The position numbers were made by a program, and so were the translations under genes. Of a stretch of DNA of 64,000 bases, positions 1 through 64,000 are shown in pieces. Numbering within the stretch: the stretch's first letter is position 1; every line of letters starts with the position of its first letter. Source of the DNA: Siphonodentalium dalli (Eukaryota; Mollusca; Scaphopoda; Gadilida; Siphonodentaliidae); contig CP136061.1 of NCBI GenBank assembly GCA_032622095.1, positions 95,353,345 to 95,417,344 of the forward strand, written 5' to 3'. Under the pieces are notes generated by a model. That model was not told the origin of the DNA, ran no database searches, and worked only from the letters and a program-made list of their open reading frames with translations.

Positions 1-483
1 ATGATCATTTTAATTTTTTCCGGCCACGGGGGACCCACCCACCCAATTTATTCCGTTTCCGGCCTTTTTTTTCAGGCAATTTTGGACACCCACCCTTTTT
101 TTCCGTTTCAGGAAGTTTTTTCCAGTCAGTTTTGGCCACCCACCCCCCTTAAATTTGAGAAAAATTATCAATTGAGCAACCAAATAGCTGATTATCCTGC
201 ATTATTATAAATTATTGCGCGATATTTGAATAGAACAGTGCATAATAAGATAACTATACTATTTGAATTTATCATATAAGTGTCATTAATCAAGAAATGT
301 GTCAACATAATCACATTTCTAGGGATATATAGGCAGAGTGCCAAGGTTTTTATTAACATTCATTTTCATAATATATAGTCACATGATCTGGTCACATAAT
401 CACATTTGAGTATTCTACAGAATACATGGTACCGGTACAACAAACTTCAGATTATTTGATAGTTTGATATTTGCTATGTGATA
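1..483. other. Gene-free stretch with short repeats
   Basis: No gene is recognised. The first ~150 bases hold three diverged copies of a CACCCACCC / TTTCCGTTTC motif separated by T-rich runs. A short stretch near 215-240 (GCGCGATATTTGAATAGAACAG) resembles one near 47,190-47,211, so it is probably part of a dispersed repeat. The small open frame at 1-210 follows the repeat and has no protein-like features. Confidence 0.4.
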
Positions 484-485
484 TA

Positions 486-620
486 CAGTAATGCCCTAAT
501 TAATCGACTCCATAACCACAGCAGAATAATGGGTAATTTAATTTTAATTTCCGACTAAATCCTGAAAAATTACCCATTATTCTGCTGTGGTTATGGAGTC
601 GTTAAATTAGGGCATTACTG
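486..620. mobile_element. 135-bp TA-flanked miniature inverted-repeat element
   Basis: The ends are inverted copies of about 55 bp, opening CAGTAATGCCCTAATT on the left and closing with its complement on the right. TA dinucleotides flank both ends (484-485 and 621-622). The ~25-bp loop has no coding capacity. TA target duplications and a CAGT start are typical of Tc1/mariner-type non-autonomous elements; the family assignment is inferred from the ends only. Confidence 0.75.
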
Positions 621-622
621 TA

Positions 623-943
623 TTGCTGGAATCAAATTGTTCATCAAAACATGTGGAAATACAACTGTTCATCCCAGTTCATCCCAGTTTGAAGAATAAT
701 GCTAATACCAAAACATAACCATGATATACATGCGTGACTCTTCTTGGGGCATCTCAGAAACCAGAACTGAGGAAACATGTTATAGTGTGTAATGGCAGGC
801 TTGTAGCCACTGCCTGAAGTAATAGGCTTCGTAATAATTGGGAATAATACGGATGGATAGCCCAATTTCACTTCTTTTTGGCTCAGGATATCAGTGACAA
901 TAAAATATTCGTTACTGTGATTAACATTACAAGCTGATCCACA
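623..943. other. Gene-free stretch
   Basis: No coding exon, RNA gene or repeat structure is recognised between the TA-flanked element and the following TTAA element. A 75-codon minus-strand frame here has no features that suggest a real protein. Confidence 0.4.
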
Positions 944-947
944 TTAA

Positions 948-1531
948 AGGGGTACTGTACGCCAAATGTTGTTGTTGGTTTTTATAGTCTCCGAGTCGGA
1001 GAATAAGGTAACAATTCTTTCAATATTTGAAAGTCTGTTGAGTACGAAGTAGTGTTACGGATGACAAATTTACCGGAATGCAAAAATACAAATTGTCGTT
1101 GTCGAGTAATTTTTGTACAGTTTTCAACCAAATGAATCAAATAAAAGTTATATTATATGCATACTAGTCCCATATAATCATTTAAGTTATTGTATCGTCG
1201 CTAGTCAGTGAGTGGCTTGAGTGTTCTCCCCGTATCATCATAATATTTTAAGCGATCGTGTGTGCGATCGGTTTAACAAGCCAGTATCCCTCAATTACTT
1301 TATTTTGATTACGGAAATTCGTAATTTAATTGACGCCATTTTATGGCTCCAGTCATAAATTCAATTTATATCAAATTATTAACTTTTAAATTATTAAATT
1401 TTAAGATAGCCTATTAACCTGAGCGTTTACACAATACATCTTCGACTCAAATTACTTATGTTTCTATATATTATCGATATTAGATCGTTGTTGTCACCGG
1501 AAATTTAATGAAAATGGCGTACAGTACCCCT
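948..1531. mobile_element. TTAA-flanked inverted-repeat element, family 1 copy 1
   Basis: This 584-bp AT-rich element opens AGGGGTACTGTACGCCA and closes with the inverted form TGGCGTACAGTACCCCT. TTAA flanks both sides (944-947 and 1532-1535). A second copy lies at 54349-54924, and an unoccupied copy of that second target at about 56,886 confirms the boundaries. TTAA target sites suggest mobilisation by a piggyBac-type transposase; no transposase is encoded here. Confidence 0.85.
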
Positions 1532-1535
1532 TTAA

Positions 1536-2136
1536 CATGGAAAACAATGTGAAATTGTTCAAGCTGACCCGGCTGGCCTTCAATTTATAAAAATATGTTA
1601 AGATTTTGTGTTTTACGTTATTTATTATATCTTTATTTCCATGTCATAAATGGTCAAGAGTGCTTTCATTTTATTGCTTATTTTCAGCTGAGTTCTGCAT
1701 AGTTATTCTTATTTTGTTGTATCAGTAGATGGAATCCTGATTAAATTTTATTTTTCCAATAGCGCAGTGTCTAGTTCTATCAAGTTGAATTTGGGTTATT
1801 GTTGGCCATTGTGCAACTGAACCAACTTCTGATAACCTCTATATGTAGTATAGCATTAGTATTAACTATATATGACCTATTTCTGTTCAAAACACATCAA
1901 AATAAGACTCAATAGCAGGAATGGAAAAAAAATTTGGCATATGGAAAAAACTGTTTTTTGGACCCAAGAGACACCCACCCACACCCATCATACGTGCCTG
2001 GAAATTTTTCCGACCCCCCCCCCCTGTTTTGTTAAGAAATAATTAGTAATTTGCCTAATTTTGTGCTTGATAAGAGCTGCGCACCAGCAGGTATGTTGAA
2101 TCCTGTTAAATTGGACGAGTGAATCCCGCGTGTAAA
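1536..2136. other. Gene-free stretch
   Basis: AT-rich sequence with a CACCCACCCACACCC tract near 1973-1988 and a poly-C run near 2015-2027. No gene or RNA is recognised. Confidence 0.4.
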
Positions 2137-2140
2137 TTAA

Positions 2141-2546
2141 GGGGCAGGCCAAGTGACCAATTTTGAATGGGGATTTCCATGCAAATCTCCCCAGCAAAAG
2201 TTATATATGAAGCAGTTGTCTGGCAACTATAGCAACCATATCATTAAACAGACATAACATAAAAACTGGCGGCCGGGCTTGGTAAATAGGCAATTTTTGC
2301 TATAAATCTATTTTTGAGATTTTTAATTAAAACACTTGACCTAGTTTTGAAAAATTATTAAACAAAAATAAAAAATAAATATATCAACATTCTAATGGAA
2401 CAAATTCCAAGCCGGGTCGCCAGATAAATATGTATTGTTTTCAATATCGCACAAAGTCACACCCAGAAATATTTACAACTCTGTAACTTTTTCTGCGGAG
2501 ATTTACATGCAAATGCCCATTCAAAATTGGTCACTTGACCTCCCCC
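2141..2546. mobile_element. TTAA-flanked inverted-repeat element, family 2 copy 1
   Basis: This ~406-bp element has ends reading GGGGCAGGCCAAGTGACC and its near complement GGTCACTTGACCTCCCCC. TTAA precedes it; the right flank TAAA looks like a decayed TTAA. The terminal ~70 bp on each side mirror each other and include the motif CATGCAAATCTCC. A better-preserved copy lies at 3137-3536. It is non-coding. Confidence 0.75.
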
Positions 2547-2549
2547 TAA

Positions 2550-3132
2550 ACAAGGGGTAAGATTCCTGCAGCGTACCATTGAAATCACATTAATTCTGCC
2601 TACCAGAAAAAAGGGGGCGATACCCTAAAATATAACGGTTAACTTTAGTGAAATACTCCCCGCCCCCACCCGAAAACATAAAACTGTCTTCGTCCTTTAA
2701 ATATTTGATGTTGGTAGTTTATATTTCGTTGGGGGAGTTAGGGTGCCGTTGTTGAAGTTCAAGTTGTTGTCACGCTGAGTAAAAATTCATGTCTTGCCAT
2801 AGTATGGACTCAGTGTGTTTTATCACATGATATTATCATTTCACATCACAGTTATATGTAACTTTTATGAGAAGAACTGAAGTACAGGCTATCGAACTCC
2901 GATGTGCCTCGGGTTTATTGGAAAGTCAAACCAAATTCTCTCTTTTATCCTGTTTGTATCCGACCAGCTGAAACAGGCCCCCGAGCGTCGGAGGTAATAA
3001 ACACCTGGAAAAAGTAAGTCCCCCCCTGACACATTGAACCTGGTTATAGATACATACCCATCTCAAATGAGAACTTTTATATGTTTATCTGGTACATGGG
3101 TGAAAAACAGATACGCCATTCATGTAAACGCA
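2550..3132. other. Gene-free stretch between two related elements
   Basis: No gene is recognised. The stretch is moderately AT-rich with several homopolymer C/G runs and separates the two family-2 TTAA elements. Confidence 0.4.
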
Positions 3133-3136
3133 TTAA

Positions 3137-3536
3137 GGGGGAGGTCAAGTGAACAATTTTGAATGGGGATTTCCATGCAAATCTCCGGAGCAAAAGTTAC
3201 AGAGTTGCATATAATTCTGAGTGTGATTTGATGTGTTATTTAAAACAACAGGTATTTTATCTGGCGGTTCCGTTTGGTAAATTATAAAATTTTGCAATAA
3301 ACATATTTTTGATAATTTTTTTCTGTAATTACATCACTTGAAAAAAATAAATATAAAATTCAATAATAAATACACCAACATTATAATGGAACAAGTTCCA
3401 AGCGAACCCGCCAGATAAATCCCTGTTGTTTCCAATAGCACATCAAGTCAAACTCAGAAGTATGTGCAACTCTGTAACATTGCTCCTCAGATTTGCATGG
3501 AAATTCCCATTCCAAATTGGTCACTTGACCTCCCCC
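3137..3536. mobile_element. TTAA-flanked inverted-repeat element, family 2 copy 2
   Basis: This 400-bp element has intact TTAA on both sides (3133-3136 and 3537-3540) and terminal repeats beginning GGGGGAGGTCAAGTG. The terminal repeats are long (about 70 bp, diverged) and surround an AT-rich core. It is the same family as 2141-2546. Its ends also resemble those of the larger element at 59692-61098 (GAGGGAGGTAAAGTGG), so the families are probably related. Confidence 0.85.
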
Positions 3537-3540
3537 TTAA

Positions 3541-6500
3541 TATCTAAAATATTAACTTGGAACTGAACTCGGACGACGTCGTGTTAATGTAAACAGGTCT
3601 GTCTGACCGAGCTATCACAATGACCGGATAATTGAATCACGATCACCAATCGTAGGGCCACGCCCAATATATGAGTTTCATCGGTGAACCGTTATGTTGA
3701 CAAGTGCAATTTTCAGTATTTTCGTGTGACTTTTGGGGAGGTGGTGGGACGGTTACGGATACAAAGGAGAATGGTATTATAATAGGTACATTTACCATCC
3801 ACGGGATTATGACAATTAGCAATAAACTGGTGGAAGTAATATTGCGTTGTCCCATAAATGACATACATATCTACCCAATGAAGAACGTAATGCAATAAGG
3901 AGGGAAATCTATAAATCTTACAATATTCATATCATTTAAAGTACTGGACAAATTAAATGAGCTGACATTCGACATCGCATATGTATATTAAGGCCAAAAC
4001 AACAATAAAACGTGTGAGAACCGGCGATGGCATTGCTTTTTTCAGTGCACGTTTTCCTCGTCAGAAGCCGGACTCACTCCATGATATCGTGTTATAAAGG
4101 AAACATATAGGTAAATATTGAAACTGGAAGCCCCCTTCTCTTTGTTACTGTTGTATTTTGGTCCATGTTATCAGCCAGTACATCTATATATTCAAATAAG
4201 TAGTGATAATTTGTGTCTATAAGCATTGATTTGTGAACAACATTACATGGTATTGGAAAAACTGCCATTGGGGTTCAGAACATCCCATGCACCCACCCAT
4301 CCGGACCTTGTATCCTGAATTTTGGTCGCGAGCCCCCGCCCCAACCCCTCCAATTAAACAATGTCTTACAATTAGAGTATATTAAAGGTATCATAGAAAA
4401 ACATATGTATCTTATAAACAGGGGTGTGGCTACAAGGCATCCGATTGTTTGTGTGGTGGCGTTCACATTGAATTTTCCTACTGCACCCCCTTGAACCAAA
4501 CTACATTGCCAAGTCCATGAGATGCCATTTACTCCCACGGGTTGAGATTTTCCAACTGGTAGAAGTAGAACTGTTGGAAATTTATGTTTCTAATGTTAGA
4601 ATTGTTGGCCATTCTGGTGCAAATATCGGACCAAAAGTAGACTTTTTATTTCAAAAAGATATCACACCAAATACAGGTGGTAGAATCATGGAATGTCACT
4701 ATCAGAAACTAATTCAACCTATGTTTTATCTTTGTCAAAAATGTTTGCCAAAGCGTGGTGGAGTCGCCCCATCTCCTTTATACAGATGCGTGCGTACACA
4801 CTAAACACATGAGCATAAAATAATTCACAACATGGCTTAAATGAAATAACATCTTTGTCACGACTTAGATTTGCTTATTTTTTAGAGATTTTGGTGTTTG
4901 ACCCGGGAAGATGTGGAAGGGGCGGCACCCCTTCCCTACAACCCATTGAGGAAATTTTGGAGGGGTCACGCAATGGTATTACATTGAACATGTATAAAAT
5001 GGTGAAGAAAAAAAATGATCTAGACATAATTTTTTTTCTCTTGTTATTTCTTTTTCGTTTTATGTCTTTCTGTTGATGATGCTGATGATGATGTTTTTGT
5101 TGTTGTGTGTGGTGGTGGATATGGGCTCAGTAGCCTCAGTGTTGGTTTCTGTATTTGTATTTCCCCCAGCTATAATTATTCCTCGAATACTGGATCAATG
5201 CCTCCGCTTTGGCTGTCCCAAAACTGGCGCATTCTCTGCCCGCTCCGCCGCTGACATAGAGATGGCTGAGCCACTGCTGTTGTTGTTGGTGGAGGTAGAG
5301 ATGGAAAACACCGGGCTGTGATGGTATTCTGGTGTCTTAGGTGGTAATGTGTCCATCTCCACATCGAAGGCTGTGGCAGGGATGTCCGGTGTGACATCGG
5401 CGTCCCTGTGTCTGCTGGCTTCGACGACGGCAGGGGTGACGTGAGCCCCACCTGAATCTAATCTCCAGTCAGGAGAGCCACCTAAGCATCTCTCAGATAG
5501 CTCCTACATATGTCTGCCAGCGGATTCTGGCTGATGACCATCAGTCGTCGCAGCCGAGTGTGAAGGGACAGCGGCCGATTAACAGTATATTCTTTCTCCA
5601 GTCAGCCATTCGAACTGCGTCCCTGTGTCTGCGTATATACACAATATACAAAGGCATGTTCTACAGAATGACGTAGGCCTATATATCTACTATACCTCTT
5701 ATGTAATTCTGATTCATTAGAATACGCATGTGACATATACGATTGAAATAGCTGGTTCATTGTATGGAAGGCATAAAACTTCAATCACCATTTCACGAGA
5801 AAGAATTCATCATGCATGTGAATATTTTATTACTTAACTAGAGGGATGCCCAGGCTACACAGTTGTTGCTATTTTTTCGGTCTCCCCTGAATAGGACGGC
5901 CCCTGTATAAATATCAAGTATATATCGAGTCACCAAGGGAACATCCACATCAAATATGAACCCATTCGGTTATGCATGTGCGGACGGATGGACGGACGGA
6001 CGAGGAGTGATGACTATAGATCCACCAGAGAGTGAGCTAAAAATAGCCGGAGTCAAAATCGATTAAATCCAAAACAGCAGGAATCGGTGAACACCAGTGA
6101 CATTGGTAATGCCCGAGTGGCATATTTATACAAGATAAGACCGTTTGTTCACAGCAAAATATACATCTGTATATATATATGCGCGAATTTAAAACTGAGC
6201 GAAAAATGATTCAAGTGTAGCTAAACCATAGATAATATGAGGGTTCATACCGTATTGCGTTCATACACATGTATTTGTATTCGGAAAAGTTTCACCGAGT
6301 GGAGCATAAATTGTATACGGACAGTCAATCTCAACAACAATAGATGTATAAACTGATAAATCGTTATAAAAGTGCAATACTTTTAGAAGTACGCACTGAC
6401 ATGTGATAAATTTATTTAATCGTATTTAAAATTACTGAATAACTGCAAGGAACATTCTAATTTACTGAATCAGTCGCATAGCAATACAAATCGACAAAAC

Positions 6501-8033
6501 CTCGCATATTCTTTCCCAGATAGCATGCATATTCAAACGTCTGATGAAATTCAGTGCACGCAGCGGAAAACCAAAAAGCCAGAGAGCGCGTATACTGCAC
6601 ATCCATACGTATGTGATACTATACCACGAAAGACGGGACATATTTCGGGAGATGTTCACATTTTTACACAGGTAATTTCCGCTTGATTTTATTCTTTAAT
6701 TAAGATTATTTTACAGGTACAGTTTAGGTGTCACATTTGAACGAGATTCACATGTACACATTAAGTTTATGGCAAGCGCATGTTGAAAGCGTCTGTCCAA
6801 ATTACTAGCATGACGTAATTGCTGACGTAATTGCGATGTGACTCATTGTGCCTGACTGTAGTTTGATGAGAAGTGTGCACACTACCCACTTTATGCCAGT
6901 TATCATATAAGGGAGACATACTTTATCAATATGGCATATCATTTGACAGCTATATGAATTCACTATATTCTTAACAGGCAATGGGAATAAATAAGATATA
7001 ACTCTTATTAGAAGTTATTAGAAGACTCGATTATTCCTTTTGTTTCTTGTTTCTATAATCGCGACTAAACAAATTATTAACAAATTTATTGCCCCCCCCC
7101 ATCTCTCACCCAAACGGCACCAATTTGGCGTCTTTAAATCACACGATTAGATTCCTCATACCATGGAGAAGAATGTGGATCAATTTTGGTGGAAATTGTA
7201 GCTAAAATATGTTTTATAAATTTTGGTCCTCCTATCCCCTTCCGTGCACCCTGACTCGAGCGTTGCCACTTTTGGTATTTTTAAACCACACCAGTAGATT
7301 TCTCATATTATGGAGATGATTATGTGGTGGAAATCGGTGTACAAAAATGGTGCTGCCCTCCCCTTTTCTGCCCCTGAAAAGGAACTGCAGACATTACACG
7401 GATGAATGGCACTTTGGCCGGTTGGCGTCCCCTGAATGGTGCTGGAACAGCCTGCGAGTTTTTAACCGTTGACCATGGCTAATTATTTGTATGGAAACAA
7501 AACAGACAACAGTATATATTACCGAGCATGCAAGCACCGATTTTCCCCTTGACAGTACCAGGCAAGTGAACAGGTGACATACATGTACCTATAGCGCCAT
7601 CTACACTTTATTCCGAGGTCATATACATGTATGAACAGGGTTCCCGACTTGGCAAACGACCAAATGGTAGCGCTTATTGCCAAGCAGCGAACCTCTTTAT
7701 ATGAGTTACCACATTTTTAATATAAATAAGCACCAAAAACGTTCGAACATTCGTTAGCGTCATGTACATCGAATCCTCTGTGTTCACAGCCAATCAGCAT
7801 TGGATCGATTGAGCCATGTGAATTTATAACCCAATTAAAACGAAGTAATACGGTCGGAGGTTGTGCAAGGGGCATGGCATCGAGGGAGTAACACGGTGAG
7901 TGGGTGGCCACGAGACCCAGTTCTACCGCCCATCATGCGCGTTCAGCAGTTCAATGTCCAGTTTGAAAAGAACTACATTTCAGTGGGTACCGTTTAGCAG
8001 AATATCACGAAGTCACAAACCGGCCAAAACCGG
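3541..8033. other. Long gene-free stretch
   Basis: I see no convincing exon in these 4.5 kb. Short simple tracts include TGATGATG runs near 5073-5095, GGACGGA units near 5986-6003, and a poly-C run near 7090. The open frames at 4517-4804 (plus) and 5176-5451 (minus) have low-complexity or unremarkable translations, no flanking splice signals that make sense, and no recognisable family. The stretch may hold regulatory or intronic DNA of the transporter gene, but nothing shows this directly. Confidence 0.4.
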
Positions 8034-8158
8034 CCAAAACCGGCCAAATAAAGCTTCAACAGCCTAAATTATCTTCGGTCTGTCTCAATAGAACCATACA
8101 AATATGGATATCATTGGAACCGGCTCCTTGACCACATTGTGATGGTTACAGTTATGCC
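8034..8158. repeat. Repeat flank shared with 11014-11138
   Basis: About 125 bp (from CGGCCAAATAAAGCTTCAAC to GTTACAGTTATG) is nearly identical to the stretch before the hairpin-ended element at 11133. In the second copy it lies inside a TTAA-flanked element, so the pair marks two copies of one composite element. The left end of this first copy is ragged and begins after three CGGCCAAAAC units. Confidence 0.7.
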
Positions 8159-8385
8159 CTGTGCCAATGCATTCTCTTATATATGCGAGTCGACCATAGG
8201 TCGCCTCGCATATATAAGAGAATGCATTGGCCTAAAAAACATCTTTTTTAAACACTTTTTACCATTTTTTCTTACATTCTTTAACAATTTTATAATTTTT
8301 AATGTGTTAAGCCAATGCATTCTCTTATATATGCGAGGCGACCTATGGTCGACTCGCATATATAAGAGAATGCATTGGCACAGGG
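8157..8385. mobile_element. Hairpin-ended element, copy A
   Basis: The 229-bp element opens CCCTGTGCC and closes GGCACAGGG. Each end is itself a 69-bp near-perfect hairpin (8163-8231 and 8311-8379): 26-bp perfect arms around a 17-bp centre (GTCGACCATAGGTCGCC), with the right hairpin being the complement of the left. About 80 bp of AT-rich sequence separates them. It encodes no protein; apparent reading frames through it simply read the palindrome. Related copies lie at 11133-11351, 23250-23629 and, as a half element, near 39957-40034. Confidence 0.85.
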
Positions 8386-8880
8386 CCCGACTGGGGGAAA
8401 TACAGTTACATCACTGTCGACGCAAGCCATTTTTCTTGAAAGGGGGACTATACACTAAATCCGACCATTTACGGGACCAGCAGCTAAAAACTCGCAGGCA
8501 GCTCCAGCACGCCCCGGAGACGCCAACGGGCCACAGTGCAATGCATCCGTGGTAGTTTTGTTATAATGTCTGGATAGTGAATCCTCGTTGACAACCACGA
8601 CACCTCCGCGTTGACATTTGTGTTTCATGCGATTATTATAGGATTAAAATATTAATCGAAGGGTGATTAGATAGTGTTTGATATCGAATCCCAAACACAG
8701 GGGCACACGTGCAGGATCACCATATTAAATGAAGATATATTAAGATTGATCTTATGTTTAATATTGACTATATAAATAACGGAGATATTTCAAGAAGAAT
8801 TAAAAAAAAATGGCGTTAAATCACATTTATTACATTCCCATGCGTGATTTACCTTTATTTCTCGAGTGATTATCAACGAT
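8386..8880. other. Gene-free stretch
   Basis: No gene is recognised. The 138-codon plus-strand frame ending near 8555 is generated mostly by the hairpin element and is not treated as a gene. Confidence 0.4.
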
Positions 8881-8889
8881 AATTTCACT

Positions 8890-8975
8890 AGTGAAGTCGG
8901 TAGCCGAGAGGTAACGTACTGGTCTCTTGTGTTAGCGGACCGGGGATCGCAACCTGGTCAGGGTATTCTGACAAA
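8890..8975 (+). repeat. Possible tRNA-derived SINE head
   Basis: The sequence contains TAGCCGAGAGGTAACG, which fits an RNA polymerase III A-box, followed about 40 bp later by GGGATCGCAACCT, a decayed B-box (expected form GGTTCGANNCC). This arrangement is typical of the 5' head of a tRNA-derived SINE. I see no intact tRNA cloverleaf and no clear SINE tail. Confidence 0.4.
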
Positions 8976-9059
8976 AATCAGAACTCGGTCAGATACCAAG
9001 TTTGTCATGCAGGCTGAAAAGTCTCATTCGAGATACAGATACAGAATTATGTCACTTTA

Positions 9060-9959
9060 ACTAGCGTGTTATGTATTCATACGCACTATCAAAATACATG
9101 CGCCATGGGTATAATGGCGGTATAATTAGGATTTTTGGTAAATAAGACGTTTAGAGTGGAATGGAATATAATATACAGAATAATAATCACTTGATTGAAC
9201 TTGTGGCGATATTTCATATGAGTCAGGGACTATTTTGTAAAACACTCGAGCGCTCGTGTTTGTACAACGTCCCTGCCTCTCATTACTCTCTATGTATACT
9301 GTATTTAAGTTAAAAGCCACGAGAAAAGCATGACGGATTTACAAAATGACATACTCACAGACAGACAGACGATGTTTTTATGTGTATATAAGGTTGGTAG
9401 AGAATCATGATTCGGGAGTAGTGACCATGGCAATTAAGATAGGTCAAATTTTCTGCACCATATATAAGCAACAATGAAAGACAATTCGCGCAGGGTGAGC
9501 TTTTACGCGTTACACAATATGACGTGTATATCATTGGGATTATACACGAGGTGGACACTGATTCAATGGCGCTATTCAATTTCACACAATTAGCAATTCT
9601 GTTGAACATTCAACTTCAAGGGCAGGAGGCAAGATGACACTGATATTAGATACTTATGTTATGGTCATTTCATTTGACATAGTGAATCTATTACAGGACG
9701 AGTATTGAGGCATTCATGCATGGTTGTATAGTTTGTTGGTTTACATCTGGTGCACTCATCGTGCACTATCACTTCGGTTCGGTTCGGTGTTCGATGGATG
9801 AGTCTTGTGGGCCCAAGAATGTGATTAAGTTTTACTTTATGCTTTGTAAGTGTGGTTCGGGTTCGATTGATGAGCCATGGATCTCAATTAGTATTTTTGT
9901 GATAATCATGCTATGACCGACTTGTTCTCGTTCTGACACGGATTATTTCGCCGGGGAAT
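9060..9959. other. Gene-free stretch
   Basis: No exon or RNA gene is recognised. Several short open frames occur on both strands, none with recognisable domains. Confidence 0.4.
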
Positions 9960-10499
9960 CACCCCCTGGTCAAGTGGTCCTGCTAATGTGATATGATGCG
10001 ATTGGGTCCTGCTGAATTGCCATGATGCGGATGGGTCCTGCTGAATTGTTATGATGATGTTAGGGCAAACTGATGCTGTTAACAAAAAGTAGCGTTATAT
10101 TTTTTTAATTTGTCTTTTTTCGCGGTGTTCCGATAAGCTGAACATATCCAGAAAAAGCCATTATGCGTATCAAACCTTCAAAAACATATATTGCGAAATA
10201 TTTTTAATACTGGTTGTATTAGATGTTGAAAATCGACTATAATAAAGATGGTTATTCATGTCGTTTTAGAAACACCGGCGCAAAGGCATTATTTAATTTT
10301 TCAAAAATAAATATCTTCTTGAATGTTTCATACACAAATTGTTTTTTTTTTATCAAAGTTCTCGGATTAGCCAAACACCGCGAAAATGACAACTTTCGAA
10401 AAATAACGCAATGGCATCAGTTTGCCATACCCGCATCATGGCAATTCAGCAGGACCACCAGCAACATACCATGTTAGCAGGACTACTAGACCAGGGGTG
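9960..10499. mobile_element. Fold-back element with long inverted repeats
   Basis: The 540-bp unit has ends CACCCCCTGGTC and GACCAGGGGTG, with inverted similarity running about 200 bp inward on each side. The left arm carries three imperfect repeats of GGGTCCTGCTGAATTG; the right arm carries the complement. No transposase is encoded. Target duplication is unclear, so the superfamily is left open. Confidence 0.7.
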
Positions 10500-10989
10500 G
10501 GAATGGTTTGATATATAATATCTTGTCTTATTTAACATCCACGAATGACTATTTCTTGGGCATCGGGTGAATAATTAATTATGACTTAGTACCAAGTATT
10601 CAGCAACTCGTCCACATAGGCCCCTGAGGAAAAAATAGCAGCGAAATCAATATATACATACTATACCAGTGACAATGTTATCGACTCCGATTTTGGAAAA
10701 AAACACACCATCTTTCATATACCTCATAGATTCTTAAAATCGTCACTTTCTTTTGTTGTATAATTTTATAGTATCATGCAAACGAATTAAGGTAAGTGGA
10801 GACATCGTACCGAAAACTTTCAATATCTACTGGAAATTTTGAAGTAAAACGTGTCGTCAGTCTCCCTGACCGCCTAATATCCTCTATAATTCTAAACAAT
10901 TGTAAACGCAGCCAAAATATGCCCCAGTGTATGTTATATGACATTAAATTTTCTTTCGTTTGATATATAACTTGATGAAGTCAATTTAA

Positions 10990-11371
10990 CCCTTTACCCA
11001 ACAAACCGGCCACAACCGGCCAAATAAAGCTTCAACAGCCTAAAATATCTTCGGTCTGTCTCAATAGAACCATACACATATGGATATCATTGGAACCGGC
11101 TCCTTGACCACATTGTGATAGTTACAGTTATGCCCTGTGCCAATGCATTCTCTTATATATGCGAGTCGACCATAGGTCGCCTCGCATATATAAGAGAATG
11201 CATTGGCCTAAAAAAAATCTTTTTTTACCATTTTTTCTTACATTCTTTAACAATTTTATAATTTGTAATGTGTTAAGCCAATGCATTCTCTTATATATGC
11301 GAGGCGACCTATGGTCGACTCGCATATATAAGAGAATGCATTGGCACAGGGCCCTTCTGTTGGGTAAAGGG
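10990..11371. mobile_element. TTAA-flanked element carrying a hairpin-ended element
   Basis: TTAA at 10986-10989 and 11372-11375 flanks a 382-bp unit whose ends are CCCTTTACCCAACA and the complement TGTTGGGTAAAGGG. Most of its right part is the hairpin-ended element 11133-11351, so one inverted-repeat element is nested in, or forms the body of, another. Confidence 0.8.
11133..11351. mobile_element. Hairpin-ended element, copy B
   Basis: This 219-bp copy has the same layout as copy A: CCCTGTGCC outer ends and two 69-bp hairpins at 11139-11207 and 11277-11345. The AT-rich spacer is slightly shorter. The terminal hairpins appear sequence-identical to those of copy A, while the spacer differs by small deletions and substitutions. 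Confidence 0.85.
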
Positions 11372-11375
11372 TTAA

Positions 11376-12560
11376 GTGAATTTGTTCGGGGATTATGCAT
11401 GTTCTGACATTGATATCGTAATATTTGAATTGGTATCCGCGAATAATCACTACTTATCGGCAGGGAAACTGACGACCGCTTTTCGTCGGTAGGTTTTGCT
11501 AGTTTTCGATACGATATCTCGACTTCCCTTCGTTTGATACTATCGAATTAAACAACAAACGAAAGGAAATTTCAAGGCTAATAAGATACAATGAAATATA
11601 TTGTGACTCAGAAGAAAGATTTTGAGAATCTATGAGGAATATAATAGATGGTGTTTTTCACAAATTCGGACTTGTGAACCTTGTCACTGTTATAGTATAT
11701 ATTGGTATATCTGGTAATTTCCCCCAGGGGCATGTGCTTGTTCATGCACTTACCTTGTCGGACTATATGAGGTACTCGGTTAATGGTACTATCGGTTATC
11801 GTGACGTTACATCTTTATTCAGAAATTTATTATTTGAGTTCTGACGACCTATCAGTATTGCTGGCGGGTATATATAGATAAGATAAGATAAGATTTTAAT
11901 GCAAAATACACCCAAATGGGCAGTTTCAAACATGAATAAAATACATATAACTTGACAAAAAGTAACTATATATATTAAATGAGTAACATATATGCATATA
12001 CACGTACAATGTAGTTTCCTAACGATTTCTTTTTTCTCTTTTCATCGTAAAATTTAATTCATCAGTTATAAATTATCAATTGACTATATCTTTTATTGCA
12101 TGGAATCCCGAGCGGTGAAGAAAGACCGGATCATGTCACATATAACATTAATGGTTGGTGTTCATTCTTCATAATGAATCTAAATTTCTCATAATTCGTC
12201 ATATCTGAAAAATTTGGGAACTCTGTGATTATGTCCCTAAAATATGTATCGCTCATACTTTTGTAGGCTCTACATTCTAATATAAAATGGTATTCTGTTT
12301 CAATTTGTTTACATTTACAAAAAGTACATAATATATATGAACTTGTCGATCAGCAATATGTATAACGTTTCAGTATGGAGAGTAATAGCATCATTTCCTG
12401 ATATATTATATCCACAACACATCTGCTGCACGAATTGGACATGGCTCTCAGCAACAAGGTATCTGGAACTACCAATGGGTCGACTGTTGAAAATAGCGAT
12501 GCGTTTTCGGGGAGACACAGGTATACATGTACATGGTTTACCAATGTAATCAGGATTAAT
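11376..12560. other. Gene-free stretch
   Basis: No exon is recognised. A short AGATA array lies near 11872-11893. The 67-70-codon frames around 12315-12549 overlap on both strands and share no recognisable family. Confidence 0.4.
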
Positions 12561-12654
12561 ATTTTTATGGAGATGTAACCGTGAGGTAAGTGGTCATTCG
12601 GGTTTTACATACAGGTTATGACCACTTACTTCACGATTACATCTCCATAAAAAT
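12561..12654. repeat. 94-bp fold-back repeat
   Basis: The sequence starts ATTTTTATGGAGATGTAA and ends with its complement. The arms are about 37 bp with few mismatches around a ~20-bp loop. It may be a minimal inverted-repeat transposon; no clear target duplication is visible. Confidence 0.7.
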
Positions 12655-13379
12655 AGTCCACATGACAATTAATCCTTATATTTATATACATTTAGCGAAA
12701 AAGCCACTTTTATAAATGTATTTAAATCGATGACAAAACCAGCCCAAAATATCCCATAGCACCCTTGGCAAAAGTTAACAGGAACAATTTCTCTTTTATA
12801 TTGAAACCCGATGATTTATTAAGTAAATCCTGCGCGAGTCCAAATGCGCCCAAAACATTACGCGTTCGTCTTTCCAAACCCAACGACGTATCGATGTTGT
12901 TATGGGCCTGCAGTTATTAGCTGTTGCGCATTCACCAAGAAATAATTGCAACTAGCCACGTGGGCGCCGACCAATCGGAATGCTGGATTTAGTGATGATC
13001 ACACTTAGTATGTAAATATACTAACATCAACACCGTTAGCATTGCTGGTGGGGACATTGTCACAAAGCATCGATCAGAGTCGTAGCCTGCGTTTTAAATC
13101 GATCACAAAATTAATGTAACCAAGGGCGATTACATTCTTAGCCAGCTTTTCATATTCACGTGGGTCTAATGAACGAGACTAATTGTTTGGCTAACAATAT
13201 TCTTGAATAGATGACTGAAAAATAACTTATACATTTACAAGGGAGGAAATAAATTAAATATTATAGTCAATCATTTCAATACCTAATGTCATGCAATTGC
13301 TCGACTTCTATTCCTATATAACGTAACCAAAGAACCCAGGTTTGGAGCACGACGTCGCCAATGTAAGCCGGGCGCACAC

Positions 13380-13520
13380 GTCGCAACAATGTTGTGCAAC
13401 AATGTTGTAGGTGTCGTACAAGATTGTTGTAAGTGTCCGCACACGCTACAACAAAATCACACAACAAATGTTGTGTAACAATGTTGTGACTGACAGCACA
13501 CGGCGAATTTGTTGTACAAC
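13380..13520. repeat. Cluster of ACAACAATGTTGT palindromes
   Basis: At least four versions of the palindrome (AC)AACAATGTTGT and related ACAACAAATGTTGT forms lie within 140 bp, interspersed with CGCACACG motifs. Overlapping open frames on both strands derive from this repetition. It is probably the remnant of an inverted-repeat element. Confidence 0.55.
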
Positions 13521-13630
13521 AAGTCACGCGATAAAACGTCATCAAGTCACGTGTTTGTTGCATACTAATTTCAGCTCTGGGTTTTTCCCAAAGTTGATCG
13601 ATGCGGAAAGCATGCATCGGCTCGATCAAT

Positions 13631-13703
13631 GATCATGCCATGAATCTCTACTCTGGGCCTGGATGACGCCCGTTGAGCCAAAGTAGATATTCATGGAATG
13701 ATC
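13631..13703. repeat. Small inverted-repeat element beginning GATCATGCCATGAATC
   Basis: This 73-bp fold-back reads GATCATGCCATGAATCTC on the left and its near complement on the right, ending GGAATGATC. A much longer relative with the same terminal sequence lies at 21578-22105. Confidence 0.6.
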
Positions 13704-14394
13704 TAGATCTATAGCCCCAGGCGCTATATTTATTTCCTCCGACTTTTAAATAAATTTTATTTTGTCTTGTCTTATGTGATGACGAAATTCAAAGTGATAT
13801 ATATATATACACACTGAACCGATTTTGACCAATTTAGTACCCTTTTTATAGGTTATATGGAGTTATCATTAAACCTCCAAACCATATTTAATTTGGTTAT
13901 TTTGTACCTCCTGTGTTATTGGGGAGGGGGTATCAGGAGTTATTATTATACCTCCTTTATTAAATTATATGGAGTTATCAATAAAACTCCATGGTGGGTG
14001 AGGGCATAATTTACGCCAACCATGGACCTTGTTTTTTGTTTTATTTGGACAGAGTTCCTCTTACAAGTGTTCATGAATAAATCTCACGTCCTTTCATTAT
14101 TATTGTGAATTTTGGAAGGAGCGTGTAGTCGTGGACCTTGATTTCGAACCTTTGTTCATATTAACTTTTTTGAAATCGGTGCAGGCTTCGACCAATGATA
14201 CATGACCGAGCGGAACAGGTTATTAGGTTCAAAATATGATTTAATTGTATTTACCAGCCGCTTGAGCGACAGTCAACTTCTGGGTTGAATATATTGTTAT
14301 TTTCACTTCTATGTCTTGGTGAATTAACTTCCTATCCAAGGATTTGATAATTTGCACTCTTTTCTCAAATTTGACCCCCATATATATGCATTTG
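13704..14394. other. Gene-free stretch
   Basis: AT-rich sequence with short inverted motifs around the words TATGGAGTTATCA and ACCTCC near 13,850-14,000. No gene is recognised. Confidence 0.35.
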
Positions 14395-14399
14395 TGATT

Positions 14400-14750
14400 A
14401 TGTTATGAGCCTGGATGTCTCACTAGGCTATAGTTATGAGCTTGGATGTCTCAATAGGCTATGGTTATGAGTCCGGATGTCTCATTAGGCTATGGCTATG
14501 CCTATGGGCCTGTATGTCTCATTATCCATTAGGCTATGGTTATGAGCCTTGATGTCTCATTAGACTATGGTTATGGGTCTGGATGTCTCATTATGCAATG
14601 ATTATGAGTCTGGATGTCTCATTAGGCAATGGTTATGGGTCCGGATGTCTCATTAGGCTATGGTTATGAGCCTGGTTGTCTGTTTGTCAAAGTAGGTTAT
14701 CGCTATGAGCCTGGATGTCTGATTAGGTTATGGTTATGAGCTTGGTTGTC
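14400..14750. repeat. Minisatellite of about 31 bp
   Basis: About eleven imperfect tandem copies of a unit built from TATGAGCCTGGATGTCTC followed by ATTAGGCTATGGT. Single-base variants are common, and the array fades at both ends. It has no coding role. Confidence 0.85.
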
Positions 14751-16680
14751 GGCCGCTCTTAGGGCAAAACTTTTTGCGATATAAGTACATTTTCTACCAA
14801 TTTTATTGGTCAGCATCCATTCAAACTTCACAATGTCCCAATTTAATTATATATGTAACAATATTTCTGAAATAATACCTGACAAACGCTATTTAAATGA
14901 TTAAACTAAACAAGAGTTGACTAAACAAGACAGTGTCATTGCCAAAGCCCATATCTGGGCTTCCAGCACTCTTACATAGGGTCCAAATATGGGCTTTCAG
15001 CACTGAACCAGTTAATTATGAGAACCCTAACCCACAGATCGCACAGAAAACCACACATAGGAACCCCATATGGCAACTCCATGACACAAGATAACCCAAC
15101 ATGGGAACCCAAAGTAAACCATACAAGAACCCCAACAAGAACCCCATATGAGAACACAAACCTGTAAATTTCACCCCAACCACAGTCTGACATCTATCAG
15201 GCTAGCAACAACCAATCAGATTGAAGCTGAGCCCCAAACAGGCAAGGTTTCCCCACACTTTTGCACAAACCACATTTGGTCATGAACGAAATACGTAGAC
15301 CTATCGGCGAAGGATTAGTTGATTACTGGTGTTTCCCTGTGGAGAAACTCGTTTCTCATTAACCCTTTCTTATTAGTCCAGGAGATATTGGTCAAATTCT
15401 ACACCCCCCCCCCAGGACTTAACTTCACCCGACTAATTTTCTTCCTTAATGTCTTCTCTAATTGTACCCCCAATCCAAAAGATGGGGGGGGGGGGTATAC
15501 TGGATTATATGCGTCTGTCCATGTGTCTGTCCGCTCATATATCTCAACCATGGTTTATATGATCTCAATAAAAAATTTTGCGGTTTGGCATCAGTAGGGA
15601 TTTCAAAAGAGGGTTCATCGACGTTGTTCACATTTTCCATTCAAGAGTTATCCCTCTTTCCTTATCTGAAAATGTTGGATTTCCATCTGTCATTTGTTAG
15701 ACTTGTCCAGTAATTTGTTTGTTCCTCACTTTTGTTTTCATAATTTGGTTTCTGACCTGCCTATATTTCAAGTTTCACCATGTGGCTATCCCAGCACCCA
15801 TGGTGCAACCTCTTCTACTTTTTGTTGGTTATTAGCAAAAAAAATAAGTGGCCGCAGAGACTCCAGACAAGATGGTGTCCATATATACATATCGATATTA
15901 CGACAAAAAGTTGAAATTAGTATGTGAAAATAATTAATACATCAGCATTCAAAGAAATCAAGATATTAAACATTAAAATCTTTACTTTCGCATGGGTTTT
16001 CTTTTGTAACATCATATATTGTGGCATTTCAATGCTGTGTGTATGTGTCCATAAACTCAGATATTTTAGAATGTTTTGTGACTGATGGGACATAATTTAC
16101 ATGGCTACATTTAAAACAATTGAATGTATTTGTATTGGATAACATAATTTCTTATATTAATGTTCCATTGTGAATGTAGGAAAACAAAAGTTAGTATTAG
16201 TATCTCAATAGTTTGTGTGTACCACAACATTATGAACACAAAACGTGACTGATGGGACAAACCAATGGGAAGTAAATTCTGGGTGAATATTTGGGGGTGA
16301 AATATTATGGGAATGTATATACCTTAATGATTGTCAGTAATGTTTCCATATTCAAATACAAATGAAGTAATAAGTAACCTATATATTGTCAGTTGGTTAA
16401 AAATCCACAATGCACAAACAATTGGTAAAATCCATCAGTGTTTTGCCTGAAAAAAATGGTAGAGATGTTCTTTATCATAACTTAAGATTGGTGGCAGTTA
16501 TTGAGAAAATAAAAAGAGATTCATAAATTTGGGTATCTAACCATTCCACTGAGCAATACAGTGATAAATTTACAAGAATTCAAAATTTTCACAAAAATGC
16601 AACTTTCTGCTGGAAATGACCATATGTACTTTGAGAAATCAACAAGACTCGATCTCGCTAACATATGCATAGACGCCACA
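14751..16680. other. Gene-free stretch
   Basis: No exon is recognised. It contains poly-C and poly-G runs near 15,404 and 15,485. The segment about 15,405-15,460, which includes GGACTTAACTTCACCC, is a complement-orientation relative of 42,060-42,120. Confidence 0.4.
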
Positions 16681-16683
16681 ACC

Positions 16684-16763
16684 GTCCGATCTCGCTACTC
16701 TCATCAGGCCTCAACCGTCCGATCTCGCTACTCTCATCAGACCTGATGAGAGTAGCGAGATCG
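16684..16763. repeat. Duplicated word and hairpin (CGATCTCGCTACTCTCATCAG)
   Basis: A ~33-bp word containing CCGTCCGATCTCGCTACTC is repeated twice in tandem, then followed by its inverse. This gives a hairpin with 21-bp perfect arms (16720-16740 and 16743-16763) and only two bases between them. Such a tight hairpin is unusual in otherwise unique sequence. Confidence 0.75.
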
Positions 16764-17042
16764 CGAGACCTTTCCGGAACATGCACATGTTGCCACAGTG
16801 GATGTGACCAGTTGACGAGTGCGTACAAATTGTTCACTAAGTCTAACCAATCAACAGCAACGAAGTTATGACGTCACGAGAATTGGATGTTTGATTGACG
16901 CGTGTCAATTTCAACTTTTGATGCGTCCGGGGTTTTTTGACGGAAATAATCTCGAAGATTTACTCTTCTTTCATACTTAAATAAACGTTGGGTAGTTCTC
17001 CTGTGAAATGACGATTAAATTATAAGAAATAATCCGTGTTTT

Positions 17043-17158
17043 GATTAAGGTTATGAAGGTATAACCGTAAAGTTTGAAGTTAAATTTACTATAATGCGCT
17101 ACACGCAATTATAGAATTTTTCATTAGACTTTACGGTTATACCTTCATAACCTTAATC
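17043..17158. repeat. 116-bp fold-back repeat
   Basis: The arms are 31 bp and essentially perfect, beginning GATTAAGGTTATGAAGG and ending with its complement. The AT-rich loop is ~54 bp. It is probably a small inverted-repeat element. Confidence 0.75.
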
Positions 17159-17204
17159 GAACCACGGGTTATTTCTTAAATACATTCATAATAAGCTGGT
17201 CAAT

Positions 17205-17855
17205 TTTGTAAATATACAGATCTGCTTAACACCAACGCTCAGTCGAGTTCCCCGACTTCTTAATATAACCACATAATAACATCCAAAATTTCCGTGCATT
17301 TCAGGGAGGGAAATTCGTTATTTTTTTTATAAAAAATGCAGAAATATGTAAGAAAATGAACATTTAAGTTTTTTTCCGGCAACCAGGTCGGTACATCTCC
17401 CAGGATTAAACTTCATCCATTTTAGTTATCTCGAAGTTAAAATGTGACAGCGTATGTACCGGGCAATATGAAAGCCAAGATGGCCGCAATTTCCGGGAGT
17501 ATCCCCCAATCACTACAGAAACCTGCAACAAAAACGCATTTTTCGTGTTGCCATGGCATATGCCTGTCTTTTCGTGCATAATTTGACTTTAAAGATTTTT
17601 TTCAAAATGACGGCAAAAATGGCAATCGGGAAGTCAACAATTGAAGTGCTTTTTGTTGATTATAATAAGCTTTTTTGGTGTCAATTTTGTGAATATTCAA
17701 ACCTGCTGACGATAACGCTCGGTCGAGTTTCATGCATGACTGCTAAACATGACCACACAATAACATTCAAAATTTCCGTGTATTTCAGGGAGGGAAATTC
17801 GTTATGTTTCGGTAAAAAAAATGCAGAAAACATGTAAGAAAATGAAAATTTTAAT
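17205..17855. repeat. Diverged direct duplication
   Basis: Two copies of a ~165-bp sequence, about 17,205-17,375 and 17,690-17,855, share the words CAAAATTTCCGTG and TTTCAGGGAGGGAAATTCG, followed by ATGCAGAAA...TGTAAGAAAATGAA. They differ by many substitutions. No coding potential is evident. Confidence 0.6.
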
Positions 17856-18164
17856 TTTTAGTTAGTTTTTGTAAATATACAAATCTGCTGTTTATGGTGT
17901 AAATTATGAAAATATACGAATCTGCTGAATATAGAAGAGATTGTTTGACTTTGTTAGAGTGGCCGCCTTTTTTCAATATCCATTTTTTCAGAGAAGACAT
18001 GTCACAGAGCCATTCATTTGCCACGAAGATATGCCTGGCATCGGATCTGTTAGCAGCTCTGTTTATGCGGCTCGTGCAGTCATCCATTTTCGTCCTCGTT
18101 CCCGAGATTATACGAGCGTATGAGACGTCGAGAACATACGGGCAGCTGCTGATGTCGGTCTACG

Positions 18165-20575
18165 TAGGCACTATGCTCATCACAGGTACGTCCATTAAAG
18201 ATACGGTAAGCGTAGGTGCTATGCTCATCACTGGGACGTCCATTAAAGTACGTAGGTACTATTCTCATCACAGGTACGTTAATTAAAGATACGGTAAGCG
18301 TAGGTACTATGCTCATCACATGTACGTCAATTAAAGATACGGTAAGCGTAGGTACTATACTCATCACAGGTACATTAATTAAAGATACGGTAAGCGTAGG
18401 TACTATGCTCATCACAGGTACGTCAATTAAAGTTACGGTAATCGTGGGCACTATGCTAATCACAGGTACGTCCATTAAAGTACGTAGGGACTATTCTCAT
18501 CACAGGTACGTCAATTAAAGATGCGGTAAGCGTAGGTACTATGCTCATCACATGTACACGCATTAAAGATGCGGTAAGCGTAGGTACTATGCTCATCACA
18601 GGTACGTGCGTTAAAGATACGATAAGCGTAGGCACTATGCTCACCATAGGTACGTGTATTAAAGTACGTAGGCACTATGCTCATCACACGTACGTGCATT
18701 AAAGATACGATAAGCGTATGCACTATGCTCATCACAGGTACATGCATTAAAGTACGTAAGCACTATGCTCATCACAGGTACGTCCATTAAATATACGGTA
18801 AGCGTATGCACTATGCTCATCACAGGTACATGCATTAAAGTACGTAAGCACTATGCTCATCACAGGTACGTCCATTAAAGATACGGTAAGCGTATGCACT
18901 ATGCTCATCACAGGTACATGCATTAAAGTACGTAGGCACTATGCTCATCACAGGTACGTCCATTAAAGATACGGTAAGCGTAGGTACTATATGCTCACCA
19001 CAGGTACGTCCATTAAATATACGGTAAGCGTAGGCACTATGCTCATCACAGGTACGTGTATTACAGATACGGCAAGTGTGGGTACTATGCTCATCACATG
19101 TACGTCCATTAAAGATACGGCAAGCGTAGGTACTATGCTCATCACAGGTACATGCATTAAAGATACGATAAGCGTAGTCACTATGCTCATCACATGTACG
19201 TCCATTAAATATACGGTAAGCGAATGCACTATTCTCATCACAGGTACATACATTAAAGTACGTAGGCACTATGCTCACCACATGTACGTGCATTAACGTA
19301 CGTAGGCACTATGCTCATCACAGGTACATGCATTAAAGATACGGTAATCGTAGACACTATGCTCATCACAGGTACGTGCATTAAAGTACGTAGGCACTAT
19401 GCTCATCACAGGTACGTCCATTAAAGATACGGTAAGCGTAGGCACCATATGCTCATCACAGGTTCATACATTAAAGATACGATAAGCGTAGGCACTATGC
19501 TCATCACAGGTACATGCATTAAAGATACGATAAGCGTAGGCACTATGCTCATCACAGGTACATGCATTAAAGTACGTAGGCACTATGCTCACCACATGTA
19601 CGTGCATTAACGTACGTAGGCACTAAGCTCATCACAGGTACATGCATTAAAGTGCGTAGGCACTATGCTCACCACATGTATGTGCATTAACGTACGTAGG
19701 CACCATGCTAATCACAGGTACATGCATTAAAGATACGGTAATCGTAGGCACTATGCTAAGCACAGGTACGTGCATTAAAGTACGTAGGCACTATGCTCAT
19801 CACAGGTACGTCCATTAAAGATACGGTAATCGTAGGCACCATATGCTCATCACAGGTACGTCCATTAAAGATACGGTAAGCGTAGGCACTATGTCCATCA
19901 CAGGTACGTCCATTAAATATATGGTAAGCGTAGGCACTATGCTCATCACAGGTACGTGCATTAAAGTACGTAGGCACTATGCTCATCACAGGTACACGCA
20001 TTAAAGATACGGTAAGCGTAGGCACCATATGCTCATCACAGTTACGTCCATTAAAGTACGTAGGCACTATGCTCATCATAGGTACGCCCATTGAATATAC
20101 GGTAATCGTAGGCACCATATGCTCATCATAGGTACGTCCATTAAAGATACGGTAAGCGTAGGCACTATGTCCATCACATGTACGTCCATTAAATATATGG
20201 TAAGCGTAGGCACTATGCTCATCACAGGTACGTGCATTAAAGTACGTAGGCACTATGCTCATCACAGGTAGGTCCATTAAATATACGGTAAGCGTAAGCA
20301 CTATGCTCATCACAGGTACGTCCATTAAAGTACGTAAGCACTATGCTCATCATAGGTACGCCCATTGACGATACGGTAAGCGTAGGCACTATGCTAATCA
20401 CAGGTATGTTCATTAACGATACGGTAAGCGTAAGCACTATGCTCATCACATGTACGTGCACTATGCTCACCACATGTAGGTGTACTATGCTCATCACAGG
20501 TACGTGCAGTATGCTCATCACATGTAGGTGCACTATGCTCATCACAGGTACGTGCATAAAGATACGCTAAGCGTC
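18165..20575. repeat. 2.4-kb minisatellite of 48/40-bp units
   Basis: Roughly fifty tandem units. The long unit (48 bp) runs GGTACGTCCATTAAAGATAC, then GGTAAGCGTAGGCACTATG, then CTCATCACA. The short unit (40 bp) lacks 8 bp around the GATACGGTAAGC part. Units vary by substitutions, and the two lengths alternate irregularly. Long open frames on both strands arise because stop codons are rare in the unit; the 40-bp units break any shared frame, so I do not call a protein. The array ends about 740 bp before the first visible transporter exon. Confidence 0.9.
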
Positions 20576-20744
20576 GGTGGTGGTAAACCCTACACTCTTA
20601 GAACAAATGTGTATAAATTGTACACAATATGTTTTAATTTTGATCTTAAACAAAATTGTGTAGAAATGACGCATGAGTGACATGACATATGTGTCGGTGG
20701 AATTTTCTCCACATTGAATATGAGTGGATATTATAGTTGGTAAA

Positions 20745-20986
20745 AATCAAGTGGTTATTATTACTATTTGATTTTAGAGTTATCCATTTTTATTTGCAAG
20801 ACCGTCCGTTTGACGTCAATCTTCCTCATGCGTGTGGCCCAAAAACAGTAGAAATAATAAACTTCAAAAATTGATATATGATCACTCTGAGCTTTGATGG
20901 GTAGGTTCCTCGACTCGAATCAAATATTTTTTACCCAGAAGCCAAAGAAATAGTAATTTAGGAGCGTCTGATCGAATTGAGTACCT
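20745..20986. mobile_element. Partial TTAA-type element, family 3
   Basis: The right end reads GAGTACCTTT followed by TTAA (20987-20990). The body shares words such as GAGTTATCCAT, GACCGTCCGTTT and CTCGACTCGAATCAAATATT with copies at about 41,030-41,262, 46,430-46,812, 49571-50051 and 57844-58280. The left end is missing. Confidence 0.7.
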
Positions 20987-21314
20987 TTAATGTGTGTTTC
21001 ATATTCAAAATTGGGGCACAATCGATACCTATTTTCCATATAAATTTCAGTCAGTAATATGAGTTTTTGACGATTACCGACTGTTCATTGTGAATTTCGA
21101 CAGCCTGTGTACTAGTTTATGTGAGGGTGTTAGTGGTTGCAACGTCACATTTATACCATCAAACCAACGTTGATATATACATGTATGTTTTATACAGATT
21201 AAAGATAAATACCGCTATTGGTTAGAGACTTTATTGATGACCTATAGGGGCCTGTCCCTGTCCCTGTCCCTGGATTACATTACATCAAATGAATCTGACC
21301 TTCTTGATCTTCAG

Positions 21315-21458
21315 GTGTGGGGTGGAGTATGCTGGCACGGAGATTTGGACCCGGATCGACCTTACTCGTGTCTTCGTTGCTAACGGCAACAGGATTTTTG
21401 TCGTGTCTGTTTATCATCGACCTCCAGCTCCTCATATTTTCACTCGGATTTGTGTCAG
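21315..21458 (+). CDS. SLC16/MCT-like transporter, internal exon
   Basis: This 144-bp exon is preceded by a pyrimidine-rich TTCTTGATCTTCAG acceptor and followed by a GTATTT donor. Read in the frame set by the next exon, it encodes about 47 residues starting VGWSMLARRFGPGSTLL and continuing as hydrophobic helices to SLGFVSG. This fits the TM3-TM4 region of monocarboxylate transporters, where a conserved RFG motif follows TM2. It ends after one base of a Gly codon, and the exon at 40230 supplies the other two bases, so the phases agree. The frame is not the longest open frame here. The upstream exon with TM1 and TM2 was not found. The substrate cannot be predicted. Confidence 0.8.
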
Positions 21459-21577
21459 GTATTTACAAAGAAACACACACTTTATTCTAAAACAGTTGGG
21501 AAACAAGTGTCATGACAAGGTGGCACAACGGATCACAACGGGGACGGGCGGTTCGCAATGTATATCACCTCACTGAA

Positions 21578-22105
21578 GATCAAGCCATGAATCTCTACTC
21601 TCTCTCTAACGCCCGTGGAGGTCATATTCCATCTGTACAAAACCTGGGAACTTTTTGATGTTCTGACAGGGAACGTTGTAACATTGAACAAACAGGGCAG
21701 GGAATATATTATTATTTCTTTGTTAATACGTATTCCTCAATAATCTACTTCACATTAGGGGGTGGTCGCAGCCGGAGATTGCATGTTTTTCTGTGAGTTT
21801 TGTGAGCCGATATAGCAATAAACATTGAATTAATTACCCAGGAAAAATTCCACAAATGTAAGCGAAGCAAAGTGAATTCGTGCACAAAGTTACCTAAATC
21901 ATGCAATTTCGAATTAAGACCTCCACCTACATGTAAAGTGAAGTACGTTATTAAGGAACAGATAATAACTAAGAAATATATTATCCGCATTATATTTTCA
22001 ACTTTATGAGGTTCCCTGTCAAAACTTAAAAAAGTTCCCAGTGTATGTACTGGTGGAATATGATCTCTACGGGTGTTAGCCAGAGTAAAGATTCATGGCA
22101 TGATC
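21578..22105. mobile_element. Inverted-repeat element in transporter intron
   Basis: A 528-bp unit with ~95-bp terminal inverted repeats beginning GATCA(A/T)GCCATGAATCT and continuing to GGGAACTTTTT...GACAGGGAAC. The two repeats match with scattered mismatches. A short relative sits at 13631-13703. It lies 120 bp downstream of the exon at 21315-21458. Confidence 0.7.
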
Positions 22106-22114
22106 TAACCTTAC

Positions 22115-22275
22115 TGAAGAAAACAAGTTAGTCAATATGACTTAGAGTAGTCAACTGTGTTAGTTTAGTCATAATGACTAAGGAAGAAAATTAGTCACAA
22201 TGAATAGGGTTATGTATTAAGTCATAACGACTAATGAATCAAAGTGACCCCACGTGTGACTAACCCTAAGTTGGT
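22115..22275. repeat. Cluster of TAGTCATAATGACTA palindromes
   Basis: Repeated half-sites TTAGTCA and TGACTAA occur about ten times in 160 bp, with a perfect 15-bp palindrome TAGTCATAATGACTA at 22166-22180. It could be an old inverted-repeat element or a cluster of bZIP-like sites; the sequence alone does not decide. Confidence 0.5.
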
Positions 22276-23200
22276 CATATTGACCTGATGTTTTTTTACT
22301 CGGTGTTGGGGGGGGGGGGATACAAGTGGGACATAATCAAGTTATTTGCACGACTATGTCCATTATAACTTTTTCTCTACGCACCCACATGTGTTCGACC
22401 ATCAACCGAACCCATTAACTCAATCAATAACAAACAAAATTCTGATTCTGAACAAACAACTCAAGTTGTGGGATACAGTTGGCAGGACAAACTAGACCAA
22501 GACTAACATAATCCGAGAGCATGGACATAATTTACCACTGGTCTGAATATTATCACCAGCCAACTTATATATGTATATATACATTGTGCATTTCGAGGTT
22601 TTAATAAATATGGATTTTGTTATATGTATTTGGCCATTTGCATTATCATGTCGTCGATTGTATAATCATTCTGAACAACACATACCACCCGCATAAGAAA
22701 TAATGCACGTTTTCAAATTATCGTATTCAAAGTCAACGATGCACTACATTTTCTTGAAACTTTTCAAATTTTTCAACTTTAACTAGCTATTTATTGTAAA
22801 CTGAAAGTGAGAGACCATATTTAGCTCCTTCATTAAACACCGTGAACAAAAGTATCTTGTTATACGAAGATCTGTGAACGTTCATGTTAATAGGTTATCT
22901 TAAAATCAAAGTTACTAATTTGATATAAATTTTATTTATTATATGGCAAAGATGATTTGCCATGCTGATTATGTTCATTGAATAAATTAAGAAAACAGAT
23001 TCATTAAGTAATCGAGAGTCACCCTTGAAAATTTAAATCATTCATATTGAAATTCAAAATTTGATTTTCAAAATGTTTCTTCAAATATACAAGTTATACA
23101 TGTATTACGTCATCAACACGATAGCACCACTCTCCGCGCGCTCAATTAAAACCACATTAAAATAGCAATCCACGCTGTCAAAATTATAATTTGCAACATG
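22276..23200. other. Intronic AT-rich stretch
   Basis: This is intron of the transporter gene, with a poly-G run near 22,310 and no recognised exon or RNA. Around 23,092-23,140 the sequence GTTATACATGTA...CACTCTC loosely resembles 39,337-39,387 on the far side of the large palindrome. Confidence 0.4.
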
Positions 23201-23203
23201 ATT

Positions 23204-23674
23204 TGTGACCCGCCATATCAAATCCAGTCGGAAGTCGGGATTTTTTTTACCCTGTGCCAATGGCCAATGCATTCTCTTATATATGCGAGTCGACCATAGG
23301 TCGCCTCGCATATATAAGAGAATTCATTGGCTTAACAATTTTTTATCATGTTTTTTAAATAAATGTTTCTTACAATTTTTAGGACATAAAATAAAAAAAA
23401 ACGTCCGTTACCCTGCAGGGAGCCCTACACATATGTATAGCAGTACATAGAAGAGTGTCGTCTGTTCATGTTTGTCTGGGGCTCTGTATGGGTGAAATTA
23501 TTAAATTGTTAAAGAATACAAGAACAAATTATTAAAATTGTAAAAAATTGTTAGGCCAATGCATTCTCTTATATATGCGAGGCGACCTATGGTCGACTCG
23601 CATATATAAGAGAATGCATTGGCACAGGGTAAAGAAATCCCGACTTCCGACTGGATTTGATATGGCGGGTCACA
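23204..23674. mobile_element. Element containing hairpin-ended copy C
   Basis: Outer inverted repeats of about 46 bp (23204-23249 and 23630-23674; GTGACCCGCCATATCAAATC inward) enclose the hairpin-ended element 23250-23629. In that inner element the 69-bp hairpins lie at 23263-23331 and 23555-23623. The left one has one substitution in its right arm and a 6-bp duplication (CAATGG) before it. The spacer is enlarged to ~220 bp by unrelated sequence. The large palindrome begins 7 bp after this unit. Confidence 0.8.
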
Positions 23675-23680
23675 TTTGTG
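23675..23680. repeat. Left 6-bp target-site duplication, TTTGTG
   Basis: TTTGTG lies immediately outside the left end of the palindromic element and recurs in direct orientation at 39328-39333 immediately outside the right end. Polintons are reported to make 6-bp target duplications. Confidence 0.75.
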
Positions 23681-25060
23681 AGAAGAATAGATGTCTCGTT
23701 AGAGTCACATCTAAAAATAGAATCTTTGGGTCTAAAATTGGTTGTACTAAAATATTCCCAAAATAACAAAACCCAAAAAAAAAATTCAAAAATTCAAAAA
23801 TTTATTTTTTCCAAAAAATTTCAAAACCCTAAAATTATTATTTCCAAAAAAATTCAAAACTTCCAAAAAATTTTAAAACCCCAAAATTTCAAAAGAAAAA
23901 ATTTCAAAACCCCTCAAAATTATTTCTCTAAAAAAAAGTTTAAATAAAAAATTTATAACGAGTTTTTTCGGTTTCTCATAATATCGATATTAAAAAATAT
24001 CGAATGTTAAATTATTTGCGCGTAATATCTTTCGTTATTTTTTTGTTCAACCAATGTTTCAATGTATTTATTAATCGATGTTTAGAAATATCTTTATACC
24101 AATTATATGTGTATGGACAGTCGCTGTAATGTTGGACATTGTGACCAACGGTATGAATGCATACATTCCAGTGTTTAACGGACGCAGTTCATATAATTGT
24201 CATACCTGAAAATAGACACCATTACTTTTTACATAAATAATAAAGAGCGTTTATTCTTTACTTATCTCTATATGAAGTTATTGAGTATATGACAGGCGTG
24301 TGTATTTTCGTCAATTATTGGAAGTATTCAAATGTACTATGTTGAATCCCTAACGGTCGAAAATTGTAATGTGAAATTAGAACCCTCCAGAATGAATTGT
24401 CATATTGAATGAATGATGATTTAATCTCAGCCATTTTTACATGGAACATGAGCGATGTACACTCAATCACACACGCCACATTGGTGTTAACAATGTGTCT
24501 TTCACACCTTTGCTTTACCAAATGAATTCTATTATTTCCCCGGTCACAGCTATATGGTATTCAGAAAACATATCGATTTAATGTCTGAACAAACGGGGTT
24601 AGTATCAATTAAGGTTGATAAACTGTGTCATTCACATGATAATTAGTTAGCCAAAAACATGCATACATATTACGTCAGGTCGTGAGACACTCAATTATAC
24701 AAATTGCTTTGATCACATTGTTATAACAACATTACGTAATAACCCCTTATCACTCCAGTCACACTTACGATCATTTTGTATGCCGAAAACTCCAGGTAGC
24801 ACCGATGATGTAACATTATATCACTGCTATTGTGCCAATGATAGGTTCAGACATGTTCTATGTTTAGAAAAATAGATAATCTGCAGGTGTTCTCAGCGGG
24901 GGGGAACACAGGGTTACGTAATAATAACCAGTTAAACAACTAATGTTGCCTCGTCCGTACAAAACCAATTATCGGCCTATTCATACATTACGTTCATATA
25001 TATATATAATCTTATATAATGTTACGTCATTCGTGCTTGCATATGTTCGGGATTTTATGG
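23681..25060. other. Left-arm terminal non-coding region
   Basis: The ~1.4 kb between the element end and the polymerase gene has no convincing gene. The tip contains AGATGT...ACATCT, a small inverted motif at 23689-23712. From about 23,765 to 23,945 it is a degenerate CAAAA-rich tract (words such as TTTCAAAACCC and TTCCAAAAAA). A 68-codon minus-strand frame at 24315-24521 is conserved in the other arm only because the arms are identical. The mirror region is about 37,946-39,327. Confidence 0.6.
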
Positions 25061-25070
25061 TATAAAAATA
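25061..25070 (+). promoter_or_regulatory. Candidate TATA box for left polymerase gene
   Basis: TATAAAAATA lies 71-80 bp before the ATG at 25141, in sequence free of other start codons in good context. The mirror copy is at 37936-37945 on the minus strand. This is inferred from sequence and position only. Confidence 0.5.
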
Positions 25071-25140
25071 TAGCTTACTAAGCTGTATTCCATATAGTGA
25101 ATATACGCCGCTGTAATCACTACTCAGGACTTCTCGAAAA

Positions 25141-28100
25141 ATGGCTGAAGAAATAATGACACCTCTGACAGTGGATGAAATTTATGAAATAGAATGTATT
25201 CTGCAAGACATCGAAGAATACGACAAGGCTATCGTAGCTTATCAACTGGATGAAGATATAATTGAAGCATCTACGCTTTGTTCAGGAGATGACCCATGGC
25301 CGAACCAAATCGGATACGGAGAAGATGATGCGTCTAAAAATGATGTTAACAACTCACAACCCGGTACAGCTGGACCATCAGGATTACAAAACCGAGAAGA
25401 CGAACAGACACATCATCAAGATGAAGCCGTAAAATCAGACAATCAAACAGCCGACAGTTCTGATATTCAAATAACTGGATATAGCATTCGCAAAAGGAGT
25501 GAACGAATCTTCGGAAACAATTTGGCAACACAGAGAACATATGAGATCAAATTAGATGAAATTTACAAAGAGAAAAAGTTAATCGACATATACAGGAATC
25601 TGCATTCAATGTTCGAGGACACTATTCAAAGAGCTCGTGGAAATTTGGCTGACAATGATCTTGGCAGAGTTATCATTCACCATGAGAGTTTGGACAACCC
25701 TATAGTAGTTCCGTTACAAACGTTGCAAACGTTAAATGCTAACACTGTGATTGACAGAATCGAACTCGTTTTGAACAGTAATCAAACACTGACTGTCAAT
25801 CAAAGTTTCCACATAGATATAGGCACCATCGAGTTACCTAAAGGCGGAGCACGGAGGAGGATAACGGCTTTACATGATGAAAGTAACAATCTAAGAAATA
25901 AAACATCGATCGTTACGATTGAAAACACCGACAATATGTGTATGGCACGGGCTATCGCCACATGTTGGTGTAAATTAAATATTTGCAGTCCTGATGAATG
26001 GCTGGAAATAACACAGAATAGAGGAACCAGAAATAATTTACAACTCATCATGGAATACAGAAAAGTACCGAGCAGTTATTACAAAAATGTGACGGTCAAA
26101 AAACGCACGGAGCAAGGAAAATTAGCCAAAGCAATTAGTGTCATCGCAGGTGTATCAACAGACAGACCGGCCAGTTTAGCAGATCTAAAAGCATTCGAGG
26201 AAACTCTGAATTTGACAATACTAGTCATCAGTGCTAGACTGGGTAATAAATTCATTACCAGCGCGCCTACAGACGGTATAGAAAGACCCGTGATATATTT
26301 ATATCTCACTGCTAATGAACATTTCCACGCTATACAATCCATAACGGGATTCTTTAGCGCAATATATTTCTGTGTGCATTGTTTAAAACATTATTCAAAC
26401 AAAGGAAAGCATTATTGTGAACACACCTGTTTCGTGTGCAAAAGCGATAAATGTGGACAAAGTGAAAACAAAGAACATTGTTCAGATTGTAATATGACGT
26501 GTATGTCTCATCAATGTTTCGTGCGTCATAAAGCAAAACCTATTAATCAAGCTTCGGGAGAAACTACAGCGCCTTGTCAAAAATGGTGGAAATGCTTGGA
26601 CTGTACAAAAGTCATGGAGAGACGGAAAAGACGTCCGAATCAACACGTGTGCGGAGAAACATTTTGTAGATCGTGTGACAAATACACAATGGGACCACAC
26701 GAATGCTATGTGAGGGCCATACCTCCCGTTACTGATGATGAAAGAGCTAAATTCTGTTTCTTCGACTTCGAAACCATTCAACATGATATATTGGAATGTT
26801 CTGAAGGATATGCACCTTTACATACAAAGGATTGCCAGGACTGTAAAGAGGATCATATATGCAAGAAATGTGCTAAGTGTCAGGTGAGTCTTAACCTAAT
26901 TGTAATATATATATATGTAACACATTACAGTCGAAATCACGATAACGTAACGCTCTTTATTAAAGGCGCGCATAAGTAGAGACGCTCTTTCATTTTTTTA
27001 AAATTAGATTATCGCTGAACGCTCTTTAGTTGTTATCTCGCCTGTCAGATTACCATATAACAATTACATACTTGAATTCGACCAAAGTTAACGGGTCTCA
27101 ATATTAAAATTCAACTGAGTCACAGATGTTAAATCGAGTAATTAACTTTTTTAATTCTTGACACATTGAAAAAATGTGTAACATATTTTTTTTGTGAAAA
27201 GAGATTTTGTAATTGTTATATAGTGAACTAACGTAATATATAATTGTTTTAACTTTATTGAACTTGATAGCTGCGTGCTTGAATCGACAATTATACAGGC
27301 TATATGTCGGATCATGATATACATTTTTAATATTGACACGTAGATTGGAACGAGTAATTTTTTAGGATCAACCAACGAACAATAGTAATACGTCAACGCT
27401 CTTTATTAACGTTGAACCTATACCAAAACATTTTTTTTTTTAAAATAATTATCTAAACAAAGTGTAGACGTTTTATTTTGTTTTTTATTATCGATAAAGC
27501 TAGAGGTTAAAACGTTCAATTATTACTTTTCAGAACTGTTTAAAAACATGGTGCGGAAAAGTCCAGCATACACCGAACTTCCTCGTCGCCCAAACAGCTT
27601 GCTACGAATGCATGCATGAATCGTTGGAAGTGAAACCGAACTGTAAAAATTGCGGACCTCTATGTGATGCGTGTATCGACAGTGATGACAAGAAGAAGAA
27701 AAAGAAGAGTGACCGAAATTTATGTTCGGATACATGCGGACTCCGAGAGGTTATATTTAGCGGTCCTGATACCGGTGAAAAGTTTGGAAAATGGTTATTC
27801 TCGGAACAACACAAAGGGTTCATAGCACTGGCTCACAACTTCAAGGGTTACGATGGATATTTTCTCATGGAATATCTCATTGATCAATCCTTGAGACCCA
27901 AAGTTATATATAATGGATCCAAATTGATGTACCTATACGTGGAAAAAGATCTTCATATAAAAGTACTGGACAGTCTCAGCTTTCTACCAATGAAGCTGGC
28001 ACTGTTACCGAAAACTTTCGGTCTTGATGGCGAGAAAAAAGGATGGTTCCCGCACTTTTTCAATAAATCAGCCAACCAGAATTATGAAGGACCCTATCCG

Positions 28101-30362
28101 GATGTCAAATATTACGGCGCTGATTATATGAGTGTGGCTGAACGAAAAGACTTCACGAAATGGCACGCTGCTCAAACAAATGCAGTTTTCATCTTCAAGA
28201 AAGAATTATCGGATTATTGTCGTAGTGATGTCAATATTTTGAGACAAGCTTGCATAAAATTCAGAACCCACATCATGAATGCGACTGGAAATATACAACC
28301 CGTAATTGACGAGTTTTCTGGCGATATGAAGTTCAAACTGGTCGGTGCGGTTGATCCATTCCAATACGTTACAATCGCATCGGTATGTATGGGTATATTC
28401 AGAACGAAATTCGTCGACGAGGAATGGAGAGTGCGTCTAAGTACTGAAGGGAAAACGTGGCTTCCTGCTAAATGTAAAGATGGAACCTTGTCTATTTTAT
28501 ACAAAGGTGAATGGGTTCAAGACACAAAACTTCAAGATGAACGCGGCGTCCAAATTCGTGAGAAAGAATTTCTCAAATCCCAGATAGCTCGAATCCCCAA
28601 GACATCGTATAAAGATCAATACAGCAAAAGTTCTATTCAATGGCTGGAATGGCTGATGTTCAAAGACAAAGTTCACATAACTCACGCATTGAACGGCCGT
28701 GAAAAGAAACTCGATGATGCAAAGTACAGATTGGATGGTTATTGCGAAGAATTAAACACGGCATTCGAATTTCACGGCTGTCAATTCCATGGATGTGAAC
28801 TTTGTCTGAGTCACGACAGAGACATAGTCAAGAATCCGATAACCAACCAGACACCTAATGAATTATACGGACTCACACAGAAAAAGAAGAAGTTTATAGA
28901 AAGTCGAGGCATGAAATATGTGTGCATTTGGGAACACGAGTTCGTCGCTGCTCGAAAGACTAATCCGGAGCTTCGTGACTTCATCGCTAGTTTAGACATT
29001 GTTGAGCGGCTAGAGCCTAGAGACAGTTTCTTCGGCGGCAGAACGAATGCAACTAAATTACACTACAAAGCTGCCGTTGGTGAGAAAATACACTATTTTG
29101 ATTTCACGTCGCTGTATCCAAGTGTGCTCAAATACTCTCGCTATCCGATTGGACACCCTAAAATCATTTTGGGCGATGACATTACCGAGCTTAAGGATTA
29201 CTTCGGAATAGCGCAAGTCAAGATTTTACCACCTAATGGACTCTATCACCCCGTATTACCGTATCGATCCGAAGGTAAACTGAAGTTTCCACTGTGCAGG
29301 ACTTGTGCTGATAATGAAAATCAACGACCTTGCACGTGTACGTGCCAACAGAGAGCCATTACCGGCGTTTGGTGTATTCCTGAACTGGAGACAGCTGTCA
29401 AAGTGGGATACAAGATTCTCAAAATATATGAAATATACCACTGGACCGAAACGTCAGACTATAGCCAACAAAATGGATTATTCACGGAATATATAAACAC
29501 ATTCCTAAAGTTCAAGCAGCAGGCTAGCGGTCCTCCGGATTGGATAAAATCTAACGAAGACATGGATAAATACATCACATCGTATAAAGACAACGAAGGT
29601 ATATTACTGGACAGAGAAAGCATCGAAAAGAATCCAGGACTGAGGCAAATCAGCAAGCTCATGCTCAACTCATTTTGGGGGAAGTTAGGCCAAAACCAGA
29701 ATTTCAAGCAGACCGAGTATTTCCATGAATCGGAACAAGACAATCTATTCCAGCTGATTTCAAATCCAATGAAACAAATGGAAAATTTTCATGTCATAAC
29801 TGATGACATGCTTCAAATGGAGTGGACCTATCGAAAAGACTGTGTGCCTTGTGGAGCAGCGAATAACATATATTTGGCCACATTCACGACGTGTCACGCT
29901 CGATTAATGCTATATGAAGTTATTCATTCCTTGGACAGAAGAGTATTATATTACGACACGGATAGTTGTGTATTTAGCAGCACTGAGGATCAAATTAATC
30001 CCCCACTGGGCGACTATTTGGGCCAACTCACCAGCGAGCTAGATCCGGACGAATACATCGAAGAATTTGTTTCTGGAGGCCCCAAGAATTACGCTTATCG
30101 AACAAATAAAGCTAAAGAGACGTGTAAAGTTCGGGGGTTCTCTTTGAACTTTGAAAATTCACAGTTCATCAATTTCCAGACGATTAAAGAGCTGTTAGAA
30201 TCTGGAAGCACAGTGCCCATCACCACAACCAATCCAAGGAAAATATGCAGATCGAAAGGAAAAAGAAAGATATATAACAGATCTGAGGACAAACAGTACC
30301 GAGTTGTTTATACCAAACGCAGACGATTGGATAACATGGATACACTGCCATATGGATATTGA
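25141..30362 (+). CDS. Protein-primed family B DNA polymerase, left arm
   Basis: Two exons, 25141-26883 and 27534-30362, joined by a 650-bp GTGAGT...TTTTCAG intron in phase 0, give 1,523 codons. Residues 1-110 are acidic. About 260-400 looks OTU-like: D264-x-x-C267 in DNMCMARAI and H394/H396 in NEHFHAI. About 410-535 is a Cys/His zinc-binding cluster. Exonuclease motifs follow: Exo I FDFET (D542, E544), Exo II HNFKGYD (682-688), Exo III YCRSD (809-813). Polymerase motifs are A DFTSLYP (D1104), B KLMLNSFWG (K1289-G1297) and C YYDTDS (D1389, D1391). Between them sits D982-G-Y...E993-F-H, which resembles a nuclease-type motif common in this polymerase group. All catalytic residues are present, so the gene looks active. 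It would replicate linear DNA from a protein-primed end. Confidence 0.93.
26884..27533 (+). other. Intron of left polymerase gene, with repeated ACGCTCTTT
   Basis: The intron opens GTGAGT and closes TTACTTTTCAG. It keeps the polymerase frame and joins two cysteine-rich stretches (ends CAKCQ, resumes NCLKTWCGK), as expected of one zinc-binding region. The 9-mer ACGCTCTTT occurs at 26950, 26982, 27019 and 27396, and inverted at 24242-24250 upstream. The mirror intron is 35473-36122. Confidence 0.85.
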
Positions 30363-30474
30363 ACGAGGTACGTAATATATATATAATTTAATCGTCTATA
30401 TTTGATCAAGGTTGTAATGAGAGTGTAAATATTCGATCGATGGTAGTTATCGGATTATACTAAGACTCGTTCAA

Positions 30475-30506
30475 ACACGTTCGATGTTAGATAACATCGA
30501 GCGTGT
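30475..30506. terminator. Hairpin between convergent genes, left arm
   Basis: The arms ACACGTTCGATGTTA (30475-30489) and TAACATCGAGCGTGT (30492-30506) pair around two bases with one mismatch. It sits between the 3' ends of the polymerase gene and the 186-codon gene. A second inverted motif, TTTTTGGTTTA / TAAACCAAAAA, lies at about 30,711-30,736. A role in transcript 3' ends is inferred from position only. The mirror hairpin is at 32500-32531. Confidence 0.5.
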
Positions 30507-30576
30507 ATGAACACGTATTACTATAAACGTATGGCCGTCATTGGTCAATTTATCCAAGGTGTCCATTTTTTCGATC

Positions 30577-30584
30577 TATAAAAT
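30577..30584 (+). promoter_or_regulatory. Orphan TATA box in left arm
   Basis: TATAAAAT lies after the polymerase stop, pointing toward the axis, and is followed about 75 bp later by CAG|GTTAGT, a possible splice donor. No gene follows it on this strand within the arm, only the antisense of the 186-codon gene. It may be the promoter of a neighbouring gene lost when the arm was formed. The mirror copy is at 32422-32429. Confidence 0.3.
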
Positions 30585-30749
30585 GCTACCCGATCCAATT
30601 CACAATTACAAATTCGGTAGTCCTATACTGTGCGTGTGAAATATTCTATACAGGTTAGTTATGAATTATGATTTCTATCATTACATTTTTACCTCCAGTA
30701 CAATCTCATTTTTGGTTTATACTTAAACCAAAAACAACTATTTTTTTTT

Positions 30750-31310
30750 TTATTTTCTCAACGAAGAGTCACCATAATTCCAGATTATTCCGAATGACCA
30801 GATTAATTCATTCTCTAATTCTGAAATATATTTCGATTTACTTGTAGAAATGTAATCCAAAATCACGCCGCTGTTAAGTATTTGTTCAATCGTGAACAGT
30901 GTACCCGGTTCACGGAGAATGATATATCCATGAATTATTGTCACTTCTTCAAAACTTCTCTGATTGAAAACCCAGTCTCGGTATTCTGCAAATCTCACAA
31001 AGTTATCTCCAATAAGTTCACGAATGTCATGTATTTTGTTTTTAGGAACGCCTCTAAATACCCAGCGATTTGAATACATTTGATTCAATATATCTTGTAA
31101 GAAATCAGTTTCAAATTCAGACCTCTCAATCAAAGATTTCAATCGTTGTACAGGAAAATATCCTTCATCTATATTCTTCAGTATTATTTTAATTTCTCTT
31201 ATAAACCAATTGTGTAGTAGTTGTTTTTTTATTTCTGGATTTATAGTTGACATTTCAATTAGCTGATTGTATATTTTCTCCAGTATTTCTGCGGGTAGTA
31301 TTCTCTCCAT
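30750..31310 (-). CDS. Unknown 186-aa protein of the palindromic element, left arm
   Basis: The preferred start is the ATG at 31310-31308, giving MERILPAEILEKIYNQL...; an in-frame extension to 31658 would run through the GC-rich tract as an Arg/Gly/Pro-rich sequence and is not believed. The first ~20 residues fit an F-box-like pattern (LPxEILxKIxxxL). The rest is mixed alpha/beta in character, with many charged and aromatic residues, no signal peptide and no membrane segment. I recognise no family. It converges on the polymerase gene. The start is preceded by two copies of TTGAGTCA. The translation is identical to the right-arm copy. Confidence 0.7.
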   Translation of the reverse strand: MERILPAEILEKIYNQLIEMSTINPEIKKQLLHNWFIREIKIILKNIDEGYFPVQRLKSLIERSEFETDFLQDILNQMYSNRWVFRGVPKNKIHDIRELIGDNFVRFAEYRDWVFNQRSFEEVTIIHGYIILREPGTLFTIEQILNSGVILDYISTSKSKYISELENELIWSFGIIWNYGDSSLRK

Positions 31311-31317
31311 AATGAAC

Positions 31318-31333
31318 TGACTCAATGACTCAA
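31318..31333 (-). promoter_or_regulatory. Tandem TGAGTCA sites before the left 186-aa gene
   Basis: On the minus strand this reads TTGAGTCATTGAGTCA, two TGAGTCA heptamers (the AP-1/bZIP consensus) spaced 8 bp apart and ending 7 bp before the ATG. The mirror copy is at 31673-31688. Function is inferred from the motif; it could equally be 5' leader sequence. Confidence 0.35.
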
Positions 31334-31354
31334 TTTTCTTATTCTTATTGAGTA

Positions 31355-31650
31355 TGCGGGCGGGGGGGCGGGCCTCCCCTCTCCCCCCAGGGCGACAGGG
31401 CGGGGGCGGGGCTCCCCTCCCCAGGGTGGGCGGGGGCGGGCGGGCGGGCGGGCGGGCCTCCCCCTCCCCAGGGCGGGCGGGCGGGCGGGCCTCCCCCTCC
31501 CCAGGGCGGGCGGGGCGGGCGGGGGCGGGCGGGCCGCCCTGGGGAGGGGGAGGCCCGCCCGCCCGCCCGCCCCCGCCCGCCCTGGGGAGGGGAGCCCCGC
31601 CCCCCGCCCTGTCGCCCTGGGGGGAGGGGGAGGCCCGCCCCCCGCCCCGC
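31355..31650. repeat. GC-rich tandem tract at the palindrome axis
   Basis: This ~300-bp tract is almost only G and C, in an element that is otherwise AT-rich. Units of roughly 35-40 bp consist of (GGGC)n followed by CTCCCCCTCCCCA. The strand polarity flips near 31,530-31,540 (GGGCGGGCC|GCCCTGGGG), while the axis defined by the outer arms is 31503, so the left side holds one to two more units than the right. The GGGC runs could form G-quadruplexes. Open frames through it are not considered coding. Confidence 0.85.
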
Positions 31651-31672
31651 ATACTCAATAAGAATAAGAAAA

Positions 31673-31688
31673 TTGAGTCATTGAGTCA
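31673..31688 (+). promoter_or_regulatory. Tandem TGAGTCA sites before the right 186-aa gene
   Basis: TTGAGTCATTGAGTCA ends 7 bp before the ATG at 31696. It is the mirror of the motif at 31318-31333 and fits the AP-1/bZIP consensus twice. Confidence 0.35.
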
Positions 31689-31695
31689 GTTCATT

Positions 31696-32256
31696 ATGGA
31701 GAGAATACTACCCGCAGAAATACTGGAGAAAATATACAATCAGCTAATTGAAATGTCAACTATAAATCCAGAAATAAAAAAACAACTACTACACAATTGG
31801 TTTATAAGAGAAATTAAAATAATACTGAAGAATATAGATGAAGGATATTTTCCTGTACAACGATTGAAATCTTTGATTGAGAGGTCTGAATTTGAAACTG
31901 ATTTCTTACAAGATATATTGAATCAAATGTATTCAAATCGCTGGGTATTTAGAGGCGTTCCTAAAAACAAAATACATGACATTCGTGAACTTATTGGAGA
32001 TAACTTTGTGAGATTTGCAGAATACCGAGACTGGGTTTTCAATCAGAGAAGTTTTGAAGAAGTGACAATAATTCATGGATATATCATTCTCCGTGAACCG
32101 GGTACACTGTTCACGATTGAACAAATACTTAACAGCGGCGTGATTTTGGATTACATTTCTACAAGTAAATCGAAATATATTTCAGAATTAGAGAATGAAT
32201 TAATCTGGTCATTCGGAATAATCTGGAATTATGGTGACTCTTCGTTGAGAAAATAA
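31696..32256 (+). CDS. Unknown 186-aa protein of the palindromic element, right arm
   Basis: This is the mirror of 30750-31310 with an identical translation, starting at the ATG at 31696 (MERILPAEILEKIYNQL...) and ending at TAA 32254-32256. A longer in-frame start at 31348 would add ~116 residues encoded by the GC-rich tract and is rejected as low-complexity. The N-terminus is F-box-like; the remainder is unassigned. The two copies are divergently transcribed away from the axis, 385 bp apart. If the F-box resemblance is real, it might act as a ubiquitin-ligase adaptor, but that is speculative. Confidence 0.7.
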   Translation: MERILPAEILEKIYNQLIEMSTINPEIKKQLLHNWFIREIKIILKNIDEGYFPVQRLKSLIERSEFETDFLQDILNQMYSNRWVFRGVPKNKIHDIRELIGDNFVRFAEYRDWVFNQRSFEEVTIIHGYIILREPGTLFTIEQILNSGVILDYISTSKSKYISELENELIWSFGIIWNYGDSSLRK

Positions 32257-32643
32257 AAAAAAAAATAGTTGTTTTTGGTTTAAGTATAAACCAAAAATGA
32301 GATTGTACTGGAGGTAAAAATGTAATGATAGAAATCATAATTCATAACTAACCTGTATAGAATATTTCACACGCACAGTATAGGACTACCGAATTTGTAA
32401 TTGTGAATTGGATCGGGTAGCATTTTATAGATCGAAAAAATGGACACCTTGGATAAATTGACCAATGACGGCCATACGTTTATAGTAATACGTGTTCATA
32501 CACGCTCGATGTTATCTAACATCGAACGTGTTTGAACGAGTCTTAGTATAATCCGATAACTACCATCGATCGAATATTTACACTCTCATTACAACCTTGA
32601 TCAAATATAGACGATTAAATTATATATATATTACGTACCTCGT

Positions 32644-35600
32644 TCAATATCCATATGGCAGTGTATCCATGTTATCCAATCGTCTGCGTTTGGTATAAAC
32701 AACTCGGTACTGTTTGTCCTCAGATCTGTTATATATCTTTCTTTTTCCTTTCGATCTGCATATTTTCCTTGGATTGGTTGTGGTGATGGGCACTGTGCTT
32801 CCAGATTCTAACAGCTCTTTAATCGTCTGGAAATTGATGAACTGTGAATTTTCAAAGTTCAAAGAGAACCCCCGAACTTTACACGTCTCTTTAGCTTTAT
32901 TTGTTCGATAAGCGTAATTCTTGGGGCCTCCAGAAACAAATTCTTCGATGTATTCGTCCGGATCTAGCTCGCTGGTGAGTTGGCCCAAATAGTCGCCCAG
33001 TGGGGGATTAATTTGATCCTCAGTGCTGCTAAATACACAACTATCCGTGTCGTAATATAATACTCTTCTGTCCAAGGAATGAATAACTTCATATAGCATT
33101 AATCGAGCGTGACACGTCGTGAATGTGGCCAAATATATGTTATTCGCTGCTCCACAAGGCACACAGTCTTTTCGATAGGTCCACTCCATTTGAAGCATGT
33201 CATCAGTTATGACATGAAATTTTTCCATTTGTTTCATTGGATTTGAAATCAGCTGGAATAGATTGTCTTGTTCCGATTCATGGAAATACTCGGTCTGCTT
33301 GAAATTCTGGTTTTGGCCTAACTTCCCCCAAAATGAGTTGAGCATGAGCTTGCTGATTTGCCTCAGTCCTGGATTCTTTTCGATGCTTTCTCTGTCCAGT
33401 AATATACCTTCGTTGTCTTTATACGATGTGATGTATTTATCCATGTCTTCGTTAGATTTTATCCAATCCGGAGGACCGCTAGCCTGCTGCTTGAACTTTA
33501 GGAATGTGTTTATATATTCCGTGAATAATCCATTTTGTTGGCTATAGTCTGACGTTTCGGTCCAGTGGTATATTTCATATATTTTGAGAATCTTGTATCC
33601 CACTTTGACAGCTGTCTCCAGTTCAGGAATACACCAAACGCCGGTAATGGCTCTCTGTTGGCACGTACACGTGCAAGGTCGTTGATTTTCATTATCAGCA
33701 CAAGTCCTGCACAGTGGAAACTTCAGTTTACCTTCGGATCGATACGGTAATACGGGGTGATAGAGTCCATTAGGTGGTAAAATCTTGACTTGCGCTATTC
33801 CGAAGTAATCCTTAAGCTCGGTAATGTCATCGCCCAAAATGATTTTAGGGTGTCCAATCGGATAGCGAGAGTATTTGAGCACACTTGGATACAGCGACGT
33901 GAAATCAAAATAGTGTATTTTCTCACCAACGGCAGCTTTGTAGTGTAATTTAGTTGCATTCGTTCTGCCGCCGAAGAAACTGTCTCTAGGCTCTAGCCGC
34001 TCAACAATGTCTAAACTAGCGATGAAGTCACGAAGCTCCGGATTAGTCTTTCGAGCAGCGACGAACTCGTGTTCCCAAATGCACACATATTTCATGCCTC
34101 GACTTTCTATAAACTTCTTCTTTTTCTGTGTGAGTCCGTATAATTCATTAGGTGTCTGGTTGGTTATCGGATTCTTGACTATGTCTCTGTCGTGACTCAG
34201 ACAAAGTTCACATCCATGGAATTGACAGCCGTGAAATTCGAATGCCGTGTTTAATTCTTCGCAATATTCATCCAATCTGTACTTTGCATCATCGAGTTTC
34301 TTTTCACGGCCGTTCAATGCGTGAGTTATGTGAACTTTGTCTTTGAACATCAGCCATTCCAGCCATTGAATAGAACTTTTGCTGTATTGATCTTTATACG
34401 ATGTCTTGGGGATTCGAGCTATCTGGGATTTGAGAAATTCTTTCTCACGAATTTGGACGCCGCGTTCATCTTGAAGTTTTGTGTCTTGAACCCATTCACC
34501 TTTGTATAAAATAGACAAGGTTCCATCTTTACATTTAGCAGGAAGCCACGTTTTCCCTTCAGTACTTAGACGCACTCTCCATTCCTCGTCGACGAATTTC
34601 GTTCTGAATATACCCATACATACCGATGCGATTGTAACGTATTGGAATGGATCAACCGCACCGACCAGTTTGAACTTCATATCGCCAGAAAACTCGTCAA
34701 TTACGGGTTGTATATTTCCAGTCGCATTCATGATGTGGGTTCTGAATTTTATGCAAGCTTGTCTCAAAATATTGACATCACTACGACAATAATCCGATAA
34801 TTCTTTCTTGAAGATGAAAACTGCATTTGTTTGAGCAGCGTGCCATTTCGTGAAGTCTTTTCGTTCAGCCACACTCATATAATCAGCGCCGTAATATTTG
34901 ACATCCGGATAGGGTCCTTCATAATTCTGGTTGGCTGATTTATTGAAAAAGTGCGGGAACCATCCTTTTTTCTCGCCATCAAGACCGAAAGTTTTCGGTA
35001 ACAGTGCCAGCTTCATTGGTAGAAAGCTGAGACTGTCCAGTACTTTTATATGAAGATCTTTTTCCACGTATAGGTACATCAATTTGGATCCATTATATAT
35101 AACTTTGGGTCTCAAGGATTGATCAATGAGATATTCCATGAGAAAATATCCATCGTAACCCTTGAAGTTGTGAGCCAGTGCTATGAACCCTTGGTGTTGT
35201 TCCGAGAATAACCATTTTCCAAACTTTTCACCGGTATCAGGACCGCTAAATATAACCTCTCGGAGTCCGCATGTATCCGAACATAAATTTCGGTCACTCT
35301 TCTTTTTCTTCTTCTTGTCATCACTGTCGATACACGCATCACATAGAGGTCCGCAATTTTTACAGTTCGGTTTCACTTCCAACGATTCATGCATGCATTC
35401 GTAGCAAGCTGTTTGGGCGACGAGGAAGTTCGGTGTATGCTGGACTTTTCCGCACCATGTTTTTAAACAGTTCTGAAAAGTAATAATTGAACGTTTTAAC
35501 CTCTAGCTTTATCGATAATAAAAAACAAAATAAAACGTCTACACTTTGTTTAGATAATTATTTAAAAAAAAAAAATGTTTTGGTATAGGTTCAACGTTAA

Positions 35601-37865
35601 TAAAGAGCGTTGACGTATTACTATTGTTCGTTGGTTGATCCTAAAAAATTACTCGTTCCAATCTACGTGTCAATATTAAAAATGTATATCATGATCCGAC
35701 ATATAGCCTGTATAATTGTCGATTCAAGCACGCAGCTATCAAGTTCAATAAAGTTAAAACAATTATATATTACGTTAGTTCACTATATAACAATTACAAA
35801 ATCTCTTTTCACAAAAAAAATATGTTACACATTTTTTCAATGTGTCAAGAATTAAAAAAGTTAATTACTCGATTTAACATCTGTGACTCAGTTGAATTTT
35901 AATATTGAGACCCGTTAACTTTGGTCGAATTCAAGTATGTAATTGTTATATGGTAATCTGACAGGCGAGATAACAACTAAAGAGCGTTCAGCGATAATCT
36001 AATTTTAAAAAAATGAAAGAGCGTCTCTACTTATGCGCGCCTTTAATAAAGAGCGTTACGTTATCGTGATTTCGACTGTAATGTGTTACATATATATATA
36101 TTACAATTAGGTTAAGACTCACCTGACACTTAGCACATTTCTTGCATATATGATCCTCTTTACAGTCCTGGCAATCCTTTGTATGTAAAGGTGCATATCC
36201 TTCAGAACATTCCAATATATCATGTTGAATGGTTTCGAAGTCGAAGAAACAGAATTTAGCTCTTTCATCATCAGTAACGGGAGGTATGGCCCTCACATAG
36301 CATTCGTGTGGTCCCATTGTGTATTTGTCACACGATCTACAAAATGTTTCTCCGCACACGTGTTGATTCGGACGTCTTTTCCGTCTCTCCATGACTTTTG
36401 TACAGTCCAAGCATTTCCACCATTTTTGACAAGGCGCTGTAGTTTCTCCCGAAGCTTGATTAATAGGTTTTGCTTTATGACGCACGAAACATTGATGAGA
36501 CATACACGTCATATTACAATCTGAACAATGTTCTTTGTTTTCACTTTGTCCACATTTATCGCTTTTGCACACGAAACAGGTGTGTTCACAATAATGCTTT
36601 CCTTTGTTTGAATAATGTTTTAAACAATGCACACAGAAATATATTGCGCTAAAGAATCCCGTTATGGATTGTATAGCGTGGAAATGTTCATTAGCAGTGA
36701 GATATAAATATATCACGGGTCTTTCTATACCGTCTGTAGGCGCGCTGGTAATGAATTTATTACCCAGTCTAGCACTGATGACTAGTATTGTCAAATTCAG
36801 AGTTTCCTCGAATGCTTTTAGATCTGCTAAACTGGCCGGTCTGTCTGTTGATACACCTGCGATGACACTAATTGCTTTGGCTAATTTTCCTTGCTCCGTG
36901 CGTTTTTTGACCGTCACATTTTTGTAATAACTGCTCGGTACTTTTCTGTATTCCATGATGAGTTGTAAATTATTTCTGGTTCCTCTATTCTGTGTTATTT
37001 CCAGCCATTCATCAGGACTGCAAATATTTAATTTACACCAACATGTGGCGATAGCCCGTGCCATACACATATTGTCGGTGTTTTCAATCGTAACGATCGA
37101 TGTTTTATTTCTTAGATTGTTACTTTCATCATGTAAAGCCGTTATCCTCCTCCGTGCTCCGCCTTTAGGTAACTCGATTGTGCCTATATCTATGTGGAAA
37201 CTTTGATTGACAGTCAGTGTTTGATTACTGTTCAAAACGAGTTCGATTCTGTCAATCACAGTGTTAGCATTTAACGTTTGCAACGTTTGTAACGGAACTA
37301 CTATAGGGTTGTCCAAACTCTCATGGTGAATGATAACTCTGCCAAGATCATTGTCAGCCAAATTTCCACGAGCTCTTTGAATAGTGTCCTCGAACATTGA
37401 ATGCAGATTCCTGTATATGTCGATTAACTTTTTCTCTTTGTAAATTTCATCTAATTTGATCTCATATGTTCTCTGTGTTGCCAAATTGTTTCCGAAGATT
37501 CGTTCACTCCTTTTGCGAATGCTATATCCAGTTATTTGAATATCAGAACTGTCGGCTGTTTGATTGTCTGATTTTACGGCTTCATCTTGATGATGTGTCT
37601 GTTCGTCTTCTCGGTTTTGTAATCCTGATGGTCCAGCTGTACCGGGTTGTGAGTTGTTAACATCATTTTTAGACGCATCATCTTCTCCGTATCCGATTTG
37701 GTTCGGCCATGGGTCATCTCCTGAACAAAGCGTAGATGCTTCAATTATATCTTCATCCAGTTGATAAGCTACGATAGCCTTGTCGTATTCTTCGATGTCT
37801 TGCAGAATACATTCTATTTCATAAATTTCATCCACTGTCAGAGGTGTCATTATTTCTTCAGCCAT
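32644..37865 (-). CDS. Protein-primed family B DNA polymerase, right arm
   Basis: This is the mirror copy of the left-arm gene, with exons 36123-37865 and 32644-35472 on the minus strand and intron 35473-36122; 1,523 codons. All exonuclease and polymerase motifs of the left copy are present. Three residue differences were found: K675Q, G983E and N1332K (left to right). G983E replaces the glycine of the D-G-Y motif and needs two adjacent base changes (GGT to GAA), so the left copy is more likely ancestral there. Both copies have intact frames, which indicates a recent insertion or continuing correction between arms. The N-terminal OTU-like and zinc-cluster regions appear unchanged. Confidence 0.93.
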
Positions 37866-37935
37866 TTTTCGAGAAGTCCTGAGTAGTGATTACAGCGGCG
37901 TATATTCACTATATGGAATACAGCTTAGTAAGCTA

Positions 37936-37945
37936 TATTTTTATA
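37936..37945 (-). promoter_or_regulatory. Candidate TATA box for right polymerase gene
   Basis: Mirror of 25061-25070: TATAAAAATA on the minus strand, 71-80 bp before the ATG at 37865. Inferred from motif and spacing. Confidence 0.5.
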
Positions 37946-39327
37946 CCATAAAATCCCGAACATATGCAAGCACGAATGACGTAACATTATATAAGATTAT
38001 ATATATATATGAACGTAATGTATGAATAGGCCGATAATTGGTTTTGTACGGACGAGGCAACATTAGTTGTTTAACTGGTTATTATTACGTAACCCTGTGT
38101 CCCCCCCCCCGCTGAGAACACCTGCAGATTATCTATTTTTCTAAACATAGAACATGTCTGAACCTATCATTGGCACAATAGCAGTGATATAATGTTACAT
38201 CATCGGTGCTACCTGGAGTTTTCGGCATACAAAATGATCGTAAGTGTGACTGGAGTGATAAGGGGTTATTACGTAATGTTGTTATAACAATGTGATCAAA
38301 GCAATTTGTATAATTGAGTGTCTCACGACCTGACGTAATATGTATGCATGTTTTTGGCTAACTAATTATCATGTGAATGACACAGTTTATCAACCTTAAT
38401 TGATACTAACCCCGTTTGTTCAGACATTAAATCGATATGTTTTCTGAATACCATATAGCTGTGACCGGGGAAATAATAGAATTCATTTGGTAAAGCAAAG
38501 GTGTGAAAGACACATTGTTAACACCAATGTGGCGTGTGTGATTGAGTGTACATCGCTCATGTTCCATGTAAAAATGGCTGAGATTAAATCATCATTCATT
38601 CAATATGACAATTCATTCTGGAGGGTTCTAATTTCACATTACAATTTTCGACCGTTAGGGATTCAACATAGTACATTTGAATACTTCCAATAATTGACGA
38701 AAATACACACGCCTGTCATATACTCAATAACTTCATATAGAGATAAGTAAAGAATAAACGCTCTTTATTATTTATGTAAAAAGTAATGGTGTCTATTTTC
38801 AGGTATGACAATTATATGAACTGCGTCCGTTAAACACTGGAATGTATGCATTCATACCGTTGGTCACAATGTCCAACATTACAGCGACTGTCCATACACA
38901 TATAATTGGTATAAAGATATTTCTAAACATCGATTAATAAATACATTGAAACATTGGTTGAACAAAAAAATAACGAAAGATATTACGCGCAAATAATTTA
39001 ACATTCGATATTTTTTAATATCGATATTATGAGAAACCGAAAAAACTCGTTATAAATTTTTAATTTAAACTTTTTTTTAGAGAAATAATTTTGAGGGGTT
39101 TTGAAATTTTTTCTTTTGAAATTTTGGGGTTTTAAAATTTTTTGGAAGTTTTGAATTTTTTTGGAAATAATAATTTTAGGGTTTTGAAATTTTTTGGAAA
39201 AAATAAATTTTGGAATTTTTGAATTTTTTTTTTGGGTTTTGTTATTTTGGGAATATTTTAGTACAACCAATTTTAGACCCAAAGATTCTATTTTTAGATG
39301 TGACTCTAACGAGACATCTATTCTTCT

Positions 39328-39333
39328 TTTGTG
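39328..39333. repeat. Right 6-bp target-site duplication, TTTGTG
   Basis: Direct repeat of 23675-23680, placed exactly after the CTATTCTTCT end of the palindrome. Inverted symmetry stops at this point, so the boundary is unambiguous to the base. Confidence 0.75.
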
Positions 39334-39910
39334 AAAGTTATACATGTACATCTATTACATCCTCAATGCAATAACAACACTCTCTTGTAACAACCCAAAT
39401 TTTGCTCTTCATATTTAAATTGAATTACCAACAACGACACAATCATGATATCAAAACCGTGAGTTAAACATGGACACTTTTGAATTATAATGACAAGCAA
39501 TATCTCTATCGCATGTAGACCCTATTTTAAAAATAAAAAATCTCTTATATATATACGAAACACCCAGTTTGACAAGCGTACTAAAGACTTTTCCTTTATT
39601 TCTTATCTCTGTTTCCACCATATGGATACATATCAATTTCTCGTTCCATATAAATTAAGAAAATATCACATTTCAAATCTTGACTTTATTATTAAAATAT
39701 ATATTCTGGCTATCTATATAACATGTTAAATTACCAAACCTTTGTTTGTCCGATAAACTTTCTAAACTATGTTGCATGTTGCATATATGCCTTGTGATTA
39801 CCACGGGCGTAGTTTGCCACGCCCTAGCGATGCTCTTGTTTTCAGTGGAGATAGTGCCTGGCTACTAAATTATCGGTTTTATTATGTGTAATAAGTCCAC
39901 AATATGTCTT
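39334..39910. other. Intronic AT-rich stretch
   Basis: Intron of the transporter gene with no exon recognised. The first 50 bases loosely resemble 23,092-23,140 in direct orientation. Two TGTTGCATG words lie at about 39,770-39,782. Confidence 0.4.
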
Positions 39911-39914
39911 TTAA

Positions 39915-40196
39915 CCCTTTCAGTGCCAAGTCCGATTTTTTGTATCAACCCATATACCCTGTGCCAATGCATTCTCTTATATATGCGAGTCGACCATAGG
40001 TCGCCTCGCATATATAAGAGAATGCATTGGCCTAACAAATTTACATCATTTGTTATTATTTTTTTTACAATTTTTTACAATTTTAATAATTTTTTCTTAT
40101 ATTCTTTAACTCATTCAGTGCCATATTTTTATCGGCCCTGGCACTCTACAGACCGTAAATTAGGGCCGATGAGATCGGCCCCTGGCACTGAAAGAG
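39915..40196. mobile_element. TTAA-flanked element next to the exon acceptor
   Basis: TTAA at 39911-39914 and 40197-40200 flanks a 282-bp unit with ends CCCTTTCAGTGCCA and TGGCACTGAAAGAG. Inside is one 69-bp hairpin (about 39,963-40,031, preceded by CCCTGTGCC) plus part of the AT-rich spacer of the hairpin-ended family; the second hairpin is absent. The right end lies 33 bp before the acceptor of the exon at 40230, so the insertion defines part of that exon's branch-point region. Confidence 0.8.
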
Positions 40197-40229
40197 TTAA
40201 AGAATGAATAGATTAATTAATATTTTCAG

Positions 40230-40982
40230 GGTTGGGTCTTGGTGGAGCTCTACTCACAATAACAGCAATCCCTGTTAAATTCGGAGGTAATTCGAAGACG
40301 CGATGGGTCGCGGCCACGACAACTGCGGAATCCCTTGGCTGCGTCATCTCCCCTGTTGTCTGTGATTGGCTAATAGGTGAATTCGGGTGGAGAATGGCAT
40401 GCGTTGTATTCGGAGCTGCAACTCTTCAGATTATTCCAATTGCCCATTGGGTAATCATAACGAGTCGACTGAAACACTTTGAAGACGCTCACCGGGACGA
40501 GACAGCCGTGAAATACATTGCTTTAGTCAAGGATAGACAGTTTGTTGCAGCCGCATTTGTTGGAATGGCTCTTGCAATTTTATTTCGCACACGAGCTGTT
40601 TTCGTCGATATGTTAATGTGGAAAGGACATGGTAGAGGGGAATCTGCATTTGCCTTATCAATGCAACTAGTAGCAAATTTCATTGGACACACGATAATCG
40701 TGGGCATAGTGGCCTTCAGAGAATTCCGATCTGTTCCATATTTAATCACGTCACTGATTATCACGGTCATTCCGCTGGTTTTGTTGACGTTCTTCAAACA
40801 GTATAACATCTTGTTGTGGCTCGGTGTATTATACGGACTAGCAGAGGGTGTGTCGTTTTGTCTCTTCAACTTAAACTTAGAAGAAGTTTGCAAGAAATGG
40901 GGCGCTGAAGCGTTCGCCTTCGGACTGGGAATACGATTTATGGGATCTGGTGTTCTCACACTGACACTGGGACCATTGACAG
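40230..40982 (+). CDS. SLC16/MCT-like transporter, large exon
   Basis: Acceptor AATATTTTCAG ends at 40229 and donor CAG|GTACGT begins at 40983. The exon's first two bases complete a Gly codon begun at 21458, then it encodes 250 residues plus one base. It starts LGLGGALLTITAIPVKF, with an MCT-like transmembrane segment, then a W-rich region ending FGWRMACVVFGAA, a charged cytoplasmic loop (HFEDAHRDETAVKYIALVK), and about five further hydrophobic helices ending LTLGPLTG. This order fits TM4-TM11 of a 12-helix major-facilitator monocarboxylate transporter. It has no stop or frameshift. The phase matches the exon at 43689. Confidence 0.9.
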
Positions 40983-41019
40983 GTACGTTCCTTCTGCCGT
41001 TTCTTTACTAAATGGATTC

Positions 41020-41265
41020 TCCCATCAGTTATAACCCCCACTTGATTTTCGAGTTATCCATCTTTATCTGCAAGACCGTCCGTTTCACCTCATGCTTCCT
41101 CGTGCTTGTAGCCCAAAAACAATTGAAATAATAAACTTCAAAAATCGACATATGATCAATCTGAGCTTTGATGGGTGGGTTCCTCGACTCGAATCAAATA
41201 TTTTTTACCCCCGAAGCCAAAGAAATAGTAATTTAGGAGCGTCTGATCGGATTGAGTACCTTTAT
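41020..41265. mobile_element. Partial TTAA-type element, family 3
   Basis: This carries the same body as 20745-20986 (GAGTTATCCATC, GACCGTCCGTTT, CTCGACTCGAATCAAATATT) and ends GAGTACCTTTATAA, a decayed TTAA end. It lies in the last transporter intron. The left terminus is missing. Confidence 0.65.
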
Positions 41266-41639
41266 AATATGTTGAGATTTCTCCTATACTCAAATATACT
41301 CGGGCTATGAAGACATCACTCAAAACATAAGCCAACTGATGTTGGTATCAAGCATGAATTGTTAGAAGCAGACTCCACCCATACTATGAAATGGACTTAC
41401 TTATTCAGAGTCTGACGAAAGTCAGTTGGTCTTAGGTACATTTACGATTGCACTGAAGCGCAAATAAGGTATAAATGTTAAAAGGTCTCTCATAAACTAG
41501 GACACGAATCTTGTAGCAAAGAGGAATAATCCAATGTTTAATAACTGAATGAGCGATCAACTCTGTCAATCTCTACTCGACCGCACCAGTCATACTTCCT
41601 TTCTGACTCTGTCACCGGCTGGGTACTGGTCTGTGTGTC

Positions 41640-42597
41640 TATATTTAGCATGGGGTTTTCCAGCAAAAATGGCGAACCCGACCGCTCCAAAGTCAAATTT
41701 TCAATGTGCTTTGAGAACAATTCCCGCACTAAAACATAAAGCAGAATGGAAAATCAGAGCGGTAGTTTTGTTGACGATTTTCGCAAGCTACTAGTCAAAA
41801 CAGCAAATTAGAAGTCTTGTGTTTGATTTGCCTTGCGAGTTGCGATAACGTCGTACACGTGCGTTTAGACTTTAGTCTTGATAAAATAATCGGAGAACCG
41901 AATCACACCGTTTCGAAATATAGTTCTTCGGTTTTAGTGGGACTTTTCAAACTTAAGGTTCAAAATTGGCACAAATTTTGTTCGATATTTTGTGTACATG
42001 TACTTCACAAGGGCAGCATGCTGCTGTGTTCGCTTAGTATATATATTAATATCGCTTAAAAGTTGAAGACATAATAAGGAACAAAATGAGTAGGGTGAAG
42101 TTAAGTCCCATGTGGGGGGGGGGGGGGGGGGGTGCGCGAGGGTACCCATATTAGCTCCCGGACTAGTTTCCATTTCTATATTTAGCGCGGGGTTTTCCGA
42201 ACAAAATGGCGAAACCCGATCGCGCTCTAAAGTCAAATGTTCTATGTGCTTTGAGAACAATTCGCGCGCTAAAACGTACTGACAGAATGGAAAATCAGAG
42301 CGGTAGTTTTGTTGATTCTCGCAAGATACTCGTCAAAATTGCAGCAAATTGGAACTCTTGTGTTTGACTTGCATGCCGTGTGAGTTGTGACAATGTCGTA
42401 CACGTGCGTTTAGACTTTTGTGATGATAAAATAATCGGAGAACCTAATCACAGCGTTTCGAAAAATATTTCTTCGGTTTTAGTGGAACTTTTCAAACTTA
42501 AGGTTCAAAATATACACAAATTTTGTTCGATATTGTGTCTTCTTAACAATGGCAGTATGTTGCTCTGTTCGTTTAGTGTATATCTTAATATCGCACC
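41640..42597. repeat. Tandem duplication of a ~415-bp unit in the last intron
   Basis: Copies at about 41,640-42,057 and 42,178-42,597 share long words such as CGTACACGTGCGTTTAGACT, AATAATCGGAGAACC and CTTTTCAAACTTAAGGTTC. They are ~535 bp apart with a G run of about 19 bases (near 42,113-42,132) between them. Open frames in each copy are short and not conserved between copies, so no gene is called. Confidence 0.75.
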
Positions 42598-43181
42598 AAA
42601 TGTGGGTAAAATGTCGCCGGTAGCAGCGGTCTTACCGAGTCACCAAGGGAGGTAAATCATGCATGGAGTTTGCAACGCTGTGTATACTATGCAATATCGT
42701 CGCATCGGTGCTATAATGTTCTGTATCCATTTTTCGTTTTTTTGTGGGGAAACTCGATTTTAAAATGTGACCATCTGGTGTTCGTACATGTATATGTCTG
42801 CTTTATTTTCACCTTATATTGTTTTCATTTTATCCTTGGAAACGAAAAACTAATATGTTTAAATTGTCTTGCATTAAATGTCAGTATTTTTCATGTAATT
42901 CGTTGACATGTGCTTGGAGATGGAACACTTTGCTGACCAATTTGTATACCCTTCAGCACATTTTCAAATCCTGTGTACCCTTCAGCACTTTTTTGGTGAG
43001 AGTGACCCCTTCAGCCTTAGTAACTATTTCTATTGTAAATATATACTCATTGATGATATAGGCCGTTTGTTGAACTTATTACCTGAACATTTCCCACCAA
43101 TGAATAAGATTCCTCCTGCACTCTCTATTGTCTATCGAATGTTTTTTTTTTATATCATGAACATCTCTACAGATGTATATT

Positions 43182-43664
43182 ATTTCGCGCTCCGCGTGTA
43201 TACTAATGTAGAGATTCCTGTTTCGCCTGGGCGCTGGGGTTTTTATTTATAGAAATGGAATTTTTGGGACGCATTTAAAAGTCGAACTGCTATCCGGAGG
43301 CCGAGTTCGGTAAAAGGTGTAGTTGGGAGTTTCAATTTCGTTTATTGTCCTTTACATTATTATGTCAATAATGTTGATTTTTGGTTTATGACAAGCTTGT
43401 CAATTACAAATAAAAGAAATGAAAAAGATAATTTGTAAGTCTATTATTTCAACTTTTATAGACATTTTTCGTTCTGCAGCCCACTGGGGGTTGTGGTCCG
43501 AGACGGCCAAGTCGGCCGCCGGTTCGTTAATTAGGTGCTAGTTAGTATTGTTATTTTAACGGAATTCTGCGAAACCAATATATTTTATATTCTATAATTA
43601 CAATCATGGGTATATAATATATGATCTTGAGCGCGTTACCATTTCTGACATTGGTTTTCTTGTT
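43182..43664. repeat. Dispersed ~480-bp repeat, plus orientation
   Basis: The segment has an inverted copy at 53453-53921, sharing words such as CCAGTGGGGG-type, GGCCGCCGGTTCGTTAATTAGG and AACCAATATATTTTATATTC-like tracts. It ends 24 bp before the last transporter exon. It may be an unclassified transposable element, or a duplicated intron segment moved 10 kb downstream; no open frame supports coding. Confidence 0.6.
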
Positions 43665-43688
43665 ACTAACATGTGTTTTTCTTTATAG

Positions 43689-43867
43689 GTTATATACACG
43701 ACATGACGGGATCCTACAGCGTAGCCATATATTTGTATGCGGGAATTCTTCTGGTACCTATAATTCTACTCATATTAATGAGACGATGTCCAGATTCTAG
43801 AGACTCTGTTAACATATGTGAACACCACACCGAGATGGACACTAAACCGCATGGGCTACGGAACTGA
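43689..43867 (+). CDS. SLC16/MCT-like transporter, last exon
   Basis: Acceptor TTTTTCTTTATAG ends at 43688. The first two bases complete the Gly codon left open at 40982, giving LTG|YIHDMTGSYS, the usual short loop before TM12, followed by a hydrophobic helix (VAIYLYAGILLVPIILLILM) and a ~30-residue charged tail ending HGLRN and TGA at 43865-43867. This matches the C-terminus of monocarboxylate transporters. With the other two exons, about 357 residues are visible; the usual length is 420-500, so the N-terminal exon is missing from this annotation. Confidence 0.88.
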
Positions 43868-44803
43868 AGTACAATCCACAGGACTGGGTGCATGTCGGTG
43901 CACGGTGGCGTGTAATATTGCAATGGGTACCATGGCAACGTCAATTGAGATGGTAACAGACCGCCCCCCCCACCGAATCCTGAAAATCATGCAGTTAACA
44001 GAATACTGAATGCCAGTTAACAGAATGAAGAATACTGAATGCCAGTTAAGAAAATATGTGATGAAGAACATCTGATTTCAACATTTTTTCTCAATAGTGA
44101 TCTGGAAAACTGTACCACATTAAGATAACAAGTCCCAATAGCTATATATATTACTCTATTTCCAGCAAAGTGATGGCCGGGTGTGGCGCGGTTAATATGT
44201 GAATCCAGCAATTCTTGGGGAATCCCGAATAACATTTTGAAGGTGGATTATCGCTTCCGCAACATGATCTATATATTTTCCTGGATATAAAATAATAAAT
44301 AGGAATCGAAAAGGTCCGAAGTACGAATAGAAAATGTCCGGAAATAAAATGCGTCTATCAATTATTATTGATTTTATTTGGAATTTGTTTCGTATAAAAT
44401 AACTTTGTGCCGTTCAATAATGGTCCCTGATATTCACGACCGTCTTATTTATTTGCATTTCTTTGTTAGTTCAGTTATTTTAATCATTGAAAATAAGCAT
44501 ATGATACATTCTAGATCTTATTTACAAGATTCGCACTTAATATTACAATAGATACAATCGATCGGATGCTTTTGCGGCTCGTATTCGTTCGAAGCACCAT
44601 GCTGAAGGCATCTGTCTAAAAGTGTTATTTATAGAACAAAGAAGTGTCCGACGGATTAATTGAATAATATAATATCGAAGTAAAATCAATATTAATCGAT
44701 AGAATCGTTCCCTGCAGGGATTTCCAGCTCATACGTATTATTTCATACATAGGAAACTATCTACGTTTGTTATTTAAAGAGATAATCCATCTTTAAGACG
44801 AGG
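43868..44803 (+). other. Probable 3' UTR and downstream sequence of the transporter gene
   Basis: An AATAAA signal at 44294-44299 lies about 430 bp after the stop codon and is a fair candidate for the poly(A) signal. A short direct repeat AGAATACTGAATGCCAGTTAA occurs near 44,000-44,050. No other gene is seen. Confidence 0.5.
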
Positions 44804-45137
44804 TAGGGGAAACTGGGGTGGAGTGGGACAATGGGTACTGTGGGACAGTGGAGATAACTCCATAACATCGATGAGTTGCCTCATCTGTATGGATTCATTT
44901 GATGCTCATAAGATGTCCCATGCACATATGACATGAATCAAACGTGTCGCAAGCATATTCAATTTTTTATGTGAAAAAAAAAGGGTTTTGATGGAATCTG
45001 AGCAAGTTTTTCCGAACACAACATTTTGAAATATTCAAAGTACATATGAGAGATATTTTCTTACCGACTCTGAGCTCTGAAACAACTGTGTTTAAGCTTC
45101 AAATTGCATATCTGTTTCAATAGGTTAGCATAGGCAT

Positions 45138-45550
45138 CACAGTGGATCAACGGACACGAACCAAAACCGGAAGTAGTAGATTTCGAGGTGGAGAAATATC
45201 AGTCGACAAATATTTTTTGACATTTTTTGGGGAAAATAAACGCTTGGATAGCATATCTGACCAACTGAAGGTGAGTGAATATTTCTTCGCTAATGTTCGG
45301 ACACCGACGATCAATTTAAGTCAGTTGTCATTTAATCATCGCCGCGAGACGATTTCTTCCCCAAAATATCCCAGAAAATCATACCTTTTACATTCATCGC
45401 AGACAGCTGTCGCAACAACCTATATACCAATCGAAAGGCCTGTTTTCCCCCCACAAATGCACATTTTGAGTATTTTCACGGACTGTCTCAAAATTCCAAA
45501 TTTCATCTTTTGATGCAGGTACCCACCTCGAAAATACTGTCCGGTTAGTC
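45138..45550. repeat. Subterminal inverted repeat, left
   Basis: A ~413-bp segment beginning CACAGTGGATCAACGGACAC, inverted at 48400-48837. It contains a possible splice donor (AAG|GTGAGT near 45,269) and acceptor-like TTTTGATGCAG near 45,508-45,518. The 123-codon plus-strand frame here is interrupted in the partner copy, so coding is unlikely. Confidence 0.75.
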
Positions 45551-46159
45551 CTGTACACCCCGGAATTTAGTTGCAATCCACCAGACCCGGCGGACAGATT
45601 TTGTTGTTCAATCAAGAGTCGAAATGTATTAGTTAGTTGGCTGTCTTTCGTTAACAGTGGCACGTTTTTAGCCAACTGCTTTTCTGTTGCAACTATAGTA
45701 TACTGATTACGTTTAGTTACCGAGTACAGTTTGCAATTTGTTCTCATAACATTCGTTCAGATCGTGTAAGGTCATTAACCAAAGAATTATTTATGGAAAT
45801 ATTGTTAGAACAAGAATATTACAATGCCCTCCATGACCAAGGCCGTAGCAACAGGATTTTTTGATGGTGGGAGGTGTAGATGTATTTTCCAATAGTTTGA
45901 TATTTCAGCCAGTATATAGCGTGAAATTTGATACTTAAAAAAAAAAATTAAAATTCGATCATTATGGCCACTTTCGGGACCCACACCCGAGTTTTGATTA
46001 CGATTGTATAAAGTTTTCACTACATTTTTCGGGTATATATACACACCCCTTTATTTTTATGTTTTAAACTACAGGCACCCACCCATATTTCTGAGAATTT
46101 TCGCTAATATTACATGTTATAGCATAGCCATCAAATATGCAGATGTTTATTTCCATTTC

Positions 46160-47042
46160 TATGAGAGGCCAAATTCACATTTCATAATTAATTGCAGTTA
46201 AGCAATAGCACTTAAGCATAATTATTTGGCTTTAGCGCAATTCATGGTTATATGTAACTATGTACCCCTGGTGAATAAATAGGTGTATCTATAACTAAAC
46301 CTGAACTCATATTGACATATCACCTCCTTGTTTTCATTGCTTTGGATAGTTGGGATTGTGAACTAGCCTAAATTCTTTAACAAAATGGGTGACTCGCGAC
46401 AGTATTACCTTCTGTTTTAGTCGAGTCGAGTCGAGGAACCAACCCATCAAAGCTCAAGTGTGATCAGATATCGATTATTGAAGTTTGTTATTTCAATTGA
46501 TTGCTGCCCAGAAACACGCCGTCAAAAGGGTGGATTCGGTCAAAATTGCGGAAGAAGCTGGATAACTTTAAAACAAGTGGTAATACGGTAAAATTTCGTG
46601 ATACTTTAGTAATTATACGGCCATATTTTTGTTGAACAAAATGTGTATAAATCACACGTTTTTGGGAAATTTGATACCACAGTTGACAGTGGTCAGCATT
46701 ATTTTTTGCAGTTAATCGATTCTGATAACTAAAGCTTATTTTGAAGAAATATTGTTGTTGTTGTTGTTGTATCTTTATAATATGGGTCTTTCTGATCGGA
46801 TTGAGGACCGTTAGTTTAAATTAGCTACATGCAGATACACCGGTCATGCTAATAGTTAGGTTATATGGGTAGTTACACTTACTCTCAATCAACTCATAGC
46901 CCTTAATCGCAATTAATTGCACTTAAGCGCAATTCATTTCAATTATGCGCAAATGCCATATGTGTGCTTCAGCGCGATATGTGCATGGTATTTGCGCTTG
47001 AACGCAATTCATTATTAAATGTGAATTTGACCTCCCATACAG
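46160..47042. mobile_element. Inverted-repeat element with a family-3 element inserted
   Basis: The left end (GAGGCCAAATTCACATTTCA) and right end (AAATGTGAATTTGACCTCCC) are inverted, and both are followed inward by TTAAGCGCAAT-type words. Between them, 46,430-46,812 is a minus-orientation family-3 sequence (CGAGTCGAGGAACC...TCAAAGCTC) ending in a TTG microsatellite at 46,750-46,768. This makes a third level of nesting within 44806-49424. Confidence 0.55.
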
Positions 47043-48399
47043 TTAATTTTTTGTCTATATATATGAACGAGTATAGGATCTGTCTGCATGTCTTCTGTCC
47101 GCTTAAATTTGAATATATACGCGACCAATTGCGTTAAAAACTTCCCAACAAAATTGTCCAGTGTGTGAATTAATGTGGAAATAATTAATTATGGCGCGAT
47201 TTGAATAGAACAGGACAAAAATCACGTGCCTATATATTTACAAAAGTAACTTGCATCTGGCCCCACACTCAGTTGTACGCTATAGATTGGAATTTTACCC
47301 GCTATATACATGTAGGAAACACAACACTTCTACATTAATGGACAGCCAAGGTGGGATTAAGAATACAACAACTCCAAAGAACACTGGAGTTTTCCTGATG
47401 ATGTTTCTATTCTCTATATCAACCGAGAGTACCAATATTTCGAATAGTATTGTATAGTATAGTATTGTATAGTATTTTATTATAAATATTTTTTATATTT
47501 TCAATAATTTTATTTTCAAACATTCATTCGGGTGTTGTAAAATCCCATCGTTGATTGCCTCAGCGAAGCCGTCAGCCTTTGCCTCACAGTGGTTACATAT
47601 GCAGGCAGGCATGCGATCCTCTCGTCAGTAGCACCTGGAATTATAAAATGATATCGCTTAGTGGACTTGAACTTAAGCTAATATTAGTAACAGATATAGC
47701 TGTACACCCCTCCGACAGTATGTTTTAGTCCCCACCTCATTATTGTTTTAACCATTGCTGAATATTGAAAACAATAATTTTCTAAGTCGAAAAATGTCAT
47801 ATAACTCCACCCAAAAAAGTCTGACATATTTCATAATCATAGGTTCGCATGTTCCCATGGTACTAAATATATATATGCCATGCAAAAAAAAAAAAAATGA
47901 CCGCAAAACTTAGGAATAAAAACTCCGAAAATTGCATCCACGAAAGGACGAACAAGCTGCTTCCTGTATAACCCCACAACTCGTTGCGAGTGTATAATCA
48001 AATATAAAGGATAAAAATGTGCACACCGCTGCATTTTTCTGAAAAAAGTTGGATGTAAATCATTTTTTTTATGTCGGCCTTCCGAGAGTGATGACAAGTC
48101 AGAGTTAACAATATGACATGCATCAAAAGTTATATGTTTACCAAACATGTACTTCGTAGTTGGATTTTAGTTACAGGTTACAGTTCATATATATAAGTCA
48201 CCGCCTGGATATAATGTTGTACCAGGAGACATATACAACATTATGAACACACAGAACCATTGTGGCCATGCAAAAGTCAAATGAAATGCCCATCATCTGC
48301 GGCAAAATTGCTTTTTCGACCAGAAATTGAAGATGGCAGACTTCAGCAAAATCACGACTAAGCGGACAGATTTTTTACAACTAATGATTATTTTTTTCG
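47043..48399. other. Gene-free interior of the composite element
   Basis: AT-rich sequence with a GTATTGTATA array near 47,447-47,477 and A/T runs. No transposase or other protein is recognised. Confidence 0.4.
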
Positions 48400-48837
48400 G
48401 GACTAACCGGACAGTATTTTCGAGGTGGGTACCTGCATCAAAAGATGAAATTTGGAATTTTGAGACAGTCCGTGAAAATACTCAAACCATGCATTTGTGG
48501 GGGGAAAACAGGTCTTTCGATTGGTATATAGGTTGTTGCGACAGCTGTCTGCGATGAATGAGAAAAGTATGATTTTCTGGGATATTTTGGGGAAGAAATC
48601 ATCTCGCGGCGATGATTAAATGACATTTTTCCCGCGATCGAACAATGACAACTGACTTGAATTGATCGTCGGTTTCCGAACATTAGCGAAGAAATATTCA
48701 CTCACCTTCAGTTGGTAAGATATGCTATCCAAGCGTTTATTTTCCCAAAAAATGTCAACAAATATTTGTCGACTGATATTTCTCCACCTCGAAATCTACG
48801 TCTTCCGGTTTTGGTTCGTGTCCGTTGATCCACTGTG
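48400..48837. repeat. Subterminal inverted repeat, right
   Basis: The inverted copy of 45138-45550. It is slightly longer because of a ~25-bp insertion near 48,630-48,660 and differs by scattered substitutions. Confidence 0.75.
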
Positions 48838-49570
48838 GGCATGTTGCTAGAATATTGAATCAACCGATACATGACCATGTCGGGGCAGAGTGGGACATAT
48901 GGCTTGGTGTACATTGGGACGGTTAATTACAGTAATTTAGAGTTGAGCAGATCTTTGGAAAATACAATTCCTGGTTGCTTTTATCTTCTACATGTAGACA
49001 CCCACCAGAAAGTTTTTTAATGATTTTGTCAGATTAGAATTGGGCCCTAAGGATCGACACTGCGTCCCACTCCTCCCCGATTGAGTGGAAGTATCAATAA
49101 AACCTTATGTTTCAACTATATAAATGTGTGTTACCACATAAAGAATTTCCCTCTAACTGTTTCGGTTGTTGTTATGGGGTATGTTATTGAATTCCAATGG
49201 GTGACCCACTGTACCCCATGACCCGGGGAAGTGTGGGACATTTTGGTACCTTGTTTAAGTTGCCAGCATGGGAAATATATCAAGTTGGTAATAGTATACA
49301 CAGTCATGTTAGTTGCGGTAATCAATTATGTATAAATCTTACATAAAACAACAGTTGGATATGTAGCACAAATTGAGTTCTGGGCCTTGGAAGAAAAAAT
49401 GTCCCACTCCACCCCAGTTCCCCCTACTGCCTGGACACGGCCTGAATCCCGGGTACCACGGGGGGGGGGGGGGGCGACGCCATCTCATATTGCAATTATA
49501 TCAGATAAAGATGTATGAGACTGAATTACATCAAAATATGTCATTTTGGCTAAGAAATTATAATGATTAA

Positions 49571-50051
49571 AGGTACTCAATCCGATAAAACTCCTCTCAA
49601 TTACTATTTCAATGGCTTCGGGGGTCAAAAATATTTGATTCGAGTCGAGGAAGTCACCCATCAAAGCTCAGATTTGTTAGATATCGATTTTAGAAATCTA
49701 TTATTTTTCATTATCGGGAATTCTTTCTGGCCCAGAAAACACGTCAAAATTTCGTTATTATTACCACTTGATTATAGAGTTATCCATCCTTGTCTGTTTG
49801 ATTAGAGTTTTGACGGTAAAATCTCGAGCAGGTTACCAAATTGACGGCAGTTATTAGTACTCATCTCGAGCGATTAACAAATTTCAAAAATCAATATCTA
49901 ATAACTCTGAGCTTTGTTTGATGGGTTCCTCGACTCGAATCAAATATTTTTTACCCCCAAAGCCAAAGAAATAGTAATATAGGACCCTCTGATCGGATTG
50001 TTGTTGTTGGAATCTGTTGAGATGGGGACCCTCTTTACGGATTGAGTACCT
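49571..50051. mobile_element. TTAA-flanked fold-back element, family 3
   Basis: TTAA at 49567-49570 and 50052-50055. The ends read AGGTACTCAATCCGAT and ATCGGATTGAGTACCT-type complements, and inverted similarity runs about 200 bp inward on both sides (CTCGACTCGAATCAAATATT and its complement). A small duplication with TTGTTGTTG sits near the right end. It is the most complete long-TIR member of the family in this window. Confidence 0.8.
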
Positions 50052-50284
50052 TTAATAATAAAAATTTGAACAACTTGATACTATAAAAGCTGCGTTTACA
50101 TGTATATGGGGCGCCGTTCTTCTATTTATTACCTATTTAGTGATATCAACATGGTTAAATTCATAAATATAAGTTTGAAAATCACCAAAAAAATTAACGA
50201 AATTCTCAATTAATACAGATATATGTGTGACAAGACAATCATAATTATATATTAAATTCATAAATATAAGTTTGAAATTGCATA

Positions 50285-50408
50285 TTTTAATTGAGGTCCG
50301 TATGAGCCGGGGTCCGTATAAGCCAGGGTCCGTATCAGCCGGTGGTCCGTAAAAGCCAGGGTCCGTAAGAGCCAGGGTCTGTAAGAGCCAGGGTCCGTAT
50401 AAGCCGCA
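50285..50408. repeat. Seven-copy 17-bp tandem repeat
   Basis: The unit is GGTCCGTAAGAGCCAGG with variants GTATAAGCC, GTATGAGCC and GTATCAGCC. The array is ~120 bp, lies in AT-rich sequence, and is non-coding. Confidence 0.85.
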
Positions 50409-50569
50409 TACCGGATTATTGATATAACTAAATATTTACTTTTTTATTATTTCAAAAATTCGATCTGTGATATCTTAAAAATAATTTTGTGTTATCATTA
50501 ATTCCCCAACATTTTATGATGTCACAAAAATCGAATTATTGATATCACTAAGTACTTACTATTTAGCGT

Positions 50570-50862
50570 GAATTCGCGACCTGCCTGTGTACTATCGTCT
50601 CCGCAACATTGGAGCCACACGCTGTTTCAAATCTCGCGCCAGGTTGTGACCCTTGGGCAAGGTCACTTGTACTGTGCTCGCTTCGTCGTACCAAGACGAG
50701 AAATAGGGACCTGGTTGGTGGGTAAGTGTAAGCCGCTCTAGTGAAGCGCCTGTAAAATGGCAGCATGAAGAATAATTGGCATTACTCAACCAGCTGGGGT
50801 AATACTTTGAAGCGCTTTGGGCCCTCGCGGGGATGGGCGCTATATAAGCGCCATTGTTATGT
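50570..50862 (+). repeat. tRNA-derived SINE
   Basis: The order of parts fits a metazoan SINE: a decayed B-box (GTTTCAAATCTCGCGCC near 50,624), the widely shared central word CCCTTGGGCAAGGTCACTT, and a tail AGCGCTTTGGGCCC...GCGCTATATAAGCGCCATTGTTAT. The A-box region is weak. Open frames on the minus strand are incidental. The SINE tail runs directly into the 18-bp minisatellite. Confidence 0.75.
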
Positions 50863-50865
50863 CTC

Positions 50866-52370
50866 GATCAATCATCCCCAGTGGTGCAATAATACCCAGT
50901 GGTGCAATCATCCCAAGTGGTGCAATCATCCCAAGTGGTGCAACCATCCCCAGCGGTGCAATCATCCCCAGTGGTGCAATCATCCCAAGTGGTGCAATCA
51001 TCCCCAGTGGTGCAATCATCCCAAGTGGTGCAATCGACCCCAACGGCGCAATCGTCCCCAGTGGTGCAATCACCCCCAGTGGTGCAATCGTTCCCAGTGG
51101 TGCAATCAATCCCAGTGGTGCAAACATTCCGGAGTGGTGCCACAATCTCCAGTGGTGCAATCATCCCCAGTGGTGCAATCAGCCCCCCCCCCCCGGTGGT
51201 GCAATCATCCCCAGTGGTGCAATCACCCCCAGTGGTGCAATAATTCCCATGTAATCATCCCCGTGTAATCATCCCCATTGGTGCAATCATTCCCAGTGGT
51301 ACAATCATATCCAGTGGTGCAATAATTCCCATGTAATCATCCCCAGTGGTGCAATCATTCCCAGTGGTGCAATCATATCCAGTGGTGCAATCATCCCCAG
51401 TGGTGAAATCATTCAGGAGTGGTGCAATCATTCCCAGTGGTGCAATCATATCCAGTGGTGCAATCGTTCCCAGTGGTGTATCATCCCGAGTGGTGCAATC
51501 ATTCCCAGTGGTGCATAATCCCGAGTGGTGCAATCGTTCCCAGTGGTGTGTCATCCCCAGTGGTGCAATCATTCCCAGTGGTGCATCATCCCGAGTGGTG
51601 CAATCGTTCCCAGTGGTGTATCATCCCGAGTGGTGCAATCGTCCCCAGTGGTGCATCATCCCGAGTGATGCAATCATCCCCAGTGGTGAAATCATTCAGG
51701 AGTGGTGCAATCATTCCCAGTGGTGCAATCATATCCAGTGGTGTATCATCCCGAGTGGTGCAATCGACCCCAGTGGTGCAATCGTTCCCGAGTGGTGCAA
51801 TCATCCCCAGTGGTGCAATCGTTTCCGAGTGGTGCAATCGTTCCCGAGTTGTGCAATCGTTCCCGAGTGGTGCAATCGTCCCCAGTGGTGCATCATCCCG
51901 AGTGGTGCAATCGTTCCCGAGTGGTGCAATCGTCCCCAGTGGTGCATCATCCCGATTGGTGCAATCGTTCCCAGTGGTGCATCATCCCGAGTGGTGCAAT
52001 CATCCCCAGTGGTGCAATCGTTTCCGAGTGGTGCAATCGTCCCCAGTGGTGCATCATCCCGAGTGGTGCAATCGTTCCCAGTGGTGCATCATCCCGAGTG
52101 GTGCAATCGTTCCCAGTGGTGCATCATCCCGAGTGGTGCAATCGTTCCCAGTGGGGCATCATCCCGAGTGGTGCAATCGTTCCCAGTGGTGCATCATCCC
52201 GAGTGGTGCAATCGTCCCCAGTGGTGCATCATCCCGAGTGGTGCAATCGTCCCCAGTGGTGCATCATCCCGAGTGGTGCAATCGTTCCAAGTGGTGCAAT
52301 CGTCCCCAGTGGTGCAATCGTTCCCAGTGGTGCAATCGCCCCCGTGTAATCATCCCCAGTGGTGCAATGT
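50866..52370. repeat. 1.5-kb minisatellite of 18/17-bp units
   Basis: About eighty copies of a unit built around CCCCAGTGGTGCAATCAT. The first part is mainly 18-bp units; the second alternates 18- and 17-bp units (TCCCAGTGGTGCATCA / TCCCGAGTGGTGCAATCG), giving a 35-bp higher-order repeat. Very long open frames occur in several frames because the unit lacks stop codons; since the 35-bp repeat shifts frame each time, no protein is called. A poly-C run interrupts the array near 51,181-51,193. Confidence 0.9.
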
Positions 52371-53452
52371 CTTGATAGAATGGAGAGCAAATCGAACCTA
52401 CTTAGCCGGTGGTATTTATAATTCCACAAAACAATTGACATGGCTCTATGGACATGGAGCCACACAACGAACAATGTCTCGCCAACCTTACAAATATATC
52501 AGTGCCTCACAGCTTGCACTTTGAAAGGCTTGAATTCGACCCCTGTTAAAGTTTTTCGGATTCTGTTACTTTTCATACTACTACCTTTACGGCATTCATA
52601 ATCCAGTATATTGTGGCTGAATGTCAAACGCCATGCAGCGCCATCTGCGGAGCGATGGGAGATAACTATGCCTGGAGTTTGGCTGAATGTCTGCTAAAAA
52701 AACGCGTGATATCGATCGATTCAGAGCAAGTGACGCATCCGAACAATGTTCACATTGAGTAACTCGATCAATCCGCCCAAAATGACACGTCGCATGGGTA
52801 AGGCAAACGTCGCATGGGTAAGGCCACACAAAAAAAATACCTGTGCCTAGGGTTATATGGTCTAAGATAATTAGGGCAGGAAGGTAGGGAAATTAAAAAA
52901 AATATATATATTCAGAATTCCATTGGGTCATCATATACAATTCAATCCAGAAAGATTCACTATTCTATTCAGTTTAATGGAAATGTTCAATATTAACAAC
53001 TTTTATCTTGAATTAGTCAACGCACTAGACTAATACAACTTCTAAATGTTTTGAAAGAGGTTTGACAACAAACAAATAATCTGTGTCTACATGTCTGCAG
53101 TCAACAAAAAGTTTTGGGTAGGCACCTTTTTCTAGGGTAGGTAGGGAAACCCTAAAGACATGCATTATATTTTTGGGCCTAACAAGAAGTGACGCGACGC
53201 ACACTGCTTCGACGATGGATTTACAAGACCATGGCGCAATTGGTAATGCGCAGAGGTGACACATTATTCCAAACAGAGAGACATATAGCATTGTGGCTGC
53301 CTGCCTGATGTCCTACCCACAAGTATAACCTATTGAAATTCACGGGAGAGCAATAAATTCAATTATATGTGATGCACCCACATACTGCTCAAATATCGAT
53401 AAATCCCCCCCACAAGGACACGCTTTCTCTGTGGTATGGGGTGTCATGGCGA
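52371..53452. other. Gene-free stretch
   Basis: No exon is recognised. A tandem word AAACGTCGCATGGGTAAGGC is seen near 52,785-52,823. Short open frames on the minus strand are not protein-like. Confidence 0.4.
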
Positions 53453-53921
53453 ACAAGAAAACCAATGTCAGAAATGGTAACGCGCTCAAGATAATATATT
53501 ATAACCCAAGAATGTTATTATAGAATATAAAATATATTGGTATTGCGAATGACCAACTCAGAATTCCGTTAAAATAACAATAACAACCAGCACCTAATTA
53601 ACGAACCGGCGGCCGACTCGACCGTCTCCGACCACAACCCCCAGTGGGCTGCAGAAATTTCTTTCATTTGTAATTGACATATAGTTTATCACAAACCAAA
53701 AATCAACATTAATCAACGTTGATTAACGACAATAAGCGAAATTTAAATTCCCCAACTACACCTTTTACCGGACTCGGCCTCCAGCTCGCAGTTTGACTTT
53801 TAATCATCCCAAAAATTCCCATTCTATAAATAAAACTAATAAAACACCCATTGATAATGTCAGCCCCCACGAGAAGCCAGAAACTCCCCACCAGTTATAC
53901 ACGCGGCGCGCGTAATAATGC
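53453..53921. repeat. Dispersed ~470-bp repeat, inverted copy
   Basis: The inverted copy of 43182-43664. It begins AACAAGAAAACCAATGTCAG, which matches the sequence just before the last transporter exon but stops short of the exon itself. Confidence 0.6.
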
Positions 53922-54075
53922 TTCGGCGGGTGACTTTAGAACGCCAATGTAAAGTGTGAAATTCCTGCCCTACCTGCGCCAGAAACAACTAAACGACTGC
54001 TCCCAGAAAATAGAGGCATCTATATATGACATCGGGGCATGGCCTTCTGCAGGATGGGATGGAATGTGGAATAGA

Positions 54076-55085
54076 ATGACAATCTGCGTAACATAATTTG
54101 AAATTGCTCGTTTTTGGTGTCTAAATCGAAATGCCGATATTCGCCCCACCCAAATATATTAACCACGCCACTGACCGCCACACAAGAAGTTTCACTATTC
54201 GGGTGACGACTGACTTACCATAAAATTGTCTAAATCAAGGCTGCGGAACAACTGTAGAAATAACGCTTTGCCCACAAATTTGGTATTAAAATGAAGTTAT
54301 CATATATTGCACAACAAAATGCATTAATTCGAGCGAAGCGACGATTAAAGGGGTACTGTACCCAAGATGTTGTTGTTGGTTTCTATAATCCCCGAGTCGG
54401 AGAATAAGGTAACAACTTTTCCATTTTTTGAAAGTCTGTTGAGTACGAAGTATTGTTACGGATGGCAAATTTACCGGAATGCAAAAATACAAATTGTCGT
54501 TGTCGAGTAATTTTTGTACAGTTTTCAACCAAATGAATCAAATAAACATTATATTATATGCTTAGTAGTCCCATATACTCATTTAAGTTAGTGTATGGTC
54601 ACTAGTCAATGAGTGGCTTGGGTTTTCTCCCCGTATAAGCATAATGTTTCAAACGATCGTGTGTGCAATTGTTTTATTAATCCAGTATCCCTCAATTATA
54701 ATTTGATTACGTTTTGTACACGGAAATTCCAATTTTAAGAGACGCCATTTTATGGCTGGAGCCATAAAATCAATTTATATTAAATTATTAAATTTTAAGA
54801 TAGCCTATTAACCTGAGCGTTTACAGAATACATCTTCGACTCAAATTACTTATATTTCTATATAGTATCGATAATAGAGCGTTGTTATCACCGGGAATTT
54901 ATTGAAAATGGCGTACAGTACCCCTTTAATGTACATCAAGAGCCGATTAACCCACCCATGCAAAGGTGCCACGAAACATGGAAAACTGCGTTCGACATCA
55001 ATGTTAGAATTTAATTTCTCGATGAAATACGTAGCAACACTCTCAAATGATGCAGTGGAATACTGCGCATTCGTTTTTACCTACA
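54076..55085. repeat. Direct duplication copy 1, with TTAA element inserted
   Basis: This stretch matches 56615-57043 almost base for base, apart from a ~580-bp insertion (54349-54924 plus a duplicated TTAA). Shared edges begin ATGACAATCTGCGTAAC and end TCGTTTTTACCTACA. It is non-coding as far as can be seen. Confidence 0.9.
54349..54924. mobile_element. TTAA-flanked inverted-repeat element, family 1 copy 2
   Basis: A 576-bp relative of 948-1531, opening AGGGGTACTGTACCCAAG and closing GGCGTACAGTACCCCT, with TTAA at 54345-54348 and 54925-54928. The paralogous stretch near 56,886 reads CGATTAATGTACATC with a single TTAA and no element, which is the empty site. Confidence 0.92.
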
Positions 55086-55276
55086 TATATTCTTTATTAG
55101 CCTCCATCGAGGAGAGTATTGTATGTTCATATACGGATATTATACAAATAATGTACAGTCTTACACATAAATGATAAATATATACATATTGTGGTATGGT
55201 CAACAAGTGTCACTGTACTGAAGCCTCGTGCACTCATGGAGTTAATCAGCTATTTACAGTCACGGTACAGCTACAT

Positions 55277-56614
55277 TCAGTTACCGGTAACTAACTTGCA
55301 GGCATGCATTAGGAATGTCGATGTGTCCACAATAAAATTGCTATACACCGAAAACAATTCCGAGTCTGCGCAAGTGTCCTCGTTCCCTAAAATCAGCGAG
55401 ATAAATTGATTATCAGTTAGATTGCTCAATAAGAGGTAAATGTTCACTCCATATTTGTTCACAATTATGTCCCAATATATGTTCCGAAAGTGTAGCAGCG
55501 CTATCGATTGGCATGCGAACAGAACGTGTACCAGTTCATTTGGATAAGTTTGTCCACAAGAACGACACAGTTTGTTGTTGACGTATGTTGTTTTGTTCAA
55601 CAACAGCGCAAGGTGTTTGAGCTGGACCTCGTACTGTCTATTGGCAGAGAGTATCTGCCAGATTGTCCATGGTTTTCTGGGGTTCTGGTGGCACGTATAG
55701 AATGTCGACAAATCATGATCTTGTGATACAGATGTTTGCCAGTGATTCGTATACAGGTCCGACACCCGCGACTTTACTAAAAACTTCCACTGTGCCTTCT
55801 CTGGGAACGATCCAGTGTCTAAAAATTCTAGAAGGTAATGTTTTAGATCGTATTTTTCTAGAATAGGAAATATTTCAGATACAAAACCGGAAGCAAGTCT
55901 ATCGAACAGCATATACTGATATGTTTTCACTAGGAAAATCCTCAGTGGAACGTCATGGTTACGTGGAATGTGAACTAGGTTTTCGAGGATTCGAGGAAGC
56001 ACAGTTTTCGAATGTCTATCTCTCGCTCTATAGGTAAGAGTCCAAGAAGACCAAGGGCAACATTTGTCCTAGTCCGGGATGGAACAGCCTGTGTGTTTTT
56101 AACGCAGGTTCTGAATCCTCTTTCCAATGTGCATAAAACAGACATTTTGTGTGTAGGCAACAATTCGCACCCATACAAAGCACGTGGGAGAACGATGGAT
56201 GAGATCAGTTTTGCCATTGTTATCGGAGAACACGATTTTGTTGTACGCTGTCCAACTAGCGCAAAGTATGTTCGTCTCATCTTGTCCGCCATGCATTCGG
56301 CACGGGCCACGTCGCACTTAAATTTTCCTTGGAGAATACCGAGATGAGTGCACTCTTGCGTTTCTGATATCACATCGTTGCCTAGAGTCCACGAACGGTT
56401 TGCAGAATTATGTCGCTGTATTGACTCGTTGAACGCGACGACTTGGCTTTTCGTGATCGAGAAGTTGAATCGCCATTTAACACTATATTCGTGGCACACG
56501 TCGAGCATTTCGTCGAGTCCGCTTTTACTCATGGCAATTAGTGCGATATCGTCAGCTGTCGTAGGACAAGCGCATTGTATGCCTTGTATGGATGCACCCT
56601 GATTAGACAATCTG
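55277..56614 (-). pseudogene. Broken non-LTR retrotransposon (LINE) reverse transcriptase fragment
   Basis: Reading leftward, the upstream open part (56,688 to 55,975; its first ~25 codons come from the flanking duplication) contains the reverse-transcriptase catalytic box as TTADDIALIA, followed by the usual thumb-side motif and HLGI/ALYGCE-type words. The second part (56,002 to 55,277) has the C-terminal region with a Cys-rich knuckle, CRSCGQ...HVLFAC. The two parts overlap in different frames near 55,975-56,002, so one frameshift separates them. The endonuclease and the first half of the RT are missing. The clade is uncertain (Jockey/I/CR1 group is plausible). It sits between the two direct duplications. 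Confidence 0.8.
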
Positions 56615-57043
56615 ATGACAATCTGCGTAACATAATTTGAAATTGCTCGTTTTTGGTGTCTAAATCGAAATGCCGATATTCGCCCCACCCAAATATATTA
56701 ACCACGCCACTGACCGCCACACAAGAAGTTTCACTATTCGGGTGACGACTGACTTACCATAAAATTGTCTAAATCAAGGCTGCGGAACAACTGTAGAAAT
56801 AACGCTTTGCCCACAAATTTGGTATTAAAATGAAGTTATCATATATTGCACAACAAAATGCATTAATTCGAGCGAAGCGACGATTAATGTACATCAAGAG
56901 CCGATTAACCCACCCATGCAAAGGTGCCACGAAACATGGAAAACTGCGTTCGACATCAATGTTAGAATTTAATTCCTCGATGAAATACGTAGCAACACTC
57001 TCAAATGATGCAGTGGAATACTGCGCATTCGTTTTTACCTACA
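56615..57043. repeat. Direct duplication copy 2, empty-site version
   Basis: A 429-bp match to 54076-55085 without the TTAA element. Its last bases, ACCTACA, mark the end of similarity. The duplication preserves the pre-insertion target at a single TTAA (about 56,884-56,887). Confidence 0.9.
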
Positions 57044-57839
57044 ATATTGCTGTTGTAGTACATGTACGAATACTGACGTGGCGAACGCGCAAATAGTATA
57101 TATCGACGCCGATGACCAGCTAAAAATAGACTCAGTGTTTACCAACTGATCGCCGTTGGATGCGAATAGATATGTCAGAAACAACACGGACTGGTCCCAC
57201 TTTGAAGTGCCCGTGCGATTTGTCTGTTATGAGTTGCGTGTTCCTAACAATTGGATAATCATTGAACTATTCCTTCGCCGGCCTCGAGAATTGATGTGCT
57301 TTTCCAAAAATAAGGGAACGATTGCAACAATGGGATTGTGCTCTAAAGACCTTTAAAGTGCGAAGACGGTACAAATGACGCATGACCCCCCCCCCCCCCT
57401 CCCCTGAATGTTATGAACGAACCCCAACTACAAATCACACGGTATTACTTCCAATGTGTAATTTAACTTAAAGACATAGGTCTGATTTGGGCGTTGAGAT
57501 GATATGCATTATAAGTTAGCATTTATAAATCTTACTTAATATAAACACAAATCTTAAGTATATTGACCAGAGCTGCTTAAAAACACTCCTGTCTTTAGAT
57601 TTTGCCTGGGCGATGACGGGAAGACGGCCAATAGGTCATATCACCGCCCGGATTATGTGTGTACACTAGTTTTGTTTTTCACCATTATTTTATGAATACT
57701 AGATGTATGTGTACATGGCTACATGCCTTATCCAATAAATTATTCATTCACATGCAGATTTATAAGTGGTGCCAGCATGCGGTTAACCCTTCTCTTAATT
57801 GTTTAATTACTTTTGATGAACATTAATTCGTTTCAACTG
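57044..57839. other. Gene-free stretch
   Basis: No exon is recognised. A poly-C run lies near 57,387-57,398. The 66-codon plus-strand frame at 57156-57356 has no recognisable family. Confidence 0.4.
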
Positions 57840-57843
57840 TTAA

Positions 57844-58280
57844 AGGTACTATATCCGATCAGACGGTCCCAATATACAACATTTCTTCAAAATACGGTTT
57901 AGTTATCAGAATCGATTAATTGCAACAAACTAATGCTAACCACTGTCAACTGTGGTATCAAATTTTTCAAAACGTGATATTTATCAACATTTTGTTCAAC
58001 GAAATATGGCCGTAATATCACTTGAGTATCACGAAATTTGGCCGTATTACCATTTGATTTTAGAGTTATCCATCTTCCGAAATTTTGTCCGAGACCTTCC
58101 GTTTGGTGACGTTTTTTTTGCCACAAATAATTGCACATCTCGAGAAATAACAAACTTCAAAAATCGATATCTGATCACTCTGAGCTTTGATAGGTGGGTT
58201 CCTCGAATCGAATCAAATATGTTTACACCCGTAGCCAAAGAAATAGTAATTTAGGAGCGTTAATTCGGATAATGCATCTT
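57844..58280. mobile_element. TTAA-flanked element, family 3
   Basis: TTAA at 57840-57843 and 58281-58284. The left end reads AGGTACTATATCCGATC and the right end CGGATAATGCATCT. The left half matches, in inverse orientation, the right half of the copy at 46,430-46,812 (GGCCGTATTACCA, CAACTGTGGTATCAAATTT); the right half matches 20745-20986. Confidence 0.75.
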
Positions 58281-58284
58281 TAAA

Positions 58285-59437
58285 ATATACCGTTTTAAAT
58301 TTTGGGTTCTTCTCATGACCGCGACCAATATAAAGCCACGTCCATCGACCCGCATATGCACGCATGTGGATGGTTCAACGTCCGCAATGGGTCGAGCGGA
58401 ATGCATTCAAATGAGTCAAAAACGTGGCGAACTTCACCTGGGGATTATACAGAAATCCATAATCCGGTGAAGAATAATCTTCACGGACCACTCAGCGGCT
58501 TTGTGCGATGATGGTATATATTTAAAAAATTGCCGGCCACTTTGAATCTGTCGACCATTATGATTGGTTTGTTGCGAATTTTTTTTTTTATCATTTCAAA
58601 TTTCATGCTTGCATCATAAAATGAACGATTATTTTTACTATTTGACACTTAGCCGGCCTAATGTATGGCATAATAGTCCAATTTTATTTGTATTGTAAAT
58701 ATCCATCAATTACATCAAATATTGTCAAAGTAAAACAAGTTGTTGATCGCTTTGATCCAGAAAAAATCCTTTATTAAAAACTGTCTTGTTGTCCGGATTT
58801 AATGCACTTTGGTGTACCAATAAGTCCTTTGATGATGACGATGATGACAGCTATACGTGTGCTTTATTTTTCTCGGAAACCTCAACAGGAAGTTATCGAC
58901 AAATAGAACTGCGTCGACGGCCCGTCTTCATTTAAATCACCATCACGTATATATGTATTAACCGACTAAACCAGTTTTCAACAAAGAAAACACGTTCGAT
59001 ACCAAATCCCTTGGAAACAGTTAGGTTGCACAACTGTCATACTGTACAATCCTACGCGAACATGGTGCATGACAATTATGTGCCCAAGAAAAAAAAAACA
59101 TTTCGAATCGGTCTTTGATTTTGTTATTGCCATGCCACTGTATGACGTGGACGTCTTTTTCCTGGGGGGTACAACTTGACACGTTATCGGCTACCGTTTA
59201 GGCCGCGATTAGTGATAAGGTCCCACTGATCACAGAGTACGTCATTACAATAGAGCTGTTGGTGACATATCCTCGACACAGAGATATTAGTCAGTCTTCC
59301 CTATGCTACTGTCATATTCCCTTGGAAATAACCAAAATAACTCAAACACATATTTGGCATTAGTGCGACGCTAGATACCATTTTATGGCACACGATGCTC
59401 AAGTCACAACACTTAATGTCTTGCCTTTGTCCAACAG
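58285..59437. other. Gene-free stretch
   Basis: No exon is recognised. A 69-codon plus-strand frame at 58302-58511 is not assigned. A GATGATGACGATGATGAC tract lies near 58,831-58,848. Any C-terminal tyrosine-recombinase sequence belonging to the element to the right appears to be lost. Confidence 0.4.
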
Positions 59438-59644
59438 TTATGTGAGATACAAAGCGACATGAATATGCGCAGCAGGCAACGGACATCCCCCTTTATTGAG
59501 GATGAAGTCTTTCCATTTCTTATATGCATAATGATATTGTGTCACCGTATTGTCACTCCTGGATTTGATCAGAAAATCAACCATTTTCCCAGCCAACCGC
59601 TGCAGCTCTACCGAGTCAATGCCAACATTCTCCAGCTCCTCCAA
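59438..59644 (-). pseudogene. DIRS-type tyrosine recombinase, N-terminal fragment
   Basis: The 68-codon frame encodes a SAM-like N-terminal domain as found in tyrosine recombinases of DIRS retrotransposons and related cellular copies: LAGKMVDFLIKSRSDNTVTQY, then a YKKWKDFI segment and HVALYLT, followed by a stop. The catalytic C-terminal half (Arg...His-x-x-Arg...Tyr) is not found downstream. It is in the same orientation as the RNase H fragment at 61110-61875 and in the expected order for DIRS elements (RT-RH-YR), so both probably come from one insertion. Confidence 0.7.
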
Positions 59645-59691
59645 AACTAGTCATTTTATATTGACATCTGCAAAAAAACAATAATCGTTAA

Positions 59692-61098
59692 GAGGGAGGT
59701 AAAGTGGCACAATTCCAGAAATGGCGACCGGTTGAAATTCATGTATTTTTGTTTGAAAAGACCAAAAAATTTAAAATATATTTGTTCATAGACATACTAC
59801 AATAATCAAAGATTAAGTATATCTGATAAAGCAATAAATTTGTCATTCCGAAAAAGATGCATTTGAACGTCAAAACAACACAACATTTTTGAGATGAAAA
59901 TACTCACTGGTAAGAATATCAAATAGCCAACAGGAGGTATCAACAGGTAGCTAATACTCCCATGCAGTGACAACGCGTAGCGGATTTCCTAGTTTCAAAC
60001 CTAAAACTCCAGAATTTTTAACTTAATATATGTAAACAAACCGCCCAAAAAGACAGCCATTTGCAAGAACTATTTCAGAAAACTATGGAGCACCACTTTA
60101 CTATCAAAAATACATGTATGCAAAAATGTACAGTCCCAATACCATGCACAGCGAAATAGCTTTTCATACTTCCTGTTTACCTATCTTCGTGAGTTTCGAT
60201 TTCGGCTGAAAATAAACAAGAAATTCCCTTTGCAATCTTCAGCTGTACGTGTCGATCAATAAAGCGATCGTCAATAACTTTTTGATGTATCTAACACACA
60301 CGTATATACTATGTTGTATCAATATATTGATTCCTTACCGGCCAAACGTTGACAATTTATTAGATTGATGTTTATTTCGCGGGGAGAATTTACCAGGAAG
60401 GCGGAAGTCACCCAACAACCACGTTAGATGTAACTACGCCAAATTTCAATCACGCGGTCGGTAATTTAAACCATACAAGAAAGATGATATCAACATTTAA
60501 TAATATCCAGGTGTAACTTTTCTGCCATACGGTGTAAGTATTTGACATTAACATTACGTATTATGTGATATTATTACTTAATATCGTATATATATATTCC
60601 GAACTATTTCGGCGGAGTGATATGTTTATTGCATAGTTTGTTATGTTTACGTCGAAATTCCTGCGAGATTTTTCGTAAAACTTGATGCCGACTGTAAGTA
60701 ATCGATGGCGCGATCGCTTATGAAAACAATACAGTGTTACGCAACAAACGATTATCCAATTGTGTTATGGACCCTGTGTTGTCACAACAGTCAGTTCGTT
60801 TCATTTTCAACATTGTAAAATAAGCACATTTCTCAACACAGGAACGATAACTCCACCAATGGCGGACATAATTTCCCCAATTGCTGTTGTTCGTAAAGTT
60901 TTTTGAAGTGTGATATTTCGATAATGGGTACGTTTTTCGAAAATCGACGACGCCTTGTCACTAGATGGAATCAGGAATTACATGAAGGTACATTCATAGA
61001 TTCTGTAGTAAAAGTTATGAAGTCAGGATTTTGTCTCAAATTTTTAACATGGAAACCCTATGGGATAAAAATAATAAATTTTCCACTTTACCTCCCTC
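59692..61098. mobile_element. 1.4-kb TTAA-flanked element splitting the DIRS remnant
   Basis: TTAA at 59688-59691 and 61099-61102; ends GAGGGAGGTAAAGTGG and the complement CCACTTTACCTCCCTC. The 1,407-bp interior has no recognisable transposase; the only larger frame (60903-61139) is not protein-like. The ends resemble family 2 (2141-2546 and 3137-3536). Its position between RNase H and recombinase fragments means it inserted into the DIRS element after that element had arrived. Confidence 0.8.
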
Positions 61099-61109
61099 TT
61101 AAACCGAGT

Positions 61110-61875
61110 TCAAATAAATTCTCGGAAGTCTATATTTAGTATAGCGAATTCTGTTTCCGGTCTAAATTTGAACAAACCACACAGACTCTCCTCCTGACAT
61201 ACGACATCACCCATAAACATTACTCCTTTCACAAAATCGTGAAATTGACCTTGGCCTTTATAAATCATTGGCCAGTATGCCACAGAGATCCAATGCGGAA
61301 TCAAAAGCGTGCCTCTTTCTCCATTTTTCTCAAAAACATGAGGGACCATCTTTGGAGGAGGGACTAACCAATTTATCACACCAGACCACAATTGAGTAAA
61401 AGCGTTTATTCCGCTTGTTCCTGAACATGTACATTTTGAATTAAATAATTCGCATTTCGCGTTATTGCTGGTCGCGAATCTATCAACTTCGTTTTTGCCC
61501 CATTCAAAACTGACAAGATTAAACACTTCTGGTTTTATGGCCCAGTTATCAGTGTCTCGCGACTTACTGAGCTCATCTGCTCTGACATTAAGACTGCGGG
61601 GTATCCACATCACTCGCAAATTCATGTTATATTTTGTACGAATTTCGTCAATGTCTAATGCAATTTTATGCAAGCCTAAAACGTGGCTACCTCTCGGAAT
61701 AACATATGTCAAATTTCTGTTGTCTGTTTTGCAAAGAATATTACACCCGTTAAATCAGGTACCGAAATCGATCAATGCCCGCTTTAAAGCTTCGGCTTCT
61801 CTCCATGTGGAGCTTTGTTCGGATTCAAATTGATTCCAAAAACCAATAACTTGGTTATCAGTGGGACAACTCATG
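61110..61875 (-). pseudogene. DIRS-type retrotransposon RNase H region, degraded
   Basis: Reading leftward from about 61,875: the RNase H word SSTWREAEAL, then an in-frame TGA near 61,757, then TDNRNL, IPRGSHVLGL, NVRADELSKSRDTDNW and the region after RNase H typical of metazoan DIRS polyproteins (DRFATSNNAKCELFNSK, INAFTQLWSG, NWLVPPPKMV, LLIPHWISVAYWP). The catalytic aspartates of RNase H are visible in TDN and RADELS. One premature stop and loss of the upstream RT show that it is inactive. It runs to a stop at 61110, just inside the boundary with the TTAA element. Confidence 0.8.
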
Positions 61876-62637
61876 TCATTAAATTTTGGACATAAGAGTT
61901 ATCGTCCCTAGGCGATGGTCGCACTTTATTTTCGCTCCAAATGTTTATCAAATATCTTCAAATGTATCTTTCTGTGTGCTTACTAATTCATCACAGTGAT
62001 GGAGATGGAGACGCCGTTCGCGGAACGGACTATGTGGACATTATGATAATTCCATGTTGCTAATTGTGAGTTTTGACATCGCAGTTGACTCTTCCGACAA
62101 CTCTCAGTGACATTATTCATTTGTTTATATCGCCATATTGTTCACAGTATCGATTTGCTATGCACTCGGTATGGACAAGCACCTTTCTCTAATTGGGACC
62201 AGAAAAGGTGTGATAAACAACCACCAAGCCATCATGATTAGTGACGGACAGCACTGATTGGTGTATGAACAGTGATATCGAGCTAGACAGTGTTGCAGCC
62301 AACTAAGGTGTGAAAACAACATTGTGTCGAGACCTATTCAATAATTGATTAACTTTGTCTTGGAGATATCGCAGCGGTCAACAAGATTGTTGGTCCTGCA
62401 TAACAGCCCGAACAATAGGCAGTCAACAGAAAGCTGAGTGTGACAACGATATTGTGAATCACAAAAGACCCACTGTCGACAACCAAATTATTTCGCTTAC
62501 AACGATTTTAATTTGGTCACACTCACTAGCACCTACATATAAAATACTGGTCTTGCTTAGCGGTACCCAGTATTGGTGCACGGCTATGAACCTCGTCTGA
62601 CAACCTTGTTGAAAATCAGCATTCTCAGTCAATAGAC
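61876..62637. other. Gene-free stretch between two fragments
   Basis: No RT domain of the DIRS element is found here, so that element is truncated near 61,875. An 81-codon plus-strand frame at 62355-62600 has no recognisable family. Confidence 0.4.
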
Positions 62638-64000
62638 ATGGAAAACGAGACTACTGTTATAGGCGGAAAAACGTTCACCGTTCTGAGCAACACCACCTCA
62701 GCTAGTACTAACATTGCTGCTACTTATAGCACCCAGGCAGTTACCGGAACTCCAAACCGACATGATACGCCACGCACAACTTCGAGTGCCGAGAACCCAA
62801 CGTTGCCTCCAGATGACAATGGGAATGCTAACATAGATTATTATACACTGTTCATTATTATCAGCTCATCAACCTGCCGAGAGAGACATTTATATCTAAA
62901 CTAATCGAAGATGCATCAGATCACGTAAACCTCGAATCGTTACGTCAAAGTGTATTCGTCAGGGCTAGGCAGCAGTGTTCTGAACTCTGGGGTTACAAAC
63001 CCAAACCTCATATATATGCCAACGAAAAAGGGTGGCATTCCACTTGAGACGAAACTTGCAAAGGACATATATGTGCTGGCCCACTTCATTCACGGCGGCG
63101 CATTCGATGATATTAGAGACTGCATATCCAAATCAAACCAACGCCATGACAGTAATTCTGCAGAGAATAGTCAAGTTCCAATCTCGACATGTATCTGTGA
63201 CTCAGTGTGCATTCAGGAGAAGCTAGCAGATGTGCTTACCGACCTCACACTTATCAAAGCAAACTCAGCAACAGAGAACTCTTCCATAAACAAAAGACTC
63301 TGTAGCTTGGAGTCCTCACTTGCAGCAGTCACAAGCGACAAGAAGACAGTGTTCGATACACTGAACTCGCTGCAGCTTTCTATTGAAAGACTGCTCGAAA
63401 TATGTTCTACTAACTCGACATCGATCAAGGAAGCCAACGAAGCACAAAAAGCGTTAGATCTTGCCCAACAACGCATGCAAAGTGATAAATGCATGGGAAT
63501 TGACAATCTGAAATCACAAGTGAAGCTAATAAAAGATGACATTATAGCCAGTGATTCTGAACGAGAGCAAACGACAAAGACTTTGAACAATAAAATTGTG
63601 TCTCTCGGTAAAGTTTGTGTCAAATCAGATGCTCTCAACCAGAAATTGAACAACGTCTCTCAGAAATGTGCAAACACTGCAGGCAAAACCAAAGACTACA
63701 TTGATCTAGTTGAGAAAAATATATGCTCAGTCTTCGAGATATTCGCTGCAAACAGCATGGACAAATACAAAGAACTTACTAAGTTCGTGGAATCGCATTT
63801 GAAATTGATCTCAAGTGGTTCTCTGAGAAATTCATGGTTAAAAGGCGATTCCATTGCGATGGAACCATGGGATATGAAAGCGCCACCAACCTCGTTCTGC
63901 TCAGAAAATGTGTATGCACAATTTGATTCGTTTGATATGTGCAATGAACATGAATATAAAAGAACAGGCCAATCATCTTCAACTCCCAAATCCAGGAATC
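62638..64000 (+). CDS. Unidentified coiled-coil protein, partial, runs off window
   Basis: A plus-strand frame opens at 62929 and has an ATG at 63016 (MPTKKGGIPLETKLAKDIYV). It has no stop through base 64000, at least 328 codons. The middle (about 63,220-63,720) is rich in Leu, Lys, Ser, Asn and Gln with heptad-like spacing, suggesting a coiled coil. Two upstream open pieces in other frames (62638 onward, Ser/Thr-rich; and about 62,850-63,048) have similar composition and would be continuous with it only through frameshifts. It could be a retroelement ORF1/Gag-like protein or an exon of a host gene. The lack of stops over 1 kb makes chance unlikely. No domain is recognised. Confidence 0.55.

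What the first reader, a model, noticed from the sequence alone, without database searches (positions are those of the whole stretch)
23681..39327. Giant near-perfect palindrome carrying two protein-primed DNA polymerase genes
Seen in sequence: two ~7.8-kb arms pair base for base (x+y = 63006 across every gene), with two intact 1,523-codon family B polymerases facing each other and two identical 186-codon genes diverging from the axis. Known: Polintons/Mavericks are 15-20 kb, encode protein-primed PolB, and normally have inverted repeats of a few hundred bases, not of the whole element; protein-primed linear replicons such as adenoviruses can yield fold-back, end-duplicated defective genomes. 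Inference: this is a snap-back dimer of one Polinton end, fixed in the germline at about full genome length. I know of no described Polinton form in which the terminal repeat is the entire element.
Basis: partly seen in the sequence, partly recalled or inferred. Interest (0 to 1): 0.95.

Follow-up and report, generated by a model that had tools for sequence, protein, structure and literature searches.

The report
Mirror-image Polintons made by fold-back replication
A virus-like mobile element in an animal genome is here a mirror image of one of its own halves, and many shorter mirror-image relatives in the same genome suggest that such fold-back copies are made and spread repeatedly.

Summary
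The palindrome is real: window 23681-39327 (15,647 bp) has Polinton-type ends, a perfect 6-bp target duplication (TTTGTG) and arms differing at 9 bases and 2 indels in 7,666 outside a GC-rich centre. (1) The same 2.23-Gb genome holds ordinary ~16.43-kb Polintons (TIRs ~1.2 kb); in 4 of 4 fetched, the right half matches one arm over ~7.8 kb (98.2-98.9%), and the fold point is a mid-element GC minisatellite. (2) Other palindromes exist: a second right-half one with its own breakpoint and TSD, and 11 of 11 fetched 8.3-9.2-kb relatives with the same ends; the stem flanking their centre occurs at 266 places (control 0). Left and right ends differ by 0.10% on average in 13 palindromes, 1.23% in four full-length copies. 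Best explanation: fold-back copying during protein-primed linear replication, then integration with helper enzymes. The short family probably propagates as palindromes, perhaps as half-length hairpin-closed molecules. In-place conversion of an inserted Polinton is not excluded for the window copy. Nine literature searches listed no such form.

The parts
23675..23680 (.). 6-bp target site duplication TTTGTG, left copy
39328..39333 (.). 6-bp target site duplication TTTGTG, right copy
23681..31464 (+). left arm of the palindrome; matches the right half of full-length Polintons in the same genome
31542..39327 (-). right arm of the palindrome
23681..24895 (+). stretch that in full-length copies is the terminal inverted repeat (~1.2 kb), starts AGAAGA
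38113..39327 (-). same terminal repeat, right end
25141..26883 (+). PolB exon-like ORF 1 (exonuclease I motif), left arm; frame open to 26979
26884..27533 (+). probable 650-bp intron, left arm
27534..30362 (+). PolB exon-like ORF 2 (DNA_pol_B_2, E 1.6e-51), left arm
36123..37865 (-). PolB exon-like ORF 1, right arm
32644..35472 (-). PolB exon-like ORF 2, right arm
30750..31310 (-). 186-codon ORF of unknown function, left arm
31696..32256 (+). 186-codon ORF of unknown function, right arm (no homologue at E<=0.001)
31356..31650 (.). GC-rich minisatellite across the axis (77 nt between the exact arms); in full-length copies it lies mid-element
31477..31566 (.). 33-bp predicted stem closing a ~24-nt G-rich loop at the fold point
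   Evidence: (z -9.92)

Best explanation
The window holds a snap-back dimer of the right half of a Polinton/Maverick that is multi-copy in this genome. During protein-primed, strand-displacing replication of the linear element, a strand started at the right end reached the mid-element GC minisatellite, folded back on itself and was copied back to its own start. The hairpin-linked product, replicated once more, is a duplex with two identical right ends, so it carries two origins and two ends for the integrase and has nearly full genome length (15.65 against 16.43 kb). Having no integrase or capsid genes of its own, it was integrated by enzymes supplied in trans by full-length copies, making the 6-bp duplication. 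Shown: full-length relatives in the same genome, arm = right half, two different right-half breakpoints, TSDs, a large family of shorter palindromes with the same ends, near-identity of ends within palindromes but not within full-length copies. Inferred: fold-back on free linear DNA, helper functions in trans, integration already as a palindrome.
For: The right halves of 4 of 4 fetched full-length copies match the window arm over ~7.8 kb at 98.2-98.9%; their left halves share only the ~1.2-kb TIR. A full-length copy carries an integrase (rve 1.8e-14, chromo 8.1e-8) absent from the window copy. Second right-half palindrome C3:286440216-286455842: TSD GATCTA, 10 mismatches in 7,590 between arms, an asymmetric loop in which the strand runs ~200 nt past the minisatellite and then jumps back, inverted, into the minisatellite at ~6 nt GCCCCG. 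The window's axis pattern (anchor gaps 261-321) occurs at one place in the genome, control 0, and C3:286 has a gap of 417, so the two are separate events. Eleven of 11 fetched short copies are palindromes with TSDs; all 25 elements behind the 40 listed ATPase places have an inverted partner; the stem pair flanking their centre is at 266 places, control 0. Left-right end divergence: 13 palindromes 0-4 per 1,100 (mean 0.098%), 4 full-length copies 6-21 (mean 1.23%), Mann-Whitney p 0.0032.
Against: No read-level, extrachromosomal or population data. Right-half palindromes are rare: 2 of the 38 elements behind 40 listed PolB places (of 241 first-look candidates), with 22 taken as full-length and 14 unresolved. 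A TSD and private flanks would also survive if an inserted full-length copy were converted in place. The GC minisatellite of a full-length copy folds worse than shuffles (z +3.71), so a specially stable hairpin before the fold-back is not supported. Capsid genes in the full-length copies were not confirmed. Two different full-length copies (L037, L039) differ by only 8 in ~6,300 over the right half, so arm identity of 0.12% alone does not prove that one arm was copied from the other.
Confidence: 0.72

Rival explanations
1. In-place conversion: an ordinary full-length Polinton inserted here, and afterwards break repair or template switching between its inverted terminal repeats copied the right half over the left half, up to the minisatellite. 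TSD and flanks were kept.
For: Explains TSD, unique flanks and near-identical arms without free replication; the element is close to full length; the C3:286 copy keeps ~200 nt from beyond the minisatellite in its loop.
Against: The centre of the short palindromes occurs at 266 places, so palindromes seem to move as such; conversion would have to reach exactly the last base of the element; the four full-length copies show little homogenisation even of their TIRs (1.23%).
Confidence: 0.18
2. Assembly or sequencing artefact: a fold-back read or collapsed repeat made a false palindrome.
For: Nearly perfect palindromes are classic artefacts (recalled); I had no reads.
Against: It begins and ends exactly at Polinton ends with a perfect TSD between two different flanks; the arms carry 9 private differences, and the two PolB C-terminal ORFs differ at 3 residues; 12 other fetched loci have the same architecture, each with its own TSD.
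Confidence: 0.04
3. Chromosomal palindrome formation: two oppositely oriented Polintons, or an inversion or dicentric event, joined two right halves after insertion.
For: The genome has closely spaced, oppositely oriented full-length-type copies, for example C3:191.33-191.36 Mb; two different full-length copies can be as alike (8 in ~6,300) as the two arms of the window.
Against: Joining halves of two different insertions would not be expected to leave one matching TSD at the outer ends, yet both right-half palindromes have one; the window arm differs from the four fetched full-length right halves by 42-48 in ~6,370.
Confidence: 0.04

Closest known systems
Polinton/Maverick self-synthesising virus-like transposons
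   Same: 6-bp TSD, AG-type ends, family B polymerase of the organellar/viral type; a full-length relative in this genome adds rve integrase with chromodomain and weak hits to A32-type ATPase and adenovirus-type protease. Full-length size 16.43 kb is near the published mean of 16,862 bp for intact vertebrate Mavericks (PMC8097293, passages).
   Different: Published vertebrate TIRs are 46-1,447 bp (PMC8097293, passages); here the inverted repeat is the whole element, and the integrase and the other left-half genes are missing.
Snap-back or end-duplicated defective adenovirus genomes (recalled; no paper read)
   Same: Both ends come from one parental end; fold-back copying on a protein-primed linear replicon; length near the parental genome.
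   Different: Here the product is integrated in an animal genome with a TSD, and a shorter palindromic lineage appears to have multiplied to hundreds of places.
Foldback transposons and palindromic MITEs (recalled)
   Same: Inverted repeats make up nearly the whole element.
   Different: The arms here are coding (open PolB frames, or a C2H2-ATPase gene) and nearly identical within a copy; the ends are Polinton ends.
Hairpin telomeres of parvoviruses and poxviruses (recalled)
   Same: The centre of one short palindrome (L021) folds as a T shape like a parvovirus terminal hairpin, and arm identity is as expected of replication through a hairpin end.
   Different: I found no Rep- or resolvase-like hit in the one ATPase ORF searched, and searched no other ORF of the short elements; the outer ends are Polinton ends; a free hairpin form is not shown.

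Membership tests
Polinton/Maverick | 6-bp target site duplication | tested here: met
   window TTTGTG; 16 of 16 other fetched copies
Polinton/Maverick | Inverted ends beginning with AG motifs | tested here: met
   AGAAGA...TCTTCT; published motifs (AG)3 and (AGT)2 (passage), so similar, not identical
Polinton/Maverick | Protein-primed-type family B polymerase | tested here: met
   PF03175 1.6e-51; relatives up to 63% identical, several named from bivalves (120 of 910 listed); protein priming itself not tested
Polinton/Maverick | rve integrase | tested here: not met
   no integrase among the ORFs of the window copy; present in the full-length relative L032. The window copy is therefore filed as a defective derivative, not as a complete Polinton
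Polinton/Maverick | Capsid, packaging ATPase and protease genes | tested here: inconclusive
   full-length relative L032: A32/AAA and Peptidase_C5 hits below the Pfam cut-offs; no Pfam or PDB-sequence hit for the 420-aa ORF; none seen in the window copy
Snap-back defective genome | Both halves derive from one end of a parental genome present in the same host | tested here: met
   right half of 4 of 4 fetched full-length copies
Snap-back defective genome | Fold-back junction at the axis | tested here: met
   minisatellite axis in the window; microhomology jump in C3:286
Snap-back defective genome | Replicates as free linear DNA with helper | not testable with these tools
   needs extrachromosomal DNA
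Foldback element / MITE | Non-coding arms without replication genes | tested here: not met
   open PolB frames with their motifs in both arms

The most novel reading that the evidence does not exclude
Polintons in this genome have spawned a self-perpetuating palindromic satellite. The ~8.6-kb elements replicate as half-length linear molecules, protein-primed at the open end and closed by a conserved T-shaped hairpin at the other, are copied through the hairpin into near-perfect palindromes and are integrated with enzymes of the full-length Polinton. The window's right-half dimer is a fresh example, its axis found once in the genome, of how such a lineage starts.
Probability: 0.35. Interest if true: 0.95.

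Novelty: new variant of a known kind. Interest (0 to 1): 0.85.

Why it matters
Maverick particles have not been observed (abstract of PMC8097293, seen in the listing), and free Polinton DNA is, as far as I recall, inferred. Whole-element palindromes with target duplications are what one expects if Polintons replicate as free linear DNA through strand displacement and fold-back and then integrate, so the genome would carry a record of that replication. The abundance of short palindromes, with ends shared with full-length copies, also points to defective, satellite-like Polintons in an animal. Both ideas can now be tested in one genome and its relatives.

Tried and rejected
PolB relatives in viral contigs (248 pattern matches) and genome contigs (453): none confirmed by tblastn; a single-sequence query finds close relatives only. 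The 186-codon ORF: no homologue at E<=0.001, only weak Pfam (DUF1366, 0.072) and PHROGs hits; its single-sequence AlphaFold model was poor (pLDDT 46.6) and I did not search with it. A hunch from motifs that it might be an ADP-ribosyltransferase was not tested and is not claimed. PDB sequence search with the PolB C-terminal ORF: none at 0.001; with the 420-aa ORF: none at 10. The full-length minisatellite folded worse than shuffles (z +3.71). Left-half palindromes: no inverted integrase pair within 14 kb among 40 listed places of 488 candidates. Non-palindromic copies of the short element: none among the 25 elements behind 40 listed places of 1,925 candidates; the rest were not examined. Axis patterns with gaps 322-380 and 383-443 did not complete, so the number of right-half palindromes beyond two is open. 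'Flip-flop' orientation of the short palindromes' centres was dropped: a palindrome inserted either way round gives both orientations.

Literature: nine searches, of which I saw capped listings (20 of 381, 20 of 49, 12 of 85, 12 of 543, 15 of 230, 15 of 212, 15 of 60, 8 of 465, 0 of 0 papers) with abstract beginnings, plus passages of PMC8097293. None of the listed entries named a palindromic or snap-back Polinton, on exact phrases, found 0 papers. The library lacks most subscription journals.
Full report
WHAT IS THERE. The palindrome spans 23681-39327 (15,647 bp). The repeat finder gives two arm pairs, 23681-24904/38104-39327 and 24898-31464/31542-38108. An alignment outside the GC-rich centre shows 9 mismatches and 2 indel runs in 7,666 bases, so the arms are about 0.12% apart and not literally identical. 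The element starts AGAAGAATAG on both sides and is bounded by TTTGTG on both sides, with unrelated sequence beyond. Each arm carries a family B polymerase (DNA_pol_B_2, E 1.6e-51) as two exon-like ORFs. In most of 11 intronless relatives compared, the match passes from residue 589 of ORF 1 to residue 10 of ORF 2; donor CAG|GTGAGT and acceptor TTTTCAG sit at 26884 and 27533. Relatives are up to 63% identical (120 of 910 listed), several named from bivalves, some from a gastropod and one from a hemichordate. A 186-codon ORF next to the axis has no relative at E<=0.001.

THE PARENT IN THE SAME GENOME. The window lies in G000 (2.23 Gb, 9 contigs), at C1:95353345-95417344. The 1.2-kb end has 2,670 first-look candidates, of which 40 were scored and listed. 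These 40 form sixteen inverted pairs of ends and eight singles: the window, four pairs spanning 16,425-16,443 bp, and eleven spanning ~8.3-9.2 kb. I fetched the fifteen other pairs; of the eight singles, four are right ends joined to right-half sequence (L006, L007, L012, L018) and I did not fetch the other four as elements. The four long ones are ordinary Polintons: left half different, right half equal to the window arm over about 7.8 kb at 98.2-98.9%. In one of them (L032) the left half carries integrase (rve 1.8e-14, chromo 8.1e-8), an A32/AAA-like ATPase and a C5-protease-like ORF (both below Pfam cut-offs) and a TBP-like gene (3e-32); the left halves of the other three match it at 98.4-99.1% over ~8.2 kb. 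So the window element is two right halves, folded at the GC minisatellite that lies mid-element in full-length copies.

MORE PALINDROMES. All eleven short copies are palindromes from end to end; in L027 and L029 blastn leaves 172 and 407 nt at the centre outside the main match. All fifteen fetched copies have perfect 6-bp TSDs. The short arms hold the same 1.2-kb end plus a C2H2/A32-like ATPase gene with an open frame of 500-606 codons in at least one arm of each copy; in L021 and L025 the other arm's frame is interrupted (Pfam on the L021 protein). Their inside does not match L032 or L036, the two full-length left halves compared, nor the window arm beyond the TIR apart from short end-like stretches near some centres. 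Relatives of the ATPase occur in bivalves, some in predicted proteins that also carry rve, chromo or Peptidase_C5 domains, so it is probably a packaging ATPase from another Polinton lineage. Its DNA has 1,925 first-look candidates; the 40 listed places form 15 inverted pairs and 10 singles. One single is L025, already fetched as a palindrome; for the other nine I fetched ~2.2 kb at the expected partner zone and nine of nine hold the inverted partner. Most of these 25 were not read from end to end. The centre pattern (24 specified bases of flanking stem) occurs at 266 places, control 0 (the listing was cut, the count is whole). It counts centres rather than verified elements.

A SECOND RIGHT-HALF PALINDROME. 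C3:286440216-286455842 (15,627 bp) has TSD GATCTA and arms with 10 mismatches in 7,590. Its junction is informative: the strand runs from the right end through the minisatellite and ~200 nt further to ...GCTTGGCCCCG, then continues in the inverted minisatellite. This is what a 3' end folding back and priming on its own earlier sequence at ~6 nt of homology would leave. The window's fold lies inside the minisatellite instead, and its axis pattern is found once in the genome (anchor gaps 261-321 only; C3:286 has 417). Hence at least two separate events. Right-half palindromes are a minority: of 38 elements behind the 40 listed PolB places (241 first-look candidates), 2 are palindromes, 22 have an integrase at the full-length distance (21) or were fetched as full-length (1), and 14 are unresolved.

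ENDS OF PALINDROMES AGREE, ENDS OF FULL-LENGTH COPIES DO NOT. Over the first 1,100 bp, the two ends of 13 palindromes differ by 0-4 bases (mean 0.098%), those of 4 full-length copies by 6-21 (mean 1.23%), Mann-Whitney p 0.0032. Eleven short palindromes have 28 mismatches in 38,500 arm positions (first 3,500 of each), while five copies of the same type align to L022 at 96.8-98.1% over 3.7-4.3 kb. In the tree of ends (36 rows, bootstrap not settled; C3:286 not included), 11 of 12 palindromes pair with themselves, one of them (L021) without full support; the twelfth, L028, has both ends identical to each other and to the left end of full-length L036. Left and right ends of L034 and L038 fall apart, the right end of L036 lies just outside the group of its left end (82/54), and those of L032 are not separated. 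Left ends of L034, L036 and L038 are 2, 0 and 1 bases from ends of short palindromes L022, L028 and L028, closer than to their own right ends (21, 6, 16). So palindromes and full-length copies share and probably exchange ends, and palindrome arms were probably copied from each other shortly before insertion or kept identical by a hairpin stage. Against over-reading: two different full-length copies (L037, L039) differ by only 8 in ~6,300 over the right half.

MECHANISM. Best supported: fold-back copying on a linear, protein-primed replicon, giving a hairpin-linked molecule and then a palindrome with two good ends, integrated in trans. The size of right-half dimers (95% of full length) fits a length limit: intact vertebrate Mavericks measure 16,862 +/- 1,678 bp and a constrained genome size is suggested (PMC8097293, passages only). 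The short palindromes, at about half length, do not fit that limit, which is unexplained. Their centre folds as a stem with two side arms in L021 (-44.9 kcal/mol, z -8.15); L022 and L028 stretches, cut differently, fold with other pairings (z -4.90 and -3.84), so the T shape as a general feature rests on sequence similarity of the centres. A conserved centre in many copies means that the palindrome is inherited as such or always remade at the same place.

WHAT SPEAKS AGAINST. No reads, no population data, no free DNA. In-place conversion of an inserted full-length copy would also keep the TSD, and I cannot exclude it for the window copy. The full-length minisatellite folds worse than shuffles. 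The capsid gene of the full-length copies is unconfirmed.

Noticed in passing
L032:7570-8091 (-) and L032:8106-8423 (-): A full-length Polinton copy carries a TATA-binding-protein-like gene (PF00352, 3e-32) and a PC4-like ORF (1e-5), suggesting its own transcription factors.
   Followed up: partly
L021-L031, centre: Conserved GC-rich centre of the short palindromes, T-shaped in the fold of L021, like a parvovirus terminal hairpin; flanking stem at 266 places genome-wide.
   Followed up: yes
window 8149-8393, 11125-11352, 23263-23631, 39955-40051: A short hairpin repeat (MITE-like, GCCAATGCATTCTCTTATATATGCGAG...) occurs several times in the window; the Polinton sits beside one copy.
   Followed up: no
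window 45138-45551 and 48400-48837: Another pair of inverted repeats (~96% complementary, ~2.8 kb apart), possibly a separate transposon.
   Followed up: no
window 18163-20574 and 50869-52368: Two large minisatellites (48-bp and 18-bp units).
   Followed up: no
window 40232-41008: MFS transporter-like ORF (PF07690, 4.7e-11) about 0.9 kb beyond the right end of the element.
   Followed up: no
window 61113-61712: ORF with a sub-threshold hit to a Dam methyltransferase family (5.9e-5, below the Pfam cut-off).
   Followed up: no
G000:C3:191331338-191357635: Two full-length-type copies in opposite orientation close together (PolB and integrase matches).
   Followed up: no
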